Source: an uncultured Oscillospiraceae bacterium | Lineage (GTDB): Bacteria; Bacillota; Clostridia; Oscillospirales; Oscillospiraceae | NCBI GenBank assembly: GCA_947624385.1 | Contig: CANQJZ010000021.1 | Coordinates: 1-41,404 of the forward strand | Length of the DNA: 41,404 nucleotides | Reading direction: 5' to 3' | The notes under the pieces: generated by a model | Told to the model about the DNA's origin: nothing | Seen by the model: only the letters and a program-made list of their open reading frames with translations | The model's database searches: none | Part shown: positions 1-41,404 of the stretch, piece by piece | Numbering within the stretch: the stretch's first letter is position 1 | Layout of the letters: each line of letters starts with the position of its first letter | Position numbers and translations under genes: made by a program

Positions 1-1041
1 GTCGCAGGCGTTCACGTTCATGCCGCCCCGCTTTTCCAGCACCGCCAGCAGCAGGTACAGCCGGTTGTAGTCAAAACCGTTGGAGGTCCGACGGGCCGAG
101 GAAAAGCCGGTGGGCGTGACCAGCGCCTGGACCTCCGCCAAAATGGGGCGGCTGCCCTCCATCACGCATGCCACGCAGGTACCGGGCACCCCCGTGGGCC
201 GGCCGGCCAGCATGACCTCCGAGGGGTTCGGCACCTCCCGCAGACCCTCCCGGCACATTTCAAATACGCCGATCTCGTTGGTGGAGCCGAAACGGTTCTT
301 CTCCGCCCGCAAAATGCGGTAGCTCAGGCTGCCGTCGCCCTCGAAATAGAGCACGCAGTCCACCATGTGCTCCAGCACCTTCGGCCCCGCGATGGCGCCT
401 TCCTTGTTCACGTGGCCAACCACAAAGGCGGTGAAGCCGCTTGTCTTGGCAAGCTGCATGATCTCCATGGCGCACTGCTTCACCTGGCCCACGCTGCCGG
501 GGGCGGTGCTCTGGCCGGGGTCATACACGGTCTGGATGGAGTCGATGATGACCACGTCCGGCGTCAGGTCCTCGATGGCGGCGATCACGTCGTTGATATC
601 GGTCCCGGCCAGCACGTGCAGGTCCGCCTGGTCCACGCCCAGGCGCTGGGCCCGCATTTTGAGCTGGTGCTCGCTCTCCTCGCCGGTGACGTATAAAATG
701 CTCTCGCCGGCGTCGATGCTGCCGCATGCCTGCAAGAGCATGGTGGATTTTCCGATGCCCGGCGCGCCGCCAAACAGGACGATGGAGCCGCGCACCGCGC
801 CGCCGCCCAGCACCCGGTCCAACTCGTCGATGCCGGTGGAAAAGCGCAGTTCGTCCCGGTCGTCCAGCTCCGCCAGCTTCTTGGGCTGCGCCCGGCGCAG
901 GGGCCGGACCTTCTCGGCCGCTTTTGGGGCCGCAGGGGCCTCCGTCAGGGTGTTCCAGGCCCGACAGCTGGGGCACTGGCCCTGCCAGCGGGAGGTCTCA
1001 TACCCGCAGGCGGAGCAGAAAAATACCGTTTTCTCTTTCAT
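1..1041 (-). CDS. radA: DNA repair protein RadA (3' end outside window)
   Basis: RadA is a RecA-like ATPase and helicase that processes recombination intermediates. The 347 residues present start at an ATG at 1041. They show the N-terminal C4 zinc finger (C9, C12, C23, C26 in CSACGYE...CPSC), a Walker A motif GGAPGIGKST near residues 92-101, and the RadA-specific KNRFG motif near residue 247. Family members are about 450 residues, so the C-terminal Lon-like domain lies beyond the left edge. The start overlaps the stop of the upstream amidase gene by four bases (ATGA), so the two are probably translationally coupled. The reading frame is read directly; the function is the family's. Confidence 0.96.
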   Translation of the reverse strand, partial: MKEKTVFFCSACGYETSRWQGQCPSCRAWNTLTEAPAAPKAAEKVRPLRRAQPKKLAELDDRDELRFSTGIDELDRVLGGGAVRGSIVLFGGAPGIGKSTMLLQACGSIDAGESILYVTGEESEHQLKMRAQRLGVDQADLHVLAGTDINDVIAAIEDLTPDVVIIDSIQTVYDPGQSTAPGSVGQVKQCAMEIMQLAKTSGFTAFVVGHVNKEGAIAGPKVLEHMVDCVLYFEGDGSLSYRILRAEKNRFGSTNEIGVFEMCREGLREVPNPSEVMLAGRPTGVPGTCVACVMEGSRPILAEVQALVTPTGFSSARRTSNGFDYNRLYLLLAVLEKRGGMNVNACD

Positions 1042-1766
1042 GTGACCGCTCCTCGTATGTATTGCAGATAGCTCCCCAGCAGCACGGCCGCCAGCTTCTC
1101 CCGGTAGCAGCCGTCCTGAAGCTTCGCCAGGTCGCCGGGGTTGGACAGAAATCCGCACTCCACCAGTACGGCGGTGCAGTTGGCGTTTTTCATGAGATAC
1201 ACGCCCTTGTCCGCCTTGGATGCCACCCGCCGGTTGTCCGGGCACAGCAGCGCCGTCAGATTGCTCTGGGCAAGCTCCGCCAGCGCGTCGCTGCCGGCGG
1301 CGGGACCGTAAAACACCTGGATGCCGTGTGGCGAGGCGGCGGGATAGTTGTTCTGGTGGATGCTCAGCAGCACGGCCCCGGCCGTGTTGTTCACAAGTCC
1401 CACACGGGCGTGCTGGTCCGCGATCTTTTTCGCCGCGATAGAATCAGCGTCCGACGGGTAGGCGATGTCCGGACCCGTGCGGGTCATGACCGTCTGTACG
1501 CCCCAGAACCGGGCCAGCGCCTCCAGGCGCAGGGCGATGTCCAGGTTGATGTCGCTTTCCAGCGTCCCGTCCGCGGCGGACGCGCCACCGTCGGCGCCGC
1601 CGTGGCCCGCGTCGATGACCAGCACCGGCGTCTGCACAGGCGCGTTAGTATGCAGCGACTTAGACTGCTGCACCAGCGCCGCCAACGCCAATAGAACCGC
1701 CGCCGCCAGCGGATACCACCATTTAAATATGAATACCGGCCTGTTGTGCCTCGGCCCCTTCCCCAT
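1038..1766 (-). CDS. cwlD: N-acetylmuramoyl-L-alanine amidase, CwlD-like (Amidase_3)
   Basis: This is a zinc amidase that cleaves the bond between muramic acid and the stem peptide. It is 242 residues from the ATG at 1766, chosen because a GAGG ribosome site lies 8 bases upstream (1775-1778). A hydrophobic segment at about residues 15-34 would be a signal anchor placing the enzyme outside the membrane. The family residues are visible: H55 in DAGHGG, E70, H137 in SIHQN and the catalytic E203 in VECGFLSNP. CwlD makes muramic-delta-lactam in the spore cortex, and the neighbouring spoIVA fits that role, but other Amidase_3 enzymes share these motifs, so CwlD itself is inferred. Confidence 0.85.
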   Translation of the reverse strand: MGKGPRHNRPVFIFKWWYPLAAAVLLALAALVQQSKSLHTNAPVQTPVLVIDAGHGGADGGASAADGTLESDINLDIALRLEALARFWGVQTVMTRTGPDIAYPSDADSIAAKKIADQHARVGLVNNTAGAVLLSIHQNNYPAASPHGIQVFYGPAAGSDALAELAQSNLTALLCPDNRRVASKADKGVYLMKNANCTAVLVECGFLSNPGDLAKLQDGCYREKLAAVLLGSYLQYIRGAVT

Positions 1767-1820
1767 CTGCACCACCTCGGTGCAATCTATGCGGCGGGCC
1801 AGGCCCGTATGCGGCGGATG

Positions 1821-1860
1821 GAAAAAAGAGGTATAATGGCGTTTCCCGTGCCATTATACC
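1821..1860 (-). terminator. Rho-independent terminator after spoIVA
   Basis: Perfect 11-bp stem GGTATAATGGC/GCCATTATACC (1830-1840 and 1850-1860) with a 9-base loop. On the minus strand it is followed by a T-rich run (1822-1829). It separates spoIVA from the amidase-radA pair. Confidence 0.85.
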
Positions 1861-1897
1861 CCAAAGGCGTCTGTTGACGCAACGGTTTTATGATTCT

Positions 1898-3370
1898 CTA
1901 TATGATGATGCAGATAAGGCTGTATCCGCCGTCGTTCACCAGCCGCTGTATGGTGCCTTGCAGGCGCTTACGGATATTGGGCGGCATGCGCTGCAGCTTG
2001 CCGGTCAGACCTTCCTCCGCGATGTCGTACAGGGACTTGCCGAAGATGTTGGACTCCCAGATCCGGTTGATGTCCCCGTCGAAGCCCTGCAGCAGGAAGC
2101 TCACGATCTGCTCCGACGCCTTCTCCCCGCCAACAGCCGGGGATACCTCCGTCTCGACCTGGGTGCGGAAAAGATGGATGGCGGGCGCGCTGGCCTTCAG
2201 GCGCACGCTGTACCGCCCGCCCTTGCTCACGATCTGGGGCTCCTGCAGCTCCATTTCCTCCGGGCTTGGCATGATGATGCCGTAGCCCGTCTCGCGGGCC
2301 TGTTCCAGCGCCTCGTGTACGTGGTCGTACTCAGTCTTGACGCTTTTCAGACTGCGCAGCAGCTCCATCAGGTCCCCGTCGTCGCGTATCTCAAAGCCGG
2401 ACTGGTCGCTGATCGTCTTATAGTAAAGCGACTGTTCCAGCTCGATCACGGCGGTGGCCGTGCCGCAGCCGGCCTGGGCGGCGGTGATACGGGCGGAACG
2501 GATGAGCTCGCTCTCCGTAAGGCTCTGCACGCCGGTATAGGCGTCCTGCAGGGCGTTCATCTTCTTCCCCGCCGCCAGGAGCATGTCGTAAAGGGTGCGT
2601 TTTAACTCGCTGTCCTCCGGCAAGGCCTCCGCCCACGCCGGCAGCCACAGGCTCAGTTCTCCCAGCGGGAACTGGAACAGCACCGCTTTCATGACCGCGT
2701 GGATGTCCGCCTCGCCCATTTCCAGACAGTTGAGCGGCATGCAGGGCACGTGATACCGCTCGGAAAGCTCCGACGCCAGGGCCATGGCCGCAGCTCCCTC
2801 CGGCTCGGCGGAGTTGATCACCACGGCAAAGGGCTTGCCGATGTCCAAAAGCTCCCGGATGACCCGTTCCTCCGCCTGTAAATAGTTCTCCCGGGGTATC
2901 TCCCCGAAGCTGCCGTCGGTGGTGACCACCAGACCAATGGTGGAGTGCTCGGCGATGACCTTACGGGTCCCCTCCTCCGCAGCCTGGGTCATGGGGATCT
3001 CATGGTCGTACCAGGGCGTGGTGACCATACGCTCCGCGCCGTCCTCGTAAAGGCCCTCTACCCCCGGCACCATGTAGCCCACGCAGTCGATGAGCCGCAC
3101 GGACGCCTTTGTCTCGTCCCCGAAGGCGATCTCGGCGGCCTCCTCCGGGACGAATTTCGGCTCGGCGGTCATGACGGTCCGGCCGGAACCGGACTGGGGC
3201 AGCTCGTCGCGGGCCCGTTCCTTTCGGTACATATTGTCGATGTTGGGGATGACCTGGGTCTCCATGAACCGCTTGATAAAGGTCGATTTCCCCGTCCGCA
3301 CCGGCCCGACGACACCAAGATAGATGTCGCCGTCCGTCCTGCGGGCAATATCCTCATAGATGCTGTCCAC
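1898..3370 (-). CDS. spoIVA: Stage IV sporulation protein A
   Basis: SpoIVA is the ATP-hydrolysing scaffold that coats the outer forespore membrane and forms the basement layer of the spore coat. The GTG at 3370 is chosen because GGAGGG sits 7 bases upstream. A longer frame from a TTG at 3385 would place that ribosome site inside the coding region. The resulting 490 residues match the family length of about 492. The Walker A motif GPVRTGKST (residues 22-30) follows the conserved GDIYLGVVG, and the C-terminus ends in the typical hydrophobic tail GGYSLICIII. A terminator follows, and a possible sigma-E-type promoter lies just upstream. It is expected to be expressed in the mother cell. Confidence 0.97.
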   Translation of the reverse strand: MDSIYEDIARRTDGDIYLGVVGPVRTGKSTFIKRFMETQVIPNIDNMYRKERARDELPQSGSGRTVMTAEPKFVPEEAAEIAFGDETKASVRLIDCVGYMVPGVEGLYEDGAERMVTTPWYDHEIPMTQAAEEGTRKVIAEHSTIGLVVTTDGSFGEIPRENYLQAEERVIRELLDIGKPFAVVINSAEPEGAAAMALASELSERYHVPCMPLNCLEMGEADIHAVMKAVLFQFPLGELSLWLPAWAEALPEDSELKRTLYDMLLAAGKKMNALQDAYTGVQSLTESELIRSARITAAQAGCGTATAVIELEQSLYYKTISDQSGFEIRDDGDLMELLRSLKSVKTEYDHVHEALEQARETGYGIIMPSPEEMELQEPQIVSKGGRYSVRLKASAPAIHLFRTQVETEVSPAVGGEKASEQIVSFLLQGFDGDINRIWESNIFGKSLYDIAEEGLTGKLQRMPPNIRKRLQGTIQRLVNDGGYSLICIII

Positions 3371-3399
3371 AACGTATCCCTCCAAGGCATGTTTGGTAA

Positions 3400-3428
3400 A
3401 ACATACGCCCGGGAGGGATGGTTTATGA
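3400..3428 (-). promoter_or_regulatory. Candidate sigma-E-like promoter for spoIVA
   Basis: On the minus strand TCATAAA (3422-3428) and CGTATGTT (3400-3407) are separated by 14 bases. The spacing suits a mother-cell sigma-E promoter, but the -10 box matches the consensus only in part. Placed on family knowledge that spoIVA is a sigma-E target. Confidence 0.35.
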
Positions 3429-3433
3429 CAAAT

Positions 3434-4201
3434 TCAAATGAACTGCACCGTCTGCCGGTGGACCCGGCTGACGGACACGTCCAGCGCCGGGAACGCCTCC
3501 AGCAGCCACCGGGCCAGCACCGGGACCACCACGTTCTCCGTGCAGAAATGGTCCGCGTCGATGAGGTTCAGCCCCAGGTGCTTTGCCTCCAGAAACTGGT
3601 GGTACTTGATGTCCGCCGTCACATAGGTGTCACACCCGGCGGCGGCCGCCAGGTCCAGCTCGCCCCCGCCGGAGCCGCCGCAGACGGCCAGCCGGTTCAC
3701 GCTGCGGCCGGCGTCGTGGTAGCGCAGACCGTTACAGCTCAGGGCCGATTTGACATGGGCCAGAAACGAGGCAAAGTCCATGGGCTTGGGCAGCGTTCCA
3801 ACGCGGCCGATGCCGGTGTCCGGCTCCAAGATGCCGTCGGCAACGCCGCCCAGCGCCTCCATCAGCGCGTCGTTCACGCCGCCCTGGGCGGCGTCCAAGT
3901 TGGTGTGCATGCAGATGGCGGCCATATGCCTCTCCGCCAGTCTGAGGGCCTTTTGCCCCTCCCAGGTGGCGTCGGAGACGGTTTTCAGCTCGAAAAACAG
4001 CGGGTGGTGGCTCACGATCAGCTCCGCGCCGATTTTTGCAGCCTCGTCTATCACCTCATCCGTGATGTCCAGCGCCACCAGCACACGGGAAACCGGCGCG
4101 CTGCTGCGGCCCACCAGCAGCCCCACGTTGTCAAAGTCCATCTTCCCGGCCACCGGGGCCTTTTCGTTCAAAAGCTCAAATATCTCCCCTACCGTCGGCA
4201 T
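3434..4201 (-). CDS. Nif3-like dinuclear metal center protein (YqfO/YbgI family)
   Basis: A 255-residue member of the Nif3/DUF34 family, whose members bind two metal ions and are sometimes annotated as GTP cyclohydrolase I type 2-like; the physiological reaction is not settled. The ATG at 4201 begins MPTVGEIFELLNEKAP. Metal-binding signatures are H65-H66 in IVSHHPLFF, D103 in HTNLDAAQGG, and DADHF plus a downstream glutamate near the C-terminus. The length fits the short form lacking the inserted domain of some Bacillus proteins. It overlaps the upstream trmK by 26 bases, a pairing common in Firmicutes. Confidence 0.9.
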   Translation of the reverse strand: MPTVGEIFELLNEKAPVAGKMDFDNVGLLVGRSSAPVSRVLVALDITDEVIDEAAKIGAELIVSHHPLFFELKTVSDATWEGQKALRLAERHMAAICMHTNLDAAQGGVNDALMEALGGVADGILEPDTGIGRVGTLPKPMDFASFLAHVKSALSCNGLRYHDAGRSVNRLAVCGGSGGGELDLAAAAGCDTYVTADIKYHQFLEAKHLGLNLIDADHFCTENVVVPVLARWLLEAFPALDVSVSRVHRQTVQFI

Positions 4202-4856
4202 GGTCCAGCCTCCTTTTGATGTCTTCGTATTCACCCAGCAGCGCGGCGGCCTCCCCATCGTATGGCGCGGCCTTCGCGGCGCTGGCCCGGGCGGCGTCCA
4301 AGTATCTTGCGAAAAGCGGGTCAGAACCAATCTGGTCCAGCCGTCCCAGGCGCAGCTCCGCCGCCGAATAGGTCGGCGCAGTACCTCCCCGGACGCGCAA
4401 AATGGGATAGATACGCCCCGCGTCCTCCGCCAGGCGCTCCGCCTCAATAAAATAGCCATTGTCAATGAGCCACCGGCGCAGCGCAGCCCGCTTGCTCTGG
4501 GGCTGCAAAATGAGCAGCGTGTCGCGCTTTGTCCAGGGCGCGGCGGACAAAATGGCAAGCATCGTCTCCCCGCCCATACCGGCAATGATGACCGTGTCGG
4601 CGTCCGCCGGGCCGATACCGGTCAGGCCGTCGGTCTGCATGAGACGGATATGTCCGCCTGTGCCGGTCCTTTCCACCAGCGCGGCGGCGCTTTTCAAAGG
4701 CCCTGAGCGTATGTCCGTGGCCAGCACGCTGTCCGCCCTGCCGGACTGGACCAGCCACACAGGGACCATGGCGTGGTCCGTGCCCACGTCGGCCACCCGG
4801 GCGCCGGCCGGTACCTGCTCCGCCACGGCCATAAGGCGCGATGATAGATGGTTCAT
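4176..4856 (-). CDS. trmK: tRNA (adenine(22)-N(1))-methyltransferase
   Basis: TrmK methylates N1 of adenine 22 in tRNA using S-adenosylmethionine. The 226 residues from the ATG at 4856 begin MNHLSSRL. The SAM-binding motif VADVGTDHAMVP (about residues 21-32), the family motif AGMGGETML (about 92-100) and LQPQS are all visible. A longer frame from 4886 would start inside the loop of a terminator hairpin, so the shorter start is preferred. Neither start has a clear ribosome site, because the bases before 4856 are the U tract of that terminator. It overlaps nif3, downstream, by 26 bases. Confidence 0.9.
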   Translation of the reverse strand: MNHLSSRLMAVAEQVPAGARVADVGTDHAMVPVWLVQSGRADSVLATDIRSGPLKSAAALVERTGTGGHIRLMQTDGLTGIGPADADTVIIAGMGGETMLAILSAAPWTKRDTLLILQPQSKRAALRRWLIDNGYFIEAERLAEDAGRIYPILRVRGGTAPTYSAAELRLGRLDQIGSDPLFARYLDAARASAAKAAPYDGEAAALLGEYEDIKRRLDHADGRGDI

Positions 4857-4861
4857 GATAA

Positions 4862-4893
4862 AATAAAAAAACGGCGGGAATAGCATCCCGCCG
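4862..4893 (-). terminator. Terminator after the DUF1858 gene, abutting trmK
   Basis: The stem CGGCGGGA/TCCCGCCG (about 4872-4892) is followed on the minus strand by GTTTTTTTATTTTAT. The U tract runs right up to the trmK start codon at 4856. Confidence 0.85.
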
Positions 4894-4905
4894 GTGTGTG
4901 GGTCC

Positions 4906-5118
4906 TTACGCGGTGGCGCTCGCGGCGATGAAGTCGTTGACCTCTTTCACAAAGGGCTCGACCTCCACGCCGTGGGCGCGGCATGCCTGCTCCACGCTCT
5001 CCCCCGTGGCAAAGGCGCAGCCCAGGCAGTGCATGCCGATGCGCTGGAACAGGGGCTGGGTCTGGGGGGCGTTGACCATGATATCGTAGACGATGGTATC
5101 TTTCGTGATCTGATACAT
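4906..5118 (-). CDS. DUF1858 domain protein with CxxC motif
   Basis: A 70-residue protein of the DUF1858 family, small helical domains found alone or fused to hybrid-cluster and other redox proteins. The motif GMHCLGCAFATGES gives cysteines C31 and C34, which may be redox active or bind a metal; the exact role is unknown. The ATG at 5118 has a strong AGGAGG ribosome site. The gene has its own good promoter (5155-5183) and is bounded by terminators on both sides, so it is probably a single-gene transcript. Confidence 0.85.
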   Translation of the reverse strand: MYQITKDTIVYDIMVNAPQTQPLFQRIGMHCLGCAFATGESVEQACRAHGVEVEPFVKEVNDFIAASATA

Positions 5119-5154
5119 TGATGATTCCTCCTAACGAAAATTCACGATGGCATT

Positions 5155-5183
5155 ATTATATGCGACCGTGCCGCAAATTTCAA
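5155..5183 (-). promoter_or_regulatory. Sigma-A-type promoter of the DUF1858 gene
   Basis: TTGAAA (5178-5183) and TATAAT (5155-5160) on the minus strand are separated by 17 bases, 37 bases before the start codon. Confidence 0.8.
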
Positions 5184-5187
5184 CATA

Positions 5188-5221
5188 AAAATAGAGGAAG
5201 CGGCGTCGCTTCCTCTATTTT
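5188..5221 (-). terminator. Terminator after the zinc-ribbon gene
   Basis: Perfect 15-bp stem from 5188-5202 paired with 5207-5221 around the loop GCGT. U-rich sequence follows on the minus strand. It could also stop transcription from the other side. Confidence 0.88.
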
Positions 5222-5236
5222 GGACGGCCGGTCAGA

Positions 5237-5518
5237 TCAAAGCTCACCGGCGCGGATCTTGGCGAAGCAATCGCTGCAATACACAGGACGGTCGCTCTTG
5301 GGCTCGAAGGGAACGCGAGCCTCTCCGCCGCAGGCGGCGCAGGTAGCGGTGAAGTACTCCCGGGGACCGCGGGCCGCGGCCTTGCGGGCGTCACGGCAGG
5401 CCTTGCAGCGCTGGGGCTCGTTCTGGAAGCCGCGCTCCGCGTAAAACTCCTGCTCACCGGCGGTGAACACGAACTCCTGTCCGCATTCCTTGCATACAAG
5501 GGTCTTGTCTTCGTACAT
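5237..5518 (-). CDS. Zinc-ribbon domain protein
   Basis: A 93-residue protein with four CxxC pairs: C9/C12, C38/C41, C60/C63 and C81/C84. They make two probable zinc ribbons, the first in LVCKECGQEFVFTAGEQEF, a motif typical of the small Firmicute zinc-ribbon family often labelled probable zinc-binding domain protein. The function is unknown; nucleic-acid or protein binding is likely. The ATG at 5518 has GAGAGGAA upstream. It lies 50 bases downstream of sigH with no terminator between, so it may be cotranscribed with sigH. Confidence 0.85.
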   Translation of the reverse strand: MYEDKTLVCKECGQEFVFTAGEQEFYAERGFQNEPQRCKACRDARKAAARGPREYFTATCAACGGEARVPFEPKSDRPVYCSDCFAKIRAGEL

Positions 5519-5568
5519 TGTGGTTCCTCTCTTTTGATAGTTTTCCCATATCGGGCAGTTTATTGCGA

Positions 5569-6186
5569 TCAGCTTGCGCTGTTATCGCCGCGGGTCAGCT
5601 TGGCCAGCTTGTGCCGTATGCGCTGCACGGCGTTGTCCACCGCCTTGACATCGCGTCCCGTACTGGCGGCGATCTCCCCATAGGAAAGGCCGTCCAAGTA
5701 CAGCCGCATGATCTCGGCTTCCAATTTTGACAAGCACCGCGAATAGGTGGAAATAAACTCTTTTTCGGTCTCTCTGGCCAGAACCTGCTCCTCGGGACTG
5801 CGCTGATAAAAGTGGGCGCCTAGGGCTTGGGAACCATCTGAGAGGACTTCATCCAACGGTACGCCGTCGTTGAGCGGCGCGTTTTTTCTACGCTGGGCAC
5901 TGCGGACTGCGGATCGGATGCGGTTGTGGATACAGGCCTGCGCGAACGTTCTGAAAGAAGCGCCCTTGTCCGGCTCGTACTCCCGCACGGCGGACAGAAG
6001 CCCGATCATGCCTTCCTGGATCAGGTCTTCATTGTCGCCGCCGATCAGGAAATACGGGCGCGAACACATGCGCACCTCGCGCACATAGCGCTGCACCAGC
6101 TCTTCCTCCGCCGAGGCGATCTGCTGTCTGGCGAGGGCTTGCAGCTGTTCATCCGATCGGTTTTTATAATCCAAATCACACACCAA
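5569..6186 (-). CDS. sigH: RNA polymerase sigma factor SigH (Spo0H-like)
   Basis: This is a sigma-70 family factor that starts transcription of early sporulation genes. It is about 205 residues. Region 2 includes PYFLIGGDNEDLIQEGMIGL near residues 43-62 and CIHNRIRSAVRSAQRRK, and region 4 contains YLDGLSYGEIAASTGRDVKA with VDNAVQRIRHKL. The SYFLIG/DREDL-like block and the length match Bacillus SigH. The start is uncertain. The longest frame begins with TTG at 6186, but the promoter just upstream predicts an RNA start near 6180-6184, so translation may begin at GTG 6183 or TTG 6174 on a nearly leaderless mRNA. Confidence 0.9.
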   Translation of the reverse strand: MVCDLDYKNRSDEQLQALARQQIASAEEELVQRYVREVRMCSRPYFLIGGDNEDLIQEGMIGLLSAVREYEPDKGASFRTFAQACIHNRIRSAVRSAQRRKNAPLNDGVPLDEVLSDGSQALGAHFYQRSPEEQVLARETEKEFISTYSRCLSKLEAEIMRLYLDGLSYGEIAASTGRDVKAVDNAVQRIRHKLAKLTRGDNSAS

Positions 6187-6188
6187 AC

Positions 6189-6216
6189 ATTATATCGCTT
6201 TACAGCAGGAAGTCAA
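6189..6216 (-). promoter_or_regulatory. Sigma-A-type promoter of sigH
   Basis: TTGACT (6211-6216) and TATAAT (6189-6194) on the minus strand are separated by 16 bases. The -10 box ends only a few bases before the sigH start codons. Confidence 0.8.
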
Positions 6217-6277
6217 GCACTTTTTACAAAATATGTTGTGAATTTCCAGGAAAATTTGACATTTGCCGACACGTTTT

Positions 6278-7318
6278 TCACAGGTCCAGCCGCTGCTGCC
6301 CCAGATATTCCAGGCCCAGGTGCTCGTATGCTTTTTGCGTGACGCACCGGCCCCGGAGCGTGCGGGTCAAAAATCCCTGCTGCAGCAAAAACGGCTCGTA
6401 GACGTCCTCCAATGTGACGGCCTCTTCGTTGATGGTGGCAGCCAGGGCTTCCAGACCCACCGGCCCGCCGTTATACAGCTCGATGATGGCCCGGAGCATG
6501 CGCCGGTCCACGTTGTCCAGGCCCTCCTTGTCCACCTCCAGGCGGCTCAGGGCCTCGTCGGCAATGGGTTTGGTGATGACCCCCTGCCCCTTCACCTGGG
6601 CAAAGTCCCGGACCCGGCGGAGCATGCGGTTGGCGATACGGGGCGTGCCCCGGCTGCGGGAGGCGATCTCCGTGGCGCCGTCGGGCTCGATGGCCACGTT
6701 CAAAATACCGGCGCTGCGCTGTACGATGGCCCGCAGGTCCTCGGTGCTGTAAAGCTCCAGCCGCAGCACCACGCCGAACCGGTCCCGCAGCGGCGCGGAG
6801 AGCTGGCCGGACCGGGTGGTGGCGCCGATGAGCGTGAAGTGGGGCAGGTCCAGGCGGATGGAGTTGGCCGAGGGGCCCTTGCCCAGAATGATGTCGATGG
6901 CGTAATCCTCCATGGCGGGGTACAGAATTTCCTCCACGGAGCGGTTCAGCCGGTGTATCTCGTCCAGGAACAGGATATCGTTTTCCTGCAGATTGGTCAG
7001 CAGCGCCACCAGATCGCCCGGTTTTTCGATGGCGGGGCCGGAGGTGATGCGCATGTTGACGCCCATCTCATTGGCGATGACGCCGGCCAGAGTAGTTTTG
7101 CCCAGGCCCGGAGGGCCGTGGAGCAGCACGTGGTCCAGCGGCTCGTTTCGCAGCTTTGCGGCCTGGATGAATACCGCCAGGTTTTCTTTGGCCTTTGTCT
7201 GGCCCGTATAGTCCTCCAGCCGCTTGGGACGCAGGGACGCCTCCGTGGCGTCCTCCGGCTGGAACGTGGCGGTGGTCAGGACCTGTTCAGGCTCCTCCGA
7301 GGAAAAATTGATGCTCAT
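6278..7318 (-). CDS. ruvB: Holliday junction branch migration ATPase RuvB
   Basis: RuvB is the AAA+ motor that drives branch migration of Holliday junctions with RuvA. It is 346 residues, the usual length. Walker A is GPPGLGKTT (68-76), Walker B is [10 protein letters not shown] (D119, E120), and the arginine-finger region [18 protein letters not shown] and the C-terminal winged helix ([15 protein letters not shown]) are present. It is the last gene of the long minus-strand train and follows ruvA by 22 bases. Confidence 0.98.
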
Positions 7319-7340
7319 GGAATGCGTACCCCCTTCCCGC

Positions 7341-7946
7341 TTACTGCATCATATTGCGCAGGGCGGCCCGAATGGCGTCCTCCAAGCTGAGGGCATCCAG
7401 GTCCACCCCCTTGAGCGCCGCGCTGCACTCGGCGCGGCTGTACCCCAGCACGGTCAGCGCGCTCATCACATCCGCCAGCTTTGTCCCGTCCCCGGCGACA
7501 GCCGCCGTCGGCAGGGTGACGCCGGTGGGCGTCAGGCCCTCCGCCTGCTTGCCCATCTTGTCCTTCAGCTCCAGAATGATACGCTGGGCAAGACGTTTGC
7601 CCACGCCCTGGGCGGCGGTGAGAGCCTTCTCGTCGTCGTTCAGCACCGCCATACACACCCGCTCCGGGGTGTTGGCGGACAATATGGCCAGCGCCGCCTT
7701 GGGTCCCACGCCGGACACGCTGATGAGCATTTCAAAGCAGCGCTTCTCCCCCAGCGTGGCGAAGCCGTACAGGTCAAAGGCGTCCTCCCGGACCTGCTCG
7801 CAGATATAGAGCTTGCCCCTCTCGCCCCGGTGGAGCTGACCAACGGTGTACGCCGTGGTGTTCACCGCAAAGCCCACGCCGCCGCAGTCCACGACGGCCA
7901 GGCCCGGTTCCAGGTCCGTGACGGTCCCACTCAAATGGTAGAACAT
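7341..7946 (-). CDS. ruvA: Holliday junction DNA-binding protein RuvA
   Basis: RuvA binds the four-way junction and loads RuvB. It is 201 residues. An N-terminal OB fold starts [15 protein letters not shown]. Two helix-hairpin-helix segments follow ([14 protein letters not shown] near 75-88 and [20 protein letters not shown] near 109-128). A C-terminal RuvB-contact domain holds [15 protein letters not shown]. Its start overlaps the ruvC end by 16 bases. Confidence 0.97.
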
Positions 7947-8446
7947 GGGTCCTCCCCTCCCTCCGCCGTCAGGCGGCTCGTCATGCTTCGGGCGTGGCAG
8001 ATGGCCAGGGCCAGCGCGTCCGCGGCGTCATCCGGTTTAGGCGGCTGCTTCATGTTCAAAAGCCGCTGGACCATGTAGATGACCTGCCCTTTTTTCGCGT
8101 TGCCGTAGCCCACCACCGCCTGCTTTACCTGCATGGGGGTGTATTCGTATACCGGCACGCCGCTGCGGTAGGCGCTGAGCAGTATCACGCCACGGCCGTG
8201 GGCCACGGCGATGCCGGTGGTTATGTTCTTGGAGAAAAACAGTTCCTCCACGGATATGGCGTCCGGGGAAAACGTGACGATCAGCTCGTTCAAATCGTTG
8301 TAGATCATGTCCAGCCGGGGCGACAGGGCCGTGTTGGGGGGCGTGGTGATGGCCCCGCAGGCCACGTAGGCGTTGCGGCCCTTGTCCGCGTCTATGACGC
8401 CAAAGCCCACCGTGCCCACGCCGGGGTCGATGCCCAGTATCCTCAT
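7931..8446 (-). CDS. ruvC: Holliday junction endonuclease RuvC
   Basis: RuvC cuts Holliday junctions symmetrically. The ATG at 8446 begins MRILGIDPGVGTVGFG, giving 171 residues. The acidic active-site residues are D7, E67 in SVEELFF, and D140 and D143 in KPDDAADALALA. The start overlaps the ribF stop by four bases (ATGA) and the 3' end overlaps ruvA by 16 bases, so ribF-ruvC-ruvA-ruvB are coupled. Confidence 0.97.
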   Translation of the reverse strand: MRILGIDPGVGTVGFGVIDADKGRNAYVACGAITTPPNTALSPRLDMIYNDLNELIVTFSPDAISVEELFFSKNITTGIAVAHGRGVILLSAYRSGVPVYEYTPMQVKQAVVGYGNAKKGQVIYMVQRLLNMKQPPKPDDAADALALAICHARSMTSRLTAEGGEDPCSTI

Positions 8447-9357
8447 ACGTGGCTCTCCCCCTCTCGGAACCAGCGGCGGGCACGGTCGATGTCGGCGCTT
8501 ATCTGGGCCGCCAGCGCCTGCTGAGAGGCGAATTTCACCTCGTCCCGTAAAAAGGCCAGCAGTTCCAGCCGGACACGCACGCCGTAAAGCTGGCCGGTGT
8601 AATCCAGAAGATTTGTCTCCACCGTCACGGGTCCGTCCGCTTGAAACGTGGGCCGGACGCCGATGTTCGTCACCGCGGCGTGAGGCCCGTCGGGCAGCCA
8701 CGCCCGGGCGGCGTACACCCCGTGCCGAGGCACGATCACCCCGTCAGGTATGGGGAAATTGATGGTGGGGATACCCATGCGGCGGCCCCGCTGGAAGCCG
8801 TGGACCACCGTGTGGGACACGGAATAGGGGTGACCCAGAAACCTGGCGGCCCGCTCCATATCCCCCGCCGCCACCAGCGAGCGGATGAAAGTGGAGCTGA
8901 CCACAACGCCGTCCAGCGTGACCTGTTCCACGATGTCAAAGCCCACGCCGTGGGCCTGGCACCAGTCGGCCACGCGCTCCGCCGTGCCCAGGCCCCGCCA
9001 GCCGCAGGAAAAGTCCCGGCCCATCACAAGATGGACAGCGCCCATGTCCTGGACCACGGAGCGTACAAAATCCTCCCAGGGCGTCTGCATGAACGCCTGG
9101 TCAAAGTGCAGGAAGAGCACGTCCTCGATGCCACCGGCCCGGGCGATCAGTTCCCGGCGGTCGTCCATACTCTCCAATAGCGGCACGTCCACGCCCCGGA
9201 CGATCAGGTCCGGGTGGGCGTCAAAGGTAATGACGGCCGGAGCCGCGCCCAGCTCGGCGGCCCGCTGCCGGGCCCTTGCCATCAGCGCCTGATGGCCCAG
9301 GTGTACCCCGTCGAAAAAGCCCAGGGCGGCCACCCGTCTGGTATCAGCCATCGCCAA
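8443..9357 (-). CDS. ribF: Bifunctional riboflavin kinase/FAD synthetase
   Basis: This enzyme converts riboflavin to FMN and then FAD. It is 304 residues. The N-terminal adenylyltransferase domain carries GFFDGVHLGHQ (about 13-23) and VSSTFIRSLVAAGD. The C-terminal flavokinase domain carries GRRMGIPTINFP and PRHGVYAARAW. The start overlaps the end of truB by 14 bases; ATG codons at residues 1 and 3 are equally possible. The truB-ribF pair is standard in bacteria. Confidence 0.96.
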   Translation of the reverse strand: MAMADTRRVAALGFFDGVHLGHQALMARARQRAAELGAAPAVITFDAHPDLIVRGVDVPLLESMDDRRELIARAGGIEDVLFLHFDQAFMQTPWEDFVRSVVQDMGAVHLVMGRDFSCGWRGLGTAERVADWCQAHGVGFDIVEQVTLDGVVVSSTFIRSLVAAGDMERAARFLGHPYSVSHTVVHGFQRGRRMGIPTINFPIPDGVIVPRHGVYAARAWLPDGPHAAVTNIGVRPTFQADGPVTVETNLLDYTGQLYGVRVRLELLAFLRDEVKFASQQALAAQISADIDRARRWFREGESHV

Positions 9358-10042
9358 CGCCTCCCGGTACGATCAGGTCCAGGGGCAGGATATACTTTTC
9401 CGGGTCCTGCCGTATCTGGTCCAGCGTATGGGCCTGGTCGATGGTGAACTTTCCCGCCCGGACCCGGCGCAGGGCGCTCATGCACCCGCCGCAGCCCAGA
9501 GCCGCGCCGATGTCGGCGCACAGCGTGCGGATATAGGTACCCTTGGAGCACTCGATATCCAAGCCCCAATCCCCTGCCTCGTCCCGGTCGGTCACGTCCA
9601 GGCGGTATATGGTAATGGGCCGTGGTTCCCGCTGGACGTCACCGCCCCGGCGGGCGATCTCGTAGAGCTTCTTACCGCGAATTTTTATGGCGGAGTACAT
9701 GGGCGGAAGCTGCATGATCGGGCCGCGAAACCGGTCCAGTACCGCCTCTATGTCCTCACGGGTCCGAACGCCGTCCCGCTGTTCCAGAACGTTGCCCCAG
9801 ATATCCTGTGTATCCGTGGCTATGCCCAGCCGGAGGAGGGCGTGATATTCCTTCGTGTCGTTCTCCGCGTATTTGGCGGCCTTGGTCCCCTTGCCCGTCA
9901 GCACCACCAGCAGGCCCGTGGCGTTAGGGTCCAGGGTCCCCGTGTGGCCGATGTGCCTTTCGTGCAACACGCCCCGCAGGTGGGCGCACACGTCCATGCT
10001 GGTCCACTCGGCCGGCTTGTCCACCAGCAGCAGCCCGTCCAT
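9344..10042 (-). CDS. truB: tRNA pseudouridine(55) synthase
   Basis: TruB makes pseudouridine 55 in the T loop of tRNA. The ATG at 10042 begins MDGLLLVDKPAEWTSMDV, 232 residues. The catalytic aspartate is D38 in GHTGTLDPNATG, and the motifs LPPMYSAIKIRGKKLYE and CSKGTYIRTLCADIG are present. It is shorter than the roughly 300-residue forms, so it appears to lack a C-terminal PUA domain. Its ATG overlaps the upstream stop (TGATG). Confidence 0.96.
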   Translation of the reverse strand: MDGLLLVDKPAEWTSMDVCAHLRGVLHERHIGHTGTLDPNATGLLVVLTGKGTKAAKYAENDTKEYHALLRLGIATDTQDIWGNVLEQRDGVRTREDIEAVLDRFRGPIMQLPPMYSAIKIRGKKLYEIARRGGDVQREPRPITIYRLDVTDRDEAGDWGLDIECSKGTYIRTLCADIGAALGCGGCMSALRRVRAGKFTIDQAHTLDQIRQDPEKYILPLDLIVPGGVGDG

Positions 10043-10995
10043 CAGAGGGCCTCCAAAATGTCCCAGACGATGGTGTCCCGCGTCTCGTCCGGGTCGGAGT
10101 GAATGGTGCAGCCCGCGGCCATTTTGTGCCCGCCGCCCCCGTGCAGGGCGCATATGGCGGCGCAGTCAAAATCCTCGCCGCTGCGAAGGCTCACCTTGCA
10201 AAGCCCCGGCTCCAGCTCCCGAATGGTCACCGCCACCCGGTTGCCTTCCACCCGTCCGGCCAGAGACGCCAGGTCCTCGCAGTCGTCCTCCGTGGCGCCG
10301 CTCTGCTCCATCATCTCCAAGGTCACGGTGACGACCGTGACGCAGTTGCCCTGTCCGTACCGGCGCATGCCGGTGTAAATAAGCCCTTCCAGCATCAGCC
10401 GGGAATAGGAATAGGTCCGAAACAGCAGCTTATTGAGCGTCTTATAATCCGCGCCGGCGTCCATGAGCTCCGCCGCGGCCCGGTGGGTATCCGGCCTGGT
10501 GTTGGCGTAGACGAAGCAGCCGCAGTCCGTGCTCACGGCGATGTAGAGCAGGCTGGCCAGCGTCTCGTCGATCTGACCCAGAAGAAGCTTTCCAAGCGCC
10601 AACACGATCTCCCCGCAGGAGGCCTTCTCCGGGTCGCAGAGAAGATTTTCGGCGTAGCGGGAGTTGGTGGGATGGTGGTCGATGCACAGGTCCACGGTGC
10701 TTTTTTGGGAAAATCCCTCCGGGAACAGGTTTTCCGACGCCAGGTCCACCGCCAGGGTGTGGGCGGGTTTAAAATCCTCCGGGGCCAGGTACCGGTCCAC
10801 GAACAGGGAGTACGTGGCCGTCACCTGGGGGTTATCATAGAGATAGGCGGTCTTGCCCATCCGGCGCAGGATATGACAAAGGGCGGCGGCACTTCCAAGC
10901 GTGTCGCCGTCCGGACGGACATGCGTCAGGAGCAGGTATCCGTCGTTGCTTTTGAGATATTCCGCGCAGTCATTGAGAGTCATCGTCGTCGTCAT
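10042..10995 (-). CDS. nrnA: DHH/DHHA1 phosphoesterase, NrnA-like
   Basis: A 317-residue bifunctional oligoribonuclease/pAp-phosphatase-type protein that degrades short RNAs. The N-terminal DHH domain shows HVRPDGDTLGS (H25, D29, D31), VDLASEN and the name motif CIDHHPTN (D106, H107, H108). The C-terminal DHHA1 domain ends in HGGGGHKMAAG. The placement between rbfA and truB is the common Firmicute order. It overlaps rbfA by 26 bases. Confidence 0.93.
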   Translation of the reverse strand: MTTTMTLNDCAEYLKSNDGYLLLTHVRPDGDTLGSAAALCHILRRMGKTAYLYDNPQVTATYSLFVDRYLAPEDFKPAHTLAVDLASENLFPEGFSQKSTVDLCIDHHPTNSRYAENLLCDPEKASCGEIVLALGKLLLGQIDETLASLLYIAVSTDCGCFVYANTRPDTHRAAAELMDAGADYKTLNKLLFRTYSYSRLMLEGLIYTGMRRYGQGNCVTVVTVTLEMMEQSGATEDDCEDLASLAGRVEGNRVAVTIRELEPGLCKVSLRSGEDFDCAAICALHGGGGHKMAAGCTIHSDPDETRDTIVWDILEAL

Positions 10996-11341
10996 GTTGA
11001 ATGTCCAGTTCGTTGATGAGTTTGTTGATATACGCGCCGTGGGCGATGGAGTCGTCCAGCACGAAGGTCAGCTCCGGCGTATAGCGCAGGTCCAGGCTGT
11101 GGCCCAGCTCCCGGCGCAGGTAGCCGGACACGGACTTCAGGCCCTTTACCAGCTGCTTTTCGTCCACCTCGCCCAGTACGCTCACGTAGACCTTGCAGTG
11201 GCGCAGGTCGTTGGTGGTGTCCGTGTGGGTGACGGTGAGCATCGCGCCCTGGGCCACGCGGGGGTCCTTCACCTCCCGCAGCTTTTCCGCCAGCACCCGG
11301 CGGATATCGTCGTTTATCCGGTCGATGTGGTAGTTAGGCAT
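10970..11341 (-). CDS. rbfA: 30S ribosome-binding factor RbfA
   Basis: RbfA is a KH-type protein that binds the 30S subunit and helps mature 16S rRNA. It is 123 residues, beginning [19 protein letters not shown], with the conserved TVTHTDTTNDLRHCKVYVSV and LRYTPELTFVLDDSI. The C-terminus is an acidic tail (DDDDDSQ). It overlaps infB by 8 bases and nrnA by 26 bases. Confidence 0.96.
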   Translation of the reverse strand: MPNYHIDRINDDIRRVLAEKLREVKDPRVAQGAMLTVTHTDTTNDLRHCKVYVSVLGEVDEKQLVKGLKSVSGYLRRELGHSLDLRYTPELTFVLDDSIAHGAYINKLINELDIQHDDDDDSQ

Positions 11342-13679
11342 TGATCCGCTCCATCACAAAGCACTCGATGACGTCCTGCTCCTTCACGTCGTTGAACTTA
11401 TCCACCTGCATGCCGCACTCGTACCCGGCGGCGACCTCGCGCACGTCGTCCTTGAACCGGCGCAGGCTGGCCAGATCGCCCTCGTAGACCACCACATTGT
11501 CCCGCAGGACCCGGACCTTGCAGTTGCGCTGGATCTTGCCGTCCAACACGTAGCAGCCGCAGACCGTGCCCACCTTGGAGACCTTGTAGGTCTGGCGGAC
11601 CTCGGCGTGGCCGATGATCTTCTCCGTGTACTTGGGAGCCAGCATGCCCTTCATGGCCGCCTCGATCTCGTTGATGCAGTCGTAAATGACCCGGTAGAGC
11701 CGGACGTCCACATGGTCGCGGGCGGCGCTGTCCCGTGCGGCGTTGTCGGGCCGGACATTAAAGCCCACGATGACCGCGCCGGAGGTGGAGGCCAGCATCA
11801 CGTCGGACTCGTTGATGGCGCCCACGCCGCAGTGGATGACACGCACACGGACCTCGTCGTTGGTGAGCTTTTCCAGCGACGCCTTCACCGCCTCGGCGCT
11901 GCCCTTCACGTCGGCCTTGACGATGATGTTGAAGTCCTTCATCTCGCCCTCCTGGATACGGGCGAACAGATCGTCCAGGGAGACCTTCTTGGGCGCGATA
12001 TTGGCGGCCAGCTTGGCCTTGGCCTTGCGCTCCTCCACCAGCTCGCGGGCCATACGCTCGTCGGCCACGGCGTTGAAGTTGTCCCCGGCGTTGGGGACCT
12101 CGTTCATGCCCGCGATCTCCACGGGCACGGAGGGACCGGCTTCGGTGACCCGCTGGCCCTTGTCGTTTATCATGGTGCGCACACGGCCCACCGCCGTGCC
12201 GGCGATGATCACGTCGCCCTGCTTCAGGGTGCCGTTTTGCACCAGGACGGTCATGATGGGGCCGCGGCCCTTGTCCAGCCTTGCCTCGATGACCGTGCCG
12301 CTGGCGGCCCGGTCGGGGTTGGCCTTCAGGCCCAGCATCTCGGTCTGCAGGGCCAGCATCTCCAAAAGCTCGTCAACGCCCTGACCGGTCTTGGCGGAGA
12401 TGGGACAGACGATGGTCTCGCCGCCCCATTCCTCCGGGACCAGATCGTACTCGGTCAGCTCCTGCTTGACCCGGTCCGCATTGGCTCCGGGCATATCCAT
12501 CTTGTTCACGGCCACCACGATGGGGATATTGGCGGCCTTGGCGTGGTTGATGGACTCCACGGTCTGGGGCTTGATGCCTTCCGTGGCGGCCACCACCAGA
12601 ATGGCCACGTCCGTCACCATCGCGCCCCGGGCGCGCATGGAGGTGAACGCCTCGTGACCCGGGGTGTCCAGGAACGTAACGGGGCTGCCGTTGATGTCCA
12701 CGATATAAGCGCCGATGGCCTGGGTGATGCCGCCGGCCTCGCCCGCCGCCACCTTCGTGTGGCGGATATAGTCAAGAAGCGACGTCTTGCCGTGGTCCAC
12801 GTGGCCCATGACCACCACGACGGGCGCTCTGGGGACCAGTTCTTCCTCCGTGTCCACATGGTCGTCGATGAGCTTTTCCTCCACGGTCACGACCACTTCG
12901 TGCTCGATCTTGCAGTTGAACTCCATGGCGACCAACGCCGCGGTGTCATAGTCGATAACGTCGGGCAGGCCCGCCATAACGCCCATTTTGATGAGCTTGC
13001 GAACGACCTCCGCGCCGCTCTTTTTCATCCGCACGGCCAGCTCCTGCACGGATATCTCGTCGGGTATCTGCACACGGGTGGGGGCCTTCTTCGCGATCTC
13101 GAACTGGAGCCGCTGCATCTTGTCCCGCTCCTCCTGGCGGCGCTTGGCGCTGGCGGCGGCGGTATTCTGGCGCTGCTTGTTGCGGTTGCCGATCTTCTCC
13201 TTGCCCCGCTTCATCTTATCGGCCTTGTCACCGGCCATGCGGTCAAAGCGCTCGTCGTATTTGGACAGGTTCGTGTTGGCGGAGCCTCTTGTGTCCACCA
13301 CCTTCTTCTGGGGCATCTGCCTGGGCACATGGGGCTTGTCGGGCTTGGGCTGTTTGGGCTGCTGGGCCTGGGCGGGCGAGTTGGACTGCTGCGCCGTAGA
13401 AGCAGACGCCTCGGGCTGCTTGCCCTTATCCTGACCGGAGGCTGCGGGGGCCTTCTTCTCCCCGACCGGAGCGGTATCGGCAAATACGTCCGCGATGCTC
13501 TCCATCTGGTTGTGCTGGGTCAGATACTCAAAGATGATGCTCAGCTCATCATCCTCCAGCACCTGCATGTGGTTCTTTGGTGTGGTGGCATACTGAGAGA
13601 GGATCTCCGTAATGACCTTGGAGGTGACGCCAAAATCCTTCGCCACCTCATGCACGCGATATTTCACCAAACTGCTCAT
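11334..13679 (-). CDS. infB: Translation initiation factor IF-2
   Basis: IF-2 is the GTPase that brings initiator tRNA to the ribosome. It is 781 residues. The N-terminal domain begins [18 protein letters not shown] and is followed by a long low-complexity linker rich in Q, P, K and A (about 70-190). The G domain has GHVDHGKTS (292-300), DTPGHEAF and NKMD. C-terminal EF-like domains end near [11 protein letters not shown]. The start overlaps the stop of ylxQ by four bases. Confidence 0.98.
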
Positions 13680-14008
13680 ACTCGCTCCTCCTGTTGTTTC
13701 CTATCCAATTCCGCGGCCTTCCTGAACGCCTGGGCCAGACCATCGTCAACGATAAACGCCAGCGCCACAGGCGTGGCCCGTCCGACGGCGTCGGCCAGCT
13801 GCCGCTTCGTATAGTCCGCGGGGTAAAGGCGCTCTTCCCTGCCCGCCGTCATGGTCCGGGCCCGGTCCAGCGTGTTTTCCGACGCGTCAAGCGCCGCGAC
13901 CAGCAGACCGCCTCTGTGCTTTTTCATCTCCACGGCGCAGTCCTCCGCGCCGACCGTGAGCTTTCCGGCCCGTGCCGCCAGGCCCAAATATCCCAGGGCC
14001 TTATTCAT
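13676..14008 (-). CDS. ylxQ: Ribosomal L7Ae/L30e-like RNA-binding protein YlxQ
   Basis: A 110-residue L7Ae-family protein, probably an RNA-binding factor acting with the ribosome or RNase P. It begins MNKALGYLGLAARAGKLTVG, the typical opening of YlxQ, and carries a conserved GRATPVALAFIVDDG. It is the fourth gene of the rimP-nusA-rnpM-ylxQ-infB series and overlaps both neighbours slightly. Confidence 0.92.
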   Translation of the reverse strand: MNKALGYLGLAARAGKLTVGAEDCAVEMKKHRGGLLVAALDASENTLDRARTMTAGREERLYPADYTKRQLADAVGRATPVALAFIVDDGLAQAFRKAAELDRKQQEERV

Positions 14009-14264
14009 CCGCCGCCTCGATGGCCGCCTCCAGGGCGGCGTAGGTCTCGGGGCTGATGGAGGCCGACAGCATCCGCTCCAGGGCGCGGCTCTTCCGGGCC
14101 TTCGCCAGACACTCTTTTTTCCGGCATATATACGCGCCGCGGCCGGGGGCCTTGCCCCTGGCGTCGGCCACGATCTCGCCCGTCGGGGTGCGCACGATGC
14201 GGATCAGGTCCTTTTTCGCGGTGTGCTCCCGGCACCCCACGCACATCCGCACAGGCTCGGCCAT
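14001..14264 (-). CDS. rnpM: RNase P modulator RnpM (YlxR, DUF448)
   Basis: An 87-residue YlxR protein. The family signature RMCVGCREHTAKKDLIRIVR is followed by GKAPGRGAYICRKKECLAKA. YlxR of Bacillus has been renamed RnpM because it binds and modulates RNase P. It lies 3 bases after the nusA stop and overlaps ylxQ by 8 bases. Confidence 0.93.
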   Translation of the reverse strand: MAEPVRMCVGCREHTAKKDLIRIVRTPTGEIVADARGKAPGRGAYICRKKECLAKARKSRALERMLSASISPETYAALEAAIEAADE

Positions 14265-14267
14265 CGC

Positions 14268-15320
14268 TCAGTCCTCGCTCTCCGGCTTGATGTCGATCTT
14301 GATGCCGGTCAGCTTGGCGGCCAGACGGGCGTTCTGCCCCTCCTTGCCGATGGCCAGAGAGAGCTGGTTGTCCGGCACGATGACCCGGCAGGACTTGCCG
14401 CTCTCGTCCATATACACGTTCAGCACCTCCGCCGGGGACAGCGCCGCGGACACGTATTCCTCGGGTATCTCGCTGTATTTGACGATATCGATCTTTTCCC
14501 CGCCCAGCTCATCCACGATGCTGGACACGCGCCCGCCCCGGGGGCCTACGCACGCGCCGATGGGGTCCACGTCCGCCGCCGTGCTCCACACGGCCATCTT
14601 GGTCCGGGAGCCGGCCTCCCGGGCGATGCTCATGATCTCCACGGTTCCGTCCGCGATCTCGGGCACTTCCAGCTCGAATAGCCGCTTCACCAGCACCGGG
14701 TGGGTCCGGCTCACCAGCACCTGCGGCCCGCGGGCGGACTTGCGCACTTCGATCACATAGACCTTCACAAGCTGGCCCTCCGTCAGGGCCTCGTCCCGTA
14801 TCTGCTCGTTGACGGACAGCAGCGCGTCCGTATACTCCGAGTTGGAGCTTATGCGCATGGAGACGTTGCCGGTACGCGGGTCGATACGGGCCACCTCGCC
14901 GGTGAGTATCTCGTGCTCGCGGCTGGTGAACTCGTCGTAGATAAGCCCGCGCTCGGCCTCGCGGATTCCCTGAATGATGACCTGCTTGGCGTTCTGGGCG
15001 GCGATACGGCCCAGCTCCCTGGTGTTCACGGGGACCTTGATCTGGCCGCCGACCCTGGCCCGCTTGGAGATCATCTGCGCGTCGGCAAGGGTCATCTCCA
15101 CGGCCGGGTCCTCGACCTGGTCCACAACGTTCGTGACCACGTACATCTCGACCTTTTTCTTGTCCTCGTCAAGCTCCACCACCACATTGTCCGCCGCGTC
15201 CGGATGGTCCTTCCGGAAGGCGGCGATCATGGCCTGGTTTATCTTGTCGTACATATATTCCCGGGGAATGCCCTTTTCCCGTTCCAGATCCTCAATAGCG
15301 GCAAAAAATTCGGCGTTCAT
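14268..15320 (-). CDS. nusA: Transcription termination/antitermination factor NusA
   Basis: NusA binds RNA polymerase and nascent RNA and stimulates pausing and intrinsic termination. The ATG at 15320 begins MNAEFFAAIEDLEREKGI, with an AGGAAAGAAAA-like ribosome site, giving 350 residues. An N-terminal polymerase-binding domain, an S1 domain (GEVARIDPRTGNVSMRI) and two KH domains (ACVGPRGGRVSSIVDELGGE and LSLAIGKEGQNARLAAKLTG) are in order. There are no C-terminal acidic repeats, as usual in Firmicutes. Confidence 0.97.
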   Translation of the reverse strand: MNAEFFAAIEDLEREKGIPREYMYDKINQAMIAAFRKDHPDAADNVVVELDEDKKKVEMYVVTNVVDQVEDPAVEMTLADAQMISKRARVGGQIKVPVNTRELGRIAAQNAKQVIIQGIREAERGLIYDEFTSREHEILTGEVARIDPRTGNVSMRISSNSEYTDALLSVNEQIRDEALTEGQLVKVYVIEVRKSARGPQVLVSRTHPVLVKRLFELEVPEIADGTVEIMSIAREAGSRTKMAVWSTAADVDPIGACVGPRGGRVSSIVDELGGEKIDIVKYSEIPEEYVSAALSPAEVLNVYMDESGKSCRVIVPDNQLSLAIGKEGQNARLAAKLTGIKIDIKPESED

Positions 15321-15334
15321 TTTTCTTTCCTCCG

Positions 15335-15787
15335 TTATATTTCCATCCGCAGCCTGACGCTGGCGATTTGATTTTTCGTGAACCGGCGCTCCCCGCCGGC
15401 GTCTATGGTCACGTCCCCGTCCTCGTAGGCCAGGAGCTTCCCGACCCACTGCTTGGCGCCGTCCACGGCGCTGTAGAGCCGTACCTCCACGTTGGAGCCG
15501 AGAAACCGTTCAAAATCCGTAGGGCGCTTCAAAGCCCTCTCGCACCCGGCGGAGCTGACCTCAAAGATGTAGCTGTCCGGCACCGGGTCCGCCTCATCCA
15601 GAATGGGGTCCATGGCCCGGGAAACGCGCTCGCAGCCGTCCAGGTCCACCCCGTCCGGCCCGTCCAGATAGACCCGCAGATATCGCTGGCCGCCCTCGGT
15701 CACGTATTCCACGTCCCAAAGCTCGAAACCGGCCTTTTCCACCACCGGCAGCGCCAGGTCCCACACGGTTTTTTCGATCCGATTCAT
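15335..15787 (-). CDS. rimP: Ribosome maturation factor RimP
   Basis: RimP is needed for 30S subunit maturation. It is 150 residues, beginning MNRIEKTVWDLALPVVEKAG. The family blocks ELWDVEYVTEGGQRYLRVYLD, DGCERVSRAMDPILDEADPV and YIFEVSSAGCERALKRPTDF are present. It is the first gene of the long operon, downstream of a promoter and leader attenuator. Confidence 0.96.
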   Translation of the reverse strand: MNRIEKTVWDLALPVVEKAGFELWDVEYVTEGGQRYLRVYLDGPDGVDLDGCERVSRAMDPILDEADPVPDSYIFEVSSAGCERALKRPTDFERFLGSNVEVRLYSAVDGAKQWVGKLLAYEDGDVTIDAGGERRFTKNQIASVRLRMEI

Positions 15788-15825
15788 AGAGTTTTACCAG
15801 TTTCTTCCAAATTCTTTTTCCTCAG

Positions 15826-15851
15826 AAAAAAGAGTGGGACAGCTCCCACTC
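15826..15851 (-). terminator. Leader terminator/attenuator upstream of rimP
   Basis: The 8-bp stem GAGTGGGA/TCCCACTC (15832-15839 and 15844-15851) has a 4-base loop and is followed on the minus strand by six U residues (15826-15831). It lies between the operon promoter and rimP, so it must be read through for nusA and infB to be made. In Bacillus the equivalent operon is autoregulated by NusA at a leader terminator; that role here is inferred from position. Confidence 0.8.
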
Positions 15852-15877
15852 CAGGAATCAAGACTAACGCTATATTG

Positions 15878-15906
15878 AATATACCACATATGGGTGCATA
15901 AATCAA
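15878..15906 (-). promoter_or_regulatory. Sigma-A-type promoter of the rimP-nusA-infB operon
   Basis: TTGATT (15901-15906) and TATATT (15878-15883) on the minus strand are separated by 17 bases. The predicted RNA start is near 15871, giving a leader of about 84 bases. The promoter lies 63 bases past the sigK stop codon. Confidence 0.8.
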
Positions 15907-15968
15907 GCACTTTTTCGCGTGATACCTGATATTTGTGCCCCGTCAGGGCGCGCAGACCCAATATTTTG

Positions 15969-16031
15969 TCATTTTTCATCGTCCAGCTGTCCCCGCAGCT
16001 TCTCCAGCGCCTTCTTTTCGATGCGCGATAC
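15969..16031 (-). CDS. sigK: sigK, 3' portion (last 17 codons plus core), separated by the intervening element
   Basis: From the core GTA TCG CGC (16031-16023) the frame reads VSR-IEKKALEKLRGQLDDEK and stops at TGA 15971-15969. SRIEKKALEKL is the typical end of region 4.2 in SigK. Upstream of the core the frame runs into element sequence and has no start codon, so this piece can only be expressed after excision joins it to the 5' portion at 25743-26381. Too short to be found as a separate gene. Confidence 0.9.
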   Translation of the reverse strand, partial: VSRIEKKALEKLRGQLDDEK

Positions 16032-16055
16032 TTTCCGCCGCCGGGATTGTAAGCG
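16023..16055. repeat. Left attachment end: core plus recombinase arm
   Basis: Core gcgcgatac (16023-16031), a 14-base spacer, then attgtaagcg (16046-16055). The arm is the inverted partner of cacttacaat at the other end (9 of 10 bases). When the ends join, the arms and core form a 50-bp dyad. Confidence 0.8.
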
Positions 16056-16066
16056 ATGGGGCCTTG

Positions 16067-16086
16067 AAAACGCGCCGTGTGGCGCG
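16067..16086 (-). terminator. Short hairpin after the recombinase gene
   Basis: Stem CGCGCC/GGCGCG (16071-16076 and 16081-16086) with loop GTGT, followed on the minus strand by four U residues. The U tract is weak, so termination is only likely. Confidence 0.5.
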
Positions 16087-16097
16087 GTGGTCGTGTG

Positions 16098-17675
16098 TCA
16101 CTGTACGTCGTTCAATTCACAGAACCGAAACCGTATAATGATCTGTTTGTTCTCCGTGAGTTCTACCCTTTCAATGAGACTCACCAGCAGTTCCCTGTTG
16201 ACCCAGGCCGTGTCTATGAAACGGCGGACAAGCGCCTTTGCCTGTTCCTCCCGCTTCTCCGGCGTGGCGTCCGGCTCCTCCATGCTGGCCAGCAGGTCCT
16301 CCAGAGAGCGCCGCTCCAGCTTGATACGCCCGTATATGCGGTCGAAGTCTGCCTCCGCTAAAAGTCCGTTCAACTTATCCATGTACGTCCTGTCCAGGTC
16401 GGAGGTCAGCTTTTCGATCCTGCCCCGAAGGGCCTGACGCTCGTTTTCATGGCGTTCTGCTTGTCGTACCTTTTCAACTTCCGCCTCTGCCACCGGGAGC
16501 AGGGCGTCCGCGTCCAGATACTTCTGGCAGACCTTCTGGATCTGGTCGATGACCGCCGCTGTGACTGTACTCTCCTTGATAGCGTGGCTGGTACATACGC
16601 CTGCCTTTGTGAACCGTTGGTAGGTCCGGCAGACAAAGTAGAGAACGTCCTCCCCTGCTGCGTTCTTGCGGTTTATCACGCATAGCGGATAGCCGCACTC
16701 ATGGCAGAAAATTAGCCCTTTCAGCCGAAAGTCATATTTTCGCACCTGCGTGGTCTTTCGGCTGCGGACAAGCATTTGCACTTTCTGAAACGTCTCCGTG
16801 TCTATGATCGGCTCGTGAGTGCCCTCCACCACCACCCATTTATCCCTGGGCTGTTTCACGCATTTCTTGGACTTGTAACTGATTTTTACCGACCGGCCCT
16901 GGACCATGTTGCCGATGTACGTCTCATTCTGGAGCATATCAGATATGCGCTCACTGCTCCACAGGCCCGTATAGGGGCCTGGATTGGAAATGGTCAAGCC
17001 TGCATAGGTGGCCGGGGTGGGCACATGTTCCTCGTTCAGCCGGGCAGCGATCTGGCGGCAGCTTACCCCCTCCAGGGCCATAGCAAATATCCGCTGCACC
17101 AATGGTACGGCCAGCTCGTCCGGCACGATACGATTTTTCTCCGTTGGGTGCATTTTATAACCAAACAACGGCTTGCCGCCGATAAACTGTCCCTTGCGCT
17201 GTTTGTCGTGCTTGACGCTGCGTATCTTTTTGGATATGTCTTTGGCGTACATATCGTTCATAACGGCCCGGAAGGGCGTGATGTCGTTGGCGCTGGATTC
17301 AACGCCCGTGTCGATGCCGTCCAGCAAGGATATGTAGCGGACACGGTTTTCGGGGAAATACCGCTCCATGTAATGCCCGGTCATGATGTAGTCACGGCCC
17401 AGGCGGGACAGGTCTTTAGTAATGACCATGTTTACCTTCTTGTCCTCGATGTCCCCGATCATCCGCTGAAAGGCCGGGCGGTCGAAGCTGGTGCCGCTCC
17501 ATCCGTCGTCGATATAGGTATCATACACGGTCAAGCGGTGCTGCCGGACAAAATCATCCAGCAGAGATCTTTGGTTGGTGACACTCTCTGACGGTCCCTC
17601 GTTCTCATCCTCCTTTGAAAGCCGAATATAAAGTGCCGCGTGGTAGGCCATGGGGTCTCTTATCTCGAAGTACAT
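16098..17675 (-). CDS. Large serine recombinase, SpoIVCA-like
   Basis: This enzyme should bind the two element ends and exchange strands at the core, excising the element from sigK. The ATG at 17675 is chosen because CTGGAGG lies 6 bases upstream; it gives 525 residues. The order is an N-terminal resolvase domain (AALYIRLSKEDE with the probable nucleophilic serine, then VITKDLSRLGRDY), a recombinase domain (GKPLFGYKMHPTEKNRIVPD), a zinc ribbon (CHECGYPLC with later cysteines) and a C-terminal coiled coil. The length is typical of large serine recombinases. It stands next to the left core, like skin recombinases. Developmental expression is inferred from the split sigK. Confidence 0.93.
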   Translation of the reverse strand: MYFEIRDPMAYHAALYIRLSKEDENEGPSESVTNQRSLLDDFVRQHRLTVYDTYIDDGWSGTSFDRPAFQRMIGDIEDKKVNMVITKDLSRLGRDYIMTGHYMERYFPENRVRYISLLDGIDTGVESSANDITPFRAVMNDMYAKDISKKIRSVKHDKQRKGQFIGGKPLFGYKMHPTEKNRIVPDELAVPLVQRIFAMALEGVSCRQIAARLNEEHVPTPATYAGLTISNPGPYTGLWSSERISDMLQNETYIGNMVQGRSVKISYKSKKCVKQPRDKWVVVEGTHEPIIDTETFQKVQMLVRSRKTTQVRKYDFRLKGLIFCHECGYPLCVINRKNAAGEDVLYFVCRTYQRFTKAGVCTSHAIKESTVTAAVIDQIQKVCQKYLDADALLPVAEAEVEKVRQAERHENERQALRGRIEKLTSDLDRTYMDKLNGLLAEADFDRIYGRIKLERRSLEDLLASMEEPDATPEKREEQAKALVRRFIDTAWVNRELLVSLIERVELTENKQIIIRFRFCELNDVQ

Positions 17676-17724
17676 ATCTCGCCTCCAGAAATAAGCGGCC
17701 ATTCATCAATATAATTGTACGGCC

Positions 17725-17877
17725 TCATAGCGCAGTTGTCAAATTTTCGCGGTGCGCTCGGAGTTCTCTCTCAATAAAAACGCGCAGGCTCCTTTGGATG
17801 GAGTTTGCCGCGCTCTCCCCTTTCTCTGCATATTGGCATATCACGTCAAGTTCACGTTCTTTTTTTGCCAAGACCAT
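17725..17877 (-). CDS. Small charged protein upstream of the recombinase (candidate excision factor)
   Basis: A 50-codon frame starting at ATG 17877, or at TTG 17871, which has GGGAGGG 6 bases upstream. The product begins MVLAKKERELDVICQYAEKG and continues as a charged, probably helical chain ending RAHRENLTTAL. It ends 49 bases before the recombinase start, so the two are likely cotranscribed. I do not recognise the family. Large serine recombinases need a small directionality factor to excise, and Clostridioides difficile skin encodes one (CD1234); location and size make this the candidate here. The reading frame is seen, the role is inferred. Confidence 0.6.
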   Translation of the reverse strand: MVLAKKERELDVICQYAEKGESAANSIQRSLRVFIERELRAHRENLTTAL

Positions 17878-18233
17878 CCCTCCCATCACAATAGGTTATG
17901 TACCCGGCGGGCTGTTCTTGCCAGAAAATGCGTCTCACGGTGAGACGCATTTTCATCAAGCATAGGACGCCCGCACAGTTGGATGATATGGACCGACAGA
18001 GCCACCATTTTTTGAATCCAGGCAAGATCAGACGGCGGCTGACAAGCCGCTCCATAGGTGATGAGCCTCCCTCCATGCCCATGGCGGGGCGTCCTACGCT
18101 GTGACGCATAGCTGACGCAAGTATCTTCTCCGTGTGTGTATCCTGGCCGACAGCTTTGCCAAAGCTGTGTGCGGCGCTGGTGTCTCTCGCTCTGCCCCAG
18201 GGGGACGTTTTGGCGCGCCCGCCGCATGGCTCC
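17878..18233. other. Intergenic region with palindromes, no convincing gene
   Basis: It holds palindrome copy 1 (17924-17954), an inverted pair aggacgccc/gggcgtcct (about 17963 and 18087), and a perfect ACAGCTTTG-C-CAAAGCTGT palindrome at 18150-18168. Open frames here read through these palindromes and have no ribosome site or recognisable motif. It probably contains the promoter of the recombinase transcript and the 3' end of the fusion gene. Confidence 0.5.
17924..17954. repeat. GCGTCTCAC palindrome, copy 1
   Basis: Perfect 15-base arms around a single centre base, gaaaatgcgtctcac-g-gtgagacgcattttc. It lies 46 bases upstream of the small gene at 17725-17877. Copies 2 and 3 are at 20724-20758 and 21521-21549. 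Confidence 0.9.
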
Positions 18234-19427
18234 TCACACACGGAACGTATCTGGTGCCCTATACTGCGCCGTCAGATATGGCGTCGCTTTCTTTGTCAGG
18301 TCATGGGTTATATCAGGCAGAGCAACGTCTTTCAGCCCAACGGACACTTCTATGCCGTCCGCCCCTGGCAGGGGCTTTTGAATAAGCTCGTCTGCCCCAA
18401 CTTCAACGGCGGCAGCGGCAGAAACGCCGCTTTCGTCCTCTGGCTCGGTCTGCAAACTCTGTTCCAACAGGCGATTGCCGATCTGTCCGGCCACGGTGTT
18501 GCTTGTAAAGTACGACAGGCCAAAGGCGATCACGGCGATCAGCAGCACCTCCATCAAAAACTGTCCGATGATAGCGGGCTTTCTGATACCCACGGACAGA
18601 AACACGCCGATCTCATGGATGCGGGTCTTTGTCCAAAGGGTCAATATAAGGGCCAGAATGACAGCGCTGACGACGATTATCACCGCCAGCAGGGTAACGA
18701 CCAGCTCGTTCAGCGCGGCCAGCGGCGCGGCGGCGTTTTCATAGGTTTCATTATCCACTTCGACGGCAAATGCTTTCCAGTCGATCCCCGGCAGAGCCTT
18801 TACATCGGCTACCACCTGCGCCATGTCCTGCGGGTCGTCTATGGTGACATGGAGCGCGGAAAAGCCGTAATTTATCGTATCTCCGCTGATTTCCGTAGAT
18901 GTCTGTAAATCCACAAATACCCGGTTTTGAATTTTGTCATAGTCGGTAACAGTTTCTCCAAACCGCTCCACCACATTCGGGGTAAACAATCCGACGATCT
19001 GCGCCTTGACCTCCGGCCCGGTAATGGTAGATAAAAGGCCGGCATATAGGTCATTGACATTCTGCGCCAACGTGCCGATCTCATCCTTTGTATGGACCGG
19101 GCAGTTCGCCCCGCGATCCAGTTTCATCATCTGCTCGGTCGATGCGGAGATTCTTTTGATGGGGTCGGCAATCGCCTTGGAAAACAGGAGAGAACAGACG
19201 ACCGAGATCAGCAGAGAACAACCGAGCGAGACAGGCAGGGCCTTTTCTACCGCCTCGGTCACAAACTGTTCCTCACGGACACTGATAACAACATCATCCT
19301 GGGTACTCAACGCAAGCTGCATCCGTGGGGCAAGCAGATAGATAAGCCCGTGCGTGACCACAGAGACAAAGAGCATAATGCTCAACGTATAGAGAAATAT
19401 CTTGGGGAATAGTTTTAACCGCCTCAT
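18234..19427 (-). CDS. Histidine-kinase N-terminus fused to FtsX-type permease C-terminus (deletion remnant)
   Basis: Residues 1-135 look like a membrane sensor kinase: a first membrane helix near 10-32, a second near 66-84, then a HAMP segment ending DEIGTLAQNVNDLYAGLLST. Where the dimerisation histidine and ATPase domain should follow, the chain switches to the outer domain and two membrane helices (about 240-265 and 283-306) of an FtsX/MacB-type ABC permease, with TLWTKTRIHEIGVFLSVGIR. The last membrane helix of the permease is also missing. The kinase catalytic part, any ABC ATPase and the permease start appear to be lost by one deletion near 19,020. It overlaps the response regulator by four bases. 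It is unlikely to signal or transport. Confidence 0.8.
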   Translation of the reverse strand: MRRLKLFPKIFLYTLSIMLFVSVVTHGLIYLLAPRMQLALSTQDDVVISVREEQFVTEAVEKALPVSLGCSLLISVVCSLLFSKAIADPIKRISASTEQMMKLDRGANCPVHTKDEIGTLAQNVNDLYAGLLSTITGPEVKAQIVGLFTPNVVERFGETVTDYDKIQNRVFVDLQTSTEISGDTINYGFSALHVTIDDPQDMAQVVADVKALPGIDWKAFAVEVDNETYENAAAPLAALNELVVTLLAVIIVVSAVILALILTLWTKTRIHEIGVFLSVGIRKPAIIGQFLMEVLLIAVIAFGLSYFTSNTVAGQIGNRLLEQSLQTEPEDESGVSAAAAVEVGADELIQKPLPGADGIEVSVGLKDVALPDITHDLTKKATPYLTAQYRAPDTFRV

Positions 19428-20089
19428 AGCTGTACCTCGTATTTATAGCCGATGCCCTTGACCGTCACGATACAGTCAAGCCGCAGTTTCTTCCGCAGAT
19501 TTTTGATGTAGGTATCAATCGTTCTGTCTATGATGGGGGCGTCAACACCCCATAGATCGTCAAGTATCTGTGAGCGCGTAAGCACCAGCCCCTTATGTTC
19601 TACCAGCAGCCGGAGCAGGTCGATCTCCTTTGGCATGACCTCTATTCTCCCGGCGCCGTCCCAGGCGGTGTAGCCGGAGAAATCGACCGTCACATCACCA
19701 AAGGTCATGGTTTGTGGCAGCGGAGCCTGACCGCTTCGGCGCAAAAGCGCGGTGATCCGCTTTCCCAAAAGCACCATAGAGAAGGGCTTTGTCATATAAT
19801 CGTCGGCCTGCTCGTCAAAACTTCTGACCTGGGTATATTCATCCTCAATGGCCGTGAGCATAAGGACGGGTATCGTGCTGGTCTGCCGTATCTCATGCAA
19901 AACAGACAGGCCGCTGACATGGGGCAGCATAATGTCCAGCACAACAAGGTCGATGCTGCTGCCATGAAAAAGCTCTAGCGCCTCTCCGCCGTCATAGGCC
20001 GGAATGACCATATGGCCCGCTGACCCCAAGTATTCACAGATCGCTTCGTTGGTTTTCTGATCGTCCTCTATAATCAGTAGAGTTGCCAT
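19424..20089 (-). CDS. OmpR-family response regulator
   Basis: A 221-residue two-component regulator. The receiver domain has acidic D9-D10, phospho-acceptor D52 in VVLDIMLP, T79 and K101 in MTKPF. The C-terminal winged helix shows TRSQILDDLWG and DRTIDTYIKNLRKKL and ends in a typical VKGIGYKYEV. The ATG has GGAGGTGCGCC before it. It probably once controlled an ABC transporter operon encoded downstream. Its partner kinase is now a truncated fusion, so it is either orphaned or driven by a host kinase. Confidence 0.93.
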   Translation of the reverse strand: MATLLIIEDDQKTNEAICEYLGSAGHMVIPAYDGGEALELFHGSSIDLVVLDIMLPHVSGLSVLHEIRQTSTIPVLMLTAIEDEYTQVRSFDEQADDYMTKPFSMVLLGKRITALLRRSGQAPLPQTMTFGDVTVDFSGYTAWDGAGRIEVMPKEIDLLRLLVEHKGLVLTRSQILDDLWGVDAPIIDRTIDTYIKNLRKKLRLDCIVTVKGIGYKYEVQL

Positions 20090-20336
20090 TGGCGCACCTC
20101 CATACAGACAGCCTAATACAGTAATGTGGAATGTGTATGAAATAAGCTCGTGTTTTCGGTTCTTTCTTCAAATCTGACATTATTATATACAGAATTGCAT
20201 GGCGGCGCAAATTTCTGTCAACAGTAAAATGAATTATTTGCCCTCGCCATAGGAACCGTGTAGACATATCCAAGCCCGTAGCGGAACAGTAAGATGTATG
20301 TAGATGAACAAATAAATCATAGTGAGGGCAGACGAT

Positions 20337-20708
20337 ATGAAAAGGCCAGTTCCGCTTTACGATTTCAGGACTTTCGGGCAGGCTATAAAGGACGCCCGAA
20401 AAAAGAGCGGCGAGAGCCGCAAGACAACGAGTGATGCTCTTTATATCTCCCCGCGCTATCTCGCAAGTATTGAAAACAAAGGACAGCAGCCCAGCCTCCA
20501 GGTGTTTTACGACCTTGTTACCCGGTTCGGGATTTCGGTAGACCAGTTCTTCTTCCCCAACAAAGATATAGAAACTTCTGCCCAGCGCCGACAGCTTGAT
20601 ACCTTGCTTGACGGCATGAGTGACAGCGGCTTGCGGATCATGACAGCAACGGCGCGGGAGATAGTAGAAATAGAAAAGGCCCAGGGGGAGAATTGCCACA
20701 AAACATAA
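20337..20708 (+). CDS. XRE-family helix-turn-helix regulator
   Basis: A 123-residue DNA-binding protein from ATG 20337, with GAGGG 8 bases upstream (an in-frame GTG at 20322 is less likely). The helix-turn-helix spans about residues 13-65, with FGQAIKDARKKSGESRKTTS and PRYLASIENKGQQPSLQVF. The remainder is a short helical tail. It is divergent from the response regulator. It may control element genes, but no target is evident. Confidence 0.88.
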   Translation: MKRPVPLYDFRTFGQAIKDARKKSGESRKTTSDALYISPRYLASIENKGQQPSLQVFYDLVTRFGISVDQFFFPNKDIETSAQRRQLDTLLDGMSDSGLRIMTATAREIVEIEKAQGENCHKT

Positions 20709-20723
20709 TGCAATTCGCATAAT

Positions 20724-20758
20724 CGAGAAATGCGTCTCATCGTGAGACGCATTTCTCG
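20724..20758. repeat. GCGTCTCAC palindrome, copy 2
   Basis: Perfect 16-base arms around three bases: cgagaaatgcgtctca-tcg-tgagacgcatttctcg. It lies between the convergent ends of the XRE gene and the toxin gene. Confidence 0.9.
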
Positions 20759-20766
20759 CCAGAAAC

Positions 20767-20797
20767 AAAAAAGCCGGGAGCGTCTGCACGCTCCCGG
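20767..20797 (-). terminator. Terminator after the ToxN-like toxin gene
   Basis: Perfect 10-bp stem CCGGGAGCGT/ACGCTCCCGG (20774-20783 and 20788-20797) followed on the minus strand by CTTTTTTG. Confidence 0.88.
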
Positions 20798-20805
20798 TCT
20801 TGCTG

Positions 20806-21288
20806 TCAGCGATATTGTCGGCACAGCGATTCCAGCTTTACAAAATCGTTGCACCGTTTTGTCAACAGGGACTCCGGCCCGTTGACTTTCAGGCGGTATA
20901 GGTTCGCGGCGTTCTTCCTGATCCGCCCTTGGATGGATTTGATATAGCGGTATTCAGCCAGCAGCAGGGACTTATACTTTGGGTTTCTCTCCTTGGAAAT
21001 GTCCACATAGCTGTACGCGCCCGGAGGGACCGGGAACATATTGTTGAGGTTGATGACCGCGTAATTCTTGATCTTGATGAAGTCAAGCCCCTCCTGCATC
21101 CGGTAGTGTTTCTCCTTGAATGAGGAGAGGGGCGCGAAATAATCCATGCCGTTGACCGTCAGGACGACGCCGATGTACTTCCGCTCGTTCTGCTGGCCCG
21201 CCCGCTTGTTCTGGAAAAGATGGGGCGCATGGGGAACGAGATAATCGACGTAGGCCGGGGCGATCTCATAGAGCTTGATGTTATCCAT
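20806..21288 (-). CDS. Type III toxin-antitoxin endoribonuclease, ToxN/AbiQ family
   Basis: A 160-residue toxin expected to cut RNA, including its own antitoxin precursor, and to cause growth arrest or abortive infection when antitoxin RNA is lost. The ATG at 21288 has AAGGAG 6 bases upstream. Family features: LYEIAPAYVDYLVPHAP at the N-terminus, RKYIGVVLTVNGMDYFAPLS, KEKHYRMQEGLDFIKI, AVINLNNMFPVP, and a helical LLLAEYRYIKSIQGRIRKNA. This is the pattern of AbiQ and ToxN, which are about 170 residues. Upstream on the same strand lie a consensus promoter, a repeat-containing RNA and a hairpin, as in all type III loci. Confidence 0.85.
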   Translation of the reverse strand: MDNIKLYEIAPAYVDYLVPHAPHLFQNKRAGQQNERKYIGVVLTVNGMDYFAPLSSFKEKHYRMQEGLDFIKIKNYAVINLNNMFPVPPGAYSYVDISKERNPKYKSLLLAEYRYIKSIQGRIRKNAANLYRLKVNGPESLLTKRCNDFVKLESLCRQYR

Positions 21289-21308
21289 TTCTGTCTCCTT
21301 GTGAAAGC

Positions 21309-21337
21309 AGCGGGGGCAAGATGGTCTTGCCCCCGCT
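21309..21337 (-). terminator. Attenuating terminator between antitoxin RNA and toxin
   Basis: Perfect 13-bp stem agcgggggcaaga/tcttgcccccgct with a 3-base loop. The following U tract is poor (CTGCTTTCAC), so partial read-through into the toxin gene is expected, as in known type III systems. Confidence 0.85.
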
Positions 21338-21445
21338 GTTACGCTCGCGCTTGGAGTGGCGAAACACTCACTTGTAACTGTCTTGATCAAGGGCCAAGAG
21401 AAGCCCGCGCAATAAGTTTCTCATTTAGGGCTGAGATACACCCGC
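21338..21445 (-). ncRNA. Predicted type III antitoxin RNA with three degenerate repeats
   Basis: About 108 bases run from the predicted RNA start near 21445 to the attenuator. I see three imperfect units of about 30-36 bases. The first has the hairpin TCTCA-GCCCTAAA-TGAGA followed by GCGCGGGC, whose GGGC could pair with the loop GCCC (a pseudoknot). The second has TCTTG-GCCCTTGAT-CAAGA followed by AGTTACAAG. The third is weaker, TTTCG...CGCGAG followed by CGTAACAG. Repeats and pseudoknots that bind the toxin are the hallmark of ToxI/antiQ RNAs. Unit boundaries are by eye only. Confidence 0.65.
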
Positions 21446-21451
21446 AAATAT

Positions 21452-21480
21452 ATTATATGCGAGGCGGCGAGGCGTGTCAA
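21452..21480 (-). promoter_or_regulatory. Consensus promoter of the toxin-antitoxin operon
   Basis: TTGACA (21475-21480) and TATAAT (21452-21457) are separated by exactly 17 bases, an exact match to the sigma-A consensus. Strong constant transcription suits an antitoxin RNA that must stay in excess. Confidence 0.9.
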
Positions 21481-21520
21481 CCGCTTTCTTTCATTTCCCA
21501 TGGCAATTTCTATGACGCTG

Positions 21521-21549
21521 GAAATGCGTCTCACGGTGAGACGCATTTC
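21521..21549. repeat. GCGTCTCAC palindrome, copy 3
   Basis: Perfect 14-base arms around one base: gaaatgcgtctcac-g-gtgagacgcatttc. It lies about 40 bases upstream of the -35 box of the toxin-antitoxin promoter. Confidence 0.9.
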
Positions 21550-21610
21550 TGGCACCGTGGCGGGGCCAGCGCCAAGCCTCCGGCGGTGCGCCCGCGCTCC
21601 CACTATGCCC

Positions 21611-21633
21611 AAAGCCCGCGTTTCGCGGGCTTT
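21611..21633 (-). terminator. Hairpin downstream of the relaxase remnant
   Basis: Perfect 10-bp stem aaagcccgcg/cgcgggcttt with a 3-base loop. The stem ends in UUU but no longer U tract follows, so terminator activity is likely but weak. Confidence 0.55.
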
Positions 21634-21636
21634 GCC

Positions 21637-21789
21637 GCTGTTATCCCCTTACCGACAAATGATCCGGCGTCCGGTTTCTGTCAAGGCCCGGCCAGCCCGC
21701 GGACTGGCCGGCTCGTGAGTGGCTGCGAAACAGACGCCAGCCTTGACGGGGCCGAGCGCCGGATCACACTCCTCGCGGGGGATAACAGC
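21637..21789. repeat. 153-bp nested inverted repeat
   Basis: Three pairs of matching arms occur in mirror order. gctgttatcccc (21637-21648) pairs with ggggataacagc (21778-21789). gatccggcg (21661-21669) pairs with cgccggatc (21757-21765). gtcaaggc (21680-21687) pairs with gccttgac (21740-21747). Inside lies an 8-bp hairpin ccggccag/ctggccgg (21688-21711). The spacing is nearly symmetric, so a long branched stem could form in DNA or RNA. Its position next to a relaxase remnant suggests a transfer-related site, but the function is unknown. Confidence 0.75.
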
Positions 21790-21797
21790 CTACCTGT

Positions 21798-22397
21798 CTA
21801 TGCGCGGGAAAAGGGCCGCCTCTCCCTATGTTTTGATTTGCCTTTCTCTATGTTCTTGGCAACTTTCTGCGATTGCGTGTATTCCTCCACCTGTTCCCGG
21901 ATGCCGGGAAGCTCTGCGGCGATCCTGTCACACACGCGAATCTCTTTCCGCACCGCCCAAATGCTTTTGTTGGCCAGGGCGATCTCGCCGTCCACGTCCT
22001 CGCCCCGGCGTTTGCGGCGGTAAAGGCCACGGCGGGCCTCTATCTCCGCGTCCATATTCGTTTGCAGGGCGTCCCGGAGCATGGATAGCTGGTCGGTGGT
22101 TTCAACGTGGTAATTGTGCAGGAGCCTGAATTGCTCCTTGTACCTGTCCAGCCTCCGCACCTCTGCCCGGACGTTGAACGGGACGGGACGGCGGCGCTGG
22201 CCCTGGACGCCTATCACGCCCAGGATATACAGATACCGCACATACAGCGCCCGGATGCCGTGCAGTTTCTGGCAGGGGCGGTGGTCCATCACGCCCCGTT
22301 TGATGGTGCAGCGTTTGCCGGGGGCCAGGGTCACGACGGGGATATGAGGCAGCTCCGGCTGCTTTTTCTGCCCGGCCCGGACGCCTTTCAGCGGCTT
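21798..22397 (-). pseudogene. Relaxase C-terminal remnant (Tn1549-like conjugative element)
   Basis: An open frame of about 200 codons lacks an N-terminus. It reads KPLKGVRAGQKKQPELPHIP and later HGIRALYVRYLYILGVIG, then charged helical sequence LRDALQTNMDAEIEARRGLY and ending RRPFSRA. This resembles the region after the catalytic domain of relaxases of Tn1549-type conjugative elements. The catalytic tyrosine and histidine motifs are absent. The upstream boundary is a junction with the thioredoxin gene at about 22,390-22,400, where the relaxase frame meets a stop (TGA 22398-22400). Family assignment is by recall of sequence pattern. Confidence 0.7.
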
Positions 22398-22719
22398 TCA
22401 GTACCCTCCCCACTGACACGACCTTCTCATTGACCACCAGCGCGGGCATACTCATAGCGCCATAGGCCATGACCTTTTCCATGTCGGTGATATATTCGAC
22501 CTCCAGATCAAGGCCCATGTTCTTGACGGCCTGTTGTGCGTTTTCGTACAGTTCGTGACAGGACTTGCAGCCCGCGCCCAGCACCTTGACACAGCAGATA
22601 CCATCCACGGGTTTCCCGCAGCACTCACTTGTTGCTTTGGCCTCTGTCGCCTCGCTGGCCGGGGCAGAGCCGCAGCAGCAGGTGGGGGCCTCTGCCTTTT
22701 TCTTTCCGAATAGTGACAT
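22102..22719 (-). CDS. Thioredoxin-like redox protein, 3' end replaced by out-of-frame relaxase sequence
   Basis: The first ~109 residues form a small thioredoxin-fold protein: a Cys-rich leader (TCCCGSAP, ECCGKP), the active site C51-K-S-C54 in VLGAGCKSCHELYENAQQAV, and MPALVVNEKVVSVGRVLK, which is the usual near-end of this family. The last few residues of the fold are missing. The frame then continues for about 95 residues of arginine- and proline-rich sequence that is only the relaxase remnant read in another frame. A GGAGG site precedes the ATG at 22719. Proteins of this type accompany acr3 in clostridial arsenic operons. It may still fold. Confidence 0.8.
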   Translation of the reverse strand: MSLFGKKKAEAPTCCCGSAPASEATEAKATSECCGKPVDGICCVKVLGAGCKSCHELYENAQQAVKNMGLDLEVEYITDMEKVMAYGAMSMPALVVNEKVVSVGRVLKAAERRPGRAEKAAGAASYPRRDPGPRQTLHHQTGRDGPPPLPETARHPGAVCAVSVYPGRDRRPGPAPPSRPVQRPGRGAEAGQVQGAIQAPAQLPR

Positions 22720-22767
22720 GATATATACCTCCAGTTTATTATCCGCTTTCAGCGGTTTTTCAAGATG

Positions 22768-23493
22768 TTATGCCGGGAACCAGCCCTTTGTCCTGTTGGC
22801 TATCCGCACCAGGAACAGCATGACCGGGACTTCCGTTAAAACGCCGACCGTCGTAGCAAGGGCGGCTGGGGATGATGTTCCGAACAGTGCAATAGCAACG
22901 GCAACTGCCAATTCAAAGAAGTTGGATGCTCCGATCATTCCCGCTGGGGCCGCTATCTTATATGGCAGCTTCAAGACCCGGCAGGCGGTATAAGCGATGG
23001 TGAAGATCAAGAAAGTTTGCAATACCAGCGGGACGGCGATCAATACAATGTGGAGCGGATTTTCCAGAATGGCGCTGGCCTGGAAAGCAAAAATCAAAAT
23101 CAATGTCAGGAGCAGGCCGATGGTCGTTACGCTGTCGAATTTGTGGATAAACACGTTTTCAAAATAGTCCTTGCCCTTTTTGCCGATGACGATAGTTCGG
23201 GTAGCCATACCTCCGATCAGCGGTATCACGACGAACAGCACCACGGAGAGGAACAGCGTGTCCCACGGAACAGACACATTGGAGACGCCCAACAGGAATT
23301 TTACGATAGGGACAAACGCCGCAAGGATAATAAGATCATTCGTCGCCACCTGCACCACCGTATAAGCCGGGTCGCCGTTTGTCAGCGTACTCCAAACAAA
23401 CACCATAGCGGTACAAGGGGCGGCCCCCAGCAGCACCGCTCCGGCAAGATACTCCGTCGCTAGTTCCGGGGCGATAAAGCCCTTAAACAGCAC
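22768..23493 (-). pseudogene. acr3: Arsenite permease Acr3, N-terminally truncated
   Basis: The 241 residues after GTG 23493, plus a few before it (homologous sequence reaches about 23520), match the C-terminal two thirds of an Acr3/BART-family arsenite efflux carrier. Visible blocks are LLGAAPCTAMVFVWSTLTNG, VVQVATNDLIILAAFVPIV and MIGASNFFELAVAVAIALFG. Family members have ten membrane helices and about 350 residues. Here the first three or so helices are missing because the 5' end is joined to a RepA fragment. It is probably non-functional. It lies 48 bases upstream of the thioredoxin gene, the normal ars operon order. Confidence 0.88.
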
Positions 23494-23582
23494 GAAGAAG
23501 AACAGGCTTGAAATGCCGTACGGGGTATGCGGTAAAATGCGAAGCTCTCCGATTGTGCGCCGTAGTAGTAATCAAATGGCAT
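23460..23582 (-). pseudogene. Replication initiator protein A, N-terminal remnant
   Basis: An ATG at 23582 with AGGAGG before it opens MPFDYYYGAQSESFAFYRIP, which resembles the conserved start of replication initiator A of Tn1549-type elements. After IPR the frame loses similarity and stops at 23460, running into acr3 sequence in another frame. The junction is near 23,520. It shows that a deletion joined the element's replication gene to acr3. Confidence 0.7.
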
Positions 23583-23645
23583 TGGTGTCCTCCTAGGCTT
23601 ATTTGCCCATATGTTTATAATGATGATTTGGTTTGTTTCTGGCAG

Positions 23646-23674
23646 TTGCTATTACTCAATAAAATGTGTATAAT
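23646..23674 (+). promoter_or_regulatory. Sigma-A-type promoter of the OLD nuclease gene
   Basis: TTGCTA (23646-23651) and TATAAT (23669-23674) are separated by 17 bases, 64 bases before the ATG at 23739. Confidence 0.75.
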
Positions 23675-23738
23675 ATAGAAAATTCTACGAGCCAACTTTA
23701 GAATAGCCTATATGAAAGTATATTACAAGGAGGTAACT

Positions 23739-25559
23739 ATGAAGCTAATAGAAGTAATTATATCAAATTTCAGAGGCTACTCTGACGAAATGAGAATACC
23801 AATTTCTGATTTAACAGCCTTGATAGGTAAAAATGATGTTGGAAAGTCCACAATACTTGAGGCTCTTGATATTTTCTTTAATCAAGGAAAAATTGAATTG
23901 GCCGACATCAATGTGAATCATCCACAGGATGAAGTAGTAATTGGTTGCGTTTTTGATGAGATTCCTGATGCAATCACATTAGAAAATGTTCCCACCTCAT
24001 TCGAAAATGAGTATTTATTAAATCCAGATGGGAAATTAGAAATCTGGAAAAAGTATTTTCCTAACAAAAAAGCGACTATATGGATTAACGCACAACATCC
24101 AAATAATGATGGTTATAATGATTTATTATCGAAGAATAATAGTGAGCTCAAAACAAAGATACGTTCACTAGGACTTGAGGAAACTGTAAATCTCACAATT
24201 AATACTGTGATGCGTCGTGCACTATGGGATTCATTGGGAGATGGTATAACTTTTGAGTTACAACTGATTAATGCAGATAATGCCGATGAGAAAAGGTTGT
24301 GGCCAAAAGTAGAACCCCTTTTGCCTATATATCGCTTATTCAAAGCGGATAGGCCAAGTACAGATGAAGATGACGAAGCACAAGACCCTATGCAACAAGC
24401 TGTGAAGATTGCTCTCCAGGAGCAATCCACAGAACTAGCGAGAATAGCGGATAGAGTAAAAGAAAAAGTGTCAGATGTAGCTTTTCGGACAATTGACAAA
24501 CTAAGTGAATTCGATCCAGGCCTTGCTGCTACATTATCTCCAGAATTCCGAAAGGAGCCAAGCTGGGAAAAGGCATTTTCTTTCTCGCTAACAGGTGATA
24601 ATTCCATACCGATAAACAAGCGAGGAAGCGGGATTAGAAGGTTGGTGTTATTTAGCTTTTTTAGGGCGACTACAGAATCAGATTTGTATGCTGGAAAGAA
24701 TATTATCTATGCTGTTGAAGAGCCAGAAACATCACAACATCCAGATGCTCAGAAGAAAATTGTAGAAACCTTCAAAGAAATGACAGAGCAGCAGGGGTGC
24801 CAAATAATAATAACAACTCATGTACCTGGACTTGCAGGCTATATTCCCATTAGTAGTCTTCGATATATCACTAGTACTGACGGGCATATCAACGTATCTT
24901 CTGGTGAGGATAATGAAGGTCTTATAAACAGAATTGCAGATGCTCTAGGCGTTTTCCCTGATTTTGCTCCGGCTTCAGAACCTCATACTGGTGTTAAACT
25001 TATAATTTGCGTTGAAGGACCAAATGATATTGCTTTTCTGACAGCTATCAGTAGAATTGCACATCAAGCAGATGACGGTATCATTGACCTCGAACAAGAA
25101 AACAGTGTTGTTATCATTCCTCTTGGTGGCAGTGTGCTTAGGGATTGGGTTAATAAGAATTACTTGCAGAAGCTTAATACCCGCGAGTACCACATTTATG
25201 ATAGTGATAATATGGACAAGTATGCTCGTGAGCGTGATAGAGTGAATCAGCGAACAGACGGCTCTAGTGCTAGGCAAACACGCAAAAGAGAAATGGAAAA
25301 CTATATTCATGACAGTATCATTCAAAATCTTTTCAATGTACAAATTGAAGTTACGGACACTATGGATGTCTCCACCGAAATATCAACTTTAATTCGTGCA
25401 ACAAATCCAACTGGATACTCTCCAGAAACAGTTAAAAAGAAATTAAATAGATTTGGTGCTCAAATGATGACAATGGAGTTGCTTCGAATTCGTGATCCAG
25501 AAGATGAAGTCTTAGGTTGGTTAAGAGAAATCTCTGCAATTGTACATAGCCAAGACTAA
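23739..25559 (+). CDS. OLD-family ATP-dependent nuclease (AAA ATPase plus TOPRIM)
   Basis: A 606-residue protein from ATG 23739, chosen for the AAGGAGG 5 bases upstream. The N-terminal ABC-type ATPase has Walker A ALIGKNDVGKSTILEAL (near residues 27-43), a central helical insert, a signature-like KRGSGIRRLVLFSF and Walker B IIYAVEEPETSQHPD, with the switch histidine in ITTHVPG. The C-terminal TOPRIM nuclease domain has LIICVEGPNDIAFL and YDSDNMD. OLD proteins cut DNA and several defend against phage, for example P2 Old and GajA of Gabija. No GajB-type helicase lies beside it, so it is solitary. The gene is strikingly AT-rich and on the opposite strand to its neighbours, pointing to separate acquisition. 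Confidence 0.9.
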   Translation: MKLIEVIISNFRGYSDEMRIPISDLTALIGKNDVGKSTILEALDIFFNQGKIELADINVNHPQDEVVIGCVFDEIPDAITLENVPTSFENEYLLNPDGKLEIWKKYFPNKKATIWINAQHPNNDGYNDLLSKNNSELKTKIRSLGLEETVNLTINTVMRRALWDSLGDGITFELQLINADNADEKRLWPKVEPLLPIYRLFKADRPSTDEDDEAQDPMQQAVKIALQEQSTELARIADRVKEKVSDVAFRTIDKLSEFDPGLAATLSPEFRKEPSWEKAFSFSLTGDNSIPINKRGSGIRRLVLFSFFRATTESDLYAGKNIIYAVEEPETSQHPDAQKKIVETFKEMTEQQGCQIIITTHVPGLAGYIPISSLRYITSTDGHINVSSGEDNEGLINRIADALGVFPDFAPASEPHTGVKLIICVEGPNDIAFLTAISRIAHQADDGIIDLEQENSVVIIPLGGSVLRDWVNKNYLQKLNTREYHIYDSDNMDKYARERDRVNQRTDGSSARQTRKREMENYIHDSIIQNLFNVQIEVTDTMDVSTEISTLIRATNPTGYSPETVKKKLNRFGAQMMTMELLRIRDPEDEVLGWLREISAIVHSQD

Positions 25560-25571
25560 GCTATAGCCATC

Positions 25572-25600
25572 AAGGCCCACCGTTTCGGTGAGCCTTGGTT
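25572..25600 (+). terminator. Terminator after the OLD nuclease gene
   Basis: Hairpin of 10 pairs with one mismatch, aaggcccaccg-ttt-cggtgagcctt (25572-25596), followed by ggttta. The short U tract makes it moderate. Confidence 0.65.
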
Positions 25601-25686
25601 TATGCCAATGAATGGCCGCTTTGTATCAAAATTACCTGTTTTCCTGACCGCTTACAATAAGCGCGGTGCTACTCTAAAATGAACAC

Positions 25687-25725
25687 AAACCCGGAAACGC
25701 CTGACACACAAGGCTTTCCGGGTTT
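25687..25725 (-). terminator. Hairpin just after the in-element stop of the sigK 5' portion
   Basis: The 11-bp stem aaacccggaaa/tttccgggttt (25687-25697 and 25715-25725) carries an inner GCC/GGC stem. On the minus strand it follows the TGA that ends the interrupted sigK frame, so it should stop transcription of unrearranged sigK before the element genes. Confidence 0.7.
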
Positions 25726-26381
25726 CACTTACAATTACAGCGGCGCGATACGTACGACCGGCTGATGCCGATGCGCTCGGCGACGGCCCGCTGGGGCATG
25801 GGCGGCTCGCCGGAAAGGCCGTAGCGCAGACGGATGATCTCGGCCTCCCGGCCTTCCAAAACGGTGTCCACCGCCTTACGGACCTGCTTTGTGGCCTCGC
25901 GGCGGGAGAGCTCCTCCAGCATGTCCTGGTCGCCGGCGATGGTGTCCAGCAGGGCAAGCCCCTCTCCCTCGCCGTCCGAGTCCAGCGCGTCGGACAATGA
26001 CACGTCCCCCGCCGATTTCTTCTGGCCGCGGAAGTGCATGAGTATCTCGTTCTCGATGCACTTGGACGCGTACGTGGCTAGACGCACGCCCTTGTCCGGC
26101 CGGTAAGTGGACACGCCCTTGATGAGCCCGATGGTGCCGATGGACACCAGGTCCTCCGCGTCGGCGGCGGACGTATAGTACTTCTTGATGATGTGCATCA
26201 CCAGGCGCAGATTGTGCTCGATGAGCGTGTTTCTGGCATCCAGGTCCCCCTGCGCGGCCCGCTGGATGTACGCCTGTTCCTCCTGCGGTTTCAAGGGCCG
26301 TGGAAAGGACGAGGCGTTGTCCCCCAGCCGGAGCATCAGAAGCGCGCTGGATACCAGCAGCATGAACGTCGCGGAAAGCAT
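25725..26381 (-). CDS. sigK: Pro-sigma-K, 5' portion (213 codons plus 5 element-encoded codons)
   Basis: SigK is the late mother-cell sigma factor of sporulation. From ATG 26381 the chain has a hydrophobic pro-sequence (MLSATFMLLVSSALLMLRLG), then the mature start DNASSFPRPLKPQEEQAY, region 2 (ARNTLIEHNLRLVMHIIKKY, EDLVSIGTIGLIKG, LATYASKCIENEILMH) and most of region 4.2 (AERIGISRSYVSR). After R213 the frame enters the element and adds only RCNCK before a stop. Joining to 15969-16022 gives a 230-residue protein. Bacillus pro-SigK is 241 residues. Without excision the product lacks the last helix of region 4.2. Confidence 0.93.
   Translation of the reverse strand: MLSATFMLLVSSALLMLRLGDNASSFPRPLKPQEEQAYIQRAAQGDLDARNTLIEHNLRLVMHIIKKYYTSAADAEDLVSIGTIGLIKGVSTYRPDKGVRLATYASKCIENEILMHFRGQKKSAGDVSLSDALDSDGEGEGLALLDTIAGDQDMLEELSRREATKQVRKAVDTVLEGREAEIIRLRYGLSGEPPMPQRAVAERIGISRSYVSRRCNCK
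25726..25751. repeat. Right attachment end: recombinase arm plus core
   Basis: Arm cacttacaat (25726-25735), a 7-base spacer, then core gcgcgatac (25743-25751). A second copy of the arm, cgcttacaat, lies at 25649-25658 and is followed by aagcg. Confidence 0.8.
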
Positions 26382-26403
26382 AGCCGTTGATCACCCCAGG
26401 TAC

Positions 26404-26433
26404 AGACTATGCCGCCACGGTCTGTCCTGATTC
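26404..26433 (-). promoter_or_regulatory. Candidate sigma-E-like promoter of sigK
   Basis: GAATCAG (26427-26433) and CATAGTCT (26404-26411) on the minus strand with a 15-base spacer. It matches the sigma-E consensus only partly, but the position, 22 bases before the start codon, is right. Confidence 0.3.
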
Positions 26434-26448
26434 GACTTTATTCCGCTT

Positions 26449-27948
26449 TTATTTTATCTCCCAGTCCCGGGCCCGTTCCACCGCCTTGTGCCAGCCGGAC
26501 ATGAGCCGCCGGGCCCTGTCCGGGTCCATGGCGGGCTCAAAGCGCCGCTGGGTCCGCCGGAGAGAGCGCACCTGGTCCAGCTCGGTCCACACCCCGGTGG
26601 CGAGACCGGCCAGAAACGCCGCGCCCAGGGCCGTGGTCTCCACGGTCTCGGGCCTGTCGATGGGCTGCTGGAGCATGTCCGCCTGAAATTGCATGAGAAA
26701 GTCCGATACGCTCGCGCCGCCATCCACGCGCAGCACGTCCATCTTATACCCGGCGTCGGCCTCCATCAGCGCCAGCAGGTCTGCCACCTGGTAGGCGATG
26801 CCCTCCAGCACCGCCCGGCAGAGATGGGCCTTGCGGGTGCCGCGGGTGACGCCCAGCACCGCGCCGCGGGCGTATGGGTCCCACCAGGGCGCGCCAAGGC
26901 CGGTGAAAGCGCTGACCATGTACACCCCGCCGGTGTCCGGTACCTGCTCGGCCAGCACGTCGCACTCGTGGGCCGTGGAGATGAGCTCCAGCTCGTCCCG
27001 CAGCCACTGGATGGATGACCCGGCATTGAACACGCTGCCCTCCACCGCGTAGGCGGTCCGGCCGTTCACCTGCCACGCCACGCTGGTGAGAAGGCCGTTG
27101 CGGCTCCTGGGGGATGTCTCCCCCACGTTCATCAGCGTGAAGCAGCCGGTGCCGTAGGTGTTCTTCGCCTGACCGGGCCGCAAGCATCCCTGGCCCAGCA
27201 GAGCCGCCTGCTGGTCCCCTGCCACGCCGGCGATGGGAATGCCCTCCAGCTGTTCCAGGCCGGGTATGCCCCGCTTCACCCGGCCAAATTCCCCGGCGTT
27301 GGGCAGGACCTCAGGCAGCATGGACATGGGGATACCAAGCATGCGGCACATGTCCTCATCCCAGCAGAGCTTGTCGATGTTGAAGAGCATGGTCCGGGAG
27401 GCGTTGGACGGGTCCGTCACATGCCGTCCGGTCAGGCTCCAGATGAGCCAGGTGTCCACCGTGCCAAAAAGAAGTTTACCCTGCTCCGCCTTTGTCCGTG
27501 CGCCGGATACGTTGTCCAGTATCCACTTGATCTTCGTGCCGGAGAAATAGGGGTCAGGCACCAGGCCGGTGGTGCGTAATATCTGGTCCTTCATGCCCCG
27601 GTCCACCAGTTCCCGTATCGTGGGCGCGGTACGGCGGCACTGCCAGACGATGGCGTTATAGACCGGCTCGCCGGTTTCCTTATCCCAGACGATGGTCGTC
27701 TCCCGCTGGTTGGTGATTCCGATGGCGGCGATGTCCGCCGCCGACAGCCCAGAGCGTTCAAAGGCCGCGCCCAGGGCGTGGAATTGGGTGTCGATGATGT
27801 CCTGGGGCACGTGCTCCACCCAGCCCGGTTTCGGGTAGTGCTGGGCAAAGGGATATTGGGCCTGGGAAACGATGTTCCCCTTCCGGTCGAACACAATGGC
27901 GCGGGAGCTGGTGGTGCCCTGGTCCAGCGCGATCACATAGCCTTGCAT
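26449..27948 (-). CDS. glpK: Glycerol kinase
   Basis: This enzyme phosphorylates glycerol to glycerol 3-phosphate. It is 499 residues, the family length. The FGGY kinase motifs are intact: ALDQGTTSSRAIVFD at the N-terminus, GITNQRETTIVWDKETG, WLIWSLTGRHVTDPSNASRT, AGVAGDQQAALLGQGC, NTYGTGCF, and VDGGASVSDFLMQFQADML. A GAGGAGG site precedes the ATG at 27948. No glpF or glpD is next to it in this window. The 67 bases to sigK hold the sigK promoter region. Confidence 0.97.
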   Translation of the reverse strand: MQGYVIALDQGTTSSRAIVFDRKGNIVSQAQYPFAQHYPKPGWVEHVPQDIIDTQFHALGAAFERSGLSAADIAAIGITNQRETTIVWDKETGEPVYNAIVWQCRRTAPTIRELVDRGMKDQILRTTGLVPDPYFSGTKIKWILDNVSGARTKAEQGKLLFGTVDTWLIWSLTGRHVTDPSNASRTMLFNIDKLCWDEDMCRMLGIPMSMLPEVLPNAGEFGRVKRGIPGLEQLEGIPIAGVAGDQQAALLGQGCLRPGQAKNTYGTGCFTLMNVGETSPRSRNGLLTSVAWQVNGRTAYAVEGSVFNAGSSIQWLRDELELISTAHECDVLAEQVPDTGGVYMVSAFTGLGAPWWDPYARGAVLGVTRGTRKAHLCRAVLEGIAYQVADLLALMEADAGYKMDVLRVDGGASVSDFLMQFQADMLQQPIDRPETVETTALGAAFLAGLATGVWTELDQVRSLRRTQRRFEPAMDPDRARRLMSGWHKAVERARDWEIK

Positions 27949-27962
27949 GATATGCCTCCTCG

Positions 27963-27991
27963 TTGACGAATAAGCGTGAATGGGGTAAAAT
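27963..27991 (+). promoter_or_regulatory. Promoter of the alpha/beta hydrolase gene
   Basis: TTGACG (27963-27968) and TAAAAT (27986-27991) with a 17-base spacer, 39 bases before the start codon, in the divergent region with glpK. Confidence 0.7.
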
Positions 27992-28030
27992 TATAGAAAA
28001 TTATAACACAGAAAGCGGCGGTTTTCTATC

Positions 28031-28957
28031 ATGAAAAAGCAAGAACAATCCTTTCCCTCCGCCGACGGGACCCATCAGGTCGCCTGGACGCTTTGGGAGC
28101 CGGACGGGCCGGCGCGGGGCGTGGTGCAGCTGGTCCACGGCGTGGCGGAATACGTAGAGCGCTACGACGCTTTTGCGCGGTTCCTGACGGAGCACGGTTT
28201 TGCCGTGGCCGGGGACGACCATCTGGGCCACGGGCGCACCGCCGGAAACGAGCCGGAGCTGGGCTGGTTCGCGGAAAAAGACGGCTGGAAGATCATCGTG
28301 GAGGACGAAAAGCGCCTGCGGGACATTTTGCGGGCGAAATACCCCGGCGCGCCCATGGTCCTGTTCGGACACAGCATGGGCAGCTTTATGGCCCGGACCT
28401 ATCTCATGCGGTGGCCGGATGACTTCACCTGCTGCGTCCTGTCCGGCACGGGCCATCAGAGCGCCGTCGTATGCCGGTTCGGCAAGCTCCTGGCCGGTCT
28501 GGAAATACGTCGCCACGGCAGCCAATACCGCAGCGCCCTGCTGCAAAAGATCGCCTTTGGCAGCTACTTAAAGCGCATAGACGACCCGGTGGGTCCCAAC
28601 GACTGGATATGCACCAAGGCGTCCGTCGTCCGCCAATACGACGCGGACCCCAAGTGCGGCTTCACCGCCACGGCGGGGCTCATGTACGACATGATGGATG
28701 GCCTGAGCATCATCGGCGACAGCGCCGGGATGGAGAAGATGAGCAAGGCCCTGCCGGTGCTTTTCATCGCGGGCGAGGAGGACCCGGTGGGCGCTTACGG
28801 CAAGGGCGTGGGCCACGTGGCGAACATGTTCCGCAGGGCCGGTATGGCCGACGTGACCGTGAAGCTCTACCCCGCCATGCGCCACGAGGTCCTCAACGAG
28901 CGGGACAAAGAGACAGTCTGGCGGGATGTGCTGGATTGGATAGTGGAAAAGATATGA
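28031..28957 (+). CDS. Alpha/beta hydrolase (serine aminopeptidase S33 / monoacylglycerol lipase type)
   Basis: A 308-residue soluble hydrolase. The nucleophile elbow GHSMGS places the serine at residue 115. The early block VQLVHGVAEYVERYDAFARF and DDHLGHGRT match the monoacylglycerol-lipase-like group. The acid is probably the aspartate of AGEEDPVG, and the histidine that of AMRHEVLNE. The ribosome site before the ATG is weak. The gene faces away from glpK; a lipase making glycerol near a glycerol kinase is tempting but only an inference, as the substrate cannot be read from sequence. Confidence 0.88.
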   Translation: MKKQEQSFPSADGTHQVAWTLWEPDGPARGVVQLVHGVAEYVERYDAFARFLTEHGFAVAGDDHLGHGRTAGNEPELGWFAEKDGWKIIVEDEKRLRDILRAKYPGAPMVLFGHSMGSFMARTYLMRWPDDFTCCVLSGTGHQSAVVCRFGKLLAGLEIRRHGSQYRSALLQKIAFGSYLKRIDDPVGPNDWICTKASVVRQYDADPKCGFTATAGLMYDMMDGLSIIGDSAGMEKMSKALPVLFIAGEEDPVGAYGKGVGHVANMFRRAGMADVTVKLYPAMRHEVLNERDKETVWRDVLDWIVEKI

Positions 28958-28958
28958 G

Positions 28959-28986
28959 AAAACCGGGAGGGCAGCCTCCCGGTTTT
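28959..28986. terminator. Bidirectional terminator between hydrolase and mreB-like gene
   Basis: Perfect 12-bp stem aaaaccgggagg/cctcccggtttt with a 4-base loop. U runs on both strands serve the two convergent genes. Confidence 0.9.
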
Positions 28987-28988
28987 AT

Positions 28989-30023
28989 TTATCCGTTTTT
29001 CATCTGACGCCGGCGGGCCAGGTTGATCATGCCCTCCTGCATGTCGTTCAGGTTCTGGAGCATGCGGCCCGCGCCGTAGGCGGTGCAGCTGAGCGCGTCG
29101 TCCACCAGCACGGCCTCGATGCCGGTCTGCTCGGTGACGGCCTTGTCCAGGCCCCATATCTGGCTGCCGCCGCCGGACAAAATGATGCCGTTTTCCGACA
29201 CGTCCCCCACCAGCTCCGGGAGCGTCTGCTCCAGGACGAGATGTATGGCCTCCATGATCTGGGCCACAGGTTCCTCCAGCGCCTCCGCCATATCCGTGGA
29301 GCTGACGGTGACGCTCCGGGGCAGGCCCGTCACCAGACACCGGCCCTTGACCTCCTCGTAGGACACCTCCGGCCGTGGCGTGACGCAGCCGATGGACAGC
29401 TTCAGTTCCTCCGCCGTGCGGGTGCCGATGAGCAGGTTGTGCTTTTTGCGGATATACCGGACGATGGCCTCGTCGAAGGCGGCGCCGGCAGTCTTGATGG
29501 ATTCCCGCTCCACCACGCCGCCCAGGCTCACCACGGCCACTTCCGTGGTGCCGCTGCCGATGTCCACGATCATGTGCCCGTCGGCCTTGCCGATGTCGAT
29601 GCCCGCGCCCACGGCGGTGGCCAGGGCCGACTCCGTGAGATAGACCTTTCTGGCCCCGGCCTCGATGGCCGCGTCGATCAGGGCACGCTCCTCCACGCCG
29701 GTGATGGACCCGGGCACGCAGATGAGCACCCGGGGCTTGAACAGGCTGAAGGACGTGATATGGCTGATGAACTCCTTCAGCATCCGGGAGGTCATGTCAT
29801 AGTCGGAGATGACGCCCGCCACGATGGGGCTGATGGGCACGATATTGGCCGGGGTCCGGCCCAGCATTTTTTTCGCCTCGTCGCCAATCTTCAAAAGCCG
29901 GCCGTTGGTGCTGTCCATAGCCACCAGGGACGCCTCCCGCAGCCGGATACCCCTGCCGCGCACGTACATAAGGGTGGTCATGGTGCCGAGGTCGATGGCG
30001 ATGTCTCTTTCAAAAAACAGCAT
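28989..30023 (-). CDS. mreB: MreB/Mbl-like actin homologue
   Basis: A rod-shape cytoskeletal actin that forms membrane-bound filaments and guides wall synthesis. The ATG at 30023 has AGGAGG 6 bases upstream and begins MLFFERDIAIDLGTMTTLMY, giving 344 residues. Actin phosphate-binding motifs DLGTMTT and MIVDIGSGTTEVAVVSLGG, and the adenosine motif ILSGGGSQIWGLD, are present. The usual DLGTANT is DLGTMTT here, a mild deviation. It is not followed by mreC and mreD in this window, so which paralogue (MreB, Mbl, MreBH) it is cannot be decided. Confidence 0.92.
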   Translation of the reverse strand: MLFFERDIAIDLGTMTTLMYVRGRGIRLREASLVAMDSTNGRLLKIGDEAKKMLGRTPANIVPISPIVAGVISDYDMTSRMLKEFISHITSFSLFKPRVLICVPGSITGVEERALIDAAIEAGARKVYLTESALATAVGAGIDIGKADGHMIVDIGSGTTEVAVVSLGGVVERESIKTAGAAFDEAIVRYIRKKHNLLIGTRTAEELKLSIGCVTPRPEVSYEEVKGRCLVTGLPRSVTVSSTDMAEALEEPVAQIMEAIHLVLEQTLPELVGDVSENGIILSGGGSQIWGLDKAVTEQTGIEAVLVDDALSCTAYGAGRMLQNLNDMQEGMINLARRRQMKNG

Positions 30024-30033
30024 GGTAAACCTC

Positions 30034-30690
30034 CTACCTGGTACTGGCAAGCGTGGCGCACCGCACGTCCTCCGCCCCGGCCAGCAGCAGCGTTTTGGCG
30101 CACTCGGAGAGGGTGGAACCGGTGGTCACGATATCGTCGATAAGTAAAATGCGCTTGTCCCGTATAAGCTCCGGGTCGAGGACAGTGTATGCCCCGGCGA
30201 TGTTGGCCCGGCGCTTTTCCGGCTCGCCGGTCCGGGACTGGGGGTGTACGCCCCGCTTTTTCTTCAGGACCGGCATCGGCTCGCGCAGTAAGCGCTTTCC
30301 GGCAAAGCGGGCGATCAGCTCCGCCTGGTCATAGCCCCGGCTGCGCCGGCGGCCAGGGTCCAGCGGCACCCAGGAGAGGATATCATACTCCCTTTCCAGG
30401 TTTTCGTAGATGCACTCCGCCACCAGCGTCCCGAACACGTTCGCATAGGCCTGGACGCCGTTGAACTTATACCGATGGATGGCCTCTCGCACGGAGCCCT
30501 CGTAATAAAGCGCCGAGACGCACTCGGAGAAAAAATCCCCGCGCCGCCGTCCTCCGTCGGGCGTAAACGGCAGGTCCTGCTGACATTTTTCGCATATCCG
30601 CACCGGACCGGGCGGCAGAAATTTGCGGCAGAACACGCACCGGGTGGGATAGATAAGGTCCAGCAGCCAGTAAGCCAGCTTACTCTTCAT
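30034..30690 (-). CDS. comF: ComF family phosphoribosyltransferase-like protein
   Basis: A 218-residue ComF-type protein, linked to DNA uptake and processing in competent bacteria. An N-terminal zinc ribbon (CVFCRKF and CEKC) is followed by the phosphoribosyltransferase fold. SWVPLDPGRRRSRGYDQAE and the PRPP-binding signature ILLIDDIVTTGSTLSECA are clear. It ends 10 bases before the mreB start and overlaps recD2 by 11 bases. Confidence 0.93.
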   Translation of the reverse strand: MKSKLAYWLLDLIYPTRCVFCRKFLPPGPVRICEKCQQDLPFTPDGGRRRGDFFSECVSALYYEGSVREAIHRYKFNGVQAYANVFGTLVAECIYENLEREYDILSWVPLDPGRRRSRGYDQAELIARFAGKRLLREPMPVLKKKRGVHPQSRTGEPEKRRANIAGAYTVLDPELIRDKRILLIDDIVTTGSTLSECAKTLLLAGAEDVRCATLASTR

Positions 30691-32893
30691 CGGTCATGCG
30701 GATACGAAGTCCGCTGTAACGCTTGGCGCGTCGGGCGTTTTCCGTCATGGTCCGTATCACGTCCTCGTCCCCCACGATCACAAGAAGCTCCTGGGCCCGC
30801 GTGACGGCGGTGTAGAGAAGGCTCCGGTACATGAGCTGGGGCGCCGCCCGCACGGCGGACAGCACCACCGCCCGGTACTCGCTGCCCTGGGACTTGTGGA
30901 CCGTGGTGGCCCAGGCGTGGTCCAGCTCCGACGCCTGTTCAAAGGCGTAGTTCGCCCGACGGCCGTCAAAGTCCACGGTGAACGCCTCCGACGCCGGGTC
31001 GATGGAATCGATGTAGCCGATGTCCCCGTTGAAAACGCCGTAGCCGCTTTCCAGGTCCGCCGTCTTCCAGGGGATGTCGTAATCGTTTCGTATCTGCATG
31101 ACCCGGTCGCCCTCCCGGTATGTCCGGCCGGCGAAGTCAAATTCCTGCTTCTGCCCGGCAACGGGCGGGTTCAGGGCCGCCTGCAGGCGTTTGTTGAGTT
31201 CCTCCGTGCCCGCCGCGCCCTTGCGGGTGGGGGTCAGGACCTGTATCTGCCCCGACGGGATATGCATGTTTTTCGGCAGGCGCTCCTGACAAAGGCTCAC
31301 GATGGTCTCCGCCGCGCTGTCCGCCTCCCGGCGGCGCAGGAAATAGACCCCCGCCCGGTTGGCCCGCAGGTCCGGCGTCTGGCCCTGGTCGATCTGGTGG
31401 GCGCAGAGGACGATGCGGCTTTCCTCTTTTTGCCGAAATATCTCCGTCAGACGGACCGTCTCGGCGATGCCGCTTCGTATCACGTCCCGGAACACAGCGC
31501 CGGGTCCCACGGAGGGCAGCTGGTCCGCGTCCCCTACCAGCACCAGCCGGCAGCTGGACCCCAGGGCGGCCAGCACCGCTTTCATCAGCGCCATATCCAC
31601 CATGGAGCACTCGTCCAGGATGAGCGCGCCGCAGCGGAGCTGGTCGCTCTCGTTCTTGCGAAAGACCGTGCTGTCCGTCTCCGGGGAAAAGCTGGCCCCC
31701 AGAAGCCGGTGGATGGTGGACGCCTCCCGGCCTGTCAAATCGCTGAGGCGCTTGGCGGCCTGGCCCGTGGGCGCGGCCAGCATGGTCTCCAGCCCCATGG
31801 CGTCAAAGAGCGCCAGCACCGCCCGCAGGGACGTTGTCTTGCCGGTGCCCGGGCCGCCGGTGATGACCACAAGCTGGCGGGACGCCGCCGCGTCCAACGT
31901 CCTTCTCTGCTGGGGCGCGAAGGCGATATGCTGCTCGGCCTCGATCTCGTCGATGATATGGTCCACATGCACGCCGGTGGCGGGATACACGGTCCCGGCC
32001 ATATCCCGCAGGCGTTGGGCCACATAGACCTCCGCCGCGTATAAGGGTGCCAGATAACAGGCGTTCACGTTCGCCACGCTCTCGCATATCACGTCCCCGG
32101 AGTCCAGCAGGATGTCCAGACCCTCCCCCACCTGCTCCGGCTCTACGCCGATGAGCTGGGCGGTGGCGGCGGTGAGCTTGTCCGCCGGGAGAAAGCAGTG
32201 GCCGTTGTCGCTGTTGTGGCGCAGTTCAAAAAGCAGCGCCGCGGCGATACGCTCCGGCGCGTCCGCCTCCACGCCGTTGGCCAGCGCCAGCGCGTCCGCC
32301 TGGGCGAAGGACGCGCCCACCTGCACGCTGGACAGGATATAGGGGTTTTCCTCCACCTTTTCCAGCGCCTCGTCCCCATAGAAGCGGTATAGCCGCAGGG
32401 CCAGGATGGGCGGCAGCCCCGCGCCGCCGAGAAATTCCATCAGCGAGCGCATGCCGGTCTGACGCCGGAACGCCGCGCTCATCTCCTCCGCCTTTGTCAT
32501 GCTGATGCCCCGCAGGGTCGCCAGCTTTTCCGGGTGGTCCCGCAGCACGTTCAGCGCGTCATCCCCGAACCTGCCCACGATCAGCGCCGCCGTGGCGGGA
32601 CCGATGCCCTTGATGACCCGGCTGGACAGATAGTCGAAGATGGCGGACGCGCCGCTGGGCATGGTCCGCTCCGTGTACAGGGCCTTGAACTGCTCGCCGT
32701 GGGCGGCGTGGCGGGTCCAATTTCCCCAGGCGGTCATGCTCTCCCCCGCCACGGGCATGGGGATACAGCCCACCACGATGGCCTGGGAGCCGTCGTCCAC
32801 GTCCAGGCGCAGGACCGTGTACCCGTTGTCCTCGTTGAAATATATCACCGAGGCCACCTGGCCCTGTATTTTTTCCAGTTCCTGCTCCTGCAT
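30680..32893 (-). CDS. recD2: RecD2-type 5'-3' DNA helicase
   Basis: An SF1B helicase acting in DNA repair and replication fork upkeep. The ATG at 32893 begins MQEQELEKIQGQVASVIYF, giving 737 residues, the RecD2 length. The N-terminal OB-like domain and tandem helix-hairpin-helix region (KGIGPATAALIVGRFGDDAL) identify RecD2. Walker A is ITGGPGTGKTTSLRAVL, motif II is ILDECSMVD, and later motifs VGDADQLPSVGPGAVF, TVHKSQGSEY and YTAVTRAQELL follow. It overlaps the upstream membrane-protein stop by one or two codons' distance only. Confidence 0.95.
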   Translation of the reverse strand: MQEQELEKIQGQVASVIYFNEDNGYTVLRLDVDDGSQAIVVGCIPMPVAGESMTAWGNWTRHAAHGEQFKALYTERTMPSGASAIFDYLSSRVIKGIGPATAALIVGRFGDDALNVLRDHPEKLATLRGISMTKAEEMSAAFRRQTGMRSLMEFLGGAGLPPILALRLYRFYGDEALEKVEENPYILSSVQVGASFAQADALALANGVEADAPERIAAALLFELRHNSDNGHCFLPADKLTAATAQLIGVEPEQVGEGLDILLDSGDVICESVANVNACYLAPLYAAEVYVAQRLRDMAGTVYPATGVHVDHIIDEIEAEQHIAFAPQQRRTLDAAASRQLVVITGGPGTGKTTSLRAVLALFDAMGLETMLAAPTGQAAKRLSDLTGREASTIHRLLGASFSPETDSTVFRKNESDQLRCGALILDECSMVDMALMKAVLAALGSSCRLVLVGDADQLPSVGPGAVFRDVIRSGIAETVRLTEIFRQKEESRIVLCAHQIDQGQTPDLRANRAGVYFLRRREADSAAETIVSLCQERLPKNMHIPSGQIQVLTPTRKGAAGTEELNKRLQAALNPPVAGQKQEFDFAGRTYREGDRVMQIRNDYDIPWKTADLESGYGVFNGDIGYIDSIDPASEAFTVDFDGRRANYAFEQASELDHAWATTVHKSQGSEYRAVVLSAVRAAPQLMYRSLLYTAVTRAQELLVIVGDEDVIRTMTENARRAKRYSGLRIRMTDEE

Positions 32894-32895
32894 GG

Positions 32896-33387
32896 TCAGA
32901 ACAGCAGCTGAACAACGCCGGCCGTGGCCAGGGACACCACCAGCCCGGCGATCAGCACGCCCAGAATGATGGGCGGCAGCGCCCGCCGCATGCGCATGTT
33001 CAAAAGCGCCGCGATCAGCGCGCCGGTCCACGCGCCGGTGCCCGGAAAGGGTATGGCCACGAACGCCAGCAGGCCCCAGAATTGGGCCGTGCGGACCTTT
33101 TCCGCCTTTGGGCCGGAGCCCTTGGCCTCCAGCCAGACCACGAAACGTCTGGCCCGGTCGGATTTGGTCCGCAGCCAGTCCATGAAGGTGCGGATGAAGG
33201 CGATGATGAACGGCACGGGCAGAATATTCCCCGCGATGCTGATAAGCGCCGCCTGCCACACCGGCAGCCCCAGGCTCACGCCGATGGGGATGGCGCCGCG
33301 AAGCTCAATGATGGGCAGGATGGACACAAGGAACGTGGCGATGCCCCGGCCCATGCCCATCTCGGTTATGTACTCGGCAATGTCCAT
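32896..33387 (-). CDS. Small multidrug export family membrane protein (COG2426)
   Basis: A 163-residue integral membrane protein of the Sm_multidrug_ex family. About four hydrophobic helices are visible (residues 17-60, 103-125 and 138-160). The family motif PIIELRGAIPIGVSLGLP and the AIPFPGTGAWTGALIA block are conserved. Despite the family name, the substrate is not established. The stop lies 2 bases before the recD2 start. Confidence 0.9.
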   Translation of the reverse strand: MDIAEYITEMGMGRGIATFLVSILPIIELRGAIPIGVSLGLPVWQAALISIAGNILPVPFIIAFIRTFMDWLRTKSDRARRFVVWLEAKGSGPKAEKVRTAQFWGLLAFVAIPFPGTGAWTGALIAALLNMRMRRALPPIILGVLIAGLVVSLATAGVVQLLF

Positions 33388-33394
33388 GAAACTC

Positions 33395-36223
33395 CTATCT
33401 GAGAAGCGCTCTTCTCAAAAACTGTCCCGTATAGCTGCGCTTGTCTGCGGCGCACTGCTCCGGCGTGCCGGCAAAGACGACCTCGCCGCCCTCGTCGCCC
33501 CCCTCGGGACCCAGGTCGATGATGTAGTCCGCGCATTTGATGACGTCCAGATTATGCTCGATGACCAGCACCGTATTGCCCGCGTCCGTCAGCCGCTGCA
33601 AGATGTCCAGCAGCCGCGCCACGTCCGCGGTGTGCAGACCGGTGGTGGGTTCGTCCAGGATATAGAACGTGCTGCCCGTGCTGCGCCGGGCCAGCTCCGT
33701 GGCCAGCTTCACCCGCTGTGCCTCGCCGCCGGAAAGGGTCGTGGAGGACTGGCCCAGCTTCACGTAGCCCAGCCCCACGTCCCACAGGGTCTGGAGCTTG
33801 TCGCGGATATGCTGCTGGTTCTGGAAGAAGTCAAGGGCCTCCTCCACCGTCATATCCAGCACCTCGGCGATGTTCTTGCCCTTGTACCGGACCTCAAGGG
33901 TCTCCCGGTTGTACCGCTTGCCGTGGCAGACCTCGCAGGGCACGTATACGTCCGGCAGGAAAAGCATCTCGATCTTGATAAGCCCGTCGCCGGAGCACGC
34001 CTCGCACCGGCCGCCCTTCACGTTGAAGGAGAACCGGCCGGATTTGAACCCCCGCAGCTTTGCGTCCTGGGTGGAGGCGAACAGGTCCCGGATGTCGTTG
34101 AAAAGGCCCGTGTACGTGGCCGGATTGGACCTTGGCGTGCGGCCGATGGGGCTCTGGTCGATGTCGATGACCTTGTCCAGGTATTCCAGGCCGAATATGG
34201 CCTCGCACTTGCCGGGACGGACCTTCCGCCGGTTCAGATCGGCCCCCAGCTTCTTCTCGATGACCTCGTTGACCAGGGACGACTTGCCGCTGCCGGACAC
34301 GCCGGTGACACAGGTGAACGTCCCCAGCGGGATGTCCACGTCGATGCTTTTCAGGTTATTCGCCGCCGCGCCCCTGACAGACAGGGCGTGACCGCTGCCC
34401 TTGCGCCGCTGGCGGGGCACTTCGATACGCTTGACGCCGCTCAAATACTGGCCTGTAATGGAATCGGGACAGGCCATAATGTCCTCCGGACGGCCGGAAC
34501 ATACCACCCGCCCGCCGTGGACCCCAGCGCCGGGGCCGATGTCCACCACCCAGTCCGCGGCCCGAATGGTGTCCTCGTCGTGCTCCACCACGACCAGGGT
34601 GTTGCCCGCGTCGGTGAGCTGGCGCAGGGTTTTTAAGAGCTTGGCGTTGTCCCGCTGGTGCAGGCCGATGCTGGGCTCGTCCAGCACGTACAGCACCCCG
34701 ATCAGCGCGGAGCCGATCTGGGTGGCCAGACGGATACGCTGGCTCTCCCCGCCGGACAGGGTGGCCGCGCCCCGACTCAGGGTCAGATACCCCAGGCCCA
34801 CGCTCACAAGAAAGCTGAGCCGCTGGCGTATCTCCTTCAAAATGCGGTCCGCGATGAGCTTTTCCTTGTCCGTCAGCACCAGCTTTTCCAGAAATTCCAA
34901 TTCCTGGGTGATGGGCATGCGGCTGAATTGGGCGATGTTGAGCCCGCCCACGGTGACGGCCAGCACCTCCGGCTTGAGCCTGTCGCCGTGGCAGTCCGGG
35001 CACTCGTACTCGCCCATGCAGTCCTCCAGGTCGGCCCTTGCCGAGGCGGATTGCGTCTCCTTATACCGCCGCTCCAGATTGTTCACGATGCCCTCGAAGT
35101 CCTTGGTCAGCGTGCCGTATCCGGAACCACGCTCATAGCGCAGCTCCAAAGGCTCGCCGTTGGTGCCGTATAAAATGGCCTGGATGGCCGCCTCGGGCAG
35201 AGTCTTGATGGGGTCGTGCAGGTCGAAGTGGTACCGGCGGGCCAGGGCCTCGTAGTACATCCGGCAGATGGAATCCCCCCGGACGTTGGACCAGCCGTAG
35301 GCCATGATGCCCCCGTCCATGATGGAGAGATTGGGGTTCGGCATGATGAGAGCCGGGTCCACCCGGAGCATGGTGCCCAGGCCGCTGCAGGTGGGGCACG
35401 CGCCGTAGGGAGCGTTGAAGGAGAACAGTCTTGGCGTCATCTCCTCGATGGAGATACCGCAGTCCTCGCAGGCGTAGTTCTGGGAGAAGGTCAACGTCCT
35501 GTCCTGCCCCGCCAGGTCCACCTGCACAAGCCCGCCGGCCAGGCCCATGGCCGTCTCCGCCGAATCGGTGACCCGGCGCAGGATGTCCTGCTTCATGACC
35601 AGCCGGTCGATGACGATCTCGATGTTGTGCTTTTTGTTCTTGTCCAAGGGGATGCTCTCGCCCAGGTCGTAGACGTTCCCGTCCACCCGGGCCCGGACGT
35701 ACCCGGAGCGCTGCGCGTCCTCGAAGATCTTTTTGTGCTCGCCCTTCTTTCCCCGGATGACGGGGGCGAGAATTTGGATACGGGTCCCCTCGGGCAGCTC
35801 CATGATCTGGTCCACGATCTGGTCGATGGTCTGCTGGCGTATCTCCTTGCCGCATTTGGGACAGTGGGGCACGCCGATCTGGGCCCAGAGAAGGCGCAGA
35901 TAGTCGTGTATCTCCGTGACGGTGCCCACGGTGGACCGGGGGTTGCGGGAAGTCGTCTTCTGGTCGATGGAGATGGCCGGAGACAGGCCGCCGATGAAGT
36001 CCACGTCCGGCTTGTCCATCTGGCCCAGAAACTGGCGGGCGTAGCTGGACAGGCTCTCCACATACCGGCGCTGGCCCTCGGCGTAAATGGTGTCGAAGGC
36101 AAGGCTGGACTTGCCGCTGCCGGAAAGGCCGGTGAACACCACCAGCTTATCCCGGGGCAGCTCGATATCTATGTTTTTCAGGTTGTTGGCTCGCGCCCCC
36201 TGAATGACGATCTTTTCTGGCAT
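33395..36223 (-). CDS. uvrA: Excinuclease ABC subunit A
   Basis: UvrA is the damage-sensing ATPase of nucleotide excision repair. It is 942 residues. There are two ABC ATPase halves with [19 protein letters not shown] (near 31) and [14 protein letters not shown], signatures [14 protein letters not shown] and [16 protein letters not shown], and zinc fingers CPKC...CEDC and CEACSGDG...CEVC. An AAGGAAG site precedes the ATG at 36223. No uvrB or uvrC lies in the window. Confidence 0.98.
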
Positions 36224-36264
36224 GTACAGGCTTCCTTGTTCTTTTGCTCAACGTTCAACGGTTC

Positions 36265-36294
36265 ATTATACACTATGCGCCCCATAAATTACAA
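36265..36294 (-). promoter_or_regulatory. Promoter of uvrA
   Basis: TTGTAA (36289-36294) and TATAAT (36265-36270) on the minus strand with an 18-base spacer. No LexA-type box is obvious beside it. Confidence 0.7.
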
Positions 36295-36332
36295 TCCAAA
36301 ACTGCAAATTTAAATGTCGCCTGTCCCGACGC

Positions 36333-36361
36333 TTGTAAAACCCGCGGGGCTATGGTAGTAT
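36333..36361 (+). promoter_or_regulatory. Promoter of the AlkZ-related gene
   Basis: TTGTAA (36333-36338) and TAGTAT (36356-36361) with a 17-base spacer. Start codon 31 bases downstream. Confidence 0.65.
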
Positions 36362-36391
36362 TTTGCCAGTTCATGGAAAGGAGTTCCGGCC

Positions 36392-37075
36392 GTGATACAG
36401 CAGATACGTTCCGCCGCCGACATGGAGGCGCTGGTGCTGGAATGGGGCTTTCTGCCCTTTTTCAAAAACGACATCCCCGGCTTTTCCATCGAGGAACACA
36501 CGCCCCCGGAGCTTTGGTACGACAGCGAGAGCGGCGACTGGGCGCCCTGGGACTGGAAAGGCCCCGTGGCCCGGACCGGGACAAATATATACGGCAAGGT
36601 GTTCTGGAAGAAGGCCGGGTTCGTGAGCATGGAGTGGCTCCCGGACTTCGCCAATTTTAGGCGGGACGGGTACGACTTCGACGCCCGCTTCGACGACGGG
36701 CTGGCCTCTTACAAGGACAAGGAGCTGTTCGACGCCATCGAGCGCCACGGTTCTCTCCAGACCGGACAGCTTAAAAAGCTCTGCGGCTATGGCGGCAAGG
36801 ACGGCAAAAAGGGCTACGAGACCGCCATCACCCGCCTGCAGATGCAGACCTACATCACCGTGGCGGATTTCGACTACGCCACAGATAAGTACGGCAAGCC
36901 CTACGGTTGGGGCATCGCCCGCTACGCCACGCCGGAGAGCCGCCTGGGCTATGAGACCGTCACCGCCGCCTATTCCCGGCCGCCGGAGGAGTCACTCAGG
37001 CGCATGCTTGCCTACCTGCAAAAGCGCCTGCCAAAAGCCACGGAAAAGCAGCTTTTAAAATTATTGCGCATGTAA
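36392..37075 (+). CDS. AlkZ-related protein (winged-helix, YcaQ-like)
   Basis: A 227-residue protein from GTG 36392, with AAGGAG 8 bases upstream. I recall this architecture as the AlkZ-related family of Clostridia, distant from the YcaQ/AlkZ glycosylases that unhook DNA crosslinks. Features: WGFLPFFKNDIPGFSIEEHT at the N-terminus, DWAPWDWKGPVARTG, and a central helical part with GSLQTGQLKKLCGYGGKDGK followed by TAITRLQMQTYITVADF, like a winged helix. Glycosylase activity is not shown. It sits back to back with uvrA, which fits DNA repair. Confidence 0.7.
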   Translation: MIQQIRSAADMEALVLEWGFLPFFKNDIPGFSIEEHTPPELWYDSESGDWAPWDWKGPVARTGTNIYGKVFWKKAGFVSMEWLPDFANFRRDGYDFDARFDDGLASYKDKELFDAIERHGSLQTGQLKKLCGYGGKDGKKGYETAITRLQMQTYITVADFDYATDKYGKPYGWGIARYATPESRLGYETVTAAYSRPPEESLRRMLAYLQKRLPKATEKQLLKLLRM

Positions 37076-37103
37076 AAAGCAAGTCCCGCGGGACTTGCTT
37101 TTT
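37074..37103. terminator. Bidirectional terminator between AlkZ-related gene and dapF
   Basis: Perfect palindrome of 15-base arms, aaaaagcaagtcccg/cgggacttgcttttt, with U runs on both strands between convergent genes. Confidence 0.9.
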
Positions 37104-37939
37104 TAGTTCCTCAGGTCCTCGTCCGTGAGCGTGCCCTTGCAGACCACATTGGTGGGACCGGTCAGAAACAGACCGTACCCGCTCCCCTCCCGCTTGACGC
37201 ACACGGTCAATGTCCCGCCGCGCATGTCCGCCGTCAGCTCGCCGTCGGGAAGCTTTCCCAGCGCGGTCAGTGCCAGCGCCACGGACGCCGCGCCGGTGCC
37301 GCAGGCGTAGGTGAAGTCCTCCACGCCACGCTCATAGGTCCGCATGGTCACGCGCCCGGGGCCCACGGGCTCATAAAAATTCACGTTCGCGCCCTTGGGA
37401 AAGGTGGGGTGATACCGCAGCCTGCGCCCCAGGTCCCGCAGAGTGTTTTCATCGGCGTCTTTTAAGCCCCCGTAGGGCACCGCCGCGTGGGGCAGACCGG
37501 GGCTGCCCAGCTCGGTATAGGCGCATGGCCAGGTCATCCCGTCTATTTCAACTGGCCGGTCCGCGTCCAGCACCGTCGGGCCGTTCAGCCGGACCTGGTA
37601 GCGCCGCAGGTCGATACGCCGGCCCGTGACGGTACCGGACATGGTCTCCACCCGCTGTACCTCGCCGGCCAGGCCGTTTTCGAAGCCATAGCGGCAAATG
37701 CACCGGGCGCCGTTGCCGCACATCTCGGCCTCGCCGCCGTCGGCGTTGAAAAACAGCATCCGGAAGTCCCCAGCCTTTTGGGCCGGCCGGACCACCATCA
37801 TGCCGTCCGCGCCGACGGACATGTGCCGCTGGCACACGGTCCGGGCAATATCGCCCAGCCGGTCGTCGGGAATGGCCCTATCCATATCGTTCAGGATGAT
37901 AAAGTCGTTGCCCGCGCCGTTCATCTTCCAAAAATCCAT
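37103..37939 (-). CDS. dapF: Diaminopimelate epimerase
   Basis: This enzyme converts LL- to meso-diaminopimelate for lysine and peptidoglycan. It is 278 residues. The paired catalytic cysteines are C74 in EAEMCGNGARC and C213 in FTYACGTGAASV. The N-terminal KMNGAGNDFIILND is the family start. The usual GNPH motif appears as GSPGLPHAAVPYGG, a variant I recall from clostridial homologues. It follows the HAD gene by 3 bases. Confidence 0.93.
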   Translation of the reverse strand: MDFWKMNGAGNDFIILNDMDRAIPDDRLGDIARTVCQRHMSVGADGMMVVRPAQKAGDFRMLFFNADGGEAEMCGNGARCICRYGFENGLAGEVQRVETMSGTVTGRRIDLRRYQVRLNGPTVLDADRPVEIDGMTWPCAYTELGSPGLPHAAVPYGGLKDADENTLRDLGRRLRYHPTFPKGANVNFYEPVGPGRVTMRTYERGVEDFTYACGTGAASVALALTALGKLPDGELTADMRGGTLTVCVKREGSGYGLFLTGPTNVVCKGTLTDEDLRN

Positions 37940-37942
37940 CGC

Positions 37943-38578
37943 CTACCTCCAAATGTCCAGTTCCGGAAGCTGCCGTATGTCGTCCAGCACCACCGCGCCG
38001 GTGGCGGTCAGCCGCTCCCGGCTCTGGTGGCCGCCGGCGATGAGCACGCACCGGCTCCCCACGGCGCAAGCGGTCTCGAAGTCATGTACCGTGTCGCCCA
38101 CGAACAGGGCCGACGCCGGGTCTATCCCGTTTCTGCGCAGATACCCGGCGGCCAGGCCCGCCTTGCCGCCGCCAAGCTGGTCGGTCATGCCCAGCAGCGC
38201 CCGAAATCTCCCCGTCAGGCCCCGTTCCGCCACCTGCCGCTCCAGGTCGTCCTGTCGGGAGGCAGAGGCCAACACCTGCGCCGCGCCCAGCGCGTTCAGC
38301 CGGTCCAGCGTTTCCTCTGCCCCCGGCATAAGCGGACAGTTTCGGGATGAGCGGCGATAGTCGGACATATATTCCTCCGCCAGCGCGTCAAAGCTCTCCG
38401 CCGCCAGGTCGATGCCCGCCAGGGCGTAATAGTCCCGCACGGGAAAGGTGAAGATCGACCGGTACCGGGTATCTGACAGCGCGGGCAGTCCCCGCCGGGC
38501 CAGCATCCGGTTCATGACCGCCAGGCATACTTCCATGTCGTCCTGAAGTGTGCCGTTCCAGTCCCAGATCACCGTCAT
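37943..38578 (-). CDS. HAD-superfamily phosphatase (Gph-like)
   Basis: A 211-residue HAD hydrolase from ATG 38578, with AAGGGGG upstream. Motif I is IWDWNGTLQDD, with the nucleophile D6 and an asparagine in place of the usual second aspartate. Motif II is LASASRQD, motif III a lysine in GGGKAGLA, and motif IV LFVGDTVHDFETACA. The substrate is unknown; phosphoglycolate-like is the default. It is the first gene of a two-gene unit with dapF, with a good promoter. Confidence 0.87.
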   Translation of the reverse strand: MTVIWDWNGTLQDDMEVCLAVMNRMLARRGLPALSDTRYRSIFTFPVRDYYALAGIDLAAESFDALAEEYMSDYRRSSRNCPLMPGAEETLDRLNALGAAQVLASASRQDDLERQVAERGLTGRFRALLGMTDQLGGGKAGLAAGYLRRNGIDPASALFVGDTVHDFETACAVGSRCVLIAGGHQSRERLTATGAVVLDDIRQLPELDIWR

Positions 38579-38608
38579 GCCGTCCGCCCCCTTTTCGACG
38601 TTTTCTTC

Positions 38609-38638
38609 AACATAGCACGGAAACCGCCGCCCTGTCAA
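38609..38638 (-). promoter_or_regulatory. Promoter of the HAD-dapF unit
   Basis: TTGACA (38633-38638) and TATGTT (38609-38614) on the minus strand with an 18-base spacer. Confidence 0.7.
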
Positions 38639-38650
38639 CGGCGGGGCCGG

Positions 38651-38679
38651 TTGATTTTTCGCCGCTGACACGATATACT
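38651..38679 (+). promoter_or_regulatory. Promoter of the peptidase E gene
   Basis: TTGATT (38651-38656) and TATACT (38674-38679) with a 17-base spacer, divergent from the HAD promoter. Confidence 0.75.
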
Positions 38680-38714
38680 GACCACCTGGAACAAACACCG
38701 TGCGAGGTATTATC

Positions 38715-39434
38715 ATGACCTGTTTTTTCACCAGCAGTCCCAATTTGCCGGACGATCCGGACCTGTGCCCCTTCAACGGCTTCATCCATGAACTGCACCT
38801 GGCCCTGCCCTATCCCTGTCGGGCTTTGTATATCTGCTCCGACCCGGACGACTGGGAGAAGACAGATCTTTACGCCGCCAGCACCGCCGAGGCCATGGAA
38901 AAGGCCGGCTTTGCCTTTTCCGCCTTCGACGTGCTGGACGGCCGGAACACAGAGGACGCCGCCGGCCTCATCGACAACGCGGACTTCATCATTCTCTGCG
39001 GCGGCCATGTGCCCACCCAAAACGCCTTCTTTCAGGCCATCGGCCTAAAGGGGCTCCTGACCGGTTTTGACGGCGTGGTCATGGGCATCAGCGCCGGGAG
39101 CATGAACAGCGCCGGGACCGTCTACGCCCACCCGGAGCTGGAGGGCGAGGCCATCGACCCGGATTATGAACGCTTCCTGCCCGGTCTGGGTCTGACGGAA
39201 TGTAATATCCTCCCCCACTACAACCAGATCGCCGGCGATACCCTGGACGGGCTGGACCTGTTCGACGACATCGCCATCCCGGACAGCGCGGGCCGGACCT
39301 TCTATGTCCTGCCCGACGGCAGCTATATCCTGTCCCGAAATGGTAAGGAGGAACTGCGCGGCGAGGCGTGGATCATCCGGGACGGCGTTATGGAGAAGAT
39401 CGCCGAGGACGAGGACATCTTGCCGTTGAACTGA
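38715..39434 (+). CDS. Peptidase S51 (dipeptidase E family)
   Basis: A 239-residue serine peptidase of family S51, related to alpha-aspartyl dipeptidase and cyanophycinase. The ATG at 38715 has GAGG 7 bases upstream. The nucleophile is S126 in VVMGISAGSMN, and the conserved ILCGGHVPTQNAFFQAIGL and LTECNILPHYNQ (a histidine of the active site region) are present. The specificity is not readable. It has its own promoter and a strong terminator, so it is a single-gene unit. Confidence 0.9.
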   Translation: MTCFFTSSPNLPDDPDLCPFNGFIHELHLALPYPCRALYICSDPDDWEKTDLYAASTAEAMEKAGFAFSAFDVLDGRNTEDAAGLIDNADFIILCGGHVPTQNAFFQAIGLKGLLTGFDGVVMGISAGSMNSAGTVYAHPELEGEAIDPDYERFLPGLGLTECNILPHYNQIAGDTLDGLDLFDDIAIPDSAGRTFYVLPDGSYILSRNGKEELRGEAWIIRDGVMEKIAEDEDILPLN

Positions 39435-39447
39435 CCTATACAGCGTT

Positions 39448-39480
39448 CGCCCCGACGGAACACCGTCGGGGCGCGTTTTT
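39448..39480 (+). terminator. Terminator after the peptidase E gene
   Basis: Perfect 11-bp stem CGCCCCGACGG/CCGTCGGGGCG with a 4-base loop, followed by CGTTTTT. The facing marR gene ends 13 bases further on. Confidence 0.92.
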
Positions 39481-39492
39481 CCTTTATCAGTT

Positions 39493-40152
39493 TTACGGTT
39501 CCGGCGGTTCCGGGCCCTCGGGCGGTTCCGGCGGGGCGGGCGGGTCCTCGTCCCGCCAAGCGGCGCTCAGCTTTTCCAGAAGGGCCAGCAGGGTCGTTTT
39601 CTCATCCTCCGACAGGGCGGCGAACAGGTCCGCCATCCCCTCCTTCTCCTGGTCAGCCCGTTCTTTGCGGCGGGCAAGTCCCGCGTCCGTCAGGCGGATG
39701 TCCGCCGTGCGGCGGTCGGCCTCGCTGGGCGTGCGGGTGACGAGCCCCGCCCGTTCCAGCTTTCCCACGACCTCGCTGGCCGAGGCGGGCCGCACGCCCA
39801 GGCGCTCCGTCAGTTCCCGCTGGGTCATGCTCTCCCCCTCCTGCAAAAGGCTCAGGGCCCGGTCCTGGCCCACCCGGCCGTCAAAGCGGAACCGGCTGGC
39901 GTGGCCAAGCTCGCCGATCAGGGTGAACAGCTTGCCGTTCGTGTCCAGCGTCTCGTAGTGCTCCCGGTCGATGTGCGGGCCGCGGGGTCCGGGTCCGTGA
40001 GGCCCGTGGGGACCGTGAGGCGGGGGCGGCGCGTGGTGCGGTCCGTGAGGACCGTGCGGCCCATGGGGGCCATGAGGCCCATGCGGCGGTGGAGGCGGTG
40101 GAGGCGGCGCGTCAAATCCCTCTCCTATGGGGCGATCAAATTTCTCCGTCAT
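39493..40152 (-). CDS. MarR-family regulator with a His-Pro-Gly-rich N-terminal tail
   Basis: A 219-residue regulator from ATG 40152, with GGAG 9 bases upstream. Residues 15-60 are a proline run followed by repeats of H-G-P/P-H-G carrying ten or more histidines, then a normal MarR winged helix: QRELTERLGVRPASASEVVG with LERAGLVTRTPSEADRRT. A proline- and glutamate-rich tail ends the protein. The histidine repeat looks like a metal-binding arm (nickel, zinc or copper), so metal sensing is a reasonable inference. Its promoter overlaps a double palindrome, so it probably represses itself. Confidence 0.88.
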   Translation of the reverse strand: MTEKFDRPIGEGFDAPPPPPPPPHGPHGPHGPHGPHGPHHAPPPPHGPHGPHGPGPRGPHIDREHYETLDTNGKLFTLIGELGHASRFRFDGRVGQDRALSLLQEGESMTQRELTERLGVRPASASEVVGKLERAGLVTRTPSEADRRTADIRLTDAGLARRKERADQEKEGMADLFAALSEDEKTTLLALLEKLSAAWRDEDPPAPPEPPEGPEPPEP

Positions 40153-40179
40153 GGTTCCGATCTCCTTTCGATAATTTTT

Positions 40180-40227
40180 AAGGTACCTTGATAATAGCAC
40201 GGCTCGCGCTATTTGTCAAGGTACCTT
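40180..40227 (-). promoter_or_regulatory. marR promoter bracketed by twin AAGGTACCTT operators
   Basis: Minus-strand promoter TTGACA (40214-40219) and TATTAT (40191-40196) with a 17-base spacer. The perfect palindrome aaggtacctt occurs at 40180-40189 and again at 40218-40227, touching both ends of the promoter. Binding there would block polymerase. Confidence 0.85.
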
Positions 40228-40254
40228 TTGAAATTTTCTCAGATATTTTATCTG

Positions 40255-40995
40255 TCAGTTTTTCCGGAATCTTGCCAGAAAATCCTTCGTCTCCTGCTTC
40301 TGGGGGTTACCCAGCACATCGGCGGGCGCGCCCTGCTCGCATATTACGCCCTCGGACATGTACACCACGTGGTTGGACACGTCCCGTGCAAAGGCCATCT
40401 CGTGGGTGACCACCAGCATGGTCATGCCCTCCCCCGCCAGCGTCTGCATGACGGACAGGACCTCCCCCACCATCTCCGGGTCCAGGGCGCTGGTGGGCTC
40501 GTCGAACAGCAGCACCTCCGGCCCCATGGCCAGGGCCCTGGCTATGGCCACACGCTGCTTCTGCCCGCCGGAGAGCTGCCGGGGCTTGGCGTTGATATAC
40601 GGGGCCATGCCCACGTATTGCAGATACCGCATGGCGTTTTCCCGCGCCTCGGCCTTGGATTTTTTCAGCACCTTCACCTGGCCCACCATGCAGTTTTCCA
40701 GCACCGGCATGTTGTTGAACAGGTTGAAGGACTGAAACACCATGCCCACGTGGGACCGGTACTCCGGCGCGTTCACGCCCCGGCCGGTCACGTCCTTGCC
40801 GTGGAACAGTATCTCCCCGCTGGTGGGCGTCTCCAACAGGTTCACGCACCGCAGCAGGGTGCTCTTGCCGGAGCCGGACGCGCCGATGATGGCCGTCACG
40901 TCCCCCTTGTTCACGGTGAAGTCGATGTCCCGCAAGACCTCATGGGAGCCGAAGCTCTTGCTCAGGTGGCGTATTTCAAGAATGGTATCCGCCAT
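40255..40995 (-). CDS. Polar amino acid ABC transporter ATPase (GlnQ/HisP type)
   Basis: A 246-residue ABC ATPase driving amino acid uptake. Walker A is [15 protein letters not shown], the Q loop is [19 protein letters not shown], the signature is [18 protein letters not shown], Walker B is [18 protein letters not shown] and the switch is VVTHEM. It follows the permease by one base, so the two form one operon. The solute is not known from the ATPase alone. Confidence 0.95.
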
Positions 40996-40996
40996 A

Positions 40997-41404
40997 TCAG
41001 CGCTCCCCCCTCTTCTTGCCGATCTTGACCTCCTGGATCACCTGATCCCGGGACGGCTTGTGCCGCTCGTCGAAGGGCGAGCTCTTGTCCGGGTAATTGT
41101 AGTTCCCGGCGGCCATGACAAGCTGGTCGTCGTTGACCAGCTCGTAGTTGTCGGACCCGTCCAGCTTCTTTTCCAGCACCCGCAGCAGGAAACTGGACGT
41201 CAGCGTCAGGCACAGATACCCCACCATCTCAATGGTCGCGGAGGGGAAGTATTTATAGGTGGCCCCAACCGCCGCACGGTGGACGGCAAAGAACTCCGTG
41301 AAGCTGATGATGAACATGACGGAGGTATCCTTGATGTTGATGATGAAGTTGTTGCCGATCTGGGGCATGATGTTGCGCAGGGCCTGGGGGATGATCACGT
41401 TCAT
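40997..41404 (-). CDS. Amino acid ABC transporter permease, C-terminal part (5' end outside window)
   Basis: The last 135 residues of a HisM/GlnP-type permease. The loop [19 protein letters not shown] (the ABC-contacting EAA-like region) and [17 protein letters not shown] are typical, and a last membrane helix ([18 protein letters not shown]) follows. The methionine at 41404 is probably internal, as the gene runs off the right edge. The chain continues for about 60 hydrophilic residues past the last helix, longer than usual. Confidence 0.9.

Follow-up and report, generated by a model that had tools for sequence, protein, structure and literature searches.

Organization of the interrupted sigK locus

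The sigK gene of an uncultured Oscillospiraceae bacterium, likely a gut dweller, is interrupted at Tyr210-Val211 by a 9,720-bp element, with both halves on the same strand of the 41,404-bp stretch of DNA analysed here (the window). Gene names were assigned by eye unless a family search is cited. The split gene and the element comprise:

25743..26381 (-): sigK 5' part, codons 1-213 including the shared GTATCGCGC; ends ...GISRSYVSR; TIGR02846
15969..16031 (-): sigK 3' part, codons 211-230 plus stop, including the shared GTATCGCGC
16023..25751 (no strand): element with both 9-bp repeat copies; period 9,720 bp

Beyond ...GISRSYVSR the 5' part reads RCNCK followed by a stop, and the 3' part runs VSR-IEKKALEKLRGQLDDEK-stop and terminates at 15971-15969 (-), with rimP and nusA downstream. 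The shared GTATCGCGC (GCGCGATAC on the + strand) occurs at only two sites in the window, 16023-16031 and 25743-25751. When the flanks are joined, a 230-codon frame with Val at position 211 results, and the joined 691 bp align without gaps to the intact sigK of its two nearest relatives in the genus (95.8% identity for G017 and 91.9% for G022). An earlier note, made from the sequence of this DNA, had described a sigK split on one strand by a 9.72 kb element that could be removed exactly in frame to give 230 codons, with a shared sequence at both joins and a large serine recombinase between the halves; each of these points is borne out, the two copies of the shared sequence (in 26381..25743 and in the 3' part reaching 15969) being spaced by 9,720 bp, and the uninterrupted sigK it proposed to seek in close strains is present in G017 and G022.

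The 5' half scores 251 bits against the SigK model TIGR02846 (cut-off 298.65), which may fit a truncated protein. Its N-terminus is pro-like. A second intact sigK, the finding that the earlier note held would count against its reading, was not found in the bacterium's own genome (65 contigs, 93% complete), where the best remaining hit is sigE (42% identity). The genome also carries spo0A, sigE, spoIIID, and spoIVA, the last of these inside the window; the spoIIID match falls slightly below its model cut-off.

Recombinase and small upstream gene

Adjacent to the sigK 3' part, the element encodes two genes on the same strand:

16098..17702 (-): large serine recombinase, 534 aa, with Resolvase, Recombinase, and zinc-ribbon domains (Pfam)
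17725..17871 (-): gene for a 48-aa protein, TTG start inferred, directly upstream of the recombinase; candidate recombination directionality factor (RDF)

TnpX and the SP-beta integrase were the top-scoring PDB chains for the recombinase, and its best NCBIfam matches were CcrB and CcrC. The cassette logic of the staphylococcal cassette chromosome (SCC) is alike (a fixed site, an end-located serine recombinase (Ccr), and exchangeable cargo), but the target gene differs and the CcrB score is 111.3 bits versus a cut-off of 900, on which membership in SCC was rejected. Pairwise dN/dS values of 0.035-0.095 between the window and other carriers of the element indicate that the recombinase is under purifying selection.

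The small gene and the recombinase adjoin without overlapping. The 48-aa protein has no match in Pfam or NCBIfam. A model trained on 69 proteins of this type matches 77 of the 78 family loci whose upstream DNA is long enough (training proteins included among the 77), all 19 loci of an order-wide sample (17/17 where at least 240 bp of upstream DNA was available), and none of 23 control recombinases of the genus (30-36% identical). The order sample and the family set have members in common, the coordinates of G173 being those of L123. The predicted fold is one long helix (pLDDT 75.8, pTM 0.43), too weak for a fold search. Conserved in this position, the 48-aa protein is a candidate for the directionality factor of the recombinase.

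Recombinase family and its insertion sites

A scan of genome_contigs, from which 80 of 495 loci were kept, together with 9 viral_contigs loci gave 89 loci, 86 of which encode a recombinase at least 60% identical. Seventy-nine of these 86 lie in sigK: the 3' half directly follows the recombinase in 66, the 5' half takes that place in 12 (opposite orientation), and in L163 the 5' half lies 7.6 kb from the recombinase. The other seven are accounted for by contig ends within 62 bp (L186, L187, L190, L191) or by other sequence, with no sigK beside the recombinase, in 3/86 (L124, L135, L137). In an order-level sample of 393 further genomes, 19 (approximately 5%) carry the family (E<=1e-180; 55-74% identity). 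Eighteen of these 19 loci are in sigK and the contig of L226 ends after 40 bp; 15 lie beside the 3' half (13 by pattern; L227 and L235 by eye), two beside the 5' half, and L231 directly downstream of a sigK 5' half that is 43% identical. At the level of the phylum, one of 397 other genomes carries the family, likewise beside the sigK 3' half.

An in-frame sigK 3' half is retained across the family. Given that carriers are mostly metagenome assemblies, the interruption could be an assembly chimera of two contigs, a reading to which we give almost no credence: the same join recurs in 79/86 loci, and carriers include strain-titled records (Flavonifractor sp. An82, Pseudoflavonifractor capillosus An827, Blautia wexlerae MSK.20.46, and Caproicibacter fermentans EA1).

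Six of the 9 viral_contigs loci are 62-80% identical, on contigs of 4-23 kb. A phage origin was considered and rejected, as all 710 matching records among 50,697 phage records are below 60% identity (best listed, 35.9%).

Attachment sites

Each end of the element carries an arm at a fixed distance from a GT dinucleotide:

16046..16057 (+): attachment arm, recombinase end; 14 bp from GT at 16031-16030
25725..25735 (-): attachment arm, sigK-5' end; 14 bp from GT at 25751-25750

Arms resembling TTTACAAT / ATTGTAAA are found 14 bp from GT at 63/66 recombinase-side ends and, with ties in the search broken toward 14, at 28/28 sigK-5'-side ends. Among the ends analysed, all of which had been selected for a GT, the base that follows it is variable at the 3' join, on its host side (GTA 44, GTG 10, GTC 9, and GTT 3; n=66), but near-constant at the 5' join (GTA 27 and GTT 1; n=28). 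This pattern puts the crossover at the GT of the Tyr-Val codon pair. The crossover is thus probably the dinucleotide GT alone, the remainder of the 9-bp match reflecting similarity of the element end to the host sequence. In L227 and L235 of the order sample an isoleucine codon replaces the valine codon at the crossover, and GT is therefore not universal. In the opposite orientation attP has the recombinase on its other side; a palindromic crossover as the cause of the two orientations was ruled out, since GT is no palindrome.

Distribution within the genus

Across 35 genomes of the genus, including that of the source bacterium, 22 have an intact sigK, 9 have it cut at residue 213/214, and one (G014) has it cut after about codon 111; in three no sigK was found. 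A near-identical recombinase (95-99%; next best 37%) is present in seven genomes of the genus, six of which are among those with a cut sigK; it was not found in G013, G016, or G028, though their sigK is cut at the same place. In the seventh carrier, G033, a bin that is 6% contaminated, sigK is intact and lies on a different contig from that holding the recombinase and a second rimP.

A dead insertion, in which sigK has been destroyed and the strains no longer complete spores, would be compatible with a genus known from metagenome-type data only and with the absence of matches in viral_contigs to the attP pattern expected of an excised circle. We nevertheless regard it as quite improbable, as no stop within the sigK 5' half was reported in the 9 cut genomes, and both the purifying selection on the recombinase and the in-frame 3' half kept across the family argue against decay.

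Silent divergence between the window and other carriers is 0.12-0.25 for the recombinase, compared with 0.56-0.75 for sigK and 0.60-0.73 for rimP; the recombinase value of G034 is from a partial gene (220 codons), and sigK and rimP of G033 were taken from the contig that lacks the recombinase. The two closest relatives (sigK dS 0.16 and 0.32) have an intact sigK and lack such a recombinase. Because recombinase divergence is far below that of sigK and rimP, and the closest relatives lack the element, these comparisons suggest that the element most likely moves horizontally between species, with its cargo swapped. At the recombinase end the carriers have up to 2.3 kb in common (91-97% nucleotide identity), and at the opposite end 161-180 bp (94-98%). 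The interior differs largely between carriers, apart from a 0.8-1.0 kb segment common with G016, G021, and G028 at 90-92%.

Cargo

The interior of the element in the window encodes:

18234..19427 (-): FtsX/HAMP membrane protein
19424..20089 (-): response regulator
20322..20708 (+): HTH regulator
20806..21288 (-): ToxN/AbiQ-like protein (ToxN Pfam E 2.1e-44; AbiQ 117 bits)
22102..22719 (-): ArsE-type thioredoxin; frame extends into the segment common to other elements
22768..23493 (-): ACR3 arsenite transporter, 5'-truncated, matching its model only from position 96
23712..25559 (+): AriA/OLD-type ATPase (AriA 194 bits), within an insertion close to the sigK-5' end

The insertion with the AriA/OLD-type ATPase is missing in five other genomes. 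A search for ToxI repeats with Tandem Repeats Finder gave just one 16-bp array, and Rfam gave no match on the element.

Fourteen complete relatives, encoding 79 cargo ORFs, were compared; L120 and L128, also complete, were excluded since they nearly duplicate L116 and L126. Thirty of the 79 ORFs were scanned singly with PADLOC, of which 14, in 9 elements, matched (E<=1e-20) models including SoFic, CARF, Pycsar cyclase, ThsA, KwaB, AriA/GajA, Ppl, PDC-S01, and PtuA; no match was obtained among the scanned ORFs of L169, L177, L116, L167, and L042. Thirty flank proteins taken as a control gave matches to 27 PADLOC models, with one member per model; several are likely housekeeping look-alikes (DpdF, DndA, SspA). 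As the scanned ORFs were chosen mainly by size and strand, the comparison of cargo with flanks is weak; we term the cargo often defence-like and, with flank controls matching too, claim no enrichment. Family tallies took in 72 of the 79 ORFs. In the phage-database (PHROGs) tally of these 72, integrase-type proteins are the most frequent among the families listed, and no structural family is among the best 25 of 42; nor did Pfam identify phage structural genes among 10 window proteins.

Promoter-like sites

Two matching sites precede the small gene and sigK:

17893..17919 (-): promoter-like site AAGAACAGCC + CATAACCT (SpoIIID-like; sigma-E/K-like -10), before the small gene and recombinase
26404..26427 (-): matching promoter-like site GGACAGAC + CATAGTCT, upstream of sigK

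Here we take RRACARNY to be SpoIIID-like and CATA to be sigma-E/K-like. CATANNNT is present in all 32 sigK upstream rows (30 genus genomes), and RRACA precedes it within 30 bp in 26/32, although in L022 and L035 only at a shifted place; RRACA before sigK is missing in the carriers G024 and G025. The pattern RRACARNY-N7-10-CATANNNT, defined after both window sites were known, has two matches in the window, one before sigK (26427) and one before the small gene and recombinase (17917), compared with a mean of 0.2 and a maximum of 2 in 40 shuffles. Within the family, the strict box with CATANNNT is found in 22/78 upstream regions including that of the window (mean of 0.27 in 30 shuffles), cases that are not independent, since many members are close kin. 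A CATANNN[TC] site can be aligned in 69/87 cases, with GCAA conserved approximately 20 bp upstream; in L110 (G024), a 95%-identical copy, the box upstream of the recombinase is broken. Judged by these motifs, the promoter-like site before the small gene resembles that of sigK itself.

Comparison with known gene-intervening elements

The skin site of B. subtilis presumably lies near sigK codon 113, and the element described here at codons 210-211. B. subtilis skin is described as a 48-kb defective prophage (PMC517825, PMC13141910), in which the gene for the RDF Skr (64 aa) is immediately upstream of spoIVCA and a sigma-E promoter is located more than 200 bp before the start of the recombinase (PMC6957869); the SpoIIID and sigma-E consensus sequences are shown as logos (PMC517825). 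The likeness is one of layout, namely an interrupted sigK, a large serine recombinase, and a small gene directly upstream, as in the skr-spoIVCA order. In contrast to skin, the present element is 9.7 kb long, has no recognised phage structural genes, and its small gene and recombinase do not overlap.

The skinCd element of C. difficile encodes the serine recombinase CD1231 and the RDF CD1234 (72 aa), and its excision is required for a whole sigK (PMC5025042, PMC3789829). Compared by description, both elements intervene in sigK and have a serine recombinase and a small gene (an RDF in skinCd, a candidate here); unlike skinCd, the small gene here abuts the recombinase, and sigK has a pro-like N-terminus where C. 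difficile sigma-K is reported to lack a pro-sequence (PMC5025042). CD1231 is described as constitutive and apart from CD1234, timing being left to the RDF (PMC5025042). Such an arrangement, together with the patchy presence and horizontal spread seen in the genus, would suit a plain mobile island for which sigK is an integration site, excision being low and untimed and sigma-K restored by chance loss in a few cells. We consider this unlikely in view of (i) the likeness of the promoter-like site before the small gene to that of sigK, and (ii) a layout equal to that of the mother-cell skr-spoIVCA unit (PMC6957869).

The gin element in gerE of B. cereus (GirC, GirX) is likewise a non-phage, gene-intervening element with a 9-bp sequence common to its joins and apparent recent transfer from strain to strain, but is 28.6 kb long, has three recombinases, and targets gerE (PMC5595907). 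The use of sigK as a phage integration site is described for MMB025 of Alicyclobacillus and, cited there, phiS63 of Clostridium perfringens (PMC13141910); these have the sigK target in common with the present element and are whole temperate phages. Skin is distributed over Bacilli and Clostridia according to a 2017 paper (PMC5595907), and among the matches listed in a search of titles and abstracts, with preprints and most subscription papers outside its scope, there was no report of sigK-intervening elements in Oscillospiraceae or Blautia. The kind of element is thus already known from the skin of B. subtilis and C. difficile and from gin of B. cereus; what is new is a compact, mobile family of skin-like, non-phage cassettes whose dedicated target is sigK region 4.2.

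Proposed mechanism and conclusions

On the sequence evidence assembled here, we think it probable that the element is a skin-like cassette, cut out exactly by its own recombinase in the sporulating mother cell, rebuilding a 230-codon pro-sigma-K gene. Sigma-E with SpoIIID would turn on the small gene and recombinase along with sigK, and the small protein would switch the recombinase from integration to excision, recombining attL with attR at GT. The terminal mother cell would shed the element and the spore chromosome would retain it, such that the element could reside within a gene of the developmental programme at little expense and still pass from species to species, its cargo exchangeable and often defence-like. 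The earlier note had proposed the same developmental switch as in B. subtilis and C. difficile. This is supported insofar as the join is in frame, no second sigK was found, the recombinase appears to be under purifying selection, a small gene and a promoter-like site lie upstream of it, and sporulation genes are present; it does not stand as one fixed switch of a lineage, given that the element is patchy in the genus, missing from the two closest relatives, apparently spread horizontally, and not phage-like.

Whether a gut-type Clostridia cassette family parks exchangeable anti-phage defence and stress cargo in sigK region 4.2, leaving via the mother-cell programme when the gene is needed, we judge to be evenly poised; if true, a developmental gene would serve as a near-free, horizontally used site for defence islands. 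As one recombinase family occupies sigK in approximately 5% of the genomes in the order sample, strain-titled records included, developmental DNA excision could become testable in ordinary gut spore formers. The family would also offer a mobile, rather than fixed, developmental switch for which a crossover is predicted, a directionality factor proposed, and a promoter available for testing.

Recombinase loci with other arrangements

Besides the arrangement of the window, a second one, in which the recombinase adjoins the 5' half of sigK on the opposite strand, was found at 12 loci (L116, L120, L132, L148, L157, L159, L162, L167, L168, L181, L182 and L184), and at the sigK-5'-side end all 12 carry the inferred crossover dinucleotide GT with an attachment-site arm 14 bp away. 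At a further locus, L137, the recombinase is followed by an apparently whole attP with one degenerate arm (about 11630-11760) and no sigK is present; this recombinase looks like a second-site or circle-derived copy. A uvrB-like gene also lies on the L137 contig.

Repeats and promoter-like motifs

The palindromic repeat GCGTCTCAYNRTGAGACGC occurs three times in the window element:

17925-17957, first copy
20727-20759, second copy
21521-21553, third copy

Among the 237 fetched loci the repeat is present in 12, and each of these comes from a genome of the window's genus in which sigK is cut or the recombinase occurs. In the window, one of the three copies adjoins the promoter-like site of the recombinase. 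The promoter-like motif CATAGACT was found upstream of spoIIID as well (genome G000, contig C57, L217); in the window, the DNA upstream of spoIVA showed no copy of this exact form.

Cargo of the window element

An AriA/OLD-type gene (23712-25559, (+) strand) fills a gap of ~2 kb between two conserved blocks. Since the same blocks are separated by only 17-30 bp in five other genomes (G013, G016, G019, G028 and G034), the gene looks like a recent insertion near the end of the element. The region upstream of the ToxN/AbiQ-like gene, at 21288-21475 on the (-) strand, contains, as in type III toxin-antitoxin loci, a TTGACA...TATAAT-like promoter and a GC-rich hairpin; clear antitoxin repeats were sought in this upstream region and not found. 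An arsenic remnant (22102-23493, (-) strand) comprises an ArsE-type thioredoxin and an ACR3 transporter, the latter matching its model from position 96 onward only. Arsenic genes are also present on the B. subtilis skin element.

A second sigK-intervening element

In genome G014 (L045, contig C34, about 2087-5563), sigK is split after approximately codon 111, near the skin site of B. subtilis, by an insert of ~2.8 kb. The insert encodes a serine recombinase of 339 aa along with a protein resembling, as judged by eye, a MATE transporter, and 12-bp inverted repeats (GCTATCCTCACA/TGTGAGGATAGC) lie at both of its edges. It is a second sigK-intervening element, unrelated to that of the window.
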